DNA of 49,967 bases from Rufibacter ruber (lineage in GTDB: Bacteria; Bacteroidota; Bacteroidia; Cytophagales; Hymenobacteraceae): contig NZ_LRMM01000034.1 of assembly GCF_001647275.1 (NCBI RefSeq), positions 1 through 49,967 on the forward strand. Reading direction: 5' to 3'. This document shows positions 1 to 49,967 of the stretch, in pieces (position 1 is the first letter of the stretch; each line of letters starts with the position of its first letter). The notes under the pieces were generated by a model. The model worked only from the letters and a program-made list of their open reading frames with translations. It was not told the DNA's origin and did not search any database. Made by a program: the position numbers and the translations under genes.

Positions 1-8
1 CCCATTTT

Positions 9-62
9 GTACTTCCTGTTTTCTGGCTGTTTTCAGAAAAACAGCCCAGAAACAGGAAGTAC
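9..62. repeat. Dispersed palindrome, family P (copy 1)
   Basis: A nearly perfect inverted repeat with arms GTACTTCCTGTTTTCTGGCT and its complement. It lies just past the 3' end of the minus-strand hydrolase gene. It shares the CTGTTTT...AAAACAG core with about 25 other sites in the window and could act as a terminator in either direction. Confidence 0.9.
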
Positions 63-72
63 AAAGGTGCCC

Positions 73-1020
73 TTATTTCCTGGTGCCGCCCAGAAGGCTG
101 TTACTGTCCAGCCAGTGGAGGCAGCTGGCAAACCAATCATCTTTGGTCGTCTTGTTGTTCAGCCCGAATCCGTGGCCCCCTCTCTGGTAGAGGTGCAGTT
201 CTGCCGGAATGTTGTGCTGAAGCAGCGCCTGGTAGAATACAAGGCTGTTGTGAACAGGAACCGTTTTATCATCAGAGGCGTGCACTAAAAAAGCAGGCGG
301 GGTCTGGGCGGTGACCTGCCGCTCATTTGAATATTCTCTTAACTTCTCTGCGGTAGGCTTTTTCCCCAGCAGGTTGGAGAAAGACCCTTTGTGGCTCATG
401 GCAGAGTCACCGCTAATCACGGGGTAGAGCAGCAGCATGAAATCTGGCTTCACAGACAGGTTCTGCGGGTTTGCCACCTGTGCCTGCGTGAAATGGGTAC
501 CGGCGGTAGACGCCAGGTGCCCCCCCGCCGAAAAGCCCATAATCCCCACCCGCTCCGGGTTTACGCCCCACTCCTTCGCCCGCTGCCGTACCACCAGTAG
601 GGCCCGCTGGGCATCTTGCAGGGGTGCCACCTCTGGTTTAGAGGAAACCGTGGCATCTGGCAGGCGGTACTTCAGCACAAAGGCCGCCACCCCCTGCTCC
701 GCAAACTTCCGGGCCACGTCTGTGCCCTCATGGCTGAAAGCCAGTTTGGCGTACCCGCCGCCCGGGCAGATCACCACCGCCGTGCCATTGGCTTTGCCTT
801 GGGCGGGCAGAAATACCGTCAACGTGGGGGTTCTCACCTTGGTAATGCTCTGGCTTTTGTTGGGCCGCACCTCCAGATGCTCTTCATTTTTACCGGCTAC
901 TTCATTGGGGACCGGACCCTCATACAAAGGAAGCTCCATGGGTCTGGTCTGGCTGTACACAGAAGCAGAGGAGAAGGCAAACAGAACTCCCAGCAACAGC
1001 CCTGCAAGAATCAGTTTCAT
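73..1020 (-). CDS. Exported alpha/beta hydrolase (esterase, BD-FAE/acetylxylan-esterase-like)
   Basis: A 315-aa secreted or periplasmic serine hydrolase. Residues 1-24 are a signal peptide. The oxyanion-hole segment CPGGGY is near residue 85, the nucleophile elbow GFSAGG puts Ser at 164, the acid is in ASDDKTVP (Asp 250/251), and the His is in GGHGFG (283). This order matches carbohydrate-esterase-like alpha/beta hydrolases that deacetylate or de-esterify polysaccharides; the substrate cannot be read from sequence. I start at the ATG at 1020 because the upstream in-frame extension runs through a dispersed palindrome (1041-1088) and would bury the signal peptide. It is transcribed in the same direction as the DinB pseudogene upstream. 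Confidence 0.9.
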   Translation of the reverse strand: MKLILAGLLLGVLFAFSSASVYSQTRPMELPLYEGPVPNEVAGKNEEHLEVRPNKSQSITKVRTPTLTVFLPAQGKANGTAVVICPGGGYAKLAFSHEGTDVARKFAEQGVAAFVLKYRLPDATVSSKPEVAPLQDAQRALLVVRQRAKEWGVNPERVGIMGFSAGGHLASTAGTHFTQAQVANPQNLSVKPDFMLLLYPVISGDSAMSHKGSFSNLLGKKPTAEKLREYSNERQVTAQTPPAFLVHASDDKTVPVHNSLVFYQALLQHNIPAELHLYQRGGHGFGLNNKTTKDDWFASCLHWLDSNSLLGGTRK

Positions 1021-1040
1021 AAGTAGGCTTATCAAGTACA

Positions 1041-1088
1041 GGAGCTGTTTTGGGGCTGTTTTTGTAAAAACAGCCCCAAAACAGCTCC
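1041..1088. repeat. Dispersed palindrome, family P (copy 2)
   Basis: Perfect long stem with arms beginning GGAGCTGTTTTGGGGCTGTT. It separates two minus-strand genes (DinB upstream, hydrolase downstream), a position where it could end the first transcript. Confidence 0.92.
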
Positions 1089-1117
1089 CGCAGGTGTATG
1101 TAAAATTGTAACGCTGC

Positions 1118-1623
1118 TTAACCACCAAATCCTTCATCGGCCGAAGGCCCGTACATGCCCGGCACCGGTACGTCTAGCAGGCGCAGGTACACACTCAACT
1201 GGCCGCGGTGGTGAATGAGGTGGTTCATGGCCATGGTTCTGATCACTACCTGCCGGGGCAGGGAAATCAGCACTTTGTCTCCGGCACGCATGGTCCAGGT
1301 CTTGGCTATCTCCACAATATTGGTGTCATTCAAGGCCTTGACGGCACTTTGGTAAGAGTCTTCAAACAACTGCATGAGTTCCTGCTGGGTGGAACCGGTA
1401 AAAGGGGCTGGCTTCTGTTTGGCAAAGTCCACCTCCTCGGTCTGTAAGGCCAGGGCAATAAAAATGCGGGGCAGCTCCGCCACGTGGGCGGCCAGCTGCC
1501 GCAAGGTCATGCTTTGGGGTGAGGCCTCCAGTCAAAGTGCTCTGCCGGTACCCGCTCCATCATCTTTCTGGTATTGGCGGCCTCCTGCTCAAACTGCCTC
1601 AGTAGCTTGTGGTTCAATTCCAT
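1118..1623 (-). pseudogene. DinB-family metal-dependent protein, broken by a 1-bp frameshift
   Basis: A DinB/YfiT-fold protein of about 168 aa split into two frames. The first frame starts at the ATG at 1623 (MELNHKLLRQFEQEAANTRK...) and reads through FDWRPHPK, then stops at a TGA (1507-1509). The second frame runs from 1510 to 1118 and carries on with MTLRQLAAHVAELP. DinB proteins normally read PHxKSM at this point, so one A appears to be missing from the AAA run of CCCCAAAGCATGACC near 1512. The metal-site histidines (LAAHVAE and HLIHHRGQ) are intact in the second part. Stop and start overlap as ATGA, so coupled translation of two halves is formally possible. A sequencing indel is the main alternative. 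Confidence 0.8.
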
Positions 1624-1659
1624 ATTTCTTCTGGTTTCCTGTTAGTTTGTAGCGGTAAG

Positions 1660-1702
1660 ATAAAAAAAAGAACGGGAGCAGGACAACTTCCCGCTCCCGT
1701 TT
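1660..1702 (-). terminator. Rho-independent terminator of the peptide transporter
   Basis: Read on the minus strand, an 8-bp stem ACGGGAGC/GCTCCCGT with a 13-nt loop is followed by a run of T (eight A on the plus strand, 1662-1669). It lies just past the stop of the minus-strand transporter gene. Confidence 0.85.
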
Positions 1703-1722
1703 CTCAGGCTTTTGACAAAAAA

Positions 1723-3216
1723 CTAGCGCACCTGGCCCATCCAGCTTCTGATCACGCGGCTGAACAGAATCAGCACCACCCCAATGCCCAACGACCAGAG
1801 ACCAATCTGGTTCAGAACCTGGGCATAGTACGGCAGGGACAGCACCGGATTATCAACCACCCCTTCTGGCACACTCATCATGGCGCCAATCTTACTGGCC
1901 AGGAACTCCCCTACCGCACTGGCAAAAAACCAGATGCCCATCATCATGGCCACAATCCTGGCCGGGGACAGTTTGGTAATCATAGACAGCCCAATGGGCG
2001 AAATGCACATCTCGCCGCAGATAATGAAGAAGTAGCCGGCAATAAAGGAGAAAAGCGGAATTATGCCGGTCTCTGCGTGCATTTTTGAGCTGAGGTAGAA
2101 CACGTAAAACCCCAGCCCCATCAGCACAAACGACAACCCAAATTTGACAGGTGTGTTGGGTTCCATGTTTTTCCGGTTCAGGGCAGGCCACAGCCACGCA
2201 AAGAAAAAGCTCAGGATTACCACCCAGGCCGGCGGCAGAAAATTGTTCACGGCCAGCGCCGGAAGCTCCACCCCGCCTACGTGCATGTCTACATTGCGCA
2301 TGGCAAACAGGTTCAGAGAACCCGCATTCTGCTCATAGAATGCCCAGAACAGCGTAGAGAAGACAATCATCACCAACGCCGCAAACAGCTTGTACCGGGC
2401 GCTGGCATCCATCTGAAACGCAATGAACAGAATGTACAGCACACTCAGCGCCCCCAGCCCGAACATGATAAAGTCCATGATCTCATAGCGGTTGAACAAG
2501 GCAACAATCACAGGAATGACCAGCAGCGTGGCGGCATAGATCACCACCTCCTTGCTGATACCGGCAAACACAGGCTTCTTCAGATCAGCAGGGTTAGGCG
2601 GCAGCCCCTTGTCTTTCAAAGACTTTTTGCCAATGGCAAAGACCACCAGCCCCAGAATCATAAAAATGCCTGCCAGCCCGAAACCGTAGTGCCAGTCAAT
2701 CTGCTGCCCCACATAGCCGCAGAGTAACCCGCCCATGGCGGCCCCAATGTTAATGCCCATGTAGAAAATGGAGAACGCACTGTCTTTGCGCGGATCATTG
2801 TCAGCGTACAGCGTACCCACCAGGCTGGAGATATTGGGTTTAAAAAATCCGTTTCCGCAGATGATGAAGGCCATGCCGTAGAAGAAACTCCAGTCCTGCG
2901 GCAAGGCCAGGACCAAGTGCCCTATGGCCATGAGAATACCGCCGTACATCACGGCTTTGCGGCCGCCCAGGAACCGGTCACTCATCATGCCGCCAAACAT
3001 GGGCATGGTATACACCAGCGCCGCGTAAGAACCTAAGATGGCGTAGCCTTTGGGTTCATCAAACTTGAGTTCAGAAATCATGTAGGCCAGTAGCAGGGCC
3101 TTCATGCCATAGAAAGAGAAACGCTCCCACATCTCAGTGAAGAAAAGCATGTAGAGCTGCCTGGGGTGGCCTGTAGAGGCAGGCGCCTCCGGGATCTGGG
3201 GTTCAGTTAAATCCAT
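1723..3216 (-). CDS. POT/PTR2-family proton-dependent di-/tripeptide transporter
   Basis: A 497-aa inner-membrane transporter of the major facilitator superfamily that imports short peptides with protons. The POT signature ExxERFxxYG is present at residues 28-37 (EMWERFSFYG), and the second conserved segment (ICGNGFFKPNISSLVG) is near residue 120. About 12-14 hydrophobic segments are visible, with an intervening hydrophobic pair near the middle, as in bacterial DtpT-type members. Its length is normal for the family. It has its own terminator (1660-1702) and starts a transcript divergent from the FUSC gene at 3623. Confidence 0.95.
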   Translation of the reverse strand: MDLTEPQIPEAPASTGHPRQLYMLFFTEMWERFSFYGMKALLLAYMISELKFDEPKGYAILGSYAALVYTMPMFGGMMSDRFLGGRKAVMYGGILMAIGHLVLALPQDWSFFYGMAFIICGNGFFKPNISSLVGTLYADNDPRKDSAFSIFYMGINIGAAMGGLLCGYVGQQIDWHYGFGLAGIFMILGLVVFAIGKKSLKDKGLPPNPADLKKPVFAGISKEVVIYAATLLVIPVIVALFNRYEIMDFIMFGLGALSVLYILFIAFQMDASARYKLFAALVMIVFSTLFWAFYEQNAGSLNLFAMRNVDMHVGGVELPALAVNNFLPPAWVVILSFFFAWLWPALNRKNMEPNTPVKFGLSFVLMGLGFYVFYLSSKMHAETGIIPLFSFIAGYFFIICGEMCISPIGLSMITKLSPARIVAMMMGIWFFASAVGEFLASKIGAMMSVPEGVVDNPVLSLPYYAQVLNQIGLWSLGIGVVLILFSRVIRSWMGQVR

Positions 3217-3622
3217 ATCAGGTGGTAAACGGAGTTTTGATTCAGTTATTGACCTGACAAGTTACACGTTTGTGACGGGATTTTAGAGTGGCGACAGGAT
3301 TTCTGTTTTGGAGCTGTTTTGTGAAAAAGAGGCTAGAAACGGAAGAAGGTGGCTGAAAAAAATAATCATCAAGGGAGTTCTGGTCTGTCTGTACTAACCC
3401 ACCCCTACCCCTCATAAGAGTTTATTTCTTCCGTCTTTGCAGAGAATTCCTCTTCTGGGCGGGGTGGGTTCAATGTGTCTAGCTCTTACTTGGGTTGACA
3501 AATGCGTAAGGATAGAAATTGTGATAGTTTTACACCCTGGAGTGGGAATGGAGTAAATCTGTCATTGATTCACCGCCACCCCGGTTTCTTAACTTATTGC
3601 CACGCCAGAAGTAAAAGAACCC
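3217..3622. other. Divergent intergenic region, no gene seen
   Basis: About 400 bp between the divergent transporter and FUSC genes. It holds a decayed palindrome (3302-3342) and a GC-rich element at about 3400-3420 (ACCCACCCCTACCCCTC), which recurs near 13479 and, in related form, near 31410. I see no open frame of interest and no clean TAnnTTTG promoter. Confidence 0.6.
3302..3342. repeat. Dispersed palindrome, family P (decayed copy 3)
   Basis: TTCTGTTTTGGAGCTGTTTT faces GAAAAAGAGGCTAGAAACGGAA. The arms are degenerate compared with other copies. It sits in a divergent promoter region, where a terminator role is unlikely. Confidence 0.6.
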
Positions 3623-4720
3623 GTGAACAGGTACATAGACATACTGGGTAGATGGGGGTTAACCCTGCAGATAGTAAAAACTGCCTTGGCGGCATCACTG
3701 TCCTGGTGGGTGGCTACGGGTCTGTTGCACTCGCAGTACCCGTACTTTGCAGCGGTGGCGGCCATCATCACGGTGCAGGTAACGGTGGCAGACTCTGTAG
3801 ACAAGGCCACCCAGCGCATAGTGGGCATTATTGGCGGGGTACTGCTCAGCATGTTGCTGGGGCATTGGTTTCAGGTGGGCGCGGCCTCTATCTTCCTGGT
3901 CATTTTCATTGGTATGGCCATTGCCAAAGCCTTAAAGATGAACCAGCAGATCATTTCACAGGTAGCCATCAGCTCATTGCTGGTTCTGGCGTTTGGGCAG
4001 ACCAACCAGGCCTACGCCTTTGAGAGAATTATTGAAACGGTGTTGGGTTCAGGCATGGCTGTGCTCATAAACGCTTTAATTGTTCCGCAGAATGCGGTAC
4101 CAGACGTAGAGAAGAGCATCTTACGCTTTACGGAGCTGTCGGCCACCACCCTCACTACCCTTACTGCTCTGCTAGACACTACAGGCCCCCGCTGGAAAAC
4201 CGGCCGTTCAGAAGTTGATGCCCTCATAAAGGAGGCGGAAGACTGCCGTAAAACCCTGAAGCTGGGAGAGCAGAGCCTCAAGTACAACCCTCTGCTGACC
4301 CACCAGCGCGTCCGGCTCAGCCATCTGACCGAGACCATTGTGCAACTGGAGCGCATCACCATCCAGATCAGGGGCATTCGTAGAAGCCTGGTAGATTTGC
4401 GGGCAGATCAGGTTTTCCGGCGGGACCAACCCTACGCTCAGCAGCTGCACCTTGCACTTGAAGCCACCGCCCGCTGCATTGCCGCCTACGGCCAGGCCCG
4501 CATGCAGCCTTCCCCCGAAAATGAAAAACACCTGGCGGAGGCCATCCTGAAAGCCCAGAAAGAGCAGGATCTCTGCCTGCATACCCTTTCCAGCATCACC
4601 TCCCTCTTCACTCTGCGTGACATGGGCAGCATTCTCACCGACTTAGGCCGCATTGTTCTGGAAACACAACAGCAAAACCCGGAACTGCTCCAAGCAGATC
4701 CCCATTCACCTATTACCTGA
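3623..4720 (+). CDS. FUSC/aromatic-acid-exporter-family membrane protein
   Basis: A 365-aa protein with about five or six N-terminal membrane segments (residues 15-160) followed by a soluble, charged helical region to the C-terminus. The N-terminal pattern ALAASLSWWVATGLL...YPYFAAVAAIITVQ...RIVGIIGGVLLSMLLG is typical of the ArAE_1/FUSC group (relatives of YgaH-like and AaeB-type exporters). These are thought to export aromatic acids or other toxic organic anions, but substrates of this branch are unknown. The start is a GTG at 3623; no closer ATG fits the first membrane segment. It converges with the lipoprotein gene at 4839. Confidence 0.85.
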   Translation: MNRYIDILGRWGLTLQIVKTALAASLSWWVATGLLHSQYPYFAAVAAIITVQVTVADSVDKATQRIVGIIGGVLLSMLLGHWFQVGAASIFLVIFIGMAIAKALKMNQQIISQVAISSLLVLAFGQTNQAYAFERIIETVLGSGMAVLINALIVPQNAVPDVEKSILRFTELSATTLTTLTALLDTTGPRWKTGRSEVDALIKEAEDCRKTLKLGEQSLKYNPLLTHQRVRLSHLTETIVQLERITIQIRGIRRSLVDLRADQVFRRDQPYAQQLHLALEATARCIAAYGQARMQPSPENEKHLAEAILKAQKEQDLCLHTLSSITSLFTLRDMGSILTDLGRIVLETQQQNPELLQADPHSPIT

Positions 4721-4838
4721 GAATGTAAGGACGGTAAGAATGAGAAAAGCAAATTAGTTAAGCAGCAGATTGAAATTGCCCGAGTTTTAGTTGTTGCACT
4801 TTAAACGCTGGCGTAAACGCCTTGCTTACTCCAACTAA

Positions 4839-5606
4839 TTAATCTGCCTTGTACTGTTTCCAACGCTTCAGTTTATACTTGGTAGTGTCAGAAGTAGCAG
4901 TTGTGGTAGAGATAAATTTGCCACCGTTAAACCTACTCACTTTGGTAGAATCTGTGACCGTACCAGAGGTAAAATCTTCATTAGGATCAAAATTCTTCGT
5001 TCTGGAAACAATCACCAGTTTTCCATTTGGAGCATACTCTGTAATCCAGCTCTCGGTATCAAAAAACCAGCCAGCGTCTCCAAAAGTATCTGCCAGTTCC
5101 AGCCCTTTAATTAGTTGATTTCTCTGCTTGTCCCAGAGCAACAAAGCAACCTGGGTATCACTGTACTGGCTGTGCTGTCTAACCACAAGGCCCGTGTACC
5201 GGGGGTTGATGTCAAACTTGCCAATTGCGAAGAATCCGCCGTACCCTTTCAAAATACTCTCCAGATAAGGAACCGCCTTTTCATTGAGCAGACCGTGGTA
5301 TTTCTCCGCATCTATGGCCACTCCTCTGAATTGAGTGGTTTTCACCTTCATGTCGCCAGTGAACTCTGGAGAGTAGGCATGGTAGCCTTTTGGGTTCATA
5401 GGTTTGAATAAGGAAAGAAAGGCTTGTGCTTGCGCCTTTTCAGTTTCAGCTACCTGATTTTCAGTACTATCATTTGTAGCAACCGAATCTTTGGGCAGGC
5501 TGTCTTCTACAGTGGCCGGAGTGGCTTTGTCAGACTGAGGTTCCTGCTTTGTCTTGCATGAAGCCAGCACAGTAACAATGATGAATAAAAGAATCTTACC
5601 TCGCAT
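4839..5606 (-). CDS. Putative lipoprotein, function unknown
   Basis: A 255-aa protein with a type II signal sequence: hydrophobic residues 4-15, then the lipobox VLASC with Cys 17 as lipidation site. Residues 18-60 form a low-complexity Ser/Thr/Asp/Glu-rich linker. The remaining globular part has alternating beta-like stretches (YTGLVVRQHS, QVALLLWD, KLVIVSRT) and ends in KLKRWKQYKAD. I do not recognise the family. Upstream on the minus strand, TACAATTTG with a TTG about 22 bp before it resembles a Bacteroidota promoter giving a very short leader. Likely anchored to a membrane leaflet facing the periplasm. Confidence 0.8.
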   Translation of the reverse strand: MRGKILLFIIVTVLASCKTKQEPQSDKATPATVEDSLPKDSVATNDSTENQVAETEKAQAQAFLSLFKPMNPKGYHAYSPEFTGDMKVKTTQFRGVAIDAEKYHGLLNEKAVPYLESILKGYGGFFAIGKFDINPRYTGLVVRQHSQYSDTQVALLLWDKQRNQLIKGLELADTFGDAGWFFDTESWITEYAPNGKLVIVSRTKNFDPNEDFTSGTVTDSTKVSRFNGGKFISTTTATSDTTKYKLKRWKQYKAD

Positions 5607-5736
5607 GTATACTTTTACTCAAATTGTATTCTGCGGTTGTGTTGGAGAGACAACAGTAGCAGCATACATAAGTACCAGGCTAAGTACACAACTCATGTTC
5701 CTGATTATGAAACAGGAATAAATTAGCCCTAAAAAA

Positions 5737-6663
5737 TCAGGGAGCCAGATAGTTGCTATTCGCCTCAAGCCATTGGTTTACCAGATTGATATCATCAAAT
5801 GCCTGCTGCGCTTTTTCATACTGCGCCGCAAAATCCTGCATTCTGTCCAGGGTTACGGTTTCTTTTCTGATGGACCATGATTTCCCGGTTTGCTCCAGCA
5901 CTAGCATAGGTGGTAGAATAGCCCTTAAGGCATTTACCTGGCTTTCTTGAAAGTTGCCCAGCCTGGCATCTATGTGTCCTCTTGCCAGCTTGTGGTATAG
6001 AATAATATTCAAGCGCTTCAAGAGTTTACTGGAAAGTTGTATCCAATCGCTTCCGGCGGGCACCACTTCTGGCTTATTCATCAGTAGTGCAGGCAATTGC
6101 TGCAAGGCCCTCTCCCAGTAGCTCACCATAAATTTTTGCACTGCTACATGATTCACCGCTTTGTAACCACGCCTCAACTTTTCAATGGCTATCTCCAGCA
6201 AAGTAGCCTTGAACATAAATCTTGGTTCTTCCCGCCCGTTAAACCAATTTCTGATTTGCTCATAAGATAGGGCTTTACCGAAGTCCAGCTGCGTGTTAAG
6301 GTATTTTTCAGGCGCAATTAGCAAGGGATAATAGTTATGGCAACACCCCTCCTCCACATATTTTATCCCCCGTTGCTGATATCGCTGTGGCTGCTCTTCC
6401 TGAAATCCCGCGTCAATCTTATTTTCAATCAACAGGTATATTTTTTCATTCTCAGACAGGTAAGAAACCAGAATATCTGTTTCTCCCAATCCAAAAGCTG
6501 AGACACTTCTCCAAACGCCTTCCAACTTCTGCAGGGCAGGCAGTTCTGTTGTAGAAAGGAACCAATGCAGGAAATCTGAGTTACAGGACAGTTCCACCAA
6601 TAATAGTAAGTCTATATCCCGTTCCAGAATTGCCTCAACCGGAATAATATCTAAGCTATGCAC
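5737..6663 (-). CDS. PD-(D/E)XK nuclease-superfamily protein
   Basis: A 308-aa protein with a recognisable PD-(D/E)XK core near the N-terminus: GLGETDILVSY supplies Glu 61 and Asp 63, IENKID supplies Glu 80 and Lys 82, and QPQRY (91-95) is the usual following helix motif. The layout resembles the PDDEXK_4 type, found in uncharacterised proteins linked to defence or DNA repair. The C-terminal half is helical and may bind DNA or a partner. It stands alone between a lipoprotein gene and the DUF3686 ATPase gene, about 150 bp upstream of the latter's 3' end in the same orientation. Whether it cuts DNA is not known. Confidence 0.75.
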   Translation of the reverse strand: MHSLDIIPVEAILERDIDLLLLVELSCNSDFLHWFLSTTELPALQKLEGVWRSVSAFGLGETDILVSYLSENEKIYLLIENKIDAGFQEEQPQRYQQRGIKYVEEGCCHNYYPLLIAPEKYLNTQLDFGKALSYEQIRNWFNGREEPRFMFKATLLEIAIEKLRRGYKAVNHVAVQKFMVSYWERALQQLPALLMNKPEVVPAGSDWIQLSSKLLKRLNIILYHKLARGHIDARLGNFQESQVNALRAILPPMLVLEQTGKSWSIRKETVTLDRMQDFAAQYEKAQQAFDDINLVNQWLEANSNYLAP

Positions 6664-6728
6664 GAAAGTCTTTGTTACTGAACAATCTTATGTTTGGTGA
6701 TTATACCATTGCCCCCTAAACCTGTTTC

Positions 6729-6768
6729 CAGCGTTTTCGGGCTGTTTTCAGCAAAACAGCGAAACGCA
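6729..6768. repeat. Dispersed palindrome, family P (copy 4)
   Basis: Arms GCGTTTTCGGGCTGTTTT and AAAACAGCGAAACGC, with small mismatches, just past the 3' end of the ATPase gene. A second GC-rich stem (AAGCCCC/GGGGCTT, about 6779-6815) lies between it and the stop codon. Confidence 0.8.
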
Positions 6769-6811
6769 TTACCGGTGAAGCCCCTCTCCACGGAAAGGTT
6801 GGGGTGGGGCT

Positions 6812-9800
6812 TTAGTTAGAGAGCGGGCTAGGCAGAACTTGCTCTGCCTTCTTCTCCCCCAACACCTGCTTAATCCCCGCCAAACCCTCAGAAATATTCT
6901 CCATCTGTGCCAGCACCTGCCCTACCTGGTTGCCGTCACCAAAACCTTTGAGCTTGTTGTTCCGCACAAAGGCAGCTTTGATGTCTTCCCAGCGCTGGTT
7001 TTCTTCTGGGGTGGCTGCGCCGATGAGCTGTTTGAACTTGAGCATGTTGGCCTCAGCCCCCGTGGTTAAGGTTTGGGACTCTGACTGGTAGTGCGAGAGA
7101 ATGAGCGTGTGCAGTTCCTGGTCGTTCATGATGGGCATCACCTTCTCGGCCAGCTTGTTCATGTTGCGGTACGAGCCCTGCAGTTTGAACGGTGGCTCGG
7201 TGCGGTACTCGTCGGCTTGGGCGGCGGAGCGGATATATTCCAGGTTCACTTTCAGAATCACGTCGCGGATGGCCAGGAGCTTTTTGAGCACGGCCACGTA
7301 CTCGCTGATCTCAGCGGCGGTGTGGTTGGCTTCCAGCTCCATGCCCTCTTTGCCGCCCGTTTCGGCCAGTTTTACCAAGGCATACACGTCTTTCTGGCTT
7401 TTGGCCGCAAGCTTGGCAAGCACCGCGTTGGAGGTGAGGGAGTTCTCCAGGTAGCTCAGTTTGAAGACGTCTTCGGTGTCACCTATGATGTCGCCCAAGT
7501 TGTAGATGTCAGCGCGGTTGGCGAGCATGTCTGGGATGCGGAATTTGTCGCCCGTTTCGGTGTAGGGGTTCCCGGCCATGACCACGCACACTTTTTTACC
7601 TCGGAAATCATAGGTGCGGCTGCGGCCTTTGTACACGCCCTCAATCTTGCGTTGGGCATCGCAAAGGGAGATAAACTTCTGCAGGAACTCAGGGTTGCAG
7701 TGTTGGATGTCGTCCAGGTAAATCATCACATTGTCGCCCATCTCGAAGGACAGGTTCAGCTTCTCCAGTTCCTCACGGGCGGCAGCGTTGGGCGCCTCGG
7801 TGGGGTCCAGCGCCGTGACCTGGTGCCCGATGGCGGGACCGTTGATTTTCATGAAGATGATGCCCAAGCGATTAGCGATGTACTCCATGAGCGTGGTCTT
7901 TCCGTAGCCCGGCGGCGACAGCAAGAGCAACATGCCCATTAAATCGGTACGTTTGGTCTCCCCTGCCGTGCCCATCTGTTTAGCCAGGTTCGCGCCGATG
8001 AGCGGCAGGTACACCTGGTCAATCAGCTTGTTCCGCACAAAAGAGGACATGACCCGCGGTTTGAATTCCTGTAGGCGCAGCTCCTCTTCAAACTCCACCG
8101 TCATTTGGTGCTTGAGTGCGTGGAAGGCTTTGTACTGGCTCACCACGTGGGTTTCATAATGACTAAGTTTCTGCTGGAACTGGTGAAAATGCAAGGGATA
8201 CTGCTGCTCCTGCAACAGCGGGTGGCTGCCCTGCATGCCTGCCAGCGTTTCGCGCAGGTTGGCGTGCACCAGGTGGGCTGGTTTCAGTTCTTTTAACAGC
8301 AACAGCACCGCGGCTTCGGGCACGTATTCTAAATCCTCCGAGCGGCTGGCCTGCGTCAGGAATGCTTTGAGCCAATGCTGCATCAACTCAAACCGCTCTA
8401 TCTGGCTTTCTTCTAACGCCTTGGCCGAAGATTCAAACAAGCTCCAGGCCTTCTTTTCGGTGAGGTACTGGTGGAAGTTCTGCACCAGTTCCGCCGCCTG
8501 CGCGCTGGAAATGAAATGGTCGCCGCGGGTCAGTTCATAGAACAGGTATTCCCCGGCGGCTTCGGCATTGGCCTCGGGTAGCAAACCAGTCTGCTGCTGG
8601 AAGGCCTGGAGCTCGCGCTGCAAGTCTGTTTTAATGGCATCAAACTGGTGCGTTTCGGGGAAGACCTGCAAGATGGCGCCCACGCCTTTGAGTTGGTGAT
8701 GGAACAGCTGTTTTTGACCTTCTTTCGCGAAAACAGCCCAAAAAAGGCGGGCCGCGGCGCGGTCCTCGGCCTTATATCTGAGTAAATCGGCAGTCTTGAA
8801 GAGGCGCACCAGGGCGCTCACAATCAGGGCCGCGTCATGGTCGTGCACACCTTTGAGGTAGCCTTCGCTGAAGCGGGTAGCCATGAACTTCTGCACGTAC
8901 GCGGTCAGTTCCTCGGTGCGGAGCTTGTGCAGTTCATCCAGGGTCAACAGGTGCAGGCTTCCTTCTGAGGCTTCGGCTGTAGAAGGCGTGGTCTTCGCCT
9001 GTTGCGCGGCTTGCAGAATCTGGAAGGCCAGGTACTCGGCGCGGTACACTTGATTATTTTCTGAGATGAGCGATTGCTCCCACACGGGGCGGTAACTCAC
9101 AAAACGCTCATCGGTGATTTTCTCGAAGAAGCTGGTGCCCGTGAGGTGGTAGTACATGGCGTCGTCACGGTGCACAATGCTGAGCTCCAGCGGCTGGGTG
9201 TTCACGGTGAAATGGTGCGTGCCGAACTTGAGCACGTTCTGCCCGTCCACGAACAGTTCGCTTTTGTCTTTAAGTTGGCGCACGGCATCTTCGCGCAGCG
9301 TTTTCAGGCGACTCTGGATGGCATCGGCTTTCACGGTGTCGCCCATGGCCAGGAGTTCGTCCACAGTGGTGCGCACTTTTTCCAGCATCAAATCTGAGGC
9401 GAAGTAGCCGTTGATTTCGGCCACGGTGTCCAGCTTGCTCAGTCGACTTTGTACGGCTTTAAGAATGCGGTCGGCGGCCTGTTGTAGGGTGGTGGCGCGT
9501 TTGTTGCGGGCTTCCTGCAGCGCGACTTTCTTGCTCTCAAAGGCAGAGTAAATCTCTTCGCGTTTATCGGCTATTATTTCTAAAAACGCGTCAAACTCTG
9601 AGAAGCGGCCTTCCAACTCCTCTAGCTGCACCATGAGCTTGGTGAGGTATTCGTCGCATTTCTGGGGCGTATCGCACACGTCCAGGAAGTTGATGACGCT
9701 CTGGCTGATGAGCTTGATTTGGGCGTTGAATTCGGCCTGACCTTCCGAGCTTAACAAGTCCTGCCGCTTGCGCTTGAGGGTAGCCTTGGTTTTGTTGAAC

Positions 9801-11797
9801 GATGCGTAAATGGTGGAAATGGCGTCTACGATGCGCGTAGTTTGGGTGGCGTCTTCAATCTTGAGGTTGCTTACAATCTCAATCAGCATCTCCAGCTCGG
9901 CGCTCACGCCCGAAATTTCCTTCTCGGTGGCATCGGCCTCCACTACTTTGGCAATCTGGTCTATGCCCGCCGTGATATGCGCCACGCGCTGTTCGTAGGG
10001 AACCAGTGCATCGGGCTTCAGCAAGAAGTCTACCGTTTGGTTCGCCAAGTCCTGGCTGAAGCTCTGCAGTTGCGTCTCGTACTGTTCAATGCGAGCCACA
10101 TCCGCATAGCGGAGTTCCTTCAACGAAATCACCTCACCCCGCACCGACCGCAAATCGGCCAGCGCTTTCACGAAGTCGTTGATGTGGCCGTTGCTCTGCA
10201 ATTTTAGGCGCGAAAGCAAGGCATCGGCGGTGCCGAGCACCTGGTCTACCTGCGCCTGCGTACTTTTCCTGATGCTGATGACCTTCTCAAATTCCTCTAC
10301 CGCCGCGGTGGCCGTCTGGCGGATGGCCGAGAGGGGCTGCGCCAGCTCAAACGTCTCCTTTTTGTCCAGCCAGTGATAGCTATCGAGCAAATCGGTGGTA
10401 AGTTTGATGAGGTCCAGGTACAGGTTGTCATAGGAATCCTCCTTGTTGACCAAGGTGAGAATCTCGGTACACTCGGCCATGGCCCGCACAATTTCCTTGT
10501 TACCTATTTTGTACAGGAAACTCTCTTTGGTGACGGGAATGGTGTAGTTGGAGCCAATGTACGGCGTCTGCCAAATCTGAAGGGCGTGGTGTTTTTTGGG
10601 TTCCTCATCGCCTCTAAAATAACAAAGCTCGCCGTTCTCATAAATGGCATAGCCGTGGCAGATGATGGGGCTCTCAATCTTCTGGGTAATCAGGTTGTAA
10701 CTGAGCAACAGATACACGCCACTCAGTTTGTTATAGAAGACGTACAGAAAATCTTCGCCGTTGGGCGAGGCAATGCGCTTCTCAAACAGCATGTCTTGCA
10801 AGCCGTTGTCAAAACTCTTGAACTCGCCGGTCTGCAGGTAGTAACCGTAGGCGTAGATGATGCCCTGGTCTTCGGGCAGGAACACGCAGCAATCCTGAAT
10901 GGCGTCTATTCGGCGCGCCTCCTTCAGTTTAGCATTATAAACAATATAGCGGTAGTTGTTCTCGCGGTACGGCCTGATTTTGAGCAAAATCAGATTGCCG
11001 ATAAAGGCGTAGTACAGCTCCGAGTCGTCCAGCGTCTGGTCTTTGTCCTCTACGGGCTCCGCGTAAATGCCCTGCCCTGTCTCGGTGTTGTCCTCTACCT
11101 TGATGGTCAAATCCCCACCAATGGTCTCCACAAACACCTTGTCCTCAATGGAGATGTGCGGGTGCTTGCCTTTGCGGTGCGCCTCGCGGGTGACGCGCTT
11201 CCAGGCGAAATCGTGCTGGTTCGGGAAGGTGTACTCGTGGTCGGAGCGGTTGTCCAGGTAGGTCAGTTTGCCTGCCTGCAGCGCCCACTTAAAGGTTTTA
11301 ATGTCATTCACACCCTTGCCAATGCGGAACACCATGAACAGGTGCACGCCCTGCACCGCGAACTTCACAAACTGCGTGTTCTTGTAGTACTTGTACAGCT
11401 TCTGAAACTCATCCTGAAAGGTGGCGTGATTGATGAGTTCCAGCGACTGGTGGTGGAACTGGTGGTTCTCATAGGTGTACACACTGAACACATCGCTCAG
11501 CTCTACCTCGGTCTTAAGCCCCAAATGCACGTTGTACCCAAACAACAGCTGCTCCCCAACAGGCACCATGTCATAGGGCACGCAGTTGTGCTCTGTGGTC
11601 ACCCGCTCCGTGGCCAGCAACTTCGTCTCAATCGCCCCAAAGACTTCTTTCCGCTCGTTATTTAGCTGGTCCAGCAAACCGCGCAGTTCTCCGCCGCTTT
11701 TGCTCAGGCGGTTGCGCAGGATTTCGTAAGTACCGCCTTCCAGTTGCACGGGGGCGGTGGTTTCTGGGGGATTGGGAGTTGGGGTGGTTGTATTCAT
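6812..11797 (-). CDS. Giant DUF3686 + AAA+ ATPase ('DNA repair ATPase' family)
   Basis: A 1661-aa cytoplasmic protein. The N-terminal ~480 residues match the DUF3686 type, followed by a long charged coiled-coil and helical middle (about 480-1230). A C-terminal AAA+ domain has Walker A GYGKTT near residue 1297, Walker B MIYLDDIQ near 1356, a sensor segment VVMAGNPYTETGD, and the arginine-finger-like PDMLANRAD near 1420. Databases often label this family 'DNA repair ATPase', without strong experimental support. Here it ends a minus-strand cluster with PspA, flotillin and YqiJ-like genes, which suggests a role in envelope stress, perhaps as the force-generating unit. Residues about 1018-1030 (WAVFAKEGQKQLF) coincide with a copy of the dispersed palindrome. 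Long antisense open frames over this gene are codon-bias shadows. Confidence 0.9.
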   Translation of the reverse strand: MNTTTPTPNPPETTAPVQLEGGTYEILRNRLSKSGGELRGLLDQLNNERKEVFGAIETKLLATERVTTEHNCVPYDMVPVGEQLLFGYNVHLGLKTEVELSDVFSVYTYENHQFHHQSLELINHATFQDEFQKLYKYYKNTQFVKFAVQGVHLFMVFRIGKGVNDIKTFKWALQAGKLTYLDNRSDHEYTFPNQHDFAWKRVTREAHRKGKHPHISIEDKVFVETIGGDLTIKVEDNTETGQGIYAEPVEDKDQTLDDSELYYAFIGNLILLKIRPYRENNYRYIVYNAKLKEARRIDAIQDCCVFLPEDQGIIYAYGYYLQTGEFKSFDNGLQDMLFEKRIASPNGEDFLYVFYNKLSGVYLLLSYNLITQKIESPIICHGYAIYENGELCYFRGDEEPKKHHALQIWQTPYIGSNYTIPVTKESFLYKIGNKEIVRAMAECTEILTLVNKEDSYDNLYLDLIKLTTDLLDSYHWLDKKETFELAQPLSAIRQTATAAVEEFEKVISIRKSTQAQVDQVLGTADALLSRLKLQSNGHINDFVKALADLRSVRGEVISLKELRYADVARIEQYETQLQSFSQDLANQTVDFLLKPDALVPYEQRVAHITAGIDQIAKVVEADATEKEISGVSAELEMLIEIVSNLKIEDATQTTRIVDAISTIYASFNKTKATLKRKRQDLLSSEGQAEFNAQIKLISQSVINFLDVCDTPQKCDEYLTKLMVQLEELEGRFSEFDAFLEIIADKREEIYSAFESKKVALQEARNKRATTLQQAADRILKAVQSRLSKLDTVAEINGYFASDLMLEKVRTTVDELLAMGDTVKADAIQSRLKTLREDAVRQLKDKSELFVDGQNVLKFGTHHFTVNTQPLELSIVHRDDAMYYHLTGTSFFEKITDERFVSYRPVWEQSLISENNQVYRAEYLAFQILQAAQQAKTTPSTAEASEGSLHLLTLDELHKLRTEELTAYVQKFMATRFSEGYLKGVHDHDAALIVSALVRLFKTADLLRYKAEDRAAARLFWAVFAKEGQKQLFHHQLKGVGAILQVFPETHQFDAIKTDLQRELQAFQQQTGLLPEANAEAAGEYLFYELTRGDHFISSAQAAELVQNFHQYLTEKKAWSLFESSAKALEESQIERFELMQHWLKAFLTQASRSEDLEYVPEAAVLLLLKELKPAHLVHANLRETLAGMQGSHPLLQEQQYPLHFHQFQQKLSHYETHVVSQYKAFHALKHQMTVEFEEELRLQEFKPRVMSSFVRNKLIDQVYLPLIGANLAKQMGTAGETKRTDLMGMLLLLSPPGYGKTTLMEYIANRLGIIFMKINGPAIGHQVTALDPTEAPNAAAREELEKLNLSFEMGDNVMIYLDDIQHCNPEFLQKFISLCDAQRKIEGVYKGRSRTYDFRGKKVCVVMAGNPYTETGDKFRIPDMLANRADIYNLGDIIGDTEDVFKLSYLENSLTSNAVLAKLAAKSQKDVYALVKLAETGGKEGMELEANHTAAEISEYVAVLKKLLAIRDVILKVNLEYIRSAAQADEYRTEPPFKLQGSYRNMNKLAEKVMPIMNDQELHTLILSHYQSESQTLTTGAEANMLKFKQLIGAATPEENQRWEDIKAAFVRNNKLKGFGDGNQVGQVLAQMENISEGLAGIKQVLGEKKAEQVLPSPLSN
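8706..8748. repeat. Family P-like palindrome inside the ATPase coding region
   Basis: CTGTTTTTGACCTTCTTTCG faces CGAAAACAGCCCAAAAAAGG; about 12 of 16 core positions pair. It closely resembles the intergenic copy at 25503-25543 but lies in frame within the DUF3686 ATPase, encoding about 13 residues. Confidence 0.55.
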
Positions 11798-11865
11798 GTT
11801 AGTACTGGTTGGGCCTAGAGGGGCTTTTGCGCTTTGGCGGGTGTAAGCGGTGATGTGGTATAGTG

Positions 11866-11908
11866 GGTGTTTTTGGCTTGTTTTTGGGAAAACAGGCTCA
11901 AAACGGGT
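11866..11908. repeat. Dispersed palindrome, family P (copy 6)
   Basis: GTGTTTTTGGCTTGTTTT faces AAAACAGGCTCAAAACG. It lies between the minus-strand genes at 12043 and 6812, about 70 bp upstream of the ATPase start. Confidence 0.8.
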
Positions 11909-12012
11909 TTGGTGGAGACGCTCGCAGGTCCTCCGGACGCTACGAGGTCAGGGACTTCTTCTGTTTATTTACCTGTAGCGATTTAAAATTCACTTTTTGC
12001 AACACTACCCGG

Positions 12013-12046
12013 TACTCCCCCTTTGAAGGGGGTAGGGGGATGTTAC
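12013..12046. repeat. ACTCCCCCTTTGAAGGGGG element (copy 1)
   Basis: TACTCCCCCTTTGAAGGGGG followed by TAGGGGGATGTTAC. An inverted copy lies at 12467-12501 on the other side of the small gene at 12043-12432, and a third copy is at 31277-31315. Confidence 0.85.
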
Positions 12047-12432
12047 ATCTGTAGGTTACGCATTGCTGCTTCTCTTTTATCCATATAAGCCGTTCCGAAG
12101 CCCCAGCTTAAAAGAGAAAATAAAATCATGGTAGATACATAACTGATATTCGCATCCCAATCAGAAATACGAAGTATACAACTTTGGCTGCCATAATACT
12201 CCCTATACCCTAATTGCACAAAAAAGAGCAAGGTGGTAAAGAGTGCAATTATGATGAAAAGCAACTTATGCCCTATGCAAGGCTGTAGTGACTGCAACTT
12301 CCTCCAGAGGAAAAAATTGAAGACAACTGGGGCAAAAAACATTGGCAAAGGAGATAAAAACAGCATCAACAGAAAGGTAATCCCGTATCCTTTTATTCCG
12401 TAATTGGCGAGTACTCTTAGCCTCTCATGCAT
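12043..12432 (-). CDS. Small multi-pass membrane protein, function unknown
   Basis: A 129-aa hydrophobic protein with three likely membrane segments (about 14-40, 55-76, 97-113) and a short charged C-terminal tail. No family recognised. It is flanked on both sides by inverted copies of the ACTCCCCCTTTGAAGGGGG element (12013-12046 and 12467-12501), and its sequence looks more AT-rich than its neighbours, so it may be an insert in the stress-related cluster rather than a core member. The left element overlaps its last codons. Confidence 0.55.
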   Translation of the reverse strand: MHERLRVLANYGIKGYGITFLLMLFLSPLPMFFAPVVFNFFLWRKLQSLQPCIGHKLLFIIIALFTTLLFFVQLGYREYYGSQSCILRISDWDANISYVSTMILFSLLSWGFGTAYMDKREAAMRNLQM

Positions 12433-12466
12433 TTCCTTCTGTTTCTAAATGCGTGGACACTCCTGT

Positions 12467-12501
12467 GTAAACATCCCCCTACCCCCTTCAAAGGGGGAGT
12501 A
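12467..12501. repeat. ACTCCCCCTTTGAAGGGGG element (inverted copy 2)
   Basis: Reverse complement of copy 1. Similarity to the third copy (31277-31315) extends outward through TGTTTACACAGGAG, so the repeat unit is longer than the hairpin itself. Confidence 0.85.
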
Positions 12502-12578
12502 TCGGGAAGGCGTACTTTTTCATCAGCTTTTAGTCGGCTTTCGATCTGGACAATTCTTCAAGTGACCACGGCTTGCCC

Positions 12579-13265
12579 CTACACCGTTATCCGCTTGCGC
12601 AGCTCTGCCAACTCCTGTTTCAGTTCCTCTACTTTGTTGGCTTCAGACTGCATTTCGCGTTTCAGTTTCACTTCGCGCTCGCGGGCAGCGGCTTTGTGGT
12701 CTTTCAGTTCCTGGTCAATCTCTTCATAAGCCCTAATCTTCTCCTGGGTCACGCTGTTGCTGTTTTTGTACATGAACGCGAACACGGCGGCCAATGCCCC
12801 CAAACCCAAGATAATGGCAATGCTTACCACCACATACAGCTGCTTGTCCATGTCCAGCCCCAGCACCGAAAGGTGGGAAATGTCATGGTCAATCTGCCGG
12901 AGCTGCTGCTCTTTGCGGGCGTTGTCCTGCTGTAGGGCCTGCGCTCGGGCTTTTTGGGCGGCCAATTCCTGCTGTGTTTTCTCCAGCTTGATGGCGGTTT
13001 CCTTGCCGGCGTTTTTAATGCTGACCTCCCGGGCCTTCAGGGTATCCTGCACGCTTTTGAGCAAAGCCTCCAGTCCGCTTTCCCGAACCACTCTATAGTC
13101 ATGCCCAAACTCTTTGTACGGCGAGGACCTGTACTTCAAGGAGTTGAACTGCTGGGCAATGGTATAGGCTGTTTTTGGTTTGGGTGCGGCGGCGGTTTGC
13201 GTTTGGGCCATGCCTGAAGACATGACAACAGCACTGAAAATCAAAGAGAGGGATAAGGCTTTCAT
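12579..13265 (-). CDS. Exported, membrane-anchored coiled-coil protein
   Basis: A 228-aa protein with a signal peptide (1-20, cut near GMAQ), a short domain QQFNSLKYRSSPYKEFGHDYRVV at about 39-61, a periplasmic coiled coil (65-130), one membrane segment (143-166) and a cytoplasmic coiled coil rich in Glu/Lys/Arg (170-228). The domain after the signal peptide resembles flavobacterial proteins commonly mislabelled 'tRNA (guanine-N1)-methyltransferase'; nothing here supports methyltransferase activity. The ATG at 13265 is preferred because the upstream extension lacks a signal-like start. Lying next to flotillin and PspA genes and spanning the membrane with two coiled coils, it could link periplasmic and cytoplasmic parts of the system; that is inference. 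Confidence 0.8.
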   Translation of the reverse strand: MKALSLSLIFSAVVMSSGMAQTQTAAAPKPKTAYTIAQQFNSLKYRSSPYKEFGHDYRVVRESGLEALLKSVQDTLKAREVSIKNAGKETAIKLEKTQQELAAQKARAQALQQDNARKEQQLRQIDHDISHLSVLGLDMDKQLYVVVSIAIILGLGALAAVFAFMYKNSNSVTQEKIRAYEEIDQELKDHKAAAREREVKLKREMQSEANKVEELKQELAELRKRITV

Positions 13266-13403
13266 TCGCGAATAAGTAAGAGTCAATAATGTTACCTGTG
13301 AAAATAAAATTACTGATTTCCGCCGAAGGGCGAAAGACAAAACCTTCTCTTTTGAGGGAATTCCCTCATTTTTCAGCGGCAGTACCATTTCAACTTGTTT
13401 CCC

Positions 13404-13443
13404 TGCTGTTTTTGCTGTTTTCCTGAAAACAGGCCAAAAACAC
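13404..13443. repeat. Dispersed palindrome, family P (copy 7)
   Basis: CTGCTGTTTTTGCTGTTTTC faces GAAAACAGGCCAAAAACA. It is upstream of the coiled-coil gene and downstream of the flotillin gene. Confidence 0.8.
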
Positions 13444-13478
13444 CAGATATCTGAAGATTATGTTCAGCTTGTAGAAAC

Positions 13479-13505
13479 CCATCCCTACCCCTCCTAGGAG
13501 GAGAC
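13479..13505. repeat. ACCCCTACCCCTCC-type GC-rich element
   Basis: CCCATCCCTACCCCTCCTAG followed by GAGGAG, containing the palindrome CTCCTAGGAG. Similar pieces are at about 3400-3420 and, in opposite sense with GGGGTTGGGGTGGG, at about 31410-31435 and 6799-6813. Confidence 0.6.
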
Positions 13506-13641
13506 TTCCTCTGCATGGCAGTTAATTTTTGTTTCGGCAAGCTTTACTACTTTCCCTACTTCCATCCGTTCTGTTCCTTCGCCTCACTGGAATTCTGCCC
13601 GTCCTCTCTGCCCCTTCGCTCTTCCCGCTCTCTTCCCGCTC

Positions 13642-13756
13642 TTCCGGAGTTCTACTCCGGAAGCAATCTGCCGGGGAGTTCTACTCCCCTTCTTTTGCCC
13701 GTGGTTCCCGGCGGAGTAGAACTCCGCAGCAGGTAGGTTCGGGAGTAGAACTCCCG
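13642..13756. repeat. REP/BIME-like array of four short hairpins
   Basis: Four hairpins share the core GGAGTTCTACTCC or its complement: 13642-13662, 13673-13689, 13711-13727 and 13740-13756. The first two and last two are in opposite orientation, as in BIME-type paired REP sequences. Tails such as GAACAGCTTGTCAG follow, and a degenerate unit continues to about 13830. Part of an 827-bp gene-free stretch (13266-14092). Confidence 0.8.
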
Positions 13757-13882
13757 AACAGCTTGTCAGATTGTTTGTGTCAGCTTGTGGAAAGCTCCCG
13801 AACAGTTTGTCAATTCGTCAGCATGTACAGCGGGTAACTTCTAAACTGCGCTTCTGCTTATTTCCTGTTATCTCATTTTATA

Positions 13883-13972
13883 TTGTCATTCTGAAAGAAC
13901 CTTGGGCGAACTGGAAAAGCGTTCTAGTAAATGCTATTACCGTTCGCCCACAAGATCCTTTCAGGATGACAA
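13883..13972. mobile_element. MITE-like element with about 30-bp inverted ends
   Basis: The left end TTGTCATTCTGAAAGAACCT and the complement of the right end TTGTCATCCTGAAAGGATCT align over about 30 bp through GGGCGAAC, enclosing about 30 bp. There is no coding capacity, so any movement would need a transposase elsewhere. Similar TGTCATCCTGAAAGG repeats are, from memory, common in Cytophagales genomes. Confidence 0.75.
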
Positions 13973-14002
13973 AGAGAGGGATGACGCGGGATTAATAGGA
14001 AC

Positions 14003-14046
14003 TCCTGTTTCTGGCCTCTTTTCCCCCAAACAGCTCCAAAACGCTT
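14003..14046. repeat. Dispersed palindrome, family P (copy 8)
   Basis: CTCCTGTTTCTGGCCTCTTTT faces AAACAGCTCCAAAACG, imperfect, about 50 bp past the flotillin stop codon on the minus strand. Confidence 0.65.
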
Positions 14047-14092
14047 TCCTGCTTCCTCTCCCCTAAACGGAAGAGAGGAAACTTTATGGAAA

Positions 14093-16264
14093 TTAATTCA
14101 GCGTATACACTGGCTTATCTCCCAGCCCCAGGGCGGTAGCCGTGGAGGTCAGTTCTTTTAAGGTGTTGGCGGTGGCGTCATCCAGGGTTTTCTGCTGCAT
14201 CATTTTCAGGAGCAGCGCTGAAACGCTCAAGTTTCGTACGTCCTCGGTGTCCATGCCGAATTGGGTGATGAAGCGCTGCAGGTTGGCTTTGAAGTCAATG
14301 TGACCGTTGCTGTCTTTCTGGAAGAAAGCCTCCTTTACGGTGCCCAGTACTTCGCTGTTAGTGACCAGACGGTCTACCTGTTTGCCTTTGGTGATGGAGC
14401 CTACAATCTGGTCAAAGAACATGGTCTCGCCGCCCACAATGTCAATCTTGGCCGCTTTCAGGGCCTCGGCAATCACGCTGGCCTGTGACGCGGCAATCTC
14501 TTTCTGGATGTCAATGTGGGCCAGTTCAATGGCTTTGTCTTTCTCCAGACGAAGCTTGAACTCTTCGTGCTCTTTGCCCACGCCGTCCAGTTTCTTCATG
14601 GCATCGGCTTTCTCTTCAATGCCTTTGGCTTCCACGGCAAACTTCTCCCCGCTCACGCGGGCTTCGGCTAAACCGCGTTTCTCTTCGGCGGCAGCCAGGT
14701 TGGCAATGATAGACGCATCTGCCAAGCCTTTCTCCTGGGTCACTTTGGCGGCGACTAAACCAATTTTCTCGTCGGCTTCGGCCTGGGCTTCTGCTTGGGC
14801 GCGGATGGCTTTGGCGGTGGCCAGGGCTTGGCGCTCGGTTACCACTGCTTCAGCTTCGCCTTCTTTCTGGCGGGCGGCGGCTTTGGCTTCCATCACCTGT
14901 GCTTCAGACAAACCGACAGCGGCAGCCTGGGTGGCTTCGGCTTCAGCCATTACTTTGATGGCTTGGGCACGGTTCGCGGCGGAGGTTTTCTCGGCCTCGG
15001 CGTCAATCAGTAACTGCTCGGCTCTGAACTCGGCGGCCTGACGGGCGGCCTCAGCGCCTTTAATTTCTTTCACCAATGCTTCCTGCGCCTCCATTTCGGC
15101 GGTGGTGATGGCCACAGATTTCAGACGCTCGGCCTCGGCGAAGGCTTTGGTGTCTTTGATTTTCTCTTCCTCTTCCACCACGGCTTTCTCCACCACCACG
15201 CGCTCTTTGATGATGGCCTGAATGTTCTTGCGCTCTTCTTCAATGGCCTTCTCTTTCTCAATCTGCGCCAATGCCACAATGCGCTCTTTCTCGTTGGCTT
15301 CCAACAGGCGGGCCTGCTCTACACGCTCGGTCTCCACGGCATCGGTGCGCTGTTTGCTGCGTTCAGCTACCAACACCTGGCGGGCCAGGTTCTGCTCGGC
15401 AATTTGTACCTCTTCATCGGTGGCCAGGCGAGCGCGTTCGGCAATCATGCGTTGCTCCTGGCGTACTTTCTCAATCTCAGCGGCTTCTCTGGACTTGATG
15501 GTGGCAATTTCGCGGCGTTGCTTTTCCTCATTCTCAGCTAATTGTTTCTCCAGCTCCAGAATAGTCTCCTGCGCCTCTACGTTCTGTTTCTTGATGGTTT
15601 TCTCACGCTCGCGCTCAATGAGGTTGGCCTGTACCTTCTGTTTGGCGGTAAGGTCTATGATTTTCTTGATACCCTCGGCGTCCAGGATGTTGTTCTCGTT
15701 CAGGCTGCTGAGTGGGGTTTGCTCCAGGTAGTCAATAGCGCAGTCGTCCAGCACGTAGCCGTTCAAATCCGTACCAATGGTCTGTAGAATCTGGCGTTTG
15801 AACTCGTCGCGGCTCTGGTAGAGCTCCACAAAGTCAAAGTGCTTGCCCACGGTTTTGAGGGCCTCAGAGAACTTGGCGTCAAAGAGGCTTTCCAGGGCCA
15901 TAGGGTCAGAGGCGCGCTTACAGCCAATGCTCTGGGCCACCTGCACCACATCTTCAGCGGTCTTGTTTACGCGCACAAAGAAGTTCACCTTGATATCGGC
16001 GCGCAGGTTGTCTTTGCAAATCAGGCCTTCGGTGCCGGTGCGGGAGATGACAATGGTTTTGAGGGTGATGTCCATCATTTCCAGCTTGTGGATAATGGGC
16101 ACCACAAAGATGCCGGAGAACGAGACTTTGGTATCGCCCATGCCGGTGCGCACCATGGCTTCGCCCTGAATGGCCTTGCGGTACATCTTGATGATGACAA
16201 TGAAGATACCGAACACCACCACCGCCAACATCACGGTTGTGGCTAGAGTAAGAGATTCAAACAT
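14093..16264 (-). CDS. Flotillin-family SPFH protein (YqiK-like)
   Basis: A 723-aa protein with one N-terminal membrane segment (about 8-26), an SPFH/band-7 domain (about 30-220, with VPIIHKLEMMDITLKT and CKDNLRADIKVNFFVRV) and a very long Ala/Glu/Arg/Lys coiled coil (about 220-600) with flotillin-type AEAE repeats. A C-terminal oligomerisation domain follows. Flotillins form large membrane cages that organise fluid domains. The size and order fit E. coli YqiK rather than the short FloA type. The gene follows the YqiJ-like gene by 12 bp, the same pair order as yqiJ-yqiK, so the two are almost certainly co-transcribed and work together at the inner membrane. Confidence 0.95.
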   Translation of the reverse strand: MFESLTLATTVMLAVVVFGIFIVIIKMYRKAIQGEAMVRTGMGDTKVSFSGIFVVPIIHKLEMMDITLKTIVISRTGTEGLICKDNLRADIKVNFFVRVNKTAEDVVQVAQSIGCKRASDPMALESLFDAKFSEALKTVGKHFDFVELYQSRDEFKRQILQTIGTDLNGYVLDDCAIDYLEQTPLSSLNENNILDAEGIKKIIDLTAKQKVQANLIEREREKTIKKQNVEAQETILELEKQLAENEEKQRREIATIKSREAAEIEKVRQEQRMIAERARLATDEEVQIAEQNLARQVLVAERSKQRTDAVETERVEQARLLEANEKERIVALAQIEKEKAIEEERKNIQAIIKERVVVEKAVVEEEEKIKDTKAFAEAERLKSVAITTAEMEAQEALVKEIKGAEAARQAAEFRAEQLLIDAEAEKTSAANRAQAIKVMAEAEATQAAAVGLSEAQVMEAKAAARQKEGEAEAVVTERQALATAKAIRAQAEAQAEADEKIGLVAAKVTQEKGLADASIIANLAAAEEKRGLAEARVSGEKFAVEAKGIEEKADAMKKLDGVGKEHEEFKLRLEKDKAIELAHIDIQKEIAASQASVIAEALKAAKIDIVGGETMFFDQIVGSITKGKQVDRLVTNSEVLGTVKEAFFQKDSNGHIDFKANLQRFITQFGMDTEDVRNLSVSALLLKMMQQKTLDDATANTLKELTSTATALGLGDKPVYTLN

Positions 16265-16276
16265 AAAACTGGAGGG

Positions 16277-16903
16277 TTAAAGAGATTCGTATGGTTCTAT
16301 TAAATACAATTGGTTTTCTGGGAGGTAATCAATCACCAGCGCGGTTTCGCCTTTTTTCACAAGGTGGCCTTGCGTGGTTTTCACGTTGAGCAAAAGCGGC
16401 GAGCCGTTGGTCTGCACGGCGGCCTGCCCAATCTGGGTGGCGTTGGCGGGCAGCATGATGGTGCACACCTGGCCAATGACGGTGGTTTTTGGCGCCTGCT
16501 CTTTTTCCATGGCGGCAAACAGTTTCACAAACGGCCAGGTGAGCAGCTTGGCTACAAAAAGGCAGACAAGGGCAATAGGCAGCAGAAACGTGTAGCCCAG
16601 CCAGCTGTCATGGGTGCCCAGCAGCTCATTCACGCCCAGACTCAGAAACCAGAACGGCAGCGCGAAGAACGACAGGAAGAACATGAGCGGGATGCGGCCC
16701 AGGTTGAAAAACGCCAGTGCCGAGTTGAGCCACGCCACTGCGCCAATGCCTTCTCCGTCAATGTCTGTTTCAACCTCCACGTCCAGGGAACTCATGTCCA
16801 GCAGCCCCACAATCACAATGACCCAGTAAAGCATCACAAAAATGAGCAAACCGGTGGCCAGCACGTTGGCGGGCGCAAAAGAGGCTTGTACAAGTTCTAC
16901 CAT
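16277..16903 (-). CDS. YqiJ-like OB-fold membrane protein, flotillin partner
   Basis: A 208-aa protein with about three or four membrane helices (about 10-35, 60-90, 105-130) and a C-terminal OB-fold-like domain (from about 140: TTVIGQVCTIML...GETALVIDYL). The segment ALAFFNLGRIPLMFFLSFF corresponds to LNIGRLP in E. coli YqiJ. NfeD/YqiJ proteins pair with flotillins, and the next gene is one. I choose the ATG at 16903; a TTG at 16978 would add 25 residues, but TAGATTTA at the expected -7 position lies inside that extension, suggesting transcription starts after it. Confidence 0.85.
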   Translation of the reverse strand: MVELVQASFAPANVLATGLLIFVMLYWVIVIVGLLDMSSLDVEVETDIDGEGIGAVAWLNSALAFFNLGRIPLMFFLSFFALPFWFLSLGVNELLGTHDSWLGYTFLLPIALVCLFVAKLLTWPFVKLFAAMEKEQAPKTTVIGQVCTIMLPANATQIGQAAVQTNGSPLLLNVKTTQGHLVKKGETALVIDYLPENQLYLIEPYESL

Positions 16904-17005
16904 ACACCGTTGTATTTCACTTTCTAAATCTACAAATTCCCAGGCACTTCCTAGGGCTTTCCTGATTTTTTTGGACAATTTCAGGCTCGGCCGGCGGTGT
17001 TCCTG

Positions 17006-17197
17006 TTATGGAAGCAGCTTGGCCGGAAGCAGCTCCAGCAGTACCGTCTGCCACACCTCTGCACTGGCGGCGGCCACCGTTGCCTTGGCTTCCGTAAAAT
17101 CTGGCCACACCGCCACCGGCTGCTGGTATCCCCCACTCCCCGCTGTCACTACCCAAATACCAACCGCCGCGAAAAACATAAATCCAATCTTTCCCAT
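17006..17197 (-). CDS. Small exported/membrane protein, unknown
   Basis: A possible 63-aa protein, MGKIGFMFFAAVGIWVV..., with a signal-peptide-like or membrane N-terminus and a short soluble tail (PDFTEAKATVAAASAEVWQT). The in-frame upstream extension is encoded by a direct-repeat element (17210-17240), so the ATG at 17197 is the natural start. It precedes the YqiJ-like gene in the same orientation. No homologue recognised; the coding call rests on the signal-like start and position. Confidence 0.45.
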   Translation of the reverse strand: MGKIGFMFFAAVGIWVVTAGSGGYQQPVAVWPDFTEAKATVAAASAEVWQTVLLELLPAKLLP

Positions 17198-17209
17198 CTT
17201 GTTAAAGGA

Positions 17210-17240
17210 GTTCTGAGTCTTGAGTCCTGAGTTCTGAGTC
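17210..17240. repeat. GACTCAGAAC-type 10-bp direct repeat (copy 1)
   Basis: TTCTGAGTCTTGAGTCCTGA and onward: about three units of a 10-bp step, (T/C)(T/C)TGAGT(T/C)(C/T)T. The same family occurs at 31236-31270, 31483-31516, 43481-43517 and 43683-43717. Confidence 0.85.
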
Positions 17241-17251
17241 AATGCAAGCGT

Positions 17252-17292
17252 GTGTTTTGGGGCTGTTTTTGAAAAAGTAGCCCTAAAACAGG
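17252..17292. repeat. Dispersed palindrome, family P (copy 9)
   Basis: GTGTTTTGGGGCTGTTTTTG faces AAAAAGTAGCCCTAAAACA, slightly mismatched, upstream of the small ORF at 17006-17197. Confidence 0.8.
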
Positions 17293-17337
17293 TGGTGGTT
17301 CTGTGGTTTGTCCGTTCGCTTTCAAGAGGAAAGTAAG

Positions 17338-17524
17338 CCCTTCCGGATTTGCAATCCGGAAGGGCAGGGGGCCATCGCTCTTCAGTCGGGGATTAGAAAT
17401 CCCGAACAGCAGTATTGAAAGTCCTCTGTCGAGGATTTATCAATCTCCAGGCCTGCGCTTTTGCTACTGGCTAGCAACGGGGATTACAACTCCCCGACAG
17501 AAGGGTTCGGGACTATAATTCCCG
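17338..17524. repeat. REP/BIME-like array of five short hairpins
   Basis: Hairpins at 17338-17364 (CCTTCCGGATTTGCAATCC core), 17386-17405 (TCGGGGATTAGAAATCCCGA), about 17430-17448 (decayed), 17478-17497 (CGGGGATTACAACTCCCCG) and 17508-17524 (CGGGACTATAATTCCCGG). Several are followed by AACAG or GACAG. They are related in design to the array at 13642-13756 and occupy the gap between the PspA gene and the YqiJ/flotillin genes. Confidence 0.8.
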
Positions 17525-17583
17525 GAGAGCAAACCGTAGAAGACAAATTCGCCTGCCCCCTCTGCTCGCCTCCGGCGGACGTT

Positions 17584-17624
17584 TCCGTTTTCGGCCTGTT
17601 TTTCAGAAAACAGCGAAAAACGCA
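17584..17624. repeat. Dispersed palindrome, family P (copy 10)
   Basis: CCGTTTTCGGCCTGTTTTTC faces GAAAACAGCGAAAAACG. It abuts the stop codon of the pspA-like gene, a terminator-like position. Confidence 0.85.
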
Positions 17625-18389
17625 TTAGCCTGCCTGCTCAGGCGAAGCGGGAGTTCCTGGAGCGGCAGCTGCGTCTGCGGCTCCCGCGTTGATGCCCAGC
17701 TTTGCCTTGAGCGCCTCTACTTCTTTGGCTGATTTTTGGGCCGTGCTGGTTTCAAGGGCCTTGTCAATCTCCTGGTCTAGGGTGCGGCTTTCGTTGGCTA
17801 TCTCGCCGTAAGATTCGGCCAGAGCTTCCTCAACGGCCACTTTTTCTTTCATGCGCTCCAGCAGGGCCACCGTGCCCGAGGAGTCAATCTGCGCCAGCTG
17901 CTTGTTGATGGTTTTGGTGGCGTTGCTCACCGTGACCCGTGATTTGAGCACCCGCAGCTCGTTCTCCCATTTGCTGATGGTGGACTTGAGCGTCTTGATG
18001 TTGCCTTCCATCTGCGCCACAGATTTCTCAAACTTGAGCTGGTCTTCCTGCGCACTGGCAGAAAGGGCCATGTTCTCCTCTTTCTTCACCAGCGCCTCGC
18101 CGGCCAGTCTATCGGCCTCCGTTGAAGCCAGTTCACCGCGGTGGGCGCGCTGCAGGAGCTGCACCGCCTTGTTCTCATAGTCCTGCGACTTGGCTTTGTA
18201 GTTCTCCACATCGTTGCGGGACCTGATGGCCATGGCTTTAACCTCGGCCAGCGCGCGCAGGCTCTTGTCCAGGTCTTCTTTCATGTCCCTGATGCCCTGC
18301 TCGGTCATCTTGATGGGGCTCTCCAGCTGGTCTACCGCCGAGTGGGCTTCGGCCTGGCCGATTTTAAAAATGCGTTTTAAGATATTCAT
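17625..18389 (-). CDS. pspA: PspA/IM30-family protein
   Basis: A 254-aa almost entirely helical protein. It starts MNILKRIFKIGQAEAHSAVDQLESP, the amphipathic N-terminal helix and conserved start of PspA/IM30 proteins, followed by coiled-coil hairpin regions to about residue 220 and a disordered Ala/Pro-rich tail. PspA assembles ESCRT-III-like membrane-bound polymers that stabilise or remodel stressed inner membrane. It follows the YjfI-like gene by 11 bp, the order also seen in the E. coli yjfI-yjfJ pair. No pspF, pspB or pspC gene is present here, so control must differ from the classical system; the divergent XRE gene is the nearest candidate. Confidence 0.92.
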   Translation of the reverse strand: MNILKRIFKIGQAEAHSAVDQLESPIKMTEQGIRDMKEDLDKSLRALAEVKAMAIRSRNDVENYKAKSQDYENKAVQLLQRAHRGELASTEADRLAGEALVKKEENMALSASAQEDQLKFEKSVAQMEGNIKTLKSTISKWENELRVLKSRVTVSNATKTINKQLAQIDSSGTVALLERMKEKVAVEEALAESYGEIANESRTLDQEIDKALETSTAQKSAKEVEALKAKLGINAGAADAAAAPGTPASPEQAG

Positions 18390-18401
18390 AGTTCTGAAGC
18401 T

Positions 18402-18800
18402 TTAGTTTTTTGAGAAGGTGATGAGTTGGTCTGAGTATTCGCTCAGCAAAAGCGCGAGGGAGTTGAGGCTCGCCTCAAGCTCATGGAGGTCCAGTTTGGC
18501 CATCTGCAGCGTATCTCTAAAGATGAGCCGGCGGCCAGATTCATCCAGCACAAAGGCGCCGTGAATGATATCGCGGTTTTTCTGGAGCAGGCTCTGGCAG
18601 ATCTCCACCGTGACCTTGGGCAGTTCCAGCAGGTACTGCTCCATGATCAGGAGCGGGTCTGTGCAGCCAATCACCAGATTCTTAATGCCCAGGCTTTCCT
18701 TCTCCACCACCAACACGCGGTCGCGCGGGTCTTCTAAGGTGATGGTGAAATCCAGTTCCAGCAAAAACTCTTTCACTTTGTGGAAGTAGTGGTTTCCCAT
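18402..18800 (-). CDS. Small YjfI/CesT-chaperone-like protein
   Basis: A 132-aa protein directly upstream of pspA (11-bp gap). It has beta strands around ITLEDPRDRVLVVEK and KNLVIGCTDPLLIMEQ, then LLQKNRDIIHGAFVLDESGRRLIFRD, and a C-terminal helix with LHELEASLNSLALLLSEY. The length, layout and place beside pspA fit E. coli YjfI (DUF2170) or a YbjN/type III secretion chaperone-like fold. The homology call is by pattern only. A likely role is binding or holding PspA. Confidence 0.65.
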   Translation of the reverse strand: MGNHYFHKVKEFLLELDFTITLEDPRDRVLVVEKESLGIKNLVIGCTDPLLIMEQYLLELPKVTVEICQSLLQKNRDIIHGAFVLDESGRRLIFRDTLQMAKLDLHELEASLNSLALLLSEYSDQLITFSKN

Positions 18801-18834
18801 AGTTTATTGAATAAGCAGCTACAAGCTATGAATT

Positions 18835-19065
18835 TCAGATCTCTGTTTTATGGGCGGCCTCTTTCTTTTGGGCATAGATTTTTTTCAACAGCGAATACAC
18901 CAGCACATACACCAGGGCCCATGCCCCCACATCTGCCAGAAATTTGTACGTGAACACACCTTCTTCAAAAGGGCTGTACTCAAACCCGGCCAGGTATTGG
19001 AGCAGCTTCACCACCACATAGGTGACAGCGAGTGCTATAAAACGGTGTGCGGTGTTACTTTTCAT
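18835..19065 (-). CDS. Two-helix membrane protein of the PspA operon, unknown
   Basis: A 76-aa protein starting MKSNTAHRFIALAVTYVVV, with two membrane helices (about 9-27 and 42-62) joined by an acidic/aromatic loop (YSPFEEGVFTYK), and a basic then acidic C-terminus. The ATG at 19065 fits better than a longer frame from 19092. It lies 34 bp upstream of the YjfI-like gene and is probably in the same transcript. It could serve as a membrane anchor or sensor, a role played by other small proteins (PspB/PspC) in classical systems; that is inference. Confidence 0.65.
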   Translation of the reverse strand: MKSNTAHRFIALAVTYVVVKLLQYLAGFEYSPFEEGVFTYKFLADVGAWALVYVLVYSLLKKIYAQKKEAAHKTEI

Positions 19066-19128
19066 GTTTTTTTTATATAAGCGGCCTGGCAAGCCAAGTG
19101 TGTCTTGTTGTTTCTGAACAGCGTGTAC

Positions 19129-19494
19129 TTAATGTGTGTCTTCTAAAGGTTGCTGCTGCTCCAGCTTCTTAAGATAACGGCTTTGCGCCCAAAGATCAAA
19201 CCCTAAGGCGATCAACAGCAGATGGTTCGCAAATGGCCAATGCATTAAATGCAGCACGGCTACACCCAGTATTAAAAGGGCGGCCATACGCTGAACCCCC
19301 ATTTTGTTGCTCGCCACTACCGTCTGCGGCAGCTGCTTTTCCAGTTGTCTGGCGTGCCACAGCATCAGCAGCCTGCCTGTTACATAAGCTCCTCCCAGCA
19401 GAACAGATGAAGAGGCCACATGCAAAAGGTTCAACACAACGGCCACTATCAGGGCAAAGGCTGCCAAAGCGTAGTAAAGGTTCTTATTTTTCAT
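19129..19494 (-). CDS. Multi-pass membrane protein heading the PspA operon, unknown
   Basis: A 121-aa protein with three to four hydrophobic segments (about 6-24, 27-44, 68-84, 87-103) and a charged C-terminal tail (RYLKKLEQQQPLED). No family recognised. It is the first minus-strand gene after the divergent promoter region shared with the XRE regulator, 63 bp from the next gene, and so probably opens the operon leading to pspA. A TTG-N20-TATACTTG promoter candidate lies about 220 bp upstream. Confidence 0.65.
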   Translation of the reverse strand: MKNKNLYYALAAFALIVAVVLNLLHVASSSVLLGGAYVTGRLLMLWHARQLEKQLPQTVVASNKMGVQRMAALLILGVAVLHLMHWPFANHLLLIALGFDLWAQSRYLKKLEQQQPLEDTH

Positions 19495-19720
19495 GGTGCT
19501 ATGGAGTTGTTTCTAAAACTTTTCCTGTCCGTCCCTTCGGCCGGGGCAAGGGTATTCTTTTTAAAAGCATTTACAAATAACCGCTGCTCATAATCCTGAC
19601 CACTGCTCCTGCTTCTTTTATTTCTGTCAAGTGCGCCGAGATAAGAAGAATTTGGCTCCTGCTGCTCATGCTTGTAGCACAACTTTAAGAATCTCTCCTT
19701 ATCTTGCCCTGAATTCGTCA

Positions 19721-19751
19721 CAAGTATACTACAAAAAATAGATACGCTCAA
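19721..19751 (-). promoter_or_regulatory. Candidate promoter of the PspA operon
   Basis: On the minus strand TTG (19749-19751), 20 bp, then TATACTTG (19721-19728), one base from the Bacteroidota consensus TAnnTTTG. Transcription would start near 19714, giving a leader of about 220 nt. The region is shared with the divergent XRE gene, so a regulator bound here could control both. Confidence 0.5.
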
Positions 19752-19786
19752 AATTGTAGCAGGTTTATTTTTAAAAATATTTTTAC

Positions 19787-20563
19787 ATGTCGTGCATCGG
19801 GAAAAACATCAAGAAGATCAGGACGGTTAAGAATTTGAGCCAAGCCGCCTTTGCGCAACTCTTTGATCTGGCGCGTCCTAGCGTGGGGGCGTATGAAGAA
19901 GGAAGGTCTGAACCTAAGATTGATACCTTGATTCAGATTGCCAGGCATTTTGGGGTAAGCCTTGACCTGCTTATCACCAAAGAACTCACCGTCAATGACT
20001 TGTATGGGTTCGACATCTTCAAGCGGGACCTTCACCAGAACCAGCTGCTCATAAAAGTAGCAGACGCAGAAGAAGCCCCCGTTCTGCGGGCGGCGCTGGT
20101 GATGGCCAGTGAGCAGGACAATTACTTTGTACGGCGGCAGGAACGGGAGTTTTTAGACAATCTGCCCACTTTGCTGCTACCAGGGCAGCAGCAGGTGCTG
20201 CACCGCGCGTTTGAGCACACCGGCTCTGAGATGCAGTACCAGCAGCACGGCCTCAGGCACGGGGATCTCCTGTATTGCACCGCCCTGCCCGTTGACGCCC
20301 TTCAGCTCAAACCCAATGAGGTGTACGTGGTGGTAACCGCCAACAAACTCATCACCCGCCGCTTTCAGGGCCTCACTGATGAAGGCGCCCTCCTGCTCAA
20401 GGCCGACAACCCCGACTATGACCACCTCCTTCAGCCGCTGGAGGAAGTGACGGAATTCTGGCACGTAGACGGGTTCTACAGCACGTATCTCAAATCACCC
20501 TCTTCCCTGGAGGAGCGGCTTACCAAGTTAGAGAGCCTGGTGAAAAAACTGATGGGGGAGTAA
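19787..20563 (+). CDS. XRE-family regulator with degenerate S24-like C-terminal domain
   Basis: A 258-aa protein. Residues 5-65 form a Cro/CI-type helix-turn-helix (IGKNIKKIRTVKNLSQAAFA...YEEGRSEPKIDTLIQIARHF). Residues about 120-235 resemble the LexA/CI S24 domain (GLRHGDLLYCTALPV, EVYVVVTANKLITRRF, LKADNPDYD, FWHVDGFYS). The usual GDSM serine is replaced (GSEMQY) and the lysine region reads TRRF, so self-cleavage is unlikely and the fold may instead sense or dimerise. It is divergent from the PspA operon with under 300 bp between, the usual position for a local regulator. A near-consensus -7 (TATTTTTA, 19778) right before the ATG suggests a leaderless or very short-leader mRNA. Confidence 0.85.
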   Translation: MSCIGKNIKKIRTVKNLSQAAFAQLFDLARPSVGAYEEGRSEPKIDTLIQIARHFGVSLDLLITKELTVNDLYGFDIFKRDLHQNQLLIKVADAEEAPVLRAALVMASEQDNYFVRRQEREFLDNLPTLLLPGQQQVLHRAFEHTGSEMQYQQHGLRHGDLLYCTALPVDALQLKPNEVYVVVTANKLITRRFQGLTDEGALLLKADNPDYDHLLQPLEEVTEFWHVDGFYSTYLKSPSSLEERLTKLESLVKKLMGE

Positions 20564-20892
20564 GAAATCAGAAAGCAATTGACCACCCCCTTTGAACTCT
20601 GCCCTTCCCCAACAGGGAAGTACCTGCGAAGGTGGCAGGCGAAGGTTCCGTCTTAGGAAGGTGGGGCCTTCAGGAATACAGATGCACCAACTTCTACAGG
20701 GTAGCTTAGGGTAAGAAGTTTTCTGTTTTCGGCCTGTTTTCTGGAAAACAGGCGAAAAACAGAAAAAGCACCCCTTTATAGGAGTAGAGCATGCTTCTGA
20801 GCCCATGAATAAATGAAGAAGGTGCGCCCTGGTACTTCGGCGCAGTTTCTGCGCTTATAGAAAAACGTAAACAACCATTTCCTCTGCCCAAT
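20564..20892. other. Intergenic region with one palindrome, no gene seen
   Basis: Between the XRE gene and the PLD-like gene. It holds family P copy 11 (20718-20766). Nothing else is convincing; no clean TAnnTTTG upstream of 20893. Confidence 0.5.
20718..20766. repeat. Dispersed palindrome, family P (copy 11)
   Basis: TTTTCTGTTTTCGGCCTGTT faces AACAGGCGAAAAACAGAAAA. One of the best-conserved copies, with the inner and outer CTGTTTT modules both intact. Confidence 0.9.
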
Positions 20893-21372
20893 ATGAGCTT
20901 CTTTTCCTCTTTTTCCGGTTCCTCCGCAATCAGGAGCGGCGTGTATTTCAGCCCCGGCGATGATTGCCTGAACGCTATTCTGCAGTTCATACGCTCCGCC
21001 AAACAGTCATTGCATATCTGTGTCTTCACCATCTCAGATGACCGCATTACCCGGGCCATTGTAGACGCCTACCAAAATGGTGTGGAAATTCTGCTGCTCA
21101 CAGACAATGAGAAGCTGTTTGACAAAGGCTCAGACATTAGGGAACTGGCAAACCAAGGCTTAGAGATCAGGGTAGACAACACCTCTAACCACATGCACCA
21201 TAAGTTTGCCATTGCTGATCACAGCCACGTGCTTACCGGCTCCTACAACTGGACAAGGAGCGCCGCCCTGTATAACCATGAGAATGTGCTGGTCACCGCA
21301 GACAGACATGTGGCCGCGGCATATAGTGAACAGTTTGAGCAGCTGTGGGCCGAGATGGTGCCGTTTGGGTAA
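20893..21372 (+). CDS. Single-HKD phospholipase-D-superfamily protein (Nuc/PLD6-like)
   Basis: A 159-aa protein with one HKD motif: His 102, Lys 104, Asp 109 (HHKFAIAD), followed by GSYNWTRSA (116-124). One HKD per chain is typical of the bacterial nuclease Nuc and of mitochondrial PLD6-type cardiolipin hydrolases, which work as dimers. The start lacks a clear signal peptide (MSFFSSFSGSSAIRSG), so it is probably cytoplasmic. The substrate could be nucleic acid or phospholipid. It lies downstream of the XRE regulator in the same orientation, 329 bp away with a palindrome between, so co-transcription is doubtful. Confidence 0.85.
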   Translation: MSFFSSFSGSSAIRSGVYFSPGDDCLNAILQFIRSAKQSLHICVFTISDDRITRAIVDAYQNGVEILLLTDNEKLFDKGSDIRELANQGLEIRVDNTSNHMHHKFAIADHSHVLTGSYNWTRSAALYNHENVLVTADRHVAAAYSEQFEQLWAEMVPFG

Positions 21373-21402
21373 CCAACTCCTGTTGCGGTCTTTTCTGCTC
21401 GT

Positions 21403-21435
21403 CTGCCCCGTGCCTCCCCAGTGGGCACGGGGCAG
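21403..21435. repeat. GC-rich hairpin
   Basis: A 12-bp perfect stem CTGCCCCGTGCC/GGCACGGGGCAG, 31 bp after the PLD-like stop codon. No T-run follows, so terminator function is uncertain. Confidence 0.6.
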
Positions 21436-21479
21436 GCAAACCGCTCCTATCCACTGGTTGCTCAGGTTACGTACATAGC

Positions 21480-21529
21480 GCTTTCTGTTTTGAGCCTGTT
21501 TTTCAGAAAACAGGCCCAAAACAGAAAGG
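21480..21529. repeat. Dispersed palindrome, family P (copy 12)
   Basis: GCTTTCTGTTTTGAGCCTGT faces ACAGGCCCAAAACAGAAAG. It sits between the convergent PLD-like (+) and 109-aa (-) genes, a bidirectional-terminator position. Confidence 0.9.
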
Positions 21530-21688
21530 TAGTAGGCTTTCACAGAGATGCCCCACCTTTTCCTGCCCAGGTTTTCCTACGCAGTGGCAGTAGGCCTTCC
21601 CAAATAATTGGCCAGGGTCAGGAAGTTATAGGAAACCGGCCCCGCTGCCTTACGCTCGTTTTTTGTTTTCCGGCTGGCTTGGCGTGGG

Positions 21689-22018
21689 CTACAGCTGCTG
21701 CAGTTTCATCCTGACCAGATACTCCCCAAACAACAGATTTCCGTAGGTGCTGCAATTGTCCAGAATTAACCCCTTCTGCCCGTCTTGGGTGCTTACGGCG
21801 TACAGAACCGTGACAGTATTGGTGCCGCCGCGTTGGCTGAAGCGGTGGCAGGCATGCATGACCAGCTCTTCAGGCAGGTAACTGTGCCCGGTTTCAGGGC
21901 AGTACCAGCCCTGGCCCCCGCATTGAAACGTGTGGCGGTACCGTTGCGCCCGCAAATAATCCAGGGCCTCCTCCAGGTCCTGGAAACCGCCCAGTTTTCT
22001 ATCCATCACCTTCTCCAT
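21689..22018 (-). CDS. Small protein of the family often called 'phosphoribosylpyrophosphate synthetase' in Bacteroidota
   Basis: About 109 aa from the ATG at 22018. The pattern FQDLEEALDYLRAQRYRHTF, then VMHACHRFS, then TVTVLYAVSTQDGQKGLILDNC resembles a small Bacteroidota family (about 100 aa) usually mis-named after PRPP synthetase; no PRPP-synthetase motif is present. A TTG at 22081 would add 21 residues and overlap the upstream STAS-like gene, so the ATG 28 bp after that gene is more likely. Probably co-transcribed with the STAS-like gene. Function unknown. Confidence 0.7.
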   Translation of the reverse strand: MEKVMDRKLGGFQDLEEALDYLRAQRYRHTFQCGGQGWYCPETGHSYLPEELVMHACHRFSQRGGTNTVTVLYAVSTQDGQKGLILDNCSTYGNLLFGEYLVRMKLQQL

Positions 22019-22046
22019 ACCAGGTACATCTACCGTTAACGCCTCC

Positions 22047-22391
22047 TCAACAAGCCTGCACCATATGGTACGCCTCTTCAAAATCTGGCAGTACCGAAAA
22101 AAAAGAAGTCAGGTGCATGGCCTGCAGCAGCTTTTGGTGAAGAGGGCTCATGTTCAGCAAGGTGATCTTGACCTGGGGGCTTTTCAGGAGCAGCAACTGG
22201 TTTATAAAATGGCAGAAGCCATGGGTTTTGACACACTGTATGCTGGCGCAGTCAATCCAGAGGTGGCACTCCAGCGGGGCGGTGCGGGGTGGCTGCAGAC
22301 GGCGGCTCAGGCGCACATCGGCCGCGTTTACATCTCCCTGCAACAGTACAATTAACTTATCTCCAATTTTTTCTGTGATGATCTTCTGCAT
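22047..22391 (-). CDS. STAS-like (anti-sigma-factor-antagonist-fold) protein
   Basis: About 114 aa starting MQKIITEKIGDKLIVLLQGD. Alternating strands and helices with LWIDCASIQCVKTHGFCHF, VKITLLNMSP and LHQKLLQAMHLTSFFSV follow the STAS layout of strand, conserved Asp loop, helix, strand, then the late 'L...F' helix. No serine sits clearly at the classical phosphorylation site, so regulation by a SpoIIAB-like kinase is doubtful. No anti-sigma kinase or phosphatase gene is nearby. It is followed at 28 bp by the small 109-aa gene. Confidence 0.6.
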   Translation of the reverse strand: MQKIITEKIGDKLIVLLQGDVNAADVRLSRRLQPPRTAPLECHLWIDCASIQCVKTHGFCHFINQLLLLKSPQVKITLLNMSPLHQKLLQAMHLTSFFSVLPDFEEAYHMVQAC

Positions 22392-22718
22392 ATATCTTTT
22401 CTCTGACAACTAATAAGGACTTTGAAATAGAATCTATTTAGTCTTACACTTGCCGGTACGCCACCCCAGCAGAGCTTTTGGCTTTTGTGGTTTCCAGTTT
22501 TTCAAATATTTAGGGTGCAGGATCATCTCTTTTTCTTTCAGTGGGGGAACAAAGGCTACCATAGGGTTATAAAAGCATTTACCTTCATACGCTTTTGCCT
22601 ATATAGAAAGTGCCGGAACAAACACGGCAAATGTCATAGGGGAAACACTGATTTTAAGCAGCTGCCCGGGTTTTTCAGGTGTTCAACCGGCCCTCACATC
22701 CATATAAAGGCAGACTAT
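22392..22718. other. Intergenic region, nothing convincing
   Basis: Between the divergent STAS-like gene and iaaA. Open frames here have odd composition (Phe/His-rich) and no homologue-like pattern. No palindrome copy is present. Confidence 0.5.
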
Positions 22719-22859
22719 ATGTCCTTGTTTTGGAATTTTTGGGAAGGCAAAAAAAAGAAAGCATCCGTAAAAACCCCCTCCCTTTCCCGTAGAAACCCGG
22801 TCAACAGCAGGCGCTCCCAGCCGTACACAGGAGCGCTCTCCTGCTGGCAGGGCAGCTAA
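22719..22859 (+). CDS. Possible 46-aa basic protein
   Basis: An open frame from ATG, MSLFWNFWEGKKKKASVKTP..., very basic with an aromatic start, ending 20 bp before the iaaA start. No homologue recognised and no ribosome site visible. It may be noncoding leader sequence. Confidence 0.2.
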   Translation: MSLFWNFWEGKKKKASVKTPSLSRRNPVNSRRSQPYTGALSCWQGS

Positions 22860-22879
22860 ACCGACCTAACCTTACAACT

Positions 22880-23812
22880 ATGGAAAATAAATGGGTGATT
22901 GCCATTCACGGCGGCGCCGAAAACCAAAGCCCAGACGATCTCAGTGAATCCAGGCAGGCGGCCTATGAGCAGGGGCTGGAGAACGCGCTGATGGCGGGCT
23001 GGCACATTCTGAACGAAGGCGGAAGCGCGGTAGACGCGGTAGAGGCCGCCGTTAAAAGCATGGAAAACAACCCGCTCTTCAACGCGGGCAAAGGGGGCAG
23101 CCTCTCCAAAGACGAAAGCAACGAGTTTGACGCCTGCATCATGGACGGCAAGACCATGCAGGCCGGGGCAGTGGCCGGGGTAAAGCGCGTGAAGAACCCC
23201 ATCAGCCTGGCAAAGACCATCATGCAACAGTCAAAGCACGTGCTGCTCTGCGGCAGCGGTGCTGAGGATTTTGCGCATGAGCAGGAACTGGAGTTCAAAG
23301 CAGATGCTTACTTTAAAACCCCAGAAAAAGAAAAAGCACTGAAAGAGGCCAAAAAGGAAGAAGCGACCTACGGCAAAGACACCGTGGGCGCCGTGGCGCT
23401 AGACCAACAGGGCAATTTAGCCGCCGCCACCTCTACCGGCGGGCTGGTGAACCAGTACCAGGGGCGCGTGGGCGACACTCCTATCATTGGGGCTGGCACG
23501 TACGCCAACAATGACGTCTGCGCCGTATCCTGCACCGGTGACGGCGAAGGCATTATGCGCGCCAATACCGCCCATGAGGTCTATGCCCTCATGAAGTACA
23601 GAGGGCTGTCTCTCAAAGAGGCCAGCCAGGAGGCCCTGCATCTCTACAAAGACCGCATTGAGGGAGACCGCAACTTCATTGCCCTGGACAGCCAAGGCAA
23701 CGTGGAGTTCACCTTTGAAACCAGCCTCATGTTCAGGGCCTGCAAACGGGCCACTGAACCCGTTTATGTGGCTATCTGGCCAGATGAGCAGGTTATTTGG
23801 GAGAAGGAATAA
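22880..23812 (+). CDS. iaaA: Isoaspartyl peptidase / type 2 L-asparaginase (Ntn hydrolase)
   Basis: A 310-aa plant-type asparaginase that cleaves itself to expose a Thr nucleophile and then hydrolyses beta-aspartyl dipeptides and L-asparagine. The cleavage site is GKDTVGAVA, with Thr 168 as the new N-terminus of the beta chain. Substrate loops GRVGDTPIIGAG (195-206) and SCTGDGE are present, as is the N-terminal IAIHGGA. There is no signal peptide, so it is cytoplasmic and likely recycles damaged or degraded protein. Length is typical. It appears monocistronic. Confidence 0.95.
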   Translation: MENKWVIAIHGGAENQSPDDLSESRQAAYEQGLENALMAGWHILNEGGSAVDAVEAAVKSMENNPLFNAGKGGSLSKDESNEFDACIMDGKTMQAGAVAGVKRVKNPISLAKTIMQQSKHVLLCGSGAEDFAHEQELEFKADAYFKTPEKEKALKEAKKEEATYGKDTVGAVALDQQGNLAAATSTGGLVNQYQGRVGDTPIIGAGTYANNDVCAVSCTGDGEGIMRANTAHEVYALMKYRGLSLKEASQEALHLYKDRIEGDRNFIALDSQGNVEFTFETSLMFRACKRATEPVYVAIWPDEQVIWEKE

Positions 23813-23940
23813 TTGTTCTGCTGAACCGCCCACCAGCAGGAGATAGCAAAACCCATGTGCCTCTAGGGCAGAAAGCTGTCTGGAGTGCTCTATTTCTCCC
23901 AGTAGCCGGCACGTCTTGATGTGCTTTACCGGTAAGGCAG

Positions 23941-23985
23941 CCTCTGTTTCTGGGCTGTTTTTCTAAAAACAGCCCAGAAACAGAG
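23941..23985. repeat. Dispersed palindrome, family P (copy 13)
   Basis: Perfect arms CCTCTGTTTCTGGGCTGTTT/AAACAGCCCAGAAACAGAGG, about 130 bp past iaaA. Confidence 0.9.
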
Positions 23986-24014
23986 GCCCAGGCAGACGCT
24001 GGTGCCAGAGAAAT

Positions 24015-24120
24015 TACCCAATAAAATCTAGAAGCAGGTTTACTGGGTAGAGGGGTCTTCTATGCTGCATCCTCAAGGCTAAACCTGCTTCAACGGCCAG
24101 GGAAGGGGCAGCTTTTTTTT
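24015..24120 (+). ncRNA. Candidate structured RNA leader (pseudoknot-like) ending in a T-run
   Basis: Two overlapping stems: TACCCA (24015-24020) can pair with TGGGTA (24044-24049), while GAAGCAGGTTTA (24031-24042), inside that loop, is perfectly complementary to TAAACCTGCTTC (24080-24091). This is a pseudoknot or mutually exclusive arrangement. Eight T's follow at 24113-24120, 38 bp before the small membrane-protein gene. No known RNA family recognised. Confidence 0.35.
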
Positions 24121-24158
24121 ACCGCCCTCCGCACCAAACCACAACCTCTTCCCCGTTA

Positions 24159-24377
24159 ATGCCGAAGGAAAGGAAGGCGCAGAACGTTTACCAGATGATG
24201 AAGAAGTGGAACAACTATTACCGTATTGGCGTGACAGGGCTGGTACTTAACCTGTTACTGGTGCTGGTGCTGCCCTTTGTGGTAGACCCATATTTTGCGG
24301 CTATCTTTAACTCCTTCTTCCCAGTTTGGGTTATTCTACTGGTGGTAGGTTGGCGCAAAGAGCACCCGCGCAGGTAG
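24159..24377 (+). CDS. Small two-helix membrane protein, unknown
   Basis: A 72-aa protein: a charged N-terminus (MPKERKAQNVYQMMKKW), two membrane helices (about 22-40 and 45-64) and a basic end (WRKEHPRR). No family recognised. The region upstream holds a pair of overlapping stems and a T-run (24015-24120). It converges with the winged-helix gene, with palindrome copy 14 between them. Confidence 0.6.
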   Translation: MPKERKAQNVYQMMKKWNNYYRIGVTGLVLNLLLVLVLPFVVDPYFAAIFNSFFPVWVILLVVGWRKEHPRR

Positions 24378-24390
24378 AGCCTAAATAAAA

Positions 24391-24442
24391 GAGACGTCCT
24401 TTTTGAGCAGTTTCTGAGAAACCAGGTCAAAAACGGACGTCT
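24391..24442. repeat. Dispersed palindrome, family P (copy 14, divergent arms)
   Basis: Outer arms GAGACGTCC/GGACGTCTC enclose TTTTTGAGCAGTTTCTGAGA and its partner. It lies between convergent genes. The outer part differs from the usual CTGTTTT. Confidence 0.75.
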
Positions 24443-24476
24443 CGCCCAAGGATCATTACCCGCAGAACAAGCTTTC

Positions 24477-24770
24477 TCAGGCCCTTCGCCTGGAAGGGTT
24501 GGCCTGAGAAAAGAAGTACAGGGAGAGATTTGACTTCTGCGCCTCTGCCATTCCGGCTTTGGTAATATAATAATATACGGGCCCGTTGATGCCTCTGCTG
24601 CTGGTAACGTACCCATGGTTCTCAAGCACTTTACAACATGCCAGTATCCGCTCCAGAGATAAATTTGCCATTTGGCAAATGCCTTCTGGTGATACCGGCA
24701 AATGCACGGGTGAACCGTCTCCCTTTACCAGCCCATAAATAACCCTCAGCACCTTTTCTTCTGCCCTCAT
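24477..24770 (-). CDS. Small winged-helix-like protein
   Basis: A 97-aa protein with a helix-turn-helix/wing layout: EKVLRVIYGLV, then LPVSPEGICQMANLSLERILACCKVLENHGYV and the wing VTSSRGINGPVYYYITKAG. This matches short MarR/PadR-like or DUF-type wHTH DNA-binding proteins. Unusually for this window it has a strong ribosome site, AAGGAGG, 6 bp before the ATG (24777-24783). No obvious target operon is adjacent. DNA binding is inferred from the fold only. Confidence 0.65.
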   Translation of the reverse strand: MRAEEKVLRVIYGLVKGDGSPVHLPVSPEGICQMANLSLERILACCKVLENHGYVTSSRGINGPVYYYITKAGMAEAQKSNLSLYFFSQANPSRRRA

Positions 24771-25309
24771 TTTTATCCTCCTTTTTTATAACAACCTCAT
24801 TTTTAACGACCATTACGGCATTTGGTTGTATTTACTTCCTTGTTTTCTCCGTATTTATTCAAGTAAACAGATACACCCTGAGCCGGCAAAGATTCACAGG
24901 CCCCAAAGAAGGGGTTTACTAGAGATGAATGTATTTTCACCCTTTCACCCAAGGCTGACAGGGCAGGCTCTATGTTAGGCAGGACGTATGCTTTCCTGAG
25001 GGAGGTTTGGTGCCGTCACTGGCCTGGCTGAGAAGCAGCTGCTAGTATATTCTTTATAGAAAGGAGTAGAAACGGAGAGAATGGAGCACAGCCTGGTCAT
25101 TCCCGGTAGAGGCCCCGGCACTATCCGGGAATGCTCCTTTGAAAGCGTGGTTCACGTTTGTGTAGGCGAAAAACCCTGCGAGCATGGCGCTGGCAGACCG
25201 GCATTTGGGCCTTAAATAGAGATAGAAGGTCAGGGCAACCGCAAGGCGGGTTCCCTCCAGGGCCGATTACGGTACGTACCCTTTTTACATCCCCGCTAAA
25301 GCAGCCGGC
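24771..25309. other. Gene-poor region
   Basis: About 540 bp upstream of the winged-helix gene. It holds one hairpin, CATTCCCGG/CCGGGAATG at about 25099-25131. No convincing open frame, promoter or palindrome copy seen. Confidence 0.5.
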
Positions 25310-25384
25310 ATGTGGACGGCCGTCATCATCATTGTCTTGATCATTGTACTGGTCATGTGGCTGTTCAGAAAAATAAGACGTTAA
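25310..25384 (+). CDS. Possible 24-aa single-pass membrane peptide
   Basis: The open frame MWTAVIIIVLIIVLVMWLFR plus KIRR is a perfect single membrane helix with a basic end. It stops exactly at the beginning of palindrome copy 15, the usual position of a gene end in this window. No ribosome site is visible, and it could be chance. Confidence 0.3.
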   Translation: MWTAVIIIVLIIVLVMWLFRKIRR

Positions 25385-25422
25385 GCGTTTCTGACCTGTT
25401 TTTCTGAAAACAGCCCCAAACC
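25385..25422. repeat. Dispersed palindrome, family P (copy 15)
   Basis: GCGTTTCTGACCTGTTTTTC faces GAAAACAGCCCCAAACC. It directly abuts another hairpin at 25419-25458. Confidence 0.75.
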
Positions 25423-25458
25423 AGAGAAGGCCACCCGCACAGGTGGCCTTCTCTGGTT
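25419..25458. terminator. Long perfect hairpin, possible terminator
   Basis: A 17-bp perfect stem AACCAGAGAAGGCCACC/GGTGGCCTTCTCTGGTT with a 6-nt loop. It is not followed by a long T-run in either direction. It overlaps the end of palindrome copy 15. Confidence 0.5.
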
Positions 25459-25502
25459 CTTGCCCACAAGCTTTTAACTGAATTAGTTGAAAGGCGATAA
25501 GC

Positions 25503-25543
25503 ACGTTTTTGACCTGTTTTCAGAAAAACAGGCCAAAAAACAG
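25503..25543. repeat. Dispersed palindrome, family P (copy 16)
   Basis: ACGTTTTTGACCTGTTTTCA faces AAAAACAGGCCAAAAAACAG. It is the intergenic copy most like the one inside the ATPase gene. Confidence 0.85.
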
Positions 25544-25587
25544 CTGGTAAGAGACCAACGGCCTCCCCTTCGGCCCTTGGCCGAAGC

Positions 25588-25614
25588 AAAAGAAAAAAGG
25601 GGCACTAGGCCCCT
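25588..25614 (-). terminator. Terminator of the fatty acid hydroxylase gene
   Basis: On the minus strand the stem AGGGGC/GCCCCT (25598-25614) is followed by TTTTTTCTTTT, 23 bp past the stop codon. Confidence 0.8.
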
Positions 25615-25636
25615 TCACTCAATCATGCTCTGGTGC

Positions 25637-26245
25637 TTATCTCTTCCGCTCCGGCATAGTTCCCAACACCCAGTCCCACAACGGGGTAGAAACCCCGTAC
25701 GCCCGCTCAGGGTCTTTGTAGTGGTGAATGCTGTGGTGGATCCAGAGGGTTTTCAAGAAGTTCTTAGGCGGCGCATAGGCATGAACCGCGTAGTGCACAA
25801 ACAGGTACAAGGCGTAGCCAAACAGAAAGCCCGCCACTATGCCAAACACCATGCTCCCGAAGATCAGTTTGAACACAAAAAAGAAAAACGAGGCCAGAAA
25901 CAGACTCACAATGGGCGGCATGGCCAGGCGGGTCTTGTCTTTGGGGAAATCATGGTGGTTGCCATGGAACGTGTACTGCACCTTGCGCTTGAACTCATTG
26001 GTGGGCGCCATGTGAAAGATAAACCGGTGTGCCATGTACTCCACCAGCGAGAACATGAGCCAACCCGCCAGAAACAGCCCCACCGCCGACAGCAGCCCTA
26101 AAAAGCCATAGTAAAAGCCGTACACCAACGCGGCGGTGGCAATCACCAGGAAGATGGAAATAGGCAAGGCAATGTGCGTATGCGTCATACGCTCCAGTAC
26201 CGGATTTTTGAAAAGTGTCGCAGATCCTTTATGACTCGGTTTCAT
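25637..26245 (-). CDS. Sterol desaturase/fatty acid hydroxylase-family membrane enzyme
   Basis: A 202-aa integral membrane di-iron enzyme. The histidine boxes HRFIFH, HGNHH, HYAVH and HHSIHH are all present, with four or more hydrophobic segments between them. The spacing resembles fatty acid 2-hydroxylases, which in Bacteroidota could act on sphingolipid or other long acyl chains; carotenoid hydroxylases are a related alternative. The ATG at 26245 is chosen because TATTTTTG, a perfect -7 element, lies at 26288-26295 and would overlap an upstream start at 26290. It has its own terminator and is monocistronic. Confidence 0.88.
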   Translation of the reverse strand: MKPSHKGSATLFKNPVLERMTHTHIALPISIFLVIATAALVYGFYYGFLGLLSAVGLFLAGWLMFSLVEYMAHRFIFHMAPTNEFKRKVQYTFHGNHHDFPKDKTRLAMPPIVSLFLASFFFFVFKLIFGSMVFGIVAGFLFGYALYLFVHYAVHAYAPPKNFLKTLWIHHSIHHYKDPERAYGVSTPLWDWVLGTMPERKR

Positions 26246-26287
26246 AGGTTTTAAATTAAAATGAAACAGCTTGCTCCATGTGACATG

Positions 26288-26318
26288 CAAAAATAACGAA
26301 AAATACGTGGCTACCGTC
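26288..26318 (-). promoter_or_regulatory. Bacteroidota-type promoter of the fatty acid hydroxylase gene
   Basis: Minus strand TATTTTTG (26288-26295) matches TAnnTTTG. A TTG at 26319-26321 is 23 bp upstream, slightly beyond the usual 19-21. It gives a leader of about 36 nt. Confidence 0.6.
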
Positions 26319-26326
26319 CAAGAACC

Positions 26327-26857
26327 TTAGATATTACCACTAAACTGTTGCCCCAATGCCTCGGCGGCCTCTGCCGCCGAAAGACGGTCTACGTCTAGCA
26401 CAACAGACGCCTGGCTATAAAACACTTCCCGCTGGCGCAATGTTTGGGTAAGATAGTGCAAAAGTTCTGCCGGGGTTTTGTCTCTGAGCAGAGGCCGCAC
26501 CTGCAGGTCTAAGGCCGTTAAACGGTTCACCAGCTCCTGCGGCGACACCCTCAGGTAGACCGCTGCCCCCTGCTGCCCCATCACCTGCATGTTCCCGTGA
26601 AAGCAGGGAGCCCCGCCTCCGGTTGCCAGCACCACTCCGCCAGAACGCGCAGAAACTGTTTGTAGGGCCCGCGCCTCCGCCTCCCTGAAATACTCCTGCC
26701 CCTTCTGCTCAAAGACCTGCGCCACCGTAAGCCCCTCCTGCTCCTCCACCAGCGTATCTAAATCTAAGAAAACGTATCCCAGCAGCCCAGCCAGCACTTT
26801 CCCCACCGTTGATTTCCCACACCCGGGCATGCCCACCAGAAAAACCTTTGTTGTCAT
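26327..26857 (-). CDS. aroK: Shikimate kinase
   Basis: A 176-aa cytoplasmic enzyme that phosphorylates shikimate at the 3-hydroxyl with ATP, the fifth step of chorismate and aromatic amino acid synthesis. Walker A is GMPGCGKST (9-17), the shikimate-binding DLDTLVE follows near 32-38, the GGG loop (ATGGGAP) is near residue 80, and the lid arginine is in VRPLLRD near 120. Length is normal. No other shikimate-pathway gene lies nearby. It is transcribed toward the fatty acid hydroxylase gene, but the latter has its own promoter. Confidence 0.95.
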   Translation of the reverse strand: MTTKVFLVGMPGCGKSTVGKVLAGLLGYVFLDLDTLVEEQEGLTVAQVFEQKGQEYFREAEARALQTVSARSGGVVLATGGGAPCFHGNMQVMGQQGAAVYLRVSPQELVNRLTALDLQVRPLLRDKTPAELLHYLTQTLRQREVFYSQASVVLDVDRLSAAEAAEALGQQFSGNI

Positions 26858-26938
26858 GGAATAAATTGATTGAGACGTTAGTTACCCCGAAAGTGGAAGA
26901 CTACAGACGCTGGAGGGGCGCAGCACCAGAACCTGGTG

Positions 26939-26977
26939 CGTTTTTGGCCTGTTTTCGTGAAAACAGGCCAAAACGCC
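26939..26977. repeat. Dispersed palindrome, family P (copy 17)
   Basis: GCGTTTTTGGCCTGTTTTCG faces GAAAACAGGCCAAAACGC, near perfect, between two minus-strand genes. A smaller stem GCACCAG/CTGGTGC precedes it (26923-26939). Confidence 0.9.
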
Positions 26978-27015
26978 TTTTACTGATTTAGCTGGCTTTT
27001 TCAGGCTGGCGCTTT

Positions 27016-28128
27016 TTATAAAAGCTCCTGCACCTCTTGCAGCGTGGGCACATCATTATGGTGCCACTTGCCTACCACCACCCCGTTTTTCCAGAGCAGC
27101 AGGCCTGGGTTTGACCGGATGATCGTCTTCAGCACCGTGGCATCTGCAAAGAAATAGGGGGCGGCCAGGTTCACCTCATGCCGGAAGACATCAAACTCCT
27201 GGCTGCTGCTGGAGGTAAGCACCACCGGCACCACTTTAGGGTTCTGGTTCTGCTCCAGGCTGGCCAGCAGGCGATTGATCTCGGCAAAGCTTTCGGCATC
27301 TGTCTTGCTTACGTTGTGCACCACCACCAGCAACCGGTTCCCCAGGAACATCTCCTTGGTAAAATCGCCTTGGTCGTTCCACACGTTGAAGTCGGTGATT
27401 TTGGGACCGTCTTCCGGATTCTGCGGCACCATCTGCTTGAACTTGTAGGTGGTGTCTGCGGGGTACTCATTGAACGTGAACTCCTGCCCGTTCTTCGCCA
27501 TGATGTACTGGTACCGGAGCGGCGCAGAGGGTTTCATGAGCTGCGGAATATTCGCCCCTACCTTATAGGCCCTGAAATCAAAAAACGGTTCGTGCTGGTA
27601 CGCGTACACCCCAATGACCACCGACAGCGCCACGGCCAACGCCACCCAGAGGCCTGCCGTTTTGGAGCCGTTTCTGGCAAATGAGGGCAAAAACGGCTGC
27701 GTTACCAGCAGGATCACAATCAGCACCAGCAGCACCACATCTTTGCTGAATGACTGCCACGGCGTGAGCTTGATAAAGTCACCGAAGCAGCCGCAGTCGG
27801 TTACTTTGTTGTAATACGCTGAGTAAAAGGTCAGGAACGTGAAGAACAGCGTGAGCCCAAACAGCAGCCACAGCACCAGTTTGGTACGCCACCGCACCAG
27901 CAGCGCCACGCCCAGCACTACCTCCAACGAACTCAGAAAAATAGAAAAGTATAGCGCAAACGGCTTCAGGGACAGAAATACATTAGAGAAGTCCTTGGAG
28001 AAAACTTCAAAATACTCTTCCAGCTTAATGGCGGTGCCCACCGGGTCGTTCAGCTTGATGAGGCCTGAGAAGATGAACAGCGCCCCCACCACTATCCAGG
28101 CAATCTTATTCAGCAGGCGCGGCAACAT
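27016..28128 (-). CDS. BT_3928-like DoxX/MauE-type membrane protein with thioredoxin-like C-terminus
   Basis: A 370-aa protein with four N-terminal membrane helices (about 8-28, 53-78, 83-105, 122-145) in a DoxX/MauE arrangement, including SGLIKLNDPVGTAIKLEEYF and the cysteine-containing TDCGCFGDFIKLTPWQSF. From about residue 210 a periplasmic or cytoplasmic domain looks thioredoxin-like (LLVVVHNVSKTDAE..., NPGLLLWKNGVVVGKW) but lacks a CxxC motif. This matches the Bacteroidota 'BT_3928 family', whose function is not established. It overlaps the DUF1599 gene by 23 bp, so they form an operon. Confidence 0.85.
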   Translation of the reverse strand: MLPRLLNKIAWIVVGALFIFSGLIKLNDPVGTAIKLEEYFEVFSKDFSNVFLSLKPFALYFSIFLSSLEVVLGVALLVRWRTKLVLWLLFGLTLFFTFLTFYSAYYNKVTDCGCFGDFIKLTPWQSFSKDVVLLVLIVILLVTQPFLPSFARNGSKTAGLWVALAVALSVVIGVYAYQHEPFFDFRAYKVGANIPQLMKPSAPLRYQYIMAKNGQEFTFNEYPADTTYKFKQMVPQNPEDGPKITDFNVWNDQGDFTKEMFLGNRLLVVVHNVSKTDAESFAEINRLLASLEQNQNPKVVPVVLTSSSSQEFDVFRHEVNLAAPYFFADATVLKTIIRSNPGLLLWKNGVVVGKWHHNDVPTLQEVQELL

Positions 28129-28720
28129 GGTCTGGGTAATTAAGTTTGATTAAACAAAAGACAGCGTAGTTGAGCATGTCCCGGTAATTGGCCTCTACCC
28201 CTTCAGACACCAGCGTCTTGCCGGCATTGTCTTCAATCTGCTTGGTTCGGTAGATCTTCATCAGAATCAGGTCGGTCATAGACTCTACCCGCATGCTGCG
28301 CCAGGCCTCGCCGTAGTCATGGTTCTTGTCTTCCTGCAGGGCCTGCGTCTTCCTGATCTCCTCCTGGTACAGTTCCCGCACCCGCTCCACCGGCAGCGCC
28401 TGCTCCTCTTCGCCCTGCGCAATGAGCTGTTCCTGGATCAGGGCAATCACGCAATAGTTCACAATGGCCACAAACTCAGAGGTGATGTCATCCTGAATTT
28501 TCTGCGTGCCTTTTTCCTGGATGGACCGTATACGCTGGGCTTTGATGAAAATCTGGTCAGTGATGCTGGGCAGCCTCAGGATGCGCCAGGCGGTGCCGTA
28601 GTCTTGGGTCTTCTGCAGAAACAGCCGCTGGCACGCCTCCATCACTCGCTGGTACTCTTGGGCGGTTTGGTGAATCAAGTTTTTCGTTTTACTTTTATAG
28701 AAAATGAGAATATAGGCCAA
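28106..28720 (-). CDS. DUF1599 protein (nucleotide-modification-associated domain)
   Basis: About 204 aa with two copies of a repeated module: TQDYGTAWRILRLPSITDQIF near residue 40 and NHDYGEAWRSMRVESMTDLIL near residue 135, each followed by a K(A/I)xR(I/T) stretch. This is the DUF1599 signature, a domain predicted to act on modified nucleotides. The frame opens at a TTG at 28720; another TTG at 28678, just before IHQTAQEYQRV, may be the true start, because family members usually begin close to that sequence. It overlaps the downstream BT_3928-like gene and is divergent from folP. Confidence 0.85.
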   Translation of the reverse strand: MAYILIFYKSKTKNLIHQTAQEYQRVMEACQRLFLQKTQDYGTAWRILRLPSITDQIFIKAQRIRSIQEKGTQKIQDDITSEFVAIVNYCVIALIQEQLIAQGEEEQALPVERVRELYQEEIRKTQALQEDKNHDYGEAWRSMRVESMTDLILMKIYRTKQIEDNAGKTLVSEGVEANYRDMLNYAVFCLIKLNYPDHVAAPAE

Positions 28721-28743
28721 TTGAACGCGAAAGATACACTTTT

Positions 28744-29583
28744 TTGCAAAAAACCACCCTCAACTGCGGTGGCCGGTTGGTCTTGCTGCAGCTGCCCGCG
28801 GTCATGGGCATCCTGAACCTCACCCCAGATTCGTTCTACGCCGGCAGCAGGCTTTCCTCTACAGAAGAGGCGTTGCAAAAGGCCGGGAAAATGCTGGCTG
28901 ATGGGGCTACGTTCTTAGACGTTGGCGGTTATTCTACGCGCCCCAACGCCCCAGAGGTTACAGAACAGGAAGAGCTGGATCGCGTATTACCTATTATACA
29001 GGCGCTGGCGAAGGAGTTTCCGGAGGCGCTACTCTCTGTTGATACGTTCAGGGCGAAGGTGGCCGAGGCCGCGGTTCAGCACGGGGCACATCTCATCAAT
29101 GATGTCTCTGGCGGAACGCTGGACGAAGCCATGTTTGAGACAGCGGGAAGGCTGGGCGTGCCGTACATTCTCATGCATATGCGGGGTACCCCCCAGACCA
29201 TGACCTCTCTCACCGAGTACGGAAATGGACTGGTAGAAGAATTGGTTTCCTTCTTCGCGGAGCGGATAACGCAGCTACGGGGGGCGGGTGTGAAGGATAT
29301 CCTTCTGGATCCGGGGTTTGGGTTCGCCAAAAATGTGGAACAAAATTATGAATTATTGCGGCGCCTGCGGGAGTTGCAACTGTTTGAGTTACCGCTGTTA
29401 ATAGGCCTTTCCCGGAAATCAATGACCTACAAACCGCTACAGGTAGGCCCCGAGGAAGCGCTCACCGGCACAATTGTAGCCAATACCCTAGCGTTACTCA
29501 ACGGAGCCGACATTTTGCGGGTGCATGACGTAAAGGAGGCGGTCCATACTATAGAAATTGTAAAAAAGACAGTAACAGCGTGA
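28744..29583 (+). CDS. folP: Dihydropteroate synthase
   Basis: A 279-aa cytoplasmic enzyme that joins 4-aminobenzoate to dihydropterin pyrophosphate in folate synthesis, the target of sulfonamides. Hallmarks are GILNLTPDSF (22-31), DVGGYSTRPNA (the DxxxxSTRP loop), INDVSGG, LDPGFGFAK and the late LIGLSRKSM with its conserved Ser-Arg-Lys. The start is a TTG at 28744. It overlaps cdaA by 4 bp (GTGA), a pairing common in Bacteroidota, so the two are translationally coupled. Confidence 0.95.
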   Translation: MQKTTLNCGGRLVLLQLPAVMGILNLTPDSFYAGSRLSSTEEALQKAGKMLADGATFLDVGGYSTRPNAPEVTEQEELDRVLPIIQALAKEFPEALLSVDTFRAKVAEAAVQHGAHLINDVSGGTLDEAMFETAGRLGVPYILMHMRGTPQTMTSLTEYGNGLVEELVSFFAERITQLRGAGVKDILLDPGFGFAKNVEQNYELLRRLRELQLFELPLLIGLSRKSMTYKPLQVGPEEALTGTIVANTLALLNGADILRVHDVKEAVHTIEIVKKTVTA

Positions 29584-30410
29584 CATATTTGTTTTCCATA
29601 GGGTTCTTAGAGGTAAACTGGCTAGACATCATTGATGTGCTGCTGGTGACGGTACTGCTGTACCAACTCTACAAGCTCCTGACGGGAAGTGTGGCGCTGA
29701 AAATCTTCTTCGGGCTGCTCTCTATCTACCTGCTCTACCTGATTGTACGGGCAGCAGGCATGGAGCTGCTCACGGTCATTTTGGGGCAGTTCATGGGCGT
29801 GGGGGTTTTGGCCGCCATCATTGTGTTCCAACCGGAGATACGGCGTTTTTTATTGATGATTGGCAAGACTACCGCCTTCAACAATGAGCGCCTGTTCAAA
29901 GGCTTCCCCTGGCGCCGCACTGAAAACCCGGATAAGCTGTCCATCACCCCATTCATAGAAGCCGCTAAATCGCTGGCGGGCAAGAATACCGGCGCCCTGA
30001 TTGTCTTCGCCCGAAGCTCTGAGTTACGCTATTTTGCCGAGTCAGGTGACGCCATAGATGCCATTGTGAGCAAACGCCTGCTCATTTCCATCTTCAACAA
30101 GAACAGCCCTTTGCATGACGGCGCGGTCATCATTCAGGGCAACCGCATCAAAGCCGCCCGCTGTATTTTGCCCGTCACCGAAAGCAATGACGTGCCCGCC
30201 TCTATGGGTCTGCGTCACCGCGCCGCCATCGGTCTCACCGAAGTCACTGACAGCGTGGTGCTGGTGGTGTCTGAGGAAACCGGGCAGATTGCCCTGGTGC
30301 GCAACGGCGAAGTTTACCGAAACTTATCTGCGGCTGATCTGCGCTCTAAGCTCAACCACTTCCTGTTTGACATTGAACCGAAGGTAGTGGAGAAGGTAGC
30401 GGCGGCGTAG
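29580..30410 (+). CDS. cdaA: Diadenylate cyclase (c-di-AMP synthase), CdaA type
   Basis: A 276-aa membrane protein that makes cyclic di-AMP from two ATP. Three N-terminal membrane helices (about 14-33, 40-57, 62-83) precede a DAC domain (about 95-260) with the catalytic motifs DGA (180-182, in SPLHDGAVII) and RHR (212-214, in GLRHRAAIGL). The start is GTG at 29580, overlapping the folP stop. No CdaR-like regulator or glmM follows, unlike in Firmicutes; instead a 1.28-kb gene-free repeat region begins just after. Confidence 0.95.
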   Translation: MTYLFSIGFLEVNWLDIIDVLLVTVLLYQLYKLLTGSVALKIFFGLLSIYLLYLIVRAAGMELLTVILGQFMGVGVLAAIIVFQPEIRRFLLMIGKTTAFNNERLFKGFPWRRTENPDKLSITPFIEAAKSLAGKNTGALIVFARSSELRYFAESGDAIDAIVSKRLLISIFNKNSPLHDGAVIIQGNRIKAARCILPVTESNDVPASMGLRHRAAIGLTEVTDSVVLVVSEETGQIALVRNGEVYRNLSAADLRSKLNHFLFDIEPKVVEKVAAA

Positions 30411-30469
30411 TTCTTTCCTTTTACCTAAGAAGTTTCCCATCCTGCGTTTTCAAGGGGTAAGCCCGCTGA

Positions 30470-30800
30470 CCTATTGTTTGCTGTTTATGCCCTGCGGGAA
30501 TGCAAGGTCTGCTGTTTTCATGGCTTTGGTGCTGTCAGATGCAGCCCTACTTGGTTCACACGCCTCCTTGGCTATGACGTTTTGTAGAATGGGAAGTCTG
30601 CTGTTTCCCTTAACTAAACACAGTTCGCTGTTCCCTTGGCTGAGGCTGCTGAGCTGGGTGACTGCCAATGGCTACAGTGGCAATGCGCAGTACGCTGTTC
30701 TCTGCTGTATTGCAAATGCATAGTCTGCTGATCCCTTGGCGGTGGCGGTTGGCGACTGAATGCCAATTCTGTTGTTCCCTTGGCTGGACCGCTTGACCCA
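30470..30800. repeat. Degenerate interspersed repeat, GTCTGCTGTTCCCTTGGC type
   Basis: Units recognised at about 30475, 30508, 30598, 30630, 30723 and 30767 share CTGCTGTT or CTGTTCCCTTGGCTG. Spacing is irregular (roughly 30-90 bp), so this is a decayed tandem array and not a CRISPR. Confidence 0.55.
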
Positions 30801-31116
30801 GTGCCTCACTCACTGAGTTGTTTCATCTTTTCCGCTATGCGCTCACGGCCGCGGGGCCCCGTCCTGGCGGTGAGCACTGCTGTTAAAACTACGCCTTTGG
30901 CGTTGCCTTCGGCACCGTAGTAACAGAGGCGCTCACCCCCAGGACTGGTTCAGGTTCCTTCACTGATCAGCTTGTCTGGCTATGTCTGCCTCTGCAGGTA
31001 ACCGTTTCTGATCAGCTAGCCTGAGGCGAGCCCGTGCTGCGCACATCAGTCGGGGGAATCGTTGATTGTTCATTGTTGCTTGCCTGTTGCGAATGGTTTC
31101 CCACATCAAGCGCTGG

Positions 31117-31137
31117 CGCGAGTCTCCAGACTCGTGC
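31117..31137. repeat. REP-like hairpin
   Basis: CGCGAGTCTCCAGACTCGTG forms the stem CGAGTCT/AGACTCG and is followed by CCTACTG. Its design is like the GGAGTTCTACTCC hairpins, but the sequence differs. Confidence 0.6.
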
Positions 31138-31235
31138 CTACTGATGACGGGCGGTCTCTGGCTGCCCCCGCGGTGCGGCTGCGAGACCATGCATTGCTGC
31201 TTCATTCCGGCTGAATTCCCTAAGATGAAAAGAAA

Positions 31236-31270
31236 GGACTCAGGACTCAAGACTCAGGACTCAGAACTCA
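31236..31270. repeat. GACTCAGAAC-type 10-bp direct repeat (copy 2)
   Basis: GGACTCAGGACTCAAGACTC and onward, about three and a half units, immediately before the ACTCCCCC element at 31277. Confidence 0.85.
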
Positions 31271-31276
31271 CTTCGT

Positions 31277-31315
31277 TACTCCCCCTTTGAAGGGGGCGAA
31301 GGGGGATGTTTACAC
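31277..31315. repeat. ACTCCCCCTTTGAAGGGGG element (copy 3)
   Basis: Same element as at 12013 and 12467. Similarity to the 12467 copy extends through GGGGGATGTTTACACAGGAG and weakly beyond. Confidence 0.85.
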
Positions 31316-31482
31316 AGGAGGGCACGCATGCCAGATGTTCGGTCACACGTCACCTGCCGGTCAACGAGTTCCATATCTACGGCCTATGCCCCACGCATTC
31401 CTGATACTCCCCTCCCGGGAGGGGTTGGGGTGGGACTCACGCGTGGCATGTTGTTTTCCCATCCGAAGCCCAATCACATGCT

Positions 31483-31516
31483 TGACTCAGAATTCAGAAC
31501 TCAAGACTCAGAACTA
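31483..31516. repeat. GACTCAGAAC-type 10-bp direct repeat (copy 3)
   Basis: GACTCAGAATTCAGAACTCA and onward, same orientation as the copy at 31236. Confidence 0.85.
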
Positions 31517-31565
31517 CCACCAGGCCTCGTAGCGCCCGGAGAACCTGCGGGCGTCTGCGCCAAAA

Positions 31566-31608
31566 GCCGTTTCTGGCCTGTTTTTTCAAAAACAGACCGA
31601 AAACGGAA
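31566..31608. repeat. Dispersed palindrome, family P (copy 18)
   Basis: CCGTTTCTGGCCTGTTTTTT faces AAAAACAGACCGAAAACGG, about 85 bp upstream of the class-A-like serine hydrolase gene. Confidence 0.85.
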
Positions 31609-31691
31609 CGCCGTTACCCCAGGCACATGCCCCATCACCTGTAAGAAAACTCAAATTAATCTGTATCTTTTGGTCTCTAAACCCAAGATAC

Positions 31692-32615
31692 ATGCGCCTG
31701 CCCCTACTAACGTTCCTCGTTTGTTTCCTGCTGCACTTGACTACTTCGGCCCAGCAGACCAGGAAAGAGGACATAGACAAAAAGCTGACCCAAAAACTGG
31801 AGGCACTGGCCAATGGCTTCCAGGGGGATGTGGGTATCTATGTGCGGCACCTGAAGACGGGCAAAACGGTGGCCATCAACGCTGACACCCTCTTTCCCAC
31901 GGCCAGCATGATCAAAATCCCCATTATGGTGGGCATGTTTGACAAAATGGAGCGTGGGGAGATAGATCCTAAAACCGTTCTGCGCTACCGTGACTCTCTT
32001 TACTATGCCGGGGAAGACATAGTGGGCAACTTCAAAGACAGTTCGCTGGTGGCGTTGAGCAAAGTTCAGATGTTGAGCATCACCACCTCAGACAATACGG
32101 GTAGTCTTTGGCTGCAACAGTTGGCGGGCGGCGGCGAGGCCATCAATGCCTGGCTGGAGAAGAACGGCTTCCAACATACCCGCATGAACTCCCGCACGCC
32201 CGGCAGGCGGCCTAATTGGGTCAATTACGGTTGGGGCCAGACCACTCCGCGCGAAATGGCTACCTTGGTGACCATGATACGGGACGGAAAAGTGGTGAGT
32301 CCGGCGGCCAGCGAGCGCATGTACCGCAACCTGGGCCGCATTTACTATGACCGTGAGGCACTCTCCCAGATTCCGCCGTACGTGCATACGGCTTCTAAAT
32401 CAGGCGCGGTGAACCAGTCTAAATCAGAGGTGGTACTGGTCAACGCCCCGCACGGCGACTACGTGTTCTGCATCATCACCAAAAACCAGCAAGACGAACG
32501 CTGGCAAGATGACAATGCGGGCTATGTACTGATCAGAAAGGTCTCCAACACCATCTGGAACCACTTTGAGCCAAAATATTACTGGGAACCGGCGGCGGGG
32601 GTGGAGAAATATTAA
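31692..32615 (+). CDS. Exported serine hydrolase of the class A beta-lactamase fold
   Basis: A 307-aa protein with a signal peptide (1-20) and the active-site triad of the penicillin-binding/beta-lactamase superfamily: SMIK (Ser 72, Lys 75), SDN (133-135) and KSG (236-238). The omega-loop Glu (ExxLN) expected in true class A beta-lactamases is not apparent; that stretch reads NSRTPGRRPNWVNYGWG. It is therefore more likely a periplasmic peptidase/esterase-like relative than a resistance enzyme. TATCTTTTG about 20 bp upstream resembles a -7 element with one extra base. It converges with the next serine hydrolase gene, palindrome copy 19 between. Confidence 0.88.
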   Translation: MRLPLLTFLVCFLLHLTTSAQQTRKEDIDKKLTQKLEALANGFQGDVGIYVRHLKTGKTVAINADTLFPTASMIKIPIMVGMFDKMERGEIDPKTVLRYRDSLYYAGEDIVGNFKDSSLVALSKVQMLSITTSDNTGSLWLQQLAGGGEAINAWLEKNGFQHTRMNSRTPGRRPNWVNYGWGQTTPREMATLVTMIRDGKVVSPAASERMYRNLGRIYYDREALSQIPPYVHTASKSGAVNQSKSEVVLVNAPHGDYVFCIITKNQQDERWQDDNAGYVLIRKVSNTIWNHFEPKYYWEPAAGVEKY

Positions 32616-32658
32616 ATAAATCTTACTCCCGCTTTACAGAAATAAATAAACGTAAAAA

Positions 32659-32705
32659 TTTCTGTTTTGGGGCTGTTTTCTGAAAAACAGCCCCAAAACA
32701 GAAAA
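32659..32705. repeat. Dispersed palindrome, family P (copy 19)
   Basis: TTTCTGTTTTGGGGCTGTTT faces AAAACAGCCCCAAAACAGAAAA; perfect arms, between two convergent serine hydrolase genes. Confidence 0.95.
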
Positions 32706-32772
32706 TGCATAAAAGCCCACCTTCCGCACAGGGTGCTTCCGGTGGACTTTCCCTTTATGAAAACAGAATACA

Positions 32773-34239
32773 TCAATTCACCGCCACTGCCATCTCTTGT
32801 AACCGGAACTTTGCCAGTTGGTGTTGTCTGTCTAAACTCAGGGTCTTCTCATACCATTGCCTGGCGGTCAGCTGATCCCCTTTAGCCAAATACGCCTCGG
32901 CCAGTTGGGCGGCGGTGGCGGCATCTGTCGGGAAGCGACTGCTTAGGGCCTGCAGCAGGTGTATGGCGTCGGTTTGACGGTGGAGCTTCACCAGCTTACT
33001 TGCGTGGCGGGTGAGAATACCGGGGCCGGTAAAAGGCACTTCTGCGCTGACATACAGCTCCTCCAGATGGTCAAGCGCATACGCCCACCCCTTCTCCTGT
33101 ACCGTCTGCATGAACAAATGGGTCAGCAAAGGTTTAGGGGCATGCCAAGTACCTGTAGTCACAAAGGTGGCCAGGTTGTGTGTGACCTGTTTGGCCATGG
33201 CTTCCTGATTGCCCAGCCCAATGATGATGTAGCCCTCTTTGGGCAGTATCCTGAAATCAGCGCCCCAGCCGTGCCCCCCGCCAGAATGCCCCACCATTGT
33301 ACTGCCGTTTTTCAAAGTAGCCACTTCGGCACCGTAGCCGTACCCCGCAGATTTCCCCTCATAGTGATGATACACGCCAAACATGAGCGCCTTGCTTTTC
33401 TTTGACAGCAGTTTGTTGCTGTTGAGTGCCAAGCTGTACTTGAATAGATCTAGAACCGTGGTATACACGCCACCGTCTGAGAACGCCGGAGACTGCCAAC
33501 TGGCGGCAGAATACACGTCTTTAGGGGTCATTGCAAAGTAGGGGACCGCAGAGGCGCTCACCGCTTGGGCAACCTGCTCCCCCACAGTACTGTACCCCAT
33601 GCCTAAGCGCCTGAACAGGGTTTGCTTCACATAGCTGGCGTAGGAGATACCCGTCACCTTCTCTAAGACCCTGCCCAGCACAAGGTACCCGCTGTTAGAG
33701 TATGAGAAGTTCTGCCCAGGGTCAGAAAACACCAGGGGCTGGCTTGCTACCAGTTTCATTACCGCTGCCAGGGTAGTCAAGGTGGGCCTCAGCTGGGCAT
33801 ACGCTGGATGGTCCATGTAATTGCCCAGGCCCGAGGTGTGCGACAGCAGGTGGTGAATGGTAATGCGGTCTGCGTTGGGAATGCCGGAGGCGGGAAGATA
33901 GCGGGAAATGGGCGCATGCAGCTCCAACTGGCGCTTCTCTACAAGCTGCAGTACCAGCAGCGCCGTAAAATGCTTGCCCATGCCGGCTACGTTAAAGCGG
34001 GTGTTCAGCAGGTTTTTCTGGTTTTTCTCCACATCGGCGTAGCCGAAAGCCTTTTGGAAGATAGGTTTGCCGTCTTTGGCCACAAAGAAGACGCCAGACA
34101 GCAGGTTCTGCCGGTTGTACTCTTCCAGCAGAGCTTCAATTTGGGCAGTGGTAGGGGCAGCGGTGGTTTGCGCTGAAACCGCAGACAATGACATCCAGGC
34201 CAGCAACAACAGGTTACATAACTTTTTCATAGCATTCAT
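32773..34239 (-). CDS. Class C beta-lactamase-family protein lacking the catalytic serine
   Basis: A 488-aa exported protein: signal peptide (1-24), a class C beta-lactamase/esterase-fold domain (about 30-370) and a C-terminal TPR-like tail (LAEAYLAKGDQLTARQWYEK). The SxxK motif reads GMGK (Gly 86 to Lys 89, in FNVAGMGKHFTA), so the nucleophilic Ser is replaced by Gly; the codon is GGC, one base from AGC. The YxN motif (YSN, 180-182) and HSG (318-320) are kept. It is probably a binding protein or a recently inactivated enzyme. The ATG at 34239 is chosen; 34230 is also possible. It is divergent from the lytS-like gene. Confidence 0.85.
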   Translation of the reverse strand: MNAMKKLCNLLLLAWMSLSAVSAQTTAAPTTAQIEALLEEYNRQNLLSGVFFVAKDGKPIFQKAFGYADVEKNQKNLLNTRFNVAGMGKHFTALLVLQLVEKRQLELHAPISRYLPASGIPNADRITIHHLLSHTSGLGNYMDHPAYAQLRPTLTTLAAVMKLVASQPLVFSDPGQNFSYSNSGYLVLGRVLEKVTGISYASYVKQTLFRRLGMGYSTVGEQVAQAVSASAVPYFAMTPKDVYSAASWQSPAFSDGGVYTTVLDLFKYSLALNSNKLLSKKSKALMFGVYHHYEGKSAGYGYGAEVATLKNGSTMVGHSGGGHGWGADFRILPKEGYIIIGLGNQEAMAKQVTHNLATFVTTGTWHAPKPLLTHLFMQTVQEKGWAYALDHLEELYVSAEVPFTGPGILTRHASKLVKLHRQTDAIHLLQALSSRFPTDAATAAQLAEAYLAKGDQLTARQWYEKTLSLDRQHQLAKFRLQEMAVAVN

Positions 34240-34320
34240 AGGTTTGCATCTAATTTGCTCCAAACCTATGGCGCCTGCACATGCGCTTCAAAAGAGATAC
34301 TCCAACGGCAGGTTTCTGTA

Positions 34321-34356
34321 GACCAACGGCTTCTGCGGCGCCAGAAGCCGTTGGTC
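34321..34356. repeat. Perfect 15-bp inverted repeat in a divergent promoter region
   Basis: GACCAACGGCTTCTG and its exact complement flank a 6-nt loop CGGCGC. There is no T-run, and it lies between the divergent serine hydrolase and lytS-like genes, so an operator or RNA hairpin in the leader is more likely than a terminator. Confidence 0.75.
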
Positions 34357-34441
34357 CATTGCGGCAAGCCGTTCATCCTGAGAGAGACACACTTTATCCA
34401 GCGGTGTGTGCAATGTGGCCGGAAGCGCTTACCTTGGCGGC

Positions 34442-35506
34442 ATGAAAAGGGCGAATGCTTTTAAGTGGCCGCACGAGGCATGGCTGCACGTGGCCTTCTG
34501 GCTCCTGGCCTGGCTGGTTTTTAACAGCCCGCTGTTAGATGCGCGGGTGTACAGCCTGAAAACCAAACTGGGCACGCTCTGGCTGCCCTCCATCTTCTGG
34601 ACGGTCTGCAACATGCTTCTTTTCTATGCCAATGCCCTGTGGCTCATGCCCGGCTTCCTGCGCAAAGGCAAACCCCTTCTGTACGTGGCCCTGCTAATGG
34701 TTTTGCTAGCGGCCATCAGCAGCATTGAAGCCTACTCAGACCGGTTTTTCTGGAACCTGTACATCAAAGACCGCGAGTTCTGGTTTGACCGCGGCGTGTT
34801 CTTCCAGAACGGCCTGTACAATGCCTGTGTGCTGCTGCTCTCTTACACCTACAGCTACATCAAAGACTCTATTCAGTACACCCAGAGGCAGCGGCAGTTA
34901 ACTGAAGAAAAACTGTCTGCTGAGCTGCAGTTTCTCAGGGCGCAGGTAAACCCCCACTTCCTGTTCAACACCCTGAACAACCTGTTTTCATTAGCCCGGC
35001 GGGAGAAGGCGGAAGGCACCTCCACCGGCATGGCCAAGCTGGCGCACCTCATGCGCTACATGCTCTATGACAGCAACGCGCCTGCCGTTCCGCTGGAAAA
35101 GGAGGTGGGGTACATACAGGATTTCATCACCCTCCAGAAACTCCGGTTCTCTGAAAGCCATGACATCTCCATTAAGTTTGAAGTGCTGGGCAATGTGCAG
35201 GCGGTGCAGGTTCCTTCCCTTCTGTTGATCCCGTTTGTGGAGAATGCCTTCAAGCATGGCATCAGTTTCAGGCAGGCGTCTTATATTCACCTTCAGCTGC
35301 AGGCCCAGCCAGACCTGCTCACCTTCATTGTCAAGAACAGCCTGAACCCTCACGCCCAGACAGAGGAATACCAGGAGCCGGCCTCTGGCGTGGGGCTGGA
35401 GAATGTGCGCCGGCGGCTGGCGCTGCTGTACCCGCACAAGCATGACCTGGAGATTATTTCCACCGAAACCAAGTTTGAAACCCGTCTCACCCTGCTACTC
35501 CCGTAA
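34442..35506 (+). CDS. LytS-type sensor histidine kinase
   Basis: A 354-aa inner-membrane kinase with four N-terminal membrane helices (about 14-32, 48-70, 79-97, 120-140), a linker coiled coil, and the His_kinase domain with the phosphoacceptor His 172 in QVNPHFLFNTLNNL. The ATP-binding N-box FVENAFKHG (about 265-273) and a late GVGLENVRRRL are present. The ATG at 34442 is preferred to a longer frame at 34406. The response regulator gene follows 2 bp after the stop, so the two form one operon and a cognate pair. The signal is unknown. Confidence 0.93.
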   Translation: MKRANAFKWPHEAWLHVAFWLLAWLVFNSPLLDARVYSLKTKLGTLWLPSIFWTVCNMLLFYANALWLMPGFLRKGKPLLYVALLMVLLAAISSIEAYSDRFFWNLYIKDREFWFDRGVFFQNGLYNACVLLLSYTYSYIKDSIQYTQRQRQLTEEKLSAELQFLRAQVNPHFLFNTLNNLFSLARREKAEGTSTGMAKLAHLMRYMLYDSNAPAVPLEKEVGYIQDFITLQKLRFSESHDISIKFEVLGNVQAVQVPSLLLIPFVENAFKHGISFRQASYIHLQLQAQPDLLTFIVKNSLNPHAQTEEYQEPASGVGLENVRRRLALLYPHKHDLEIISTETKFETRLTLLLP

Positions 35507-35508
35507 CC

Positions 35509-36219
35509 ATGCTCACCTGCCTTGCCATTGATGATGAGCCCATGGCTCTGGACGTGCTGCGTGACTACGCCCGCATGACCCCGCACCTGCAACTGATCAA
35601 TACGTTTGATGACGGGCTGAAAGCCCTGGCCTACCTGCAGACCAACAAGGTTGACTTACTTTTTCTGGACATCAACATGCCAGACTTGTCTGGAATTCAG
35701 ATACTGAAGGCGCTGCGCCACCCACCCATGGTCATTTTCACCACCGCCTACTCAGAATACGCCGTGAAAAGCTACGAGCTGGACGCGGTAGACTACCTGC
35801 TCAAGCCCATTGAGTTTGACCGTTTCCTGAAAGCGGTGAACAAAGCCATAGAACTGGTGCAGGCCAAAGGCCCGGTCTCTTTGCCGGCAGCGCCTGCCCC
35901 CGCCAAAGAGTTCCTCTTCCTGAAAAGCGGACACCAGATGGTGAAGGTGATGCTGGGTGATATCCTCTACATTGAGAGTGACAAGAACTACAGCACCTTT
36001 GTGTTGCCGCACCAGAAGATTCTTTCGCTCATGCCCTTGACAGATGTACAGGCGCTGCTCCCCGCCGGCCAATTCTTCAGAATACACAAGTCTTACATTG
36101 TGGGGCTACAGCACCTGCAAGTCATTGAACGGCACCAGGTAATGGTGCACGGCTACTCATTGCCAGTTGGCAAAGTCTACGGTGAGGCCTTCTTCCGGCT
36201 ACTCAACCAGGGAGTCTGA
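35509..36219 (+). CDS. LytTR-family response regulator
   Basis: A 236-aa regulator: receiver domain (1-120) with acidic residues Asp 8/Asp 9, phosphoacceptor Asp 54 (LFLDINMPD), Thr 79 and Lys 99 (LLKP), then a LytTR DNA-binding domain (about 135-232, with ILYIESDKNYSTFVL and FFRIHKSYIVGL). It is phosphorylated by the kinase encoded just upstream. Targets are not evident; the divergent serine hydrolase gene across the shared promoter region is a candidate. Palindrome copy 20 begins right at its stop codon. Confidence 0.93.
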   Translation: MLTCLAIDDEPMALDVLRDYARMTPHLQLINTFDDGLKALAYLQTNKVDLLFLDINMPDLSGIQILKALRHPPMVIFTTAYSEYAVKSYELDAVDYLLKPIEFDRFLKAVNKAIELVQAKGPVSLPAAPAPAKEFLFLKSGHQMVKVMLGDILYIESDKNYSTFVLPHQKILSLMPLTDVQALLPAGQFFRIHKSYIVGLQHLQVIERHQVMVHGYSLPVGKVYGEAFFRLLNQGV

Positions 36220-36220
36220 C

Positions 36221-36264
36221 GTTGCTGTTTTTGGCCTGTTTTCATGAAAACAGCAAAAACAGCA
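36221..36264. repeat. Dispersed palindrome, family P (copy 20)
   Basis: GTTGCTGTTTTTGGCCTGTT faces AACAGCAAAAACAGCAAG; begins one base after the response regulator stop. Confidence 0.85.
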
Positions 36265-36328
36265 AGCAAGGTTCTCAGCCCAGACGCTGATTCTGCGTAT
36301 AAGCTGCCCATACCCCTTTATTATCACC

Positions 36329-37003
36329 ATGCCCGCTGCTACCATTCCGCTTTTTCCTGAACTCACCCCGGTGCTGGACAATGTGACGGCACTTGATTTT
36401 GAGACCACGGGGTTGAGTGCCAGCAAAGGGCGGGTGATTGAGATGGCCGCCTTGAAAAGTTCTGGCGGGAAAGTGGTCACCCAGTTTCAGACCATGGTAA
36501 AGCTGAAGGGGAAGATTCCGGCCAAGACCACGCAGCTCACAGGCATCAGGCAAGAAGATGTACGGCAGGGCATGGAGGAGCGCACCGCCTTCCTGATCTT
36601 GCAAGAGTTGATTGGTGACAGCGTGGTAGTGATGCACAATGCCCCGTATGACCTGGCCTTTCTCTACAGCGCGTACCAACGGCTAAGCCTCCCCCCGGTG
36701 CAGCATCCGTTTCTGGACACGCTCTCGGTTTGCCGCCTGCGGCAGCCTTCGCCCAGAAGCCTGCCAGACATGTGCCGTGCGTACGGGATTGAGCACACCC
36801 GCTGGCACCGGGCGCTACCAGACACCACCGCCACCTGGAAACTTCTGCACCGGCTGCATGAAGAGAGCCCGGTAGACCCGTTGCTGAACAAGATTGTAGT
36901 CAACCCTCAATACGGCTGGCCCAAGTGGCTCCCGCCCCTGGCAGAGATCCTGCTGCCGCCAGACACGTCTGCTTCTGAGCGGGGTCAAGCACCCGTTGCG
37001 TAG
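36329..37003 (+). CDS. DEDDh 3'-5' exonuclease (DnaQ/epsilon-like)
   Basis: A 224-aa exonuclease. DEDDh residues are visible: Asp 23 and Glu 25 (ALDFETTGL), Asp 108 (HNAPYDLAFL), and His 160 with Asp 165 (HRALPDTTATWKL). It corresponds to the epsilon proofreading-type fold without the clamp or polymerase-binding tail of DnaQ, so it may be a stand-alone repair or RNA-processing exonuclease. Gene position gives no further hint. Palindrome copies lie on both sides (36221-36264 and 37004-37046). Confidence 0.9.
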   Translation: MPAATIPLFPELTPVLDNVTALDFETTGLSASKGRVIEMAALKSSGGKVVTQFQTMVKLKGKIPAKTTQLTGIRQEDVRQGMEERTAFLILQELIGDSVVVMHNAPYDLAFLYSAYQRLSLPPVQHPFLDTLSVCRLRQPSPRSLPDMCRAYGIEHTRWHRALPDTTATWKLLHRLHEESPVDPLLNKIVVNPQYGWPKWLPPLAEILLPPDTSASERGQAPVA

Positions 37004-37046
37004 CGTTTCTGCCCTGTTTTTCAGAAACCAGCCCCAAAACAGAAAC
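37004..37046. repeat. Dispersed palindrome, family P (copy 21)
   Basis: GCGTTTCTGCCCTGTTTTTC faces GAAACCAGCCCCAAAACAG, starting at the exonuclease stop codon. Confidence 0.8.
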
Positions 37047-37270
37047 TGCCACCCACACCCTTTCTTTCTACATTTCCAAGGGAGCCCCTGCCTACGCACG
37101 CTTCCGGCCAGGCCCTCATTTTTGTATTTTACCCTACTCAAATTCCGTATTTAATCAATACACCTCTGGCAGAGCCTCCCGTTAAAACCATTACCGGAAC
37201 CAGTCAGCCCCAGGCACATTGTGATTATCCCGGAGGGATCAACAGTTCAACACAACGGGAAAGGATAGGA

Positions 37271-38599
37271 ATGAGAAAGATACAGTTGATTTGGTCAGTA
37301 TGCCTGTGCTGGGGGCTTCTCTCGTGCTCTGACACAGATGACAACCTGCAAGAGGTGGAGCAGGAGGTGAATTTCCTCTCCAAAGGGGTTTACCCTTTAG
37401 AAAACGCCTCTGATCTGGATGTGGTCATCCAGGACATAGGCAACAGCACCTATGTTCTACTGGGGGAAGCCAGTCACGGCACCGCCCAATTCTATGAATG
37501 GCGCGCCACCCTTACCAAACGCCTCCTTCAGGAGAAAGGCTTTAATCTAATTGCCGTTGAAGGCGACTGGCCGGCGGCGTACGCCTTCAACGAGTACATT
37601 CAGGGACAGCGTTCTGGCAGCGCGCGCCAGGTTTTGCAGTCTTCGTTTCAGCGCTGGCCCACCTGGATGTGGGCAAACCAGCAGATTGCTTCGCTGGGCG
37701 AATGGCTGCGCCAATACAACGCGGGCGCGGGGCAGAACAACCGGGTGGGCTTCTACGGACTAGACGTGTACAGCCTCTGGGAATCACTGGATGCCCTGCA
37801 GCATTACCTGGAGAGCAATAATCTGCCGGCGGCCCAGCTGGCTAGAAATGCGCAGGCGTGTCTGGCCCCTTATCACCGTGATGAGCAGTTGTACGCACAG
37901 GCCACCGCCCAGGGCAGTACGTGCTCAGATCAGCTGCAACAGCTGTACGAGGCCGTGAAAGCGCACAGGGCAAGCAGCCCCGCGGGTGACGAGGCTGCCT
38001 TCAACGCCGAGCAGAACGCATTGGTCGCCCTGAACGCTGAGCGCTACTACTACCAGATGGTCAGGAGCGATGCAGGGTCCTGGAACGTGCGTGACCGCCA
38101 CATGCATGAGACGGTGAACCGGCTGGTCACCCAACGCGGCAGCCATGCCAAAATCATCATTTGGGCGCATAACACCCACGTGGGCGACGCCCGCTTCACT
38201 GACATGGCACAGGCCGGCATGGTGAACATTGGCCAGCTGCTGCGGGAGCAGCACGCGGGCGCGGGGGTGTATCTGGTGGGCTTCGGGACGTATCAGGGGC
38301 GGGTGGTTGCCTCTAACCGCTGGGGCGGCCCTACCCAGGACATGAACGTACCCGCCGCCATCACCAACAGTTGGGAAGACATTCTGCACCGGCAGGGCCA
38401 ACACTACAAGCTTCTGCTGATGCGGGAACTGCAGGATACTCCGGAGGCCCTGCGCAGCCGGGGGCACCGTGCCATTGGCGTGACCTACAGCCCCACTGCT
38501 GAGCGGGGAAACTATGTGCCCACCGTTCTGCCCAACCGCTATGACGCGTTTCTGTTCCTGGACCGGACAACCGCGTTGCACCCGCTTGGCTCCCTCTGA
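37271..38599 (+). CDS. Erythromycin-esterase-family lipoprotein
   Basis: A 442-aa protein with a lipoprotein signal (LLSC, Cys 19) and an erythromycin esterase fold. The conserved GEASHG (Glu 66, His 69), AVEGDWP (Glu 94) and the later IIWAHNTHVGD histidines are present. EreA/EreB-type enzymes hydrolyse the macrolide lactone. This member is a chromosomal, lipid-anchored relative, and its natural substrate is unknown; calling it a resistance gene would be unjustified. It stands alone and converges with the NYN/CSD gene, with a strong bidirectional terminator between. Confidence 0.88.
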   Translation: MRKIQLIWSVCLCWGLLSCSDTDDNLQEVEQEVNFLSKGVYPLENASDLDVVIQDIGNSTYVLLGEASHGTAQFYEWRATLTKRLLQEKGFNLIAVEGDWPAAYAFNEYIQGQRSGSARQVLQSSFQRWPTWMWANQQIASLGEWLRQYNAGAGQNNRVGFYGLDVYSLWESLDALQHYLESNNLPAAQLARNAQACLAPYHRDEQLYAQATAQGSTCSDQLQQLYEAVKAHRASSPAGDEAAFNAEQNALVALNAERYYYQMVRSDAGSWNVRDRHMHETVNRLVTQRGSHAKIIIWAHNTHVGDARFTDMAQAGMVNIGQLLREQHAGAGVYLVGFGTYQGRVVASNRWGGPTQDMNVPAAITNSWEDILHRQGQHYKLLLMRELQDTPEALRSRGHRAIGVTYSPTAERGNYVPTVLPNRYDAFLFLDRTTALHPLGSL

Positions 38600-38735
38600 C
38601 CTGGTAGGCCCCACCCGGTTAGGGTTACCCTTGGCGTGCCCGCCCGAAAGGGAATGGCACAATGCGGTTACAGCAACAGCCCATAGCATTTAAGTTTAGT
38701 TTTGGAGAAAGGAGCGGTTTCCCAAAGGCCGTTCC

Positions 38736-38780
38736 TTCTGTTTTAGGGCTGTTTTCAGAAAAACAGCCCTAAAACAGAAA
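38736..38780. repeat. Dispersed palindrome, family P (copy 22)
   Basis: TTCTGTTTTAGGGCTGTTTT faces AAAACAGCCCTAAAACAGAA; perfect arms. A half copy (GGCTGTTTTCAGAAG) follows at about 38849. Confidence 0.93.
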
Positions 38781-38924
38781 CCCACTTTGTTTTCGGCACA
38801 GGTCATTTCATTGCCACTGGGTAAAAAGCTTTCTAGCGGGCGTTCATTGGCTGTTTTCAGAAGTGGGTGAGGCAGTAGCATAAGCGGTTTGAGTACCCGC
38901 CCATGCCGGCAAGCCGGAAGAAGT

Positions 38925-38976
38925 CCATAAAAAAGGGAGCCGCGGCATGGCCGCAACTCCCTTTTCTTCTTTTTTA
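38925..38976. terminator. Bidirectional terminator between convergent genes
   Basis: Stem AAAAGGGAG/CTCCCTTTT (38931-38939 with 38957-38965) with an inner GCGGC/GCCGC stem. T-rich tails follow on both strands (TTTTCTTCTTTTTT on the plus strand, TTTTTT on the minus). It serves the erythromycin-esterase-like and NYN/CSD genes. Confidence 0.85.
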
Positions 38977-39027
38977 TTCCCGGGGCAAAGGCCAGTCACC
39001 TCCTTTGCCGCAGGCAAGGTAGTTACC

Positions 39028-39951
39028 CTACAACACTTTTACGGCCTTGGCAATGTCATTGCCTTCGTCATCACGGTCAATGTCAAATTCTACCCGGTCC
39101 CCAACGCGCAGCTCGTTAAAGTCTGTGTCAATTACGTTGGTGAAGTGGAAGAACAGGTTGTTGGGCGGGAACTTGATGAAGCCATAGCCGTTTTTCAGGC
39201 TCATGATTTCGCCTTCGCCGTGGCTGCTGCTGTTGCCCACGTTGTCTTCCTGGTCATCATCATATTCAACCGGTTGAGAAGTAGTTGTCCGTTTCTGGTC
39301 AGGCTGTACAAATAGGCGTTGAATGGCGGCGTCATGGCGGGCCAGGCGCTGGTCAATGATCCCGTGCATAGCCAGCGGGTACGTCACTTCCGCGAGCAGG
39401 TCTTGTGACGGGCGCGTAGTCATGCGCTGCCCGTTGTCTGTGGTATATTCAAATTCCCAGGTCAGGGCCATCACGCGGGTACCCAGGGTATTCACCTTGC
39501 GCACCAGCGGCACATAATCTCCGTCTGAAGAGATCAGCACCAGCACGTCAAACCGCTTGTAGAACGCCTGCTCAAACGCCTCTAAGGCCAACCACACGTC
39601 TATGCCGCGCTCCTGCTTGTACCCGTCTGGTGTAGTCCGCACCGGCAGGTAATGGGTAGTCACGCCCTCAGACATGAGGATGTCATCAAACACGCGGTCC
39701 CAGTACAGGGTGTCACCGCGCTGGCTGGCGTCATACGCGTTCAGCCTGCCCCTGAAGTAGTGGGCATCAACAATTTTGCAGAGGCGCGGGTCCAGGCCCT
39801 CTTCTTCCGCCACTTGGTCTCTGATGAATTCATGCAGCCCAGAGATACTAATTCTGCGTTTGCGCGAGTGCCCATACGCATAATAGTTACTGACCTGCAA
39901 GAAGTAATTGCCGTCATAGAAAACGCCAATTCTAACGAGTTTGTCTTGCAT
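39028..39951 (-). CDS. NYN-domain ribonuclease-like protein with C-terminal cold-shock domain
   Basis: A 307-aa protein. Residues 5-160 form a NYN/PIN-like fold with acidic residues Asp 13 (FYDGN), Asp 118 (RGIDVWLALEA) and Asp 143/Asp 145 (SSDGDYVPLV). An acidic linker follows (about 228-240), then an OB-fold cold-shock domain (246-307) with RNP1-like YGFIKF and RNP2-like LFFHF. The join of a putative metal-dependent RNase and an RNA-binding domain suggests an RNA-processing enzyme. The ATG at 39951 is preferred because the longer frame adds a Bacteroidota-atypical extension. A consensus promoter lies 350 bp upstream, implying a long 5' leader. Confidence 0.9.
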   Translation of the reverse strand: MQDKLVRIGVFYDGNYFLQVSNYYAYGHSRKRRISISGLHEFIRDQVAEEEGLDPRLCKIVDAHYFRGRLNAYDASQRGDTLYWDRVFDDILMSEGVTTHYLPVRTTPDGYKQERGIDVWLALEAFEQAFYKRFDVLVLISSDGDYVPLVRKVNTLGTRVMALTWEFEYTTDNGQRMTTRPSQDLLAEVTYPLAMHGIIDQRLARHDAAIQRLFVQPDQKRTTTSQPVEYDDDQEDNVGNSSSHGEGEIMSLKNGYGFIKFPPNNLFFHFTNVIDTDFNELRVGDRVEFDIDRDDEGNDIAKAVKVL

Positions 39952-40299
39952 CTGTCTTCCGTTTGTCTGTCTATAAATCAATTGTCTGTCTCTCCTAAAA
40001 GTGATTTGCGGGGAAAATAAAAAGAGAGGTGGCAAGGCACCGACAAGTTTTGGAGGAGTAGCAGGAGCGGTGATCTATTTTACAATATACTTTTTAATCT
40101 ATGTTTGTTTCTGCTGGTCTTGTAAACACCTGTGGCTGTTCCTTTTTACTGGGCCACAAATCTTTTTATTATTCATTTATTATTCAGAAAGCAGCACCCG
40201 TTACAGGAACTGCCCATGGTATCATCTGCCCAGAATAAACCGGACCAAATGATTTCCCCGTCATGTCAAAGAACCTTTTCTGTCCCCAGAAAAGCGTTG
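39952..40299 (-). promoter_or_regulatory. Predicted long 5' leader of the NYN/CSD mRNA
   Basis: About 340 nt between the predicted start of transcription (near 40293) and the ATG at 39951, with no credible gene. On the mRNA sense it is A-rich, which may keep it open. Long leaders that refold with temperature are known for cold-shock mRNAs; whether this one does is inference. Confidence 0.4.
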
Positions 40300-40330
40300 C
40301 AAAAGTAGGCAATGGATATTTGTCTAGCAA
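40300..40330 (-). promoter_or_regulatory. Consensus Bacteroidota promoter (TTG-N20-TACTTTTG)
   Basis: On the minus strand TTG (40328-40330), 20 bp, TACTTTTG (40300-40307): an exact TAnnTTTG with ideal spacing. It lies just downstream of the terminator of the preceding gene and points to the NYN/CSD gene. Confidence 0.75.
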
Positions 40331-40340
40331 CCACAAAAAT

Positions 40341-40383
40341 AACGGCACCTGGGGCAGGTTTATTTCCTGCCCCAGGTGCCGTT
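40341..40383 (-). terminator. Strong terminator hairpin, active in both directions by sequence
   Basis: An 18-bp perfect stem AACGGCACCTGGGGCAGG and its complement with a 7-nt loop. On the minus strand it is followed by TTATTTTTG, after the exported-protein gene at 40446. On the plus strand it is followed by eight T's. Confidence 0.9.
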
Positions 40384-40445
40384 AAAGAGTTTTTTTTAGC
40401 TTTTGTTTAGTTAAAGCCCGCGCCTGATGTTTAATATGGCTGCAT

Positions 40446-40841
40446 CTATTTGTCGCAGAGGTTCAGACTTGCGCTTGCCTCCTGGTTCCCCCCCATGATC
40501 TGCATCGCTATTCTATCACCAGCTTCTGCTGTACCTTCTGCCCATTTTGACAGATCAAAAGTTTCCAGGCTGGAGCCCCCTTCCAGCGTGACAGCTTTCA
40601 CCGGCCTGTTTTTCCTGACTATGTAGAACCGTACCTCCTCTAACTGGAAACTAGTTTCAAAAGAAACCTTACCGGCTAACTCTTTGATTGGGTAGCAGTT
40701 GGTGATAGGTATCACTTTGCCGTTGATCAGCAGCTTTGCAGTTGCTCCTTCAATGGGTTGCACAGCGCCAGGGCCTGTAAAAGCTGTCTGCCCAAAAAGC
40801 AGCAGACACAGAATAAGATGAGTGATACTTTGTTTTTTCAT
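40446..40841 (-). CDS. Exported protein, unknown
   Basis: A 131-aa protein starting MKKQSITHLILCLLLFGQTA with a cleavable signal peptide (to about residue 22). The mature part has beta-rich stretches (TAKLLINGKVIPITNCYPI, KVSFETSFQLEEVRFYIV) and ends SLNLCDK; two cysteines may form a disulfide. It resembles in outline the C-terminal domains of GldM-like periplasmic proteins (strand-rich, ending in AGDRIAMQIMGG), but this is weak. It has its own strong terminator. Confidence 0.75.
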   Translation of the reverse strand: MKKQSITHLILCLLLFGQTAFTGPGAVQPIEGATAKLLINGKVIPITNCYPIKELAGKVSFETSFQLEEVRFYIVRKNRPVKAVTLEGGSSLETFDLSKWAEGTAEAGDRIAMQIMGGNQEASASLNLCDK

Positions 40842-41051
40842 AGGGAACACCATAGTTACGTTGATAAAATAATGAATACATAAAGCAACTTACCCGCTGC
40901 CAGCCAGGCACTTGGCCAGCAACACCATAGAAGTTTACTAAACGTACCTGATTATACTCAACTTTACAACTAAAAGATTAGTTATATTTTAATCTGGCGG
41001 CAAGTATTTATCTGATAGACTTGCCGCCAGATGGATTCCCTAGAAGTTACG

Positions 41052-42245
41052 TTACCCTTTCAGCACTCCCAACTCGCGCCCCACCTCGGTAAACGCCTGA
41101 ATGGCGCGGTCAATCTGCTCTTTGGTGTGTTCGGCTGACAGCTGCACTCTGATACGGGCTGCGCCTTTGGCCACTACCGGGTAGTAGAACCCAATCACGT
41201 AGATGCCTTTCTCCAGCATCTTAGCGGCAAACTCCTGCGCCAGCGTGGCCTCATACAGCATTACCGGCACAATGGGGTGTACCCCGGCCCGTATATCAAA
41301 GCCTGCGGCGGTCATGTTCTCCCTGAAATAATTGGTATTCCACTCTAATTTATCGCGCAGCTCAGTGGTGGAACTCAGCAGATCCAACACGGCCAGGGAA
41401 CCGCCCACAATGGCCGGGGCCAGCGAGTTGGAGAACAGGTACGGCCGTGAGCGCTGGCGCAGCATGTCAATGATCTCTTTCTTCCCGGTGGTGAATCCGC
41501 CCATGGCGCCGCCCAGGGCTTTGCCTAGCGTGCCGGTGATGATGTCCACGCGGTCCATCACGTTGTGGTACTCGTGGGTGCCGCGGCCGGTCTTGCCAAT
41601 GAACCCGGTAGAGTGTGACTCATCTACCATGACCAGAGCTCTGTATTTATCTGCCAGGTCACAGATTTTGTCTAGCTGGGCAATGGTGCCGTCCATAGAG
41701 AAGGAGCCGTCTGTGACAATGATGCGGTGCTTGGCGTTCTGGCTTTCCTGCAGTTTGGCCTCCAGGTCTGCCATGTCATTGTGCAGGTAGCGGTACCGCT
41801 GGGCCTTGCACAGCCTGATGCCGTCAATGATGGAGGCGTGGTTCAGGGCGTCTGAGATGATGGCGCTCTGCTCGTCAAACAGAGGCTCAAACACCCCGCC
41901 GTTGGCGTCAAAGGCGGCCGCGTAGAGAATGGTGTCTTCGGTGCCCAGAAATTGGGCCAGTTTCTGCTCCAGTTGCTTGTGAATGTCCTGGGTGCCGCAG
42001 ATGAAGCGCACTGAGCTCATGCCGTAGCCGTGGGTGTCAATGGTGCGTTTGGCCGCCTCAATCACCGCCGGGTGCGAAGAGAGGCCCAGGTAGTTGTTCG
42101 CGCAGAAGTTCAGCACCTCACCGGTCTGCTGCGTTTTAATGGCGGCGTGTTGCGGGGTGGTGATGATGCGCTCGCGTTTGTATAAGCCGTTGGCTTGAAT
42201 CTCAGCTAGCTGCTGCTCTAAATCTGGCTTTAAGGTCTCGTACAT
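41052..42245 (-). CDS. kbl: Glycine C-acetyltransferase (2-amino-3-ketobutyrate CoA ligase)
   Basis: A 397-aa PLP enzyme of the alpha-oxoamine synthase family that splits 2-amino-3-oxobutanoate with CoA to glycine and acetyl-CoA. The PLP lysine is Lys 242 (GTLGKALGG), with VDESHSTG (Asp 208, His 211), [12 protein letters not shown] and [10 protein letters not shown] typical of Kbl. It is divergent from tdh, which makes its substrate, so the two genes form a threonine-degradation unit around a shared promoter region. Its predicted leader contains palindrome copy 23. Confidence 0.95.
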
Positions 42246-42280
42246 GGTATGGTCTGTTAGCTTGTTTCTGGTTATAATTC

Positions 42281-42320
42281 TCAGTTTTGGCCTGTTTTAC
42301 GAAAAACAGCCCATAAACGC
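42281..42320. repeat. Dispersed palindrome, family P (copy 23)
   Basis: TCAGTTTTGGCCTGTTTTAC faces GAAAAACAGCCCATAAACG, moderately conserved. It lies in the predicted 5' leader of kbl, between promoter and start. Confidence 0.75.
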
Positions 42321-42432
42321 CCTTTCCTTTCTCCTTACTTCCGCAGGAACTGCGAAACAGGCAACAGGGGCAGCTTCCTTCGTATTAATAAAAATAAACA
42401 GAAGGTCAGGGCGGGGCGGCTCCTTCTTTTGC

Positions 42433-42440
42433 CAAAGATA
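42433..42440 (-). promoter_or_regulatory. Candidate -7 element for kbl
   Basis: Minus strand TATCTTTG is an exact TAnnTTTG match, about 190 bp upstream of kbl. No TTG is seen at the right distance. Confidence 0.5.
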
Positions 42441-42487
42441 CAAAAGGCGGCCACCCTTCCCTACTTTTAGGACCCGAGAGAATAACG

Positions 42488-42495
42488 TACATTTG
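42488..42495 (+). promoter_or_regulatory. Candidate -7 element for tdh
   Basis: TACATTTG is an exact TAnnTTTG match ending 20 bp before the tdh ATG. It lies 48 bp from the opposing kbl element, so the two promoters could be co-regulated. Confidence 0.6.
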
Positions 42496-42515
42496 TTTTC
42501 CTATTCAAAACCTGC

Positions 42516-43478
42516 ATGACACAAGCAAAAGATACAATTCTGGTAATAGGCGCCTGCGGCCAGCTGGGCTCTGAACTTACCCTGGAACTGAGGGAAATGT
42601 ACGGCGGCGCCCACGTGGTGGCCGCTGATATCCAGTACCCTAAACAGGCCGACCTGCGCGAGTCCGGGCCGTTTGAGATTGTAGATGTGCTCACCCCGCA
42701 GCACCTCTCTGACCTGGCGTCCCGCTACCAGTTCACGCAGATTTACCATTTGGCCGCCATCCTTTCCGCCACCGGCGAGAAGAACCCCAAGTTTGCCTGG
42801 CGCCTGAACATGGACGGCCTGTTCAACGTGCTGGACTTTGCGCTGGAGCAGAAGGTGCAGAAAGTGTACTGGCCGTCTTCTATCGCTGTCTTTGGCCCCA
42901 GCACGCCGCGCCAGAACACGCCGCAGGACACCATCATGGACCCCAACACCGTGTACGGCATCAGCAAACAGGCCGGTGAACGCTGGTGTGACTACTACTT
43001 CAACAAATACGGGCTGGACGTGCGCAGCCTGAGGTACCCGGGCCTCATTGGCTACAAGGCCCTGCCTGGCGGCGGCACCACAGACTACGCTGTTGATATT
43101 TACCACCAGGCGCTGGCCAAAGGCACCTACAAATGCTTCCTGAGCGAACACACCCGCCTGCCCATGATGTACATGCCAGACGCCATCAAGGCCACCCTGG
43201 ACCTAATGCACGTTCCGGCGGAAAAAGTGAAGGTGCGGTCTTCTTACAACCTGGCGGCCATGAGCTTTACCCCACAGGAGATAGCCACCAGCATACAGCG
43301 CCACTACCCAGACTTCAGCATCACCTATGAGCCAGACGCCCGCCAGCAGATTGCTGACTCCTGGCCGCAGACCATTGATGACCGCGCCGCCCGCCAGGAC
43401 TGGGGCTGGCGCCCGAAATACGACCTGGACACCATGACTGATGACATGCTGCTGCACCTGAAAAGGATAAACAACTAA
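42516..43478 (+). CDS. tdh: L-threonine 3-dehydrogenase, SDR/epimerase type
   Basis: A 320-aa NAD-dependent enzyme of the extended short-chain dehydrogenase (UDP-galactose-epimerase-like) family that oxidises threonine to 2-amino-3-oxobutanoate. The NAD-binding motif GACGQLG is at 12-18, the catalytic PSSIAVFG is at 120-127, and Tyr 147 and Lys 151 form YGISK. The next segment RYPGLIGYKALPGGGTTDYA is typical of this TDH branch and distinguishes it from sugar epimerases. It is divergent from kbl, which uses its product. A terminator follows at 43569-43606. Confidence 0.93.
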   Translation: MTQAKDTILVIGACGQLGSELTLELREMYGGAHVVAADIQYPKQADLRESGPFEIVDVLTPQHLSDLASRYQFTQIYHLAAILSATGEKNPKFAWRLNMDGLFNVLDFALEQKVQKVYWPSSIAVFGPSTPRQNTPQDTIMDPNTVYGISKQAGERWCDYYFNKYGLDVRSLRYPGLIGYKALPGGGTTDYAVDIYHQALAKGTYKCFLSEHTRLPMMYMPDAIKATLDLMHVPAEKVKVRSSYNLAAMSFTPQEIATSIQRHYPDFSITYEPDARQQIADSWPQTIDDRAARQDWGWRPKYDLDTMTDDMLLHLKRINN

Positions 43479-43480
43479 CG

Positions 43481-43517
43481 TTGAGTTCTGAGTCTTGAGT
43501 TCTGAGTCCTGAGTTTA
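43481..43517. repeat. GACTCAGAAC-type 10-bp direct repeat (copy 4)
   Basis: TTGAGTTCTGAGTCTTGAGT and onward, right after the tdh stop. An inverted copy at 43683-43717 bounds a 165-bp segment that contains the tdh terminator and palindrome copy 24. Confidence 0.85.
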
Positions 43518-43568
43518 GGATGCAAAACAAAGCTTTTCTTCCCGCTTAGATCAAAGCAGGCATAGATA

Positions 43569-43606
43569 AAACCCTCACCCGTTTGGAACGAGTGAGGGTT
43601 TTTCTT
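43569..43606 (+). terminator. Terminator downstream of tdh
   Basis: Stem AAACCCTCAC/GTGAGGGTTT with a 13-nt loop, followed by TTTCTTT. Confidence 0.88.
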
Positions 43607-43636
43607 TAGCCAGCTTCCAGTCATCTCAGAAATATT

Positions 43637-43680
43637 GCCTGTTTTTGGCCTGATTTCCTGAAAACAGGCCGAAAACAGGA
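43637..43680. repeat. Dispersed palindrome, family P (copy 24)
   Basis: GCCTGTTTTTGGCCTGATTT faces AAAACAGGCCGAAAACAGGA, between the tdh terminator and the DUF3891 gene. Confidence 0.88.
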
Positions 43681-43682
43681 AC

Positions 43683-43717
43683 CGAACTCAAGACTCAGAA
43701 CTACAGACTCAGGACTA
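43683..43717. repeat. GACTCAGAAC-type 10-bp direct repeat (inverted copy 5)
   Basis: GAACTCAAGACTCAGAACTA and onward, opposite orientation to the copy at 43481. Confidence 0.85.
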
Positions 43718-43786
43718 TCAATAAAGTAACCTTTCCGGTTTTTCGCCAGTTATTAGTTCAGCAGGTGTTATTTAAGCGTTACGGGC

Positions 43787-44515
43787 ATGATTGTAAACCC
43801 CCACGAGAAAGGATGGGAGCTAATTTTTCAGCAGGCACATGCCCTGTTGGCGGCTGAAATAGGGTTTGCCTGGCTTCTTGAGAAGCGCCCTCTCCACTTT
43901 GTCCAGACCTTGGCGGCCATTGCCCAGCATGATGACGGGCAGAAAGAACTCCGGAACCAGTACACCCTCACGCCCGCGGGCGCTCCCGCCAATTTCACCC
44001 AGCTTCCGTTCAGTCTGGCGCAGGCGCAGCAGGTCATGAAAGAAGCCCGTTTTCAAGGCCGGTGGCGAAGCCTGCTCACCAGTATGCACCTTTCCTTTCT
44101 CTATGAGACCCTGCGGGGGCAGAAAACCGAGTGGGACCATTTTTTAGAGGAGCAATTGGCCAGCCAGAAACTATGGCGCCAGCAGCTAAAGGTCAAAAAA
44201 GCCGAAGCGCAATATGCCTATGATTTCATGCAGTGGTGTGACCGCCTCTCCCTCATTCTCTGCCGCAATGAACTGCCTGAAATGGAGCGCGCCCTGGAAA
44301 TAAGTGATGGCCCAGACCGGCAGAAGTATGAGGTCAGGCAGCTGAGTGACGCTACCATTGTGGTACAGCCGTGGCCCTTTGAACAACCCTCCTTGGCACT
44401 GGGTGTGGAAGTACGCTACCTGCAACAGCTCCACTTCACCTCAGACCAGGAGTTGGCGCAGGCCATCTGGCAGGCACCCGTGCAACAGAAATCCTGGGTC
44501 CTTAAAAAGAGTTAG
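43787..44515 (+). CDS. DUF3891 family protein
   Basis: A 242-aa soluble protein. The conserved DUF3891 features are HALLAAEIG near residue 18, AIAQHDDGQ near 45 (His/Asp residues that may bind metal) and a later SLLTSMHLSFLYE and YDFMQWCDRLSLILC. The motif layout recalls HD-like metal proteins, but no activity has been shown. It is preceded by repeats (43481-43717) and is about 80 bp upstream of the disrupted beta-barrel gene; co-transcription is possible but unsupported. Confidence 0.88.
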   Translation: MIVNPHEKGWELIFQQAHALLAAEIGFAWLLEKRPLHFVQTLAAIAQHDDGQKELRNQYTLTPAGAPANFTQLPFSLAQAQQVMKEARFQGRWRSLLTSMHLSFLYETLRGQKTEWDHFLEEQLASQKLWRQQLKVKKAEAQYAYDFMQWCDRLSLILCRNELPEMERALEISDGPDRQKYEVRQLSDATIVVQPWPFEQPSLALGVEVRYLQQLHFTSDQELAQAIWQAPVQQKSWVLKKS

Positions 44516-44593
44516 GAGAAGGACTACAACACATGACAAGGGAACAGTTGATAGATTTACAGCACAAATCTATTTTCAATTTGATCCTTTTTT

Positions 44594-45414
44594 ATGTTCA
44601 AGAAGTTTCTTCTTGTCTCCTGGGTGGCGCTTGCCATGGCAGCACCTGTCTTTGCCCAAGAAAGTGGCTCTGAGTTCAAACCTCAAGCCGGGGAGATAAC
44701 CGCAGAAGTACAGCTGAACCTTACCAATTCCAGCGGAAGCACAATTACCCTTAACGGCATCAGAGGGCGTTACTTTCTCAGCCCTACCAAAGCTTTTAGA
44801 TTAGGGATCAGCGGCTCTATCAACAACAGTGACCTGGCAAACGATGTAGAGCGCACCTCCTCCACTTTCAGAATACCGCCTGGTATTGAAAACCACTTCA
44901 CCGGTACAGAGAGGCTGTCGCCATACATTGGCTCCTAAGCATTCTTTGCAAATTTTTCTTATGATGAGAAAGCACCTGATTATGAGGTAACCAATGGTTG
45001 GGGTACTAAGAGCTTGTTTAAATTTTGATTTTGCAAGCGAAAACGGGGAGCAAAAGGTTCTGGCGAAGCGTTTTTTGAGCAGCATACGCCCCGCTATGGT
45101 GCGAGTCAACCGCGAAGTCAGGTTCTTTTGATACCCGTTTGCAGCGCAAAAGGCAAATTTAAACATGCTCTAACAACAACAGCACAGGCCCTAGAGCTTA
45201 CTCAAGTTATGGGGTAAACCTGTTGGCTGGAACTGATTACTATGTGGCGCGCCATTTATACTTAGGCATAGAGTTTGGCTTAGGCCTGGCAAGCACTAAG
45301 TATAAAGGCGTTACTGTTAAAAGCAGCAACTTCAAAAGCACCTCAACCGGGTATAGCTCCTTCTCTCTTGGTCTTACTACCATTGCGGGCATTCGGCTAG
45401 GATACGCGTTTTAA
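44594..45414 (+). pseudogene. Outer-membrane beta-barrel protein gene, split by a MITE and a nonsense codon
   Basis: A 218-aa exported beta-barrel-like protein when restored. The first part (signal peptide MFKKFLLVSWVALAMAAPVF, then GEITAEVQLNLTN) stops at an in-frame TAA (codon 115, 44936-44938), then continues in the same frame (AFFANFSYDEKAPDYEVTNG) up to a 161-bp element at 45010-45170. Removing the element and one copy of its TAA target duplication restores the frame exactly into NNNSTGPRAYSSYGVNLLAG and the C-terminal barrel strands ending GIRLGYAF. Two independent lesions mean the gene is inactive. A terminator follows at 45419-45458. Confidence 0.92.
45010..45170. mobile_element. 161-bp MITE with GAGC...GCTC ends, inserted in a beta-barrel gene
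   Basis: The ends GAGCTTGTTTAAATTTTGAT and the complement GAGCATGTTTAAATTTGCCT are imperfect inverted repeats of about 16-35 bp. It is flanked by a TAA duplication (45007-45009 and 45171-45173). GAG ends with a TNA target are typical of IS5-family (IS1031-group) elements, so an IS5-type transposase could mobilise it. No coding capacity. A decayed relative lies at 49643-49800. Confidence 0.88.
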
Positions 45415-45418
45415 TTCC

Positions 45419-45458
45419 TGCACCTGCCAGTGTGCTTCTTCACTGGCAGGTGTTTTTC
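45419..45458 (+). terminator. Terminator of the disrupted barrel gene
   Basis: A 12-bp perfect stem CACCTGCCAGTG/CACTGGCAGGTG with an 8-nt loop followed by TTTTT, starting 7 bp after the stop codon. Confidence 0.92.
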
Positions 45459-45512
45459 TCAACCTCAGGCGTTCATCCCCGTTAATACAGGGCTAGAACA
45501 ACCAGAACTACC

Positions 45513-45842
45513 ATGGCTATCCAGACATCTTCAGACGCAGAGCTACGCTCTATCATCTTTGCCAAAGAGCGCGTGATTGTGAAATTCATTGATGAGAACT
45601 GCACCATCTGCAAGAAGCTGGCCCCGTCTGTAGAGAAATTCTCTGATGACCCCAAATACCAAGACATCACTTTCCTGAAAATGGACGCCTCTGAAAACCC
45701 CGTGTCCAGCAAAGAGGTCAAGCTTTCAGGCACTCCGTTTTTTGCCACCTATTTCAAAGGCACCCTCAAAGACTGCGGCCTGCTTTCTTCTGAGCGGGAG
45801 GTACAGGCGCTGCTAGACACGTTGGTAGACTGCTGCGACTAA
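45513..45842 (+). CDS. Thioredoxin-like protein
   Basis: A 109-aa cytoplasmic thioredoxin-fold protein. The redox motif is CTIC (Cys 30, Cys 33; classical WCGPC is replaced by NCTICK). The cis-proline loop is GTPFF near residue 74, and the protein ends in Cys-Cys (DCCD). The length matches a minimal thioredoxin. The altered active site suggests a different redox potential or a monothiol/structural role. It has its own short intergenic region after a terminator; palindrome copy 25 begins at its stop codon. Confidence 0.88.
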   Translation: MAIQTSSDAELRSIIFAKERVIVKFIDENCTICKKLAPSVEKFSDDPKYQDITFLKMDASENPVSSKEVKLSGTPFFATYFKGTLKDCGLLSSEREVQALLDTLVDCCD

Positions 45843-45881
45843 CCTGTTTTCAGGCTATTTTCAGAAAAACAGGCCAGAAAC
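45843..45881. repeat. Dispersed palindrome, family P (copy 25)
   Basis: CCTGTTTTCAGGCTATTTTC faces GAAAAACAGGCCAGAAACGG, directly at the thioredoxin-like stop codon. Confidence 0.82.
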
Positions 45882-45941
45882 GGGCGGCCCCGCCCAAGAT
45901 GTTTGTTAGCACCCAAAGCTGGTCCCACCTCCCCAAAAGGG

Positions 45942-45983
45942 GCTCTGTTTTAGGGCTACTTTCTGAAAATCAGGCTAAAAACG
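45942..45983. repeat. Dispersed palindrome, family P (copy 26)
   Basis: GCTCTGTTTTAGGGCTACTT faces GAAAATCAGGCTAAAAACG, mismatched, 48 bp upstream of the DUF4403 gene. Confidence 0.7.
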
Positions 45984-46018
45984 CATAAGCGGCTCTTTAG
46001 GCTTACCCAGGGAAACCG

Positions 46019-46026
46019 TACCTTTG
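46019..46026 (+). promoter_or_regulatory. -7 element giving a leaderless DUF4403 transcript
   Basis: TACCTTTG is an exact TAnnTTTG match ending only 4 bp before the ATG at 46031, so transcription would start at or near the start codon. Confidence 0.5.
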
Positions 46027-46030
46027 CCGT

Positions 46031-47473
46031 ATGCGTCACCGGTTACTCTCCTCTGTTGTTTTTTGGGTGGGGCTGGTCAGTTTGCTCCTGCCTGCTGCCT
46101 GCCAGAAATCCACTTCGCTTTCTACCACCGCCCCCAGTGCGGCGGTAGCCCAGCACCCGTTGCCAGAGCGGCGCCTTTCTACCATTAACGTACCCATCAC
46201 CATCCCGGTCACATTACTGGAGCAGGTGCTGAATGAGCAGTTAACCGGCGTTCTGTACCAGGATGACAACCTGGAAGACGATGACCTGGCCGTAAAGGTC
46301 ACCAAAGCGGCACCCATTCGGCTGAAAGCCGAGTTCAGTAAACTGTACGTAGAGGTGCCCCTGCGTGTCAAGGCCAAAGGCCGGTGGCAGTGGAACGCCT
46401 GCGAACTCTGCAAAAAGCTGCAGAAAACCGAAGAGACCGAGTTTGACCTGGTGGTCAAGACCGAGAGCCGGCTGCAGGTGCTCCCCAACTACCAGCTCAA
46501 GAGCTACACCAGCGGCGACTTTGCCTGGGGCGAACGCAAACCCACCCTGTCACTGGGGCCGCTGACCATCAACCTGGCAAAATTCATTGAACCGCAGCTC
46601 AAAGCCCAGCTCAACCCCATGCTGCAACAGCTGGACAAGGAGCTGCAGCAGCGGGTGAACCTGAAGGCGTATCTGGCAGAGGCGTGGCAGCAGGTGCAAC
46701 AGCCTTTCTCTGTGCATGACGGCTACAAAGCGTGGCTCACAGTTGAACCCAAAGCCGTGCGCATTACGCCGCTGGCCCTGCAGAACAACCAGCTGAGCCT
46801 ACAGATTGGCATTGACGCACTCCTGGCGGTGTCTATGGGGCAGAAACCGGCATTGGCTGCCTTGGTTCCGCTTCCGGCGTTCACGCCCGCACGCACCTTG
46901 CCGCAGGAGGCCCAGATTCAGGTAGCCACAGACCTCTCTTACCCTTACCTCACAGACATGCTGCAGAAAGAGCTGCGCAACCAGACCTTCTCGTTTGAGG
47001 GCGGCAAGCACCAGTTTACCGTGCATGACCTGGTGGTGAGCGGCTCAGGCCGACAGTTGCTGCTGGCGCTAGATGCCAGCGGCATGGCCAAGACCGGCTT
47101 CCTGACCAAGAAATTTCAGGGCAAGGTTTACCTGCAGGGTACGCCCTACTATGACGCCGCCACCCAAAGCCTGAAGGTGAAAGACCTGGAGTATGAGGTC
47201 AAGACCCGGGACCAGCTGGTGAATACCGCCAACTGGCTTCTGCAGAACAAGTTGAAAACCCAGCTGGAACAGCAGATGGCCGTACCCGTAAAAGACCAGC
47301 TCTCCGCCATGCGGCAGTCCCTGAAAACCGGCCTGGCCGAAAACCGGCTGCACGAGCGGGTGCTTCTGCGCGGCACCGTTCTCTCCTTTGAGCCAGACAC
47401 GCTCTTTCTGACGCCCTCTGGCGTGCGCACCCTCTTTGTCGCCTCTGGCAAGATGGCGCTCTTTGTGCAGTAG
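46031..47473 (+). CDS. DUF4403 family lipoprotein
   Basis: A 480-aa protein with a lipoprotein-type signal (hydrophobic 8-22, then PAAC with Cys 24). The mature region has the DUF4403 pattern: PITIPVTLLEQVLNEQLTGVL, repeated long amphipathic strands and helices, and a second half with FEGGKHQFTVHDLVVSGSG and TGFLTKKFQGKVYLQGTPYY. These features suggest an elongated lipid- or hydrophobe-binding protein in the periplasm; that is inference. A Cys-rich CELCKK near residue 125 is unusual. It seems monocistronic. Confidence 0.88.
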   Translation: MRHRLLSSVVFWVGLVSLLLPAACQKSTSLSTTAPSAAVAQHPLPERRLSTINVPITIPVTLLEQVLNEQLTGVLYQDDNLEDDDLAVKVTKAAPIRLKAEFSKLYVEVPLRVKAKGRWQWNACELCKKLQKTEETEFDLVVKTESRLQVLPNYQLKSYTSGDFAWGERKPTLSLGPLTINLAKFIEPQLKAQLNPMLQQLDKELQQRVNLKAYLAEAWQQVQQPFSVHDGYKAWLTVEPKAVRITPLALQNNQLSLQIGIDALLAVSMGQKPALAALVPLPAFTPARTLPQEAQIQVATDLSYPYLTDMLQKELRNQTFSFEGGKHQFTVHDLVVSGSGRQLLLALDASGMAKTGFLTKKFQGKVYLQGTPYYDAATQSLKVKDLEYEVKTRDQLVNTANWLLQNKLKTQLEQQMAVPVKDQLSAMRQSLKTGLAENRLHERVLLRGTVLSFEPDTLFLTPSGVRTLFVASGKMALFVQ

Positions 47474-47586
47474 GCAACCGGCTTCCCCTTGCCCCAGGGT
47501 ATTCCTGTTTCCGGTTAAATCAACTATTCGGCCCTGCTGTGCGTATCTGAATTTCCAGATATTTTACAAAACGACCACACGGGCCT

Positions 47587-48552
47587 ATGGCGAATTATTC
47601 TACCAAAAGTATTTTCCAGCTGATTGCCAACTCCGGCAAGGAGTTCATGAAGAACAACTCCCTCCGGTTGGCGGCGGCATTGTCTTATAACACCATTTTC
47701 TCGCTCCCGCCGCTTCTCTTCATAGTGGTGAAATCTGCGGGCGCCATCTTTGGGGAAGACGCAGTGAGTGGCCAGCTGTTCACGCAGATCAAAGGCATTA
47801 TAGGCACTGAGGCCGCCTCAGAAGTGCAGAAGATTCTCCAGAACGTGCACCTGGAGGGCTCCAACCCCCTGGCCACCTGGATTGGAATTGGCACCCTGAT
47901 CTTTGCCAGCACCACCATCTTTGTCACGTTGCAGGAGTCCTTGAACCAGGTCTGGAACCTGCAGACCAAGGCTAAAAACGGGGTGATGAAACTGGTCATA
48001 GACCGCCTGCTCTCCTTTGGGATCATTCTCAGCATCTCTTTCTTGCTGCTGGTCAGCTTTGTGATCAGTGCGGTGCTGGGGGTACTCACTGACTTTTTAA
48101 AGCAGCAACTACCGGGCGTGGCAGTCATTTTCATCTTCCTGCTGGACATTGTGGTGTCACTGGGTTTTATCACGCTGCTGTTCGCCCTCATTTACCGGTA
48201 CCTGCCAGACGCCATTATTCGCTGGCGCGATGTGTGGGTGGGTGCCTTTGTCACGGCTCTGCTTTTCATTCTGGGCAAGTACCTGATTGGCTGGTATCTG
48301 GGCCAGAGTGACATGAGCAGCACCTACGGGGCCGCCGGCTCTGTGGTCATTCTGCTCTCCTGGGTATATTACTCGTCTCTCATCATCTTCTACGGCGCTG
48401 AGCTCACGCAGGAGTACGCAGACACGTACGGGCACCCCGTCAAGCCCAACCACAATTCAGTGCGCATTGAGGTGCGGGAGCTGCCGCATGAAGAAACAGA
48501 GGAAGCCAACAAAGCCGGCAGGCCGCCCGCAGAGGGCCGTTTCCGGAAATAA
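47587..48552 (+). CDS. YihY/BrkB-family inner membrane protein
   Basis: A 321-aa protein with six membrane helices and the YihY signature: LRLAAALSYNTIFSLPPLLF, LNQVWNLQTK and the late GAAGSVVILLSWVYYSSLIIFYGAELTQEYA. An acidic/basic cytoplasmic tail follows. The family was once called ribonuclease BN in error; its real role is unknown, with links to envelope or transport functions. A terminator follows at 48573-48618. Confidence 0.92.
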   Translation: MANYSTKSIFQLIANSGKEFMKNNSLRLAAALSYNTIFSLPPLLFIVVKSAGAIFGEDAVSGQLFTQIKGIIGTEAASEVQKILQNVHLEGSNPLATWIGIGTLIFASTTIFVTLQESLNQVWNLQTKAKNGVMKLVIDRLLSFGIILSISFLLLVSFVISAVLGVLTDFLKQQLPGVAVIFIFLLDIVVSLGFITLLFALIYRYLPDAIIRWRDVWVGAFVTALLFILGKYLIGWYLGQSDMSSTYGAAGSVVILLSWVYYSSLIIFYGAELTQEYADTYGHPVKPNHNSVRIEVRELPHEETEEANKAGRPPAEGRFRK

Positions 48553-48572
48553 CCACCTCCCCTCATAGGCAG

Positions 48573-48618
48573 AAGCCAGGGAACCCGCCTTACACTGGGC
48601 GCTCCCTGGCTTTTCTGT
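48573..48618 (+). terminator. Terminator of the YihY-family gene
   Basis: Stem GCCAGGGA/TCCCTGGC (48575-48582 with 48603-48610) followed by TTTTCTGTTTT. Confidence 0.85.
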
Positions 48619-48932
48619 TTTCGCAGCGCCAGCATACCGGGCCAAGATCAGGGGAAAAGCATGCTCAAAAGGATGGTAACTTGCGGGATACCGGCCAGTT
48701 CACCAGAATACAGGGCCTGCACTTGAAATATGACCGTGATTCACTAACATTGCGCCCGCTTAGAAGTGACAAAGGTTACTATAAAAAGGCAGCGGCCATA
48801 GGGGTTTTGCGCAGGTTATCTGTCATAGGTAAAAGGCAAATTTCCAGCAGCTTCCGCAGCTTTTTTCGCTTTTTTCCGTATACGTATTACCAATCTGACT
48901 AAAAACCTCTGTTCATCTTCTCTGTAACTGGT
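48619..48932. other. Intergenic region, no gene seen
   Basis: About 310 bp upstream of the last gene. T-rich stretches near 48866-48880 but no TAnnTTTG promoter. An open frame here (about 48681-48902) has no signal, family pattern or ribosome site. Confidence 0.5.
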
Positions 48933-49592
48933 ATGCGGCGGCTGATCGTGCTTATGTTTCTTCTACCCGTTTGGGCTTACGGTGGCTGCCAAAGCCGGCA
49001 GGAACCAGATACCCCGCGGGTTACGGCCGCCTCTTACAGGCCGACAAACCGCACAGCCCCTAAAAGTGCCTTCCAGCGCAACTACAACAACACTGCCACC
49101 ATGACCGCCTTCTATGAGCGCACAGAACTGGCCATGGAGGAGAACCCTGAGGTAAGGAAAGCGTCTGATTTCATTGCCAACCCGTTTCTGCCCGCGGTAG
49201 ACCCGGCCTTGAAGCACTATGTGGCCCAACTCAAGACCCGCTACCAGGTGGTGAAAGACACCATTTCCAACGTGCACAACCCGCGCTACACAGACACGCT
49301 TTTTCAGCTGAACTTTGACTCCAGCACCGTTGAGCTGTATTACCCCATGTACACCAAACGGTTCCTGCTGTCTTACGCAGACATCAAAAGCCCCAATCTG
49401 GCCCTCCGGAACGGGCTAAAAGTAGGCACCCCCCGCGAAGAGCTGCTGCAGAAACTACAGGGCTACAAGCTGTTCATCAAAGAGCAGAAAAACCTGATTG
49501 AGGTCTGCGACTGGGAACGCAACTCCTGGCTCCGGTTTCACATGACCAAAGGCCGGGTGAGCAGCATCCAGTATGAGGGGTACATTGATTAA
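48933..49592 (+). CDS. Exported protein, possibly lipoprotein, unknown
   Basis: A 219-aa protein. The N-terminus MRRLIVLMFLLPVWAYGGCQ looks like a lipoprotein signal with Cys 19, though the lipobox (YGGC) is weak. The mature part starts with a Ser/Thr/Asn-rich linker, then strand-rich sequence (TVELYYPMYTKRFLLSYADI) and a C-terminal motif GLKVGTPREELLQKL...NLIEVCDWERNSWLRFHMTKGRVSSIQYEGY. The end resembles small 'YqeB/SmpA-like' beta modules, but I cannot assign a family. Periplasmic or membrane-anchored. Confidence 0.75.
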   Translation: MRRLIVLMFLLPVWAYGGCQSRQEPDTPRVTAASYRPTNRTAPKSAFQRNYNNTATMTAFYERTELAMEENPEVRKASDFIANPFLPAVDPALKHYVAQLKTRYQVVKDTISNVHNPRYTDTLFQLNFDSSTVELYYPMYTKRFLLSYADIKSPNLALRNGLKVGTPREELLQKLQGYKLFIKEQKNLIEVCDWERNSWLRFHMTKGRVSSIQYEGYID

Positions 49593-49642
49593 TTAAGAAT
49601 TGGTAATTCCGAATTAAGAATGGAAGGCGCGATTGCCCATAA

Positions 49643-49800
49643 GCGCTGGTTTCCCTTTTGATTTTGCAGGCGAAAACGGAGGCCGCAGGTTCTTCACTAG
49701 CATTTTCTGAGCAGCATACCAGCGCTACGGCCAAGGCAAAAGCGATCTCAGGTTCTTTGGCGGCCCGCTTATAGCGTAAAAGACAAATGAGAACACGCTC
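49643..49800. mobile_element. Decayed second copy of the 161-bp MITE
   Basis: About 158 bp aligning over its length with the element at 45010-45170, same orientation (shared TTTTGATTTTGCA, GCGAAAACGG, TGAGCAGCATAC, CTCAGGTTCTTT). End sequences are GCGCTGG...CACGCTC, and the flanks TAA/TTA fit a TNA target. More mutated ends indicate an older insertion. Confidence 0.8.
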
Positions 49801-49967
49801 TTACGTAAAATCAGCGCTTCTCCGTTAGTCAGGTATTTACGCCTGCAGGTTTACGCTTTGTTTTAGGTGTATTAGGGGTTATATAGAATAAGGAACTATA
49901 AGTTTGGTCGAGGCTTTCTCCTTGTATGCTACTACGGTATTCCTCGATTTCAAAAGACGAAAAAACA
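49801..49967. other. Window end, no gene seen
   Basis: AT-rich sequence with no open frame of note on either strand. The next gene presumably lies beyond the window. Confidence 0.4.

Follow-up and report, generated by a model that had tools for sequence, protein, structure and literature searches.

Conserved linkage of flotillin, YqiJ and a giant DUF3686 ATPase with a separable CesT-PspA module in Rufibacter ruber

The window, a stretch of 49,967 nucleotides from Rufibacter ruber (contig NZ_LRMM01000034.1), contains a gene cluster on the minus strand that is faced by a divergent XRE regulator gene of 258 aa (19787..20563, plus strand). Starting from the regulator, the genes are arranged in the following order: two membrane ORFs of 121 aa (19129..19494) and 76 aa (18835..19065), a YjfI-like CesT_Tir_1 protein of 132 aa (18402..18800), a PspA of the full-length form with 254 aa (17625..18389), an exported ORF of 63 aa (17006..17197), a YqiJ-like small membrane partner of flotillin with 208 aa (16277..16903), a flotillin-like SPFH protein of 723 aa with a TM segment, a Band_7 domain and a long coiled coil (14093..16264), a 228-aa protein consisting of a signal peptide, a coiled coil, a TM segment and a second coiled coil (12579..13265), and a giant DUF3686 ATPase of 1,661 aa (6812..11797). 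All genes named in the initial annotation could be verified by an ORF check as intact ORFs in these places, on the minus strand apart from the divergent regulator. A membrane ORF of 129 aa at 12043-12432 had been overlooked. Among the cluster proteins scanned with Pfam, no match to the PspB, PspC or PspF families was found, in agreement with the initial annotation and in difference to the canonical PspFABC system.

The neighbourhood was compared among 59 relatives (window included), of which 18 have a complete neighbourhood; two further neighbourhoods are truncated at the end of a contig. YqiJ and flotillin are present in all 18 complete neighbourhoods, and XRE, CesT and PspA occur in the same order in 15 of them. 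In addition, all six genes were found in each of the six loci compared at class level. This conservation is far beyond chance, and the initially described linkage of the giant ATPase with YjfI/CesT-PspA and YqiJ-flotillin in a single locus was thus confirmed across the neighbourhoods compared.

The ATPase was assigned by Pfam to DUF3686 (E 7e-194), DUF7902 (E 8e-28) and AAA (E 3e-7). The AlphaFold models predict an N-terminal beta-propeller (residues ~58-411), a long helical or coiled-coil middle part and a C-terminal AAA+ module (~1236-1594). The structure comparison suggests MoxR-type ATPases as the closest match to the AAA+ fold, a result that rests on an AlphaFold model with a mean pLDDT of 77 and a pTM of 0.55; Foldseek alone put MCM and RuvB chains first. 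No Vps4 entry was present among the 50 matches listed, which excludes nothing. The match titles also name the VWA protein NorD. The MoxR-type AAA+ proteins NorQ and CbbQ are small and act with VWA partners, whereas in the present ATPase a propeller and a coiled coil are joined to the AAA+ module. The Pfam matches of the cluster proteins and six flanking proteins did not include a candidate VWA partner. DUF3686 gave no match in the 14 control genomes, E. coli included. In the literature searched, no publication could be found on DUF3686 or on MoxR together with flotillin.

For the full-length flotillin no Pfam match was obtained, but residues 1-200 alone match Band_7/SPFH (E 2e-11). The C-terminal 222 residues do not match a flotillin domain, so that beyond Band_7 the assignment rests on the layout, and none of the solved flotillin structures was matched by sequence. 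The YqiJ-like protein reaches only 17.2 bits against PF21001 and is thereby below the cut-off of 23 bits; its gene adjoins the flotillin gene in all 24 complete loci (18 of the relatives and six at class level). The PspA assignment is clear (PF04012, E 1.7e-36, profile positions 1-216 of 220), as is that of the adjacent CesT_Tir_1 protein (PF22550, E 6e-53). The window PspA aligns with Vipp1 over residues 2-201 (Vipp1 2-192) and has the full alpha0-alpha5 layout of ESCRT-III proteins, and no other PspA was found in a search of its own genome.

CesT-PspA and YqiJ-flotillin correspond to YjfI-YjfJ and YqiJ-YqiK of E. coli, where yjfIJ and yqiJK are separate pairs. Ravi et al. (2024, PMC11237479) already described CesT/Tir-PspA grouped with a protein of the band-7/flotillin type, a YqiJ/YuaF-like 3TM protein and an AAA+ ATPase with an N-terminal beta-propeller and a coiled coil, and proposed a role in the assembly of sub-membrane complexes. 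Neither the grouping nor an ESCRT-like assembly role is therefore novel. The locus shares with the published group the four core parts (the YqiJ-like one by a sub-threshold match and its conserved position), the CesT/Tir-PspA dyad on adjacent genes and the layout of the ATPase, and the occurrence of YqiJ-flotillin(-ATPase) alone is stated there as well. In the passages of Ravi et al. used here, nothing is said for this group about reciprocal module loss, a MoxR-like fold, a shortening of PspA, or a facing XRE regulator or its operator. What is added here to the published grouping is the separability of the modules, the XRE regulator with its putative operator dyad, the shortened PspA deduced for relatives, the predicted MoxR-like fold and the exclusion of the coiled-coil gene.

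YqiJ, flotillin and the DUF3686 ATPase occur together in 57 of 60 informative loci from six named phyla; in the three exceptions (L084, L090 and L134) the ATPase is present, but YqiJ and flotillin were not both detected. XRE, CesT and PspA are additionally present in 23 of the 60 loci, all of them from Bacteroidota, and the remaining 37 loci lack the full module. Within the genus of the window (16 genomes), nine genomes contain both flotillin and the ATPase and seven contain neither, and one was never found alone. In two genomes with the ATPase (G012 and G023) no PspA was found, also when they were searched for a hidden shortened form, while in G011 CesT-PspA is present and flotillin and ATPase were not found. 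YqiJ-flotillin-ATPase is therefore the core and XRE-CesT-PspA an add-on, and each occurs without the other. Among the 24 complete loci around the relatives of the window, 21 have the two modules side by side, and CesT and PspA are located nearby in all eight DUF3686 genomes of a 296-genome phylum sample, which makes some functional link likely.

The additional genes of the cluster, for the most part initially proposed as new parts of the system, were followed in the same way. The coiled-coil protein is encoded in all 16 genomes of the genus, including six that lack the cluster. Family-wide it was found in 75 of 150 genomes; in five of the six cluster-free genomes of the genus the same POT transporter gene adjoins it. 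It was rejected as a part and is a resident chromosomal gene surrounded by the cluster. The 121-aa membrane ORF was found in the window only and the 76-aa ORF, whose role is uncertain, in six of nine clusters of the genus with CesT-PspA; neither is supported as a part. The 63-aa exported ORF is present in all nine loci of the genus with CesT-PspA and was not found in the sole cluster of the genus without them. It may be a genus-level accessory travelling with CesT-PspA. The 129-aa membrane ORF was seen only in the window, L033 and L058, the latter without flotillin and ATPase; it was rejected as a part and is treated as accessory or resident.

The XRE protein contains a HTH_3 domain (E 2e-12) and a Peptidase_S24-like C-terminal domain (E 1e-4), the latter with 22.5 bits being below the cut-off of 23.3. 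The alignment was read at what we take to be the Ser/Lys dyad positions of LexA/S24 repressors. By eye, in 15 of the 45 aligned rows, no conserved Ser and mostly Arg at the Lys position could be seen, and the S24-like domain thus seems to lack the dyad. The XRE gene is present in all 23 loci with CesT and PspA and in none of the 37 others. Across the class, 43 of the 45 XRE loci contain a 15-bp dyad beside the start codon of this gene, where 0.16 would be expected; the pattern had been picked after viewing the sequences. In the window this site O1 (GCTACAATTTTGAGC, 19746..19760, minus strand), which is identical in all nine loci of the genus, lies at a distance of 26 bp to the start codon of XRE and is the probable operator of the regulator. 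An operator-like second copy O2 (GCTACAAGCATGAGC, 19664..19678, minus strand) with three mismatches to O1 is partly conserved in the genus alignment; three such matches occur in the window, with 1.9 expected.

In five relatives the PspA is shortened. Residues 59-97 (window numbering) are gapped in all five, and the mean identity to the window PspA over residues 181-195 is 0.23, compared to 0.93 in nine relatives with full-length PspA. Judged by sequence only, both the tip of the hairpin and helix alpha5 are missing from these proteins. ESCRT-III polymers are built through these surfaces, and in Vipp1 the two form Interface 1 (Liu et al., 2021, PMC8281802); the window PspA, in contrast, resembles Vipp1 along the alignment. 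The shortened proteins retain the amphipathic end (alpha0), the region alpha3-alpha4 and a C-terminal motif; a well-conserved CesT partner is encoded alongside, and the ATPases of the five genomes are 89-93% identical. Replacement by an unrelated protein was rejected, as PF04012 still matches in two stretches. A pseudogene is disfavoured by five intact ORFs and by dN/dS values (NG86) below 1 (0.10-0.45) in the nine of ten pairs for which they were computable, although saturation is nearly reached in most of the pairs. The lowest dN was obtained for G003/G014, G003/G015 and G014/G015, which have a dS of 0.82-1.13 and a dN/dS of 0.22-0.25; the CesT genes of these three pairs give 0.07-0.09. For G003/G009 and G014/G009 the PspA values are 0.42 and 0.45. 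The shortened PspA hence seems to be under purifying selection. The loss of both halves of the polymer interface with retention of the CesT partner suggests, as a tentative and rather doubtful reading, that PspA-CesT might signal or dock at the membrane for the flotillin-ATPase machine without a PspA polymer, which might also be a step towards the loss of PspA as in G012.

Taken together, the locus is best explained, with a probability of about two thirds, as a machine that remodels a flotillin scaffold and to which a regulated PspA module can be added. Flotillin and its YqiJ partner would form an SPFH assembly at the inner membrane, to which the giant ATPase would bind via its beta-propeller and coiled coil, and the MoxR-like AAA+ ring would remodel this assembly, as its substrate, or clients inside it. 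The PspA module, an add-on in Bacteroidota, would supply an ESCRT-III-type membrane scaffold, presumably in response to envelope stress, with CesT acting as chaperone of PspA and the divergent XRE repressing or activating expression via the 15-bp dyad within the common promoter region. The ATPase would not require PspA as its substrate, PspA being an optional companion.

One integrated ESCRT-like system, in which the ATPase disassembles PspA polymers as Vps4 does with ESCRT-III and flotillin is the membrane anchor, is unlikely. It would agree with the adjacency of the modules in the relatives and in the phylum sample, and B. subtilis PspA is described to require an SPFH protein to reach the membrane (PMC10936438). 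The initially proposed driving of PspA by the ATPase in one system is nevertheless not supported, in view of the 37 loci without the full module, of G012 and G023, of G011 in the opposite direction, and of the highly similar ATPases next to PspAs that appear to have lost the polymer surfaces; the predicted AAA+ fold also resembles MoxR types more than any other entry of the list, although the list may not cover all families.

As a further alternative, the cluster could be a mobile or defence-like cassette of patchy distribution that sits at a fixed place in the chromosome and is selected when phages or toxins attack. This would account for DUF3686 being present in nine of 16 genomes of the genus, where the cluster surrounds a single resident gene, and for its absence from close relatives. 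The response of PspA to attacks on the envelope fits as well. This reading is quite improbable: PADLOC detected nothing specific among nine cluster proteins, its matches being limited to XRE, mostly with generic HTH models, and to the coiled-coil protein (weakly), no integrase was found among the cluster and flanking proteins scanned with Pfam, and the patchy absence is equally explicable by repeated loss. That the ATPase is a DNA-repair enzyme with incidental neighbours is very improbable. The Pfam description of PF12458 speaks for it, as does a weak likeness to RuvB, one of several AAA+ proteins matched, that shows both in the sequence and in the order of the Foldseek matches. But the ATPase is paired with YqiJ-flotillin across the six phyla, is present or missing jointly with flotillin in the genus, and, apart from a sub-threshold RuvB_N match in the AAA+ part, contains no nuclease or DNA-binding domain of Pfam. 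The doubt initially cast on this label is supported.

The published gene-neighbourhood list is hereby converted into testable parts, with flotillin, YqiJ and the DUF3686 ATPase as the unit to be studied, and PspA as an optional module for which a regulator and an operator of its own are likely; the coiled-coil gene can be left aside. To our knowledge, there is no agreed motor for bacterial flotillins, so that an AAA+ partner of their own that occurs together with them would be a tangible candidate. A natural test of whether the usefulness of PspA needs polymerisation would furthermore be provided by its shortened forms.

The window is one contig of a 5.50 Mb draft genome, and its cluster comprises ten minus-strand ORFs opposite one plus-strand gene for an XRE regulator. 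Pfam and NCBIfam scans of the window proteins matched CesT_Tir_1 (YjfI-like; CesT below) and PspA, gave a weak YqiJ match for the YqiJ-like protein, DUF3686, DUF7902 and AAA for the 1661-aa protein (the ATPase), and, for the XRE protein, HTH_3 together with an S24-like domain below threshold. The flotillin had no Pfam match at full length; residues 1-200 alone matched Band_7 (E 2e-11). The gene set described in the initial annotation was thereby confirmed. Directly downstream of the ATPase gene, a PD-(D/E)XK nuclease-like protein (PF14281, E 5e-6) is encoded at 5737-6663.

Of 59 relatives, the window's own genome among them, 20 have DUF3686; in a phylum sample of 296 genomes, 8 have it. After two loci cut by contig ends (L038, L040) were set aside, 18 complete neighbourhoods including the window were counted. 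The conserved neighbourhood proposed initially was found: YqiJ and flotillin occur in 18/18, XRE, CesT and PspA in 15/18, and all six genes in 6/6 further class-level loci. In the phylum sample, CesT and PspA lie nearby in all eight DUF3686 genomes, and PspA is above the cut-off in 117 of the 296. A scan of named genomes confirmed at least 569 relatives, of which the best 80 were kept; counts refer to the 60 of these whose ATPase has 6.5 kb or more of upstream sequence. YqiJ and flotillin are found in 57 of these 60 loci (not both detected in L084, L090 and L134), and XRE, CesT and PspA together in 23, all Bacteroidota. None of the 37 loci lacking the latter set contains XRE; one, L065, has PspA without CesT and XRE. 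At L136, from a Bacteroidetes MAG, YqiJ-flotillin stands head to head with the ATPase in opposite orientation, so this linkage survives inversion. The called ATPase frames of six Planctomycetota loci (L072, L077, L081, L092, L113, L125) are about 90-225 aa longer than that of the window, and the open frame at L082 has 3320 aa.

Within the genus, ATPase and flotillin occur in the same 9 of 16 genomes, and neither was found in the same seven others; CesT also occurs in nine, but the two sets are not identical. The initial annotation had proposed a single PspA-flotillin-ATPase envelope-repair system. The conserved linkage of the modules speaks for it, but genome G012 carries YqiJ-flotillin-ATPase only, and G011 (locus L058) carries XRE-CesT-PspA and a coiled-coil gene without the YqiJ-flotillin and ATPase genes that flank the latter in relatives. 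Genome searches found no PspA, full or shortened, in G012 and G023; G040, the third case of a locus without its own PspA, encodes one elsewhere in the genome. G047 and G052 gave no PspA match, their DUF3686 loci being cut by contig ends and G047 being only 88% complete. Because of the joint presence and absence in the genus and the negative PspA searches in G012 and G023, the constant companion of the ATPase is flotillin, not PspA.

In each of the nine genus clusters with both flotillin and ATPase, the gene for the 228-aa coiled-coil protein stands between the two. It had been taken for the main new part, a role it loses, as all 16 genus genomes have the protein, six of them with no cluster part found, and so do 75 of 150 family genomes. 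Its gene is distant from the cluster in G016 and G023. In five of the six cluster-free genus genomes it is near a POT transporter gene, which in the window lies beyond the ATPase, and in three of these five the window's asparaginase gene is on its other side; in the sixth, G006, the POT gene is absent from the stretch read. The coiled-coil gene is a resident and not part of the cluster. Since cluster genes lie on both sides of it, the joint gain and loss of flotillin and ATPase gives good support to a joint function. Among the small ORFs, the 63-aa ORF is present in 9/9 and the 76-aa ORF in 6/9 genus loci with CesT-PspA, the 129-aa ORF was found in three loci, and the 121-aa ORF only in the window among the genus loci compared. 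A 40-nt inverted repeat (12005-12044 and 12470-12509, 95% complementary) brackets the 129-aa membrane ORF, and the two possibly form a small repeat-flanked unit. Furthermore, the palindrome CTGTTTTCNNGAAAACAG is dispersed in the window in 23 copies with up to three mismatches (0.27 expected), e.g., at 13415-13432, 17596-17613, 20734-20751, 26949-26966 and 36236-36253; those near 11.9, 13.4, 17.3 and 17.6 kb form part of a longer, 26-nt repeat family. Two gaps between cluster genes (13712-13762 and 17389-17530) together hold five copies of a 22-nt GGGAGTAGAACTCCCGAACAGC-like palindromic repeat.

Among the nine genus genomes that have CesT-PspA, five (G003, G008, G009, G014, G015) encode a shortened PspA (L028 12929-13486, L029 8059-8637, L030 8475-9065, L033 12705-13277, L034 11941-12519). 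The called ORFs have 186-210 aa and are 30-36% identical to the window PspA; CesT and ATPase of the same genomes are 79-90% and 89-93% identical. The G009 protein was detected only with a model of the shortened form, and searches of the five genomes found no second PspA. Residues 59-97 of the window PspA are gapped in all five and residues 48-97 in four, and mean identity to the window sequence over residues 181-195 is 0.93 in nine full-length relatives vs. 0.23 in the shortened forms. In Vipp1, α5 binds the hairpin tip of a second subunit, a cross-link forms between hairpin and α5 through L86C and L193C, and polymers are abolished when α5 is removed together with α6 (Liu et al., 2021, PMC8281802). 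Vipp1 L86 aligns by eye with window L95, within the lost segment. By alignment, the shortened PspAs are predicted to lack the hairpin tip and a recognisable α5, i.e., both partners of the polymer contact. Selection on them looks relaxed yet present, since the ORFs are intact in all five and dN/dS is 0.22-0.25 in the three lowest-dN pairs (0.10-0.45 over nine computable pairs, many near saturation); the values are 0.07-0.10 for CesT in all ten pairs and 0.06 for full-length PspA between the window and G013. In a FastTree tree built from XRE, CesT, YqiJ, flotillin and ATPase, these five genomes and G012 are split from the window, G007, G013 and the outgroups (support 0.996), with G009, G003, G014 and G015 grouped at 0.967 and G012 with G008 at 0.225. 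A single shortening followed by outright loss would be the simplest history, though not a proved one.

A 15-bp dyad, GCY-N9-DGC, lies 3-27 bp from the XRE start codon in 43 of 45 XRE loci (all but L027 and L068), two pairs of which are probably identical contigs; shuffling the mononucleotides of the 45-bp stretches examined gave an expectation of 0.16. A stricter palindrome tried earlier matched 17/45 (0.08 expected), both patterns having been picked after viewing the sequences. Since the loose pattern is not rare across the window (257 matches vs. 305 expected), the signal lies in the fixed place and the A+T-rich core, not in the letters alone. These vary by lineage (GCTCAAAGTTTGAGC, GCTAATTTTATTTGC, GCTACAATTTTGAGC), as would be expected for an operator co-evolving with its protein. 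The window copy (19746-19760) is identical in 9/9 genus loci, and a second similar copy lies at 19664-19678. XRE and the dyad are thus a probable regulator-operator pair. Classical autocleavage of XRE seems unlikely because no conserved Ser/Lys pair was seen in 15 rows of the S24-like domain read by eye, at what we take to be the dyad positions.

An operon group uniting the CesT/Tir-PspA pair with a YqiJ-like protein, a band-7/flotillin protein and an AAA+ ATPase bearing a β-propeller has been described, with abbreviated YqiJ-flotillin(-ATPase) operons being more widespread (Ravi et al., 2024, PMC11237479), and band-7 genes adjoin pspA in several phyla including Bacteroidota, pspA generally tending toward neighbouring HTH-protein genes (Popp et al., 2022, PMC9239133). 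The core grouping is thus already known and no discovery, and in its core the cluster is a typical representative of an operon class already in print. New are the finding that its modules are separable, the exclusion of a gene wrongly counted as a part, a probable regulator-operator pair and a lineage that appears to keep PspA without its polymer interface.
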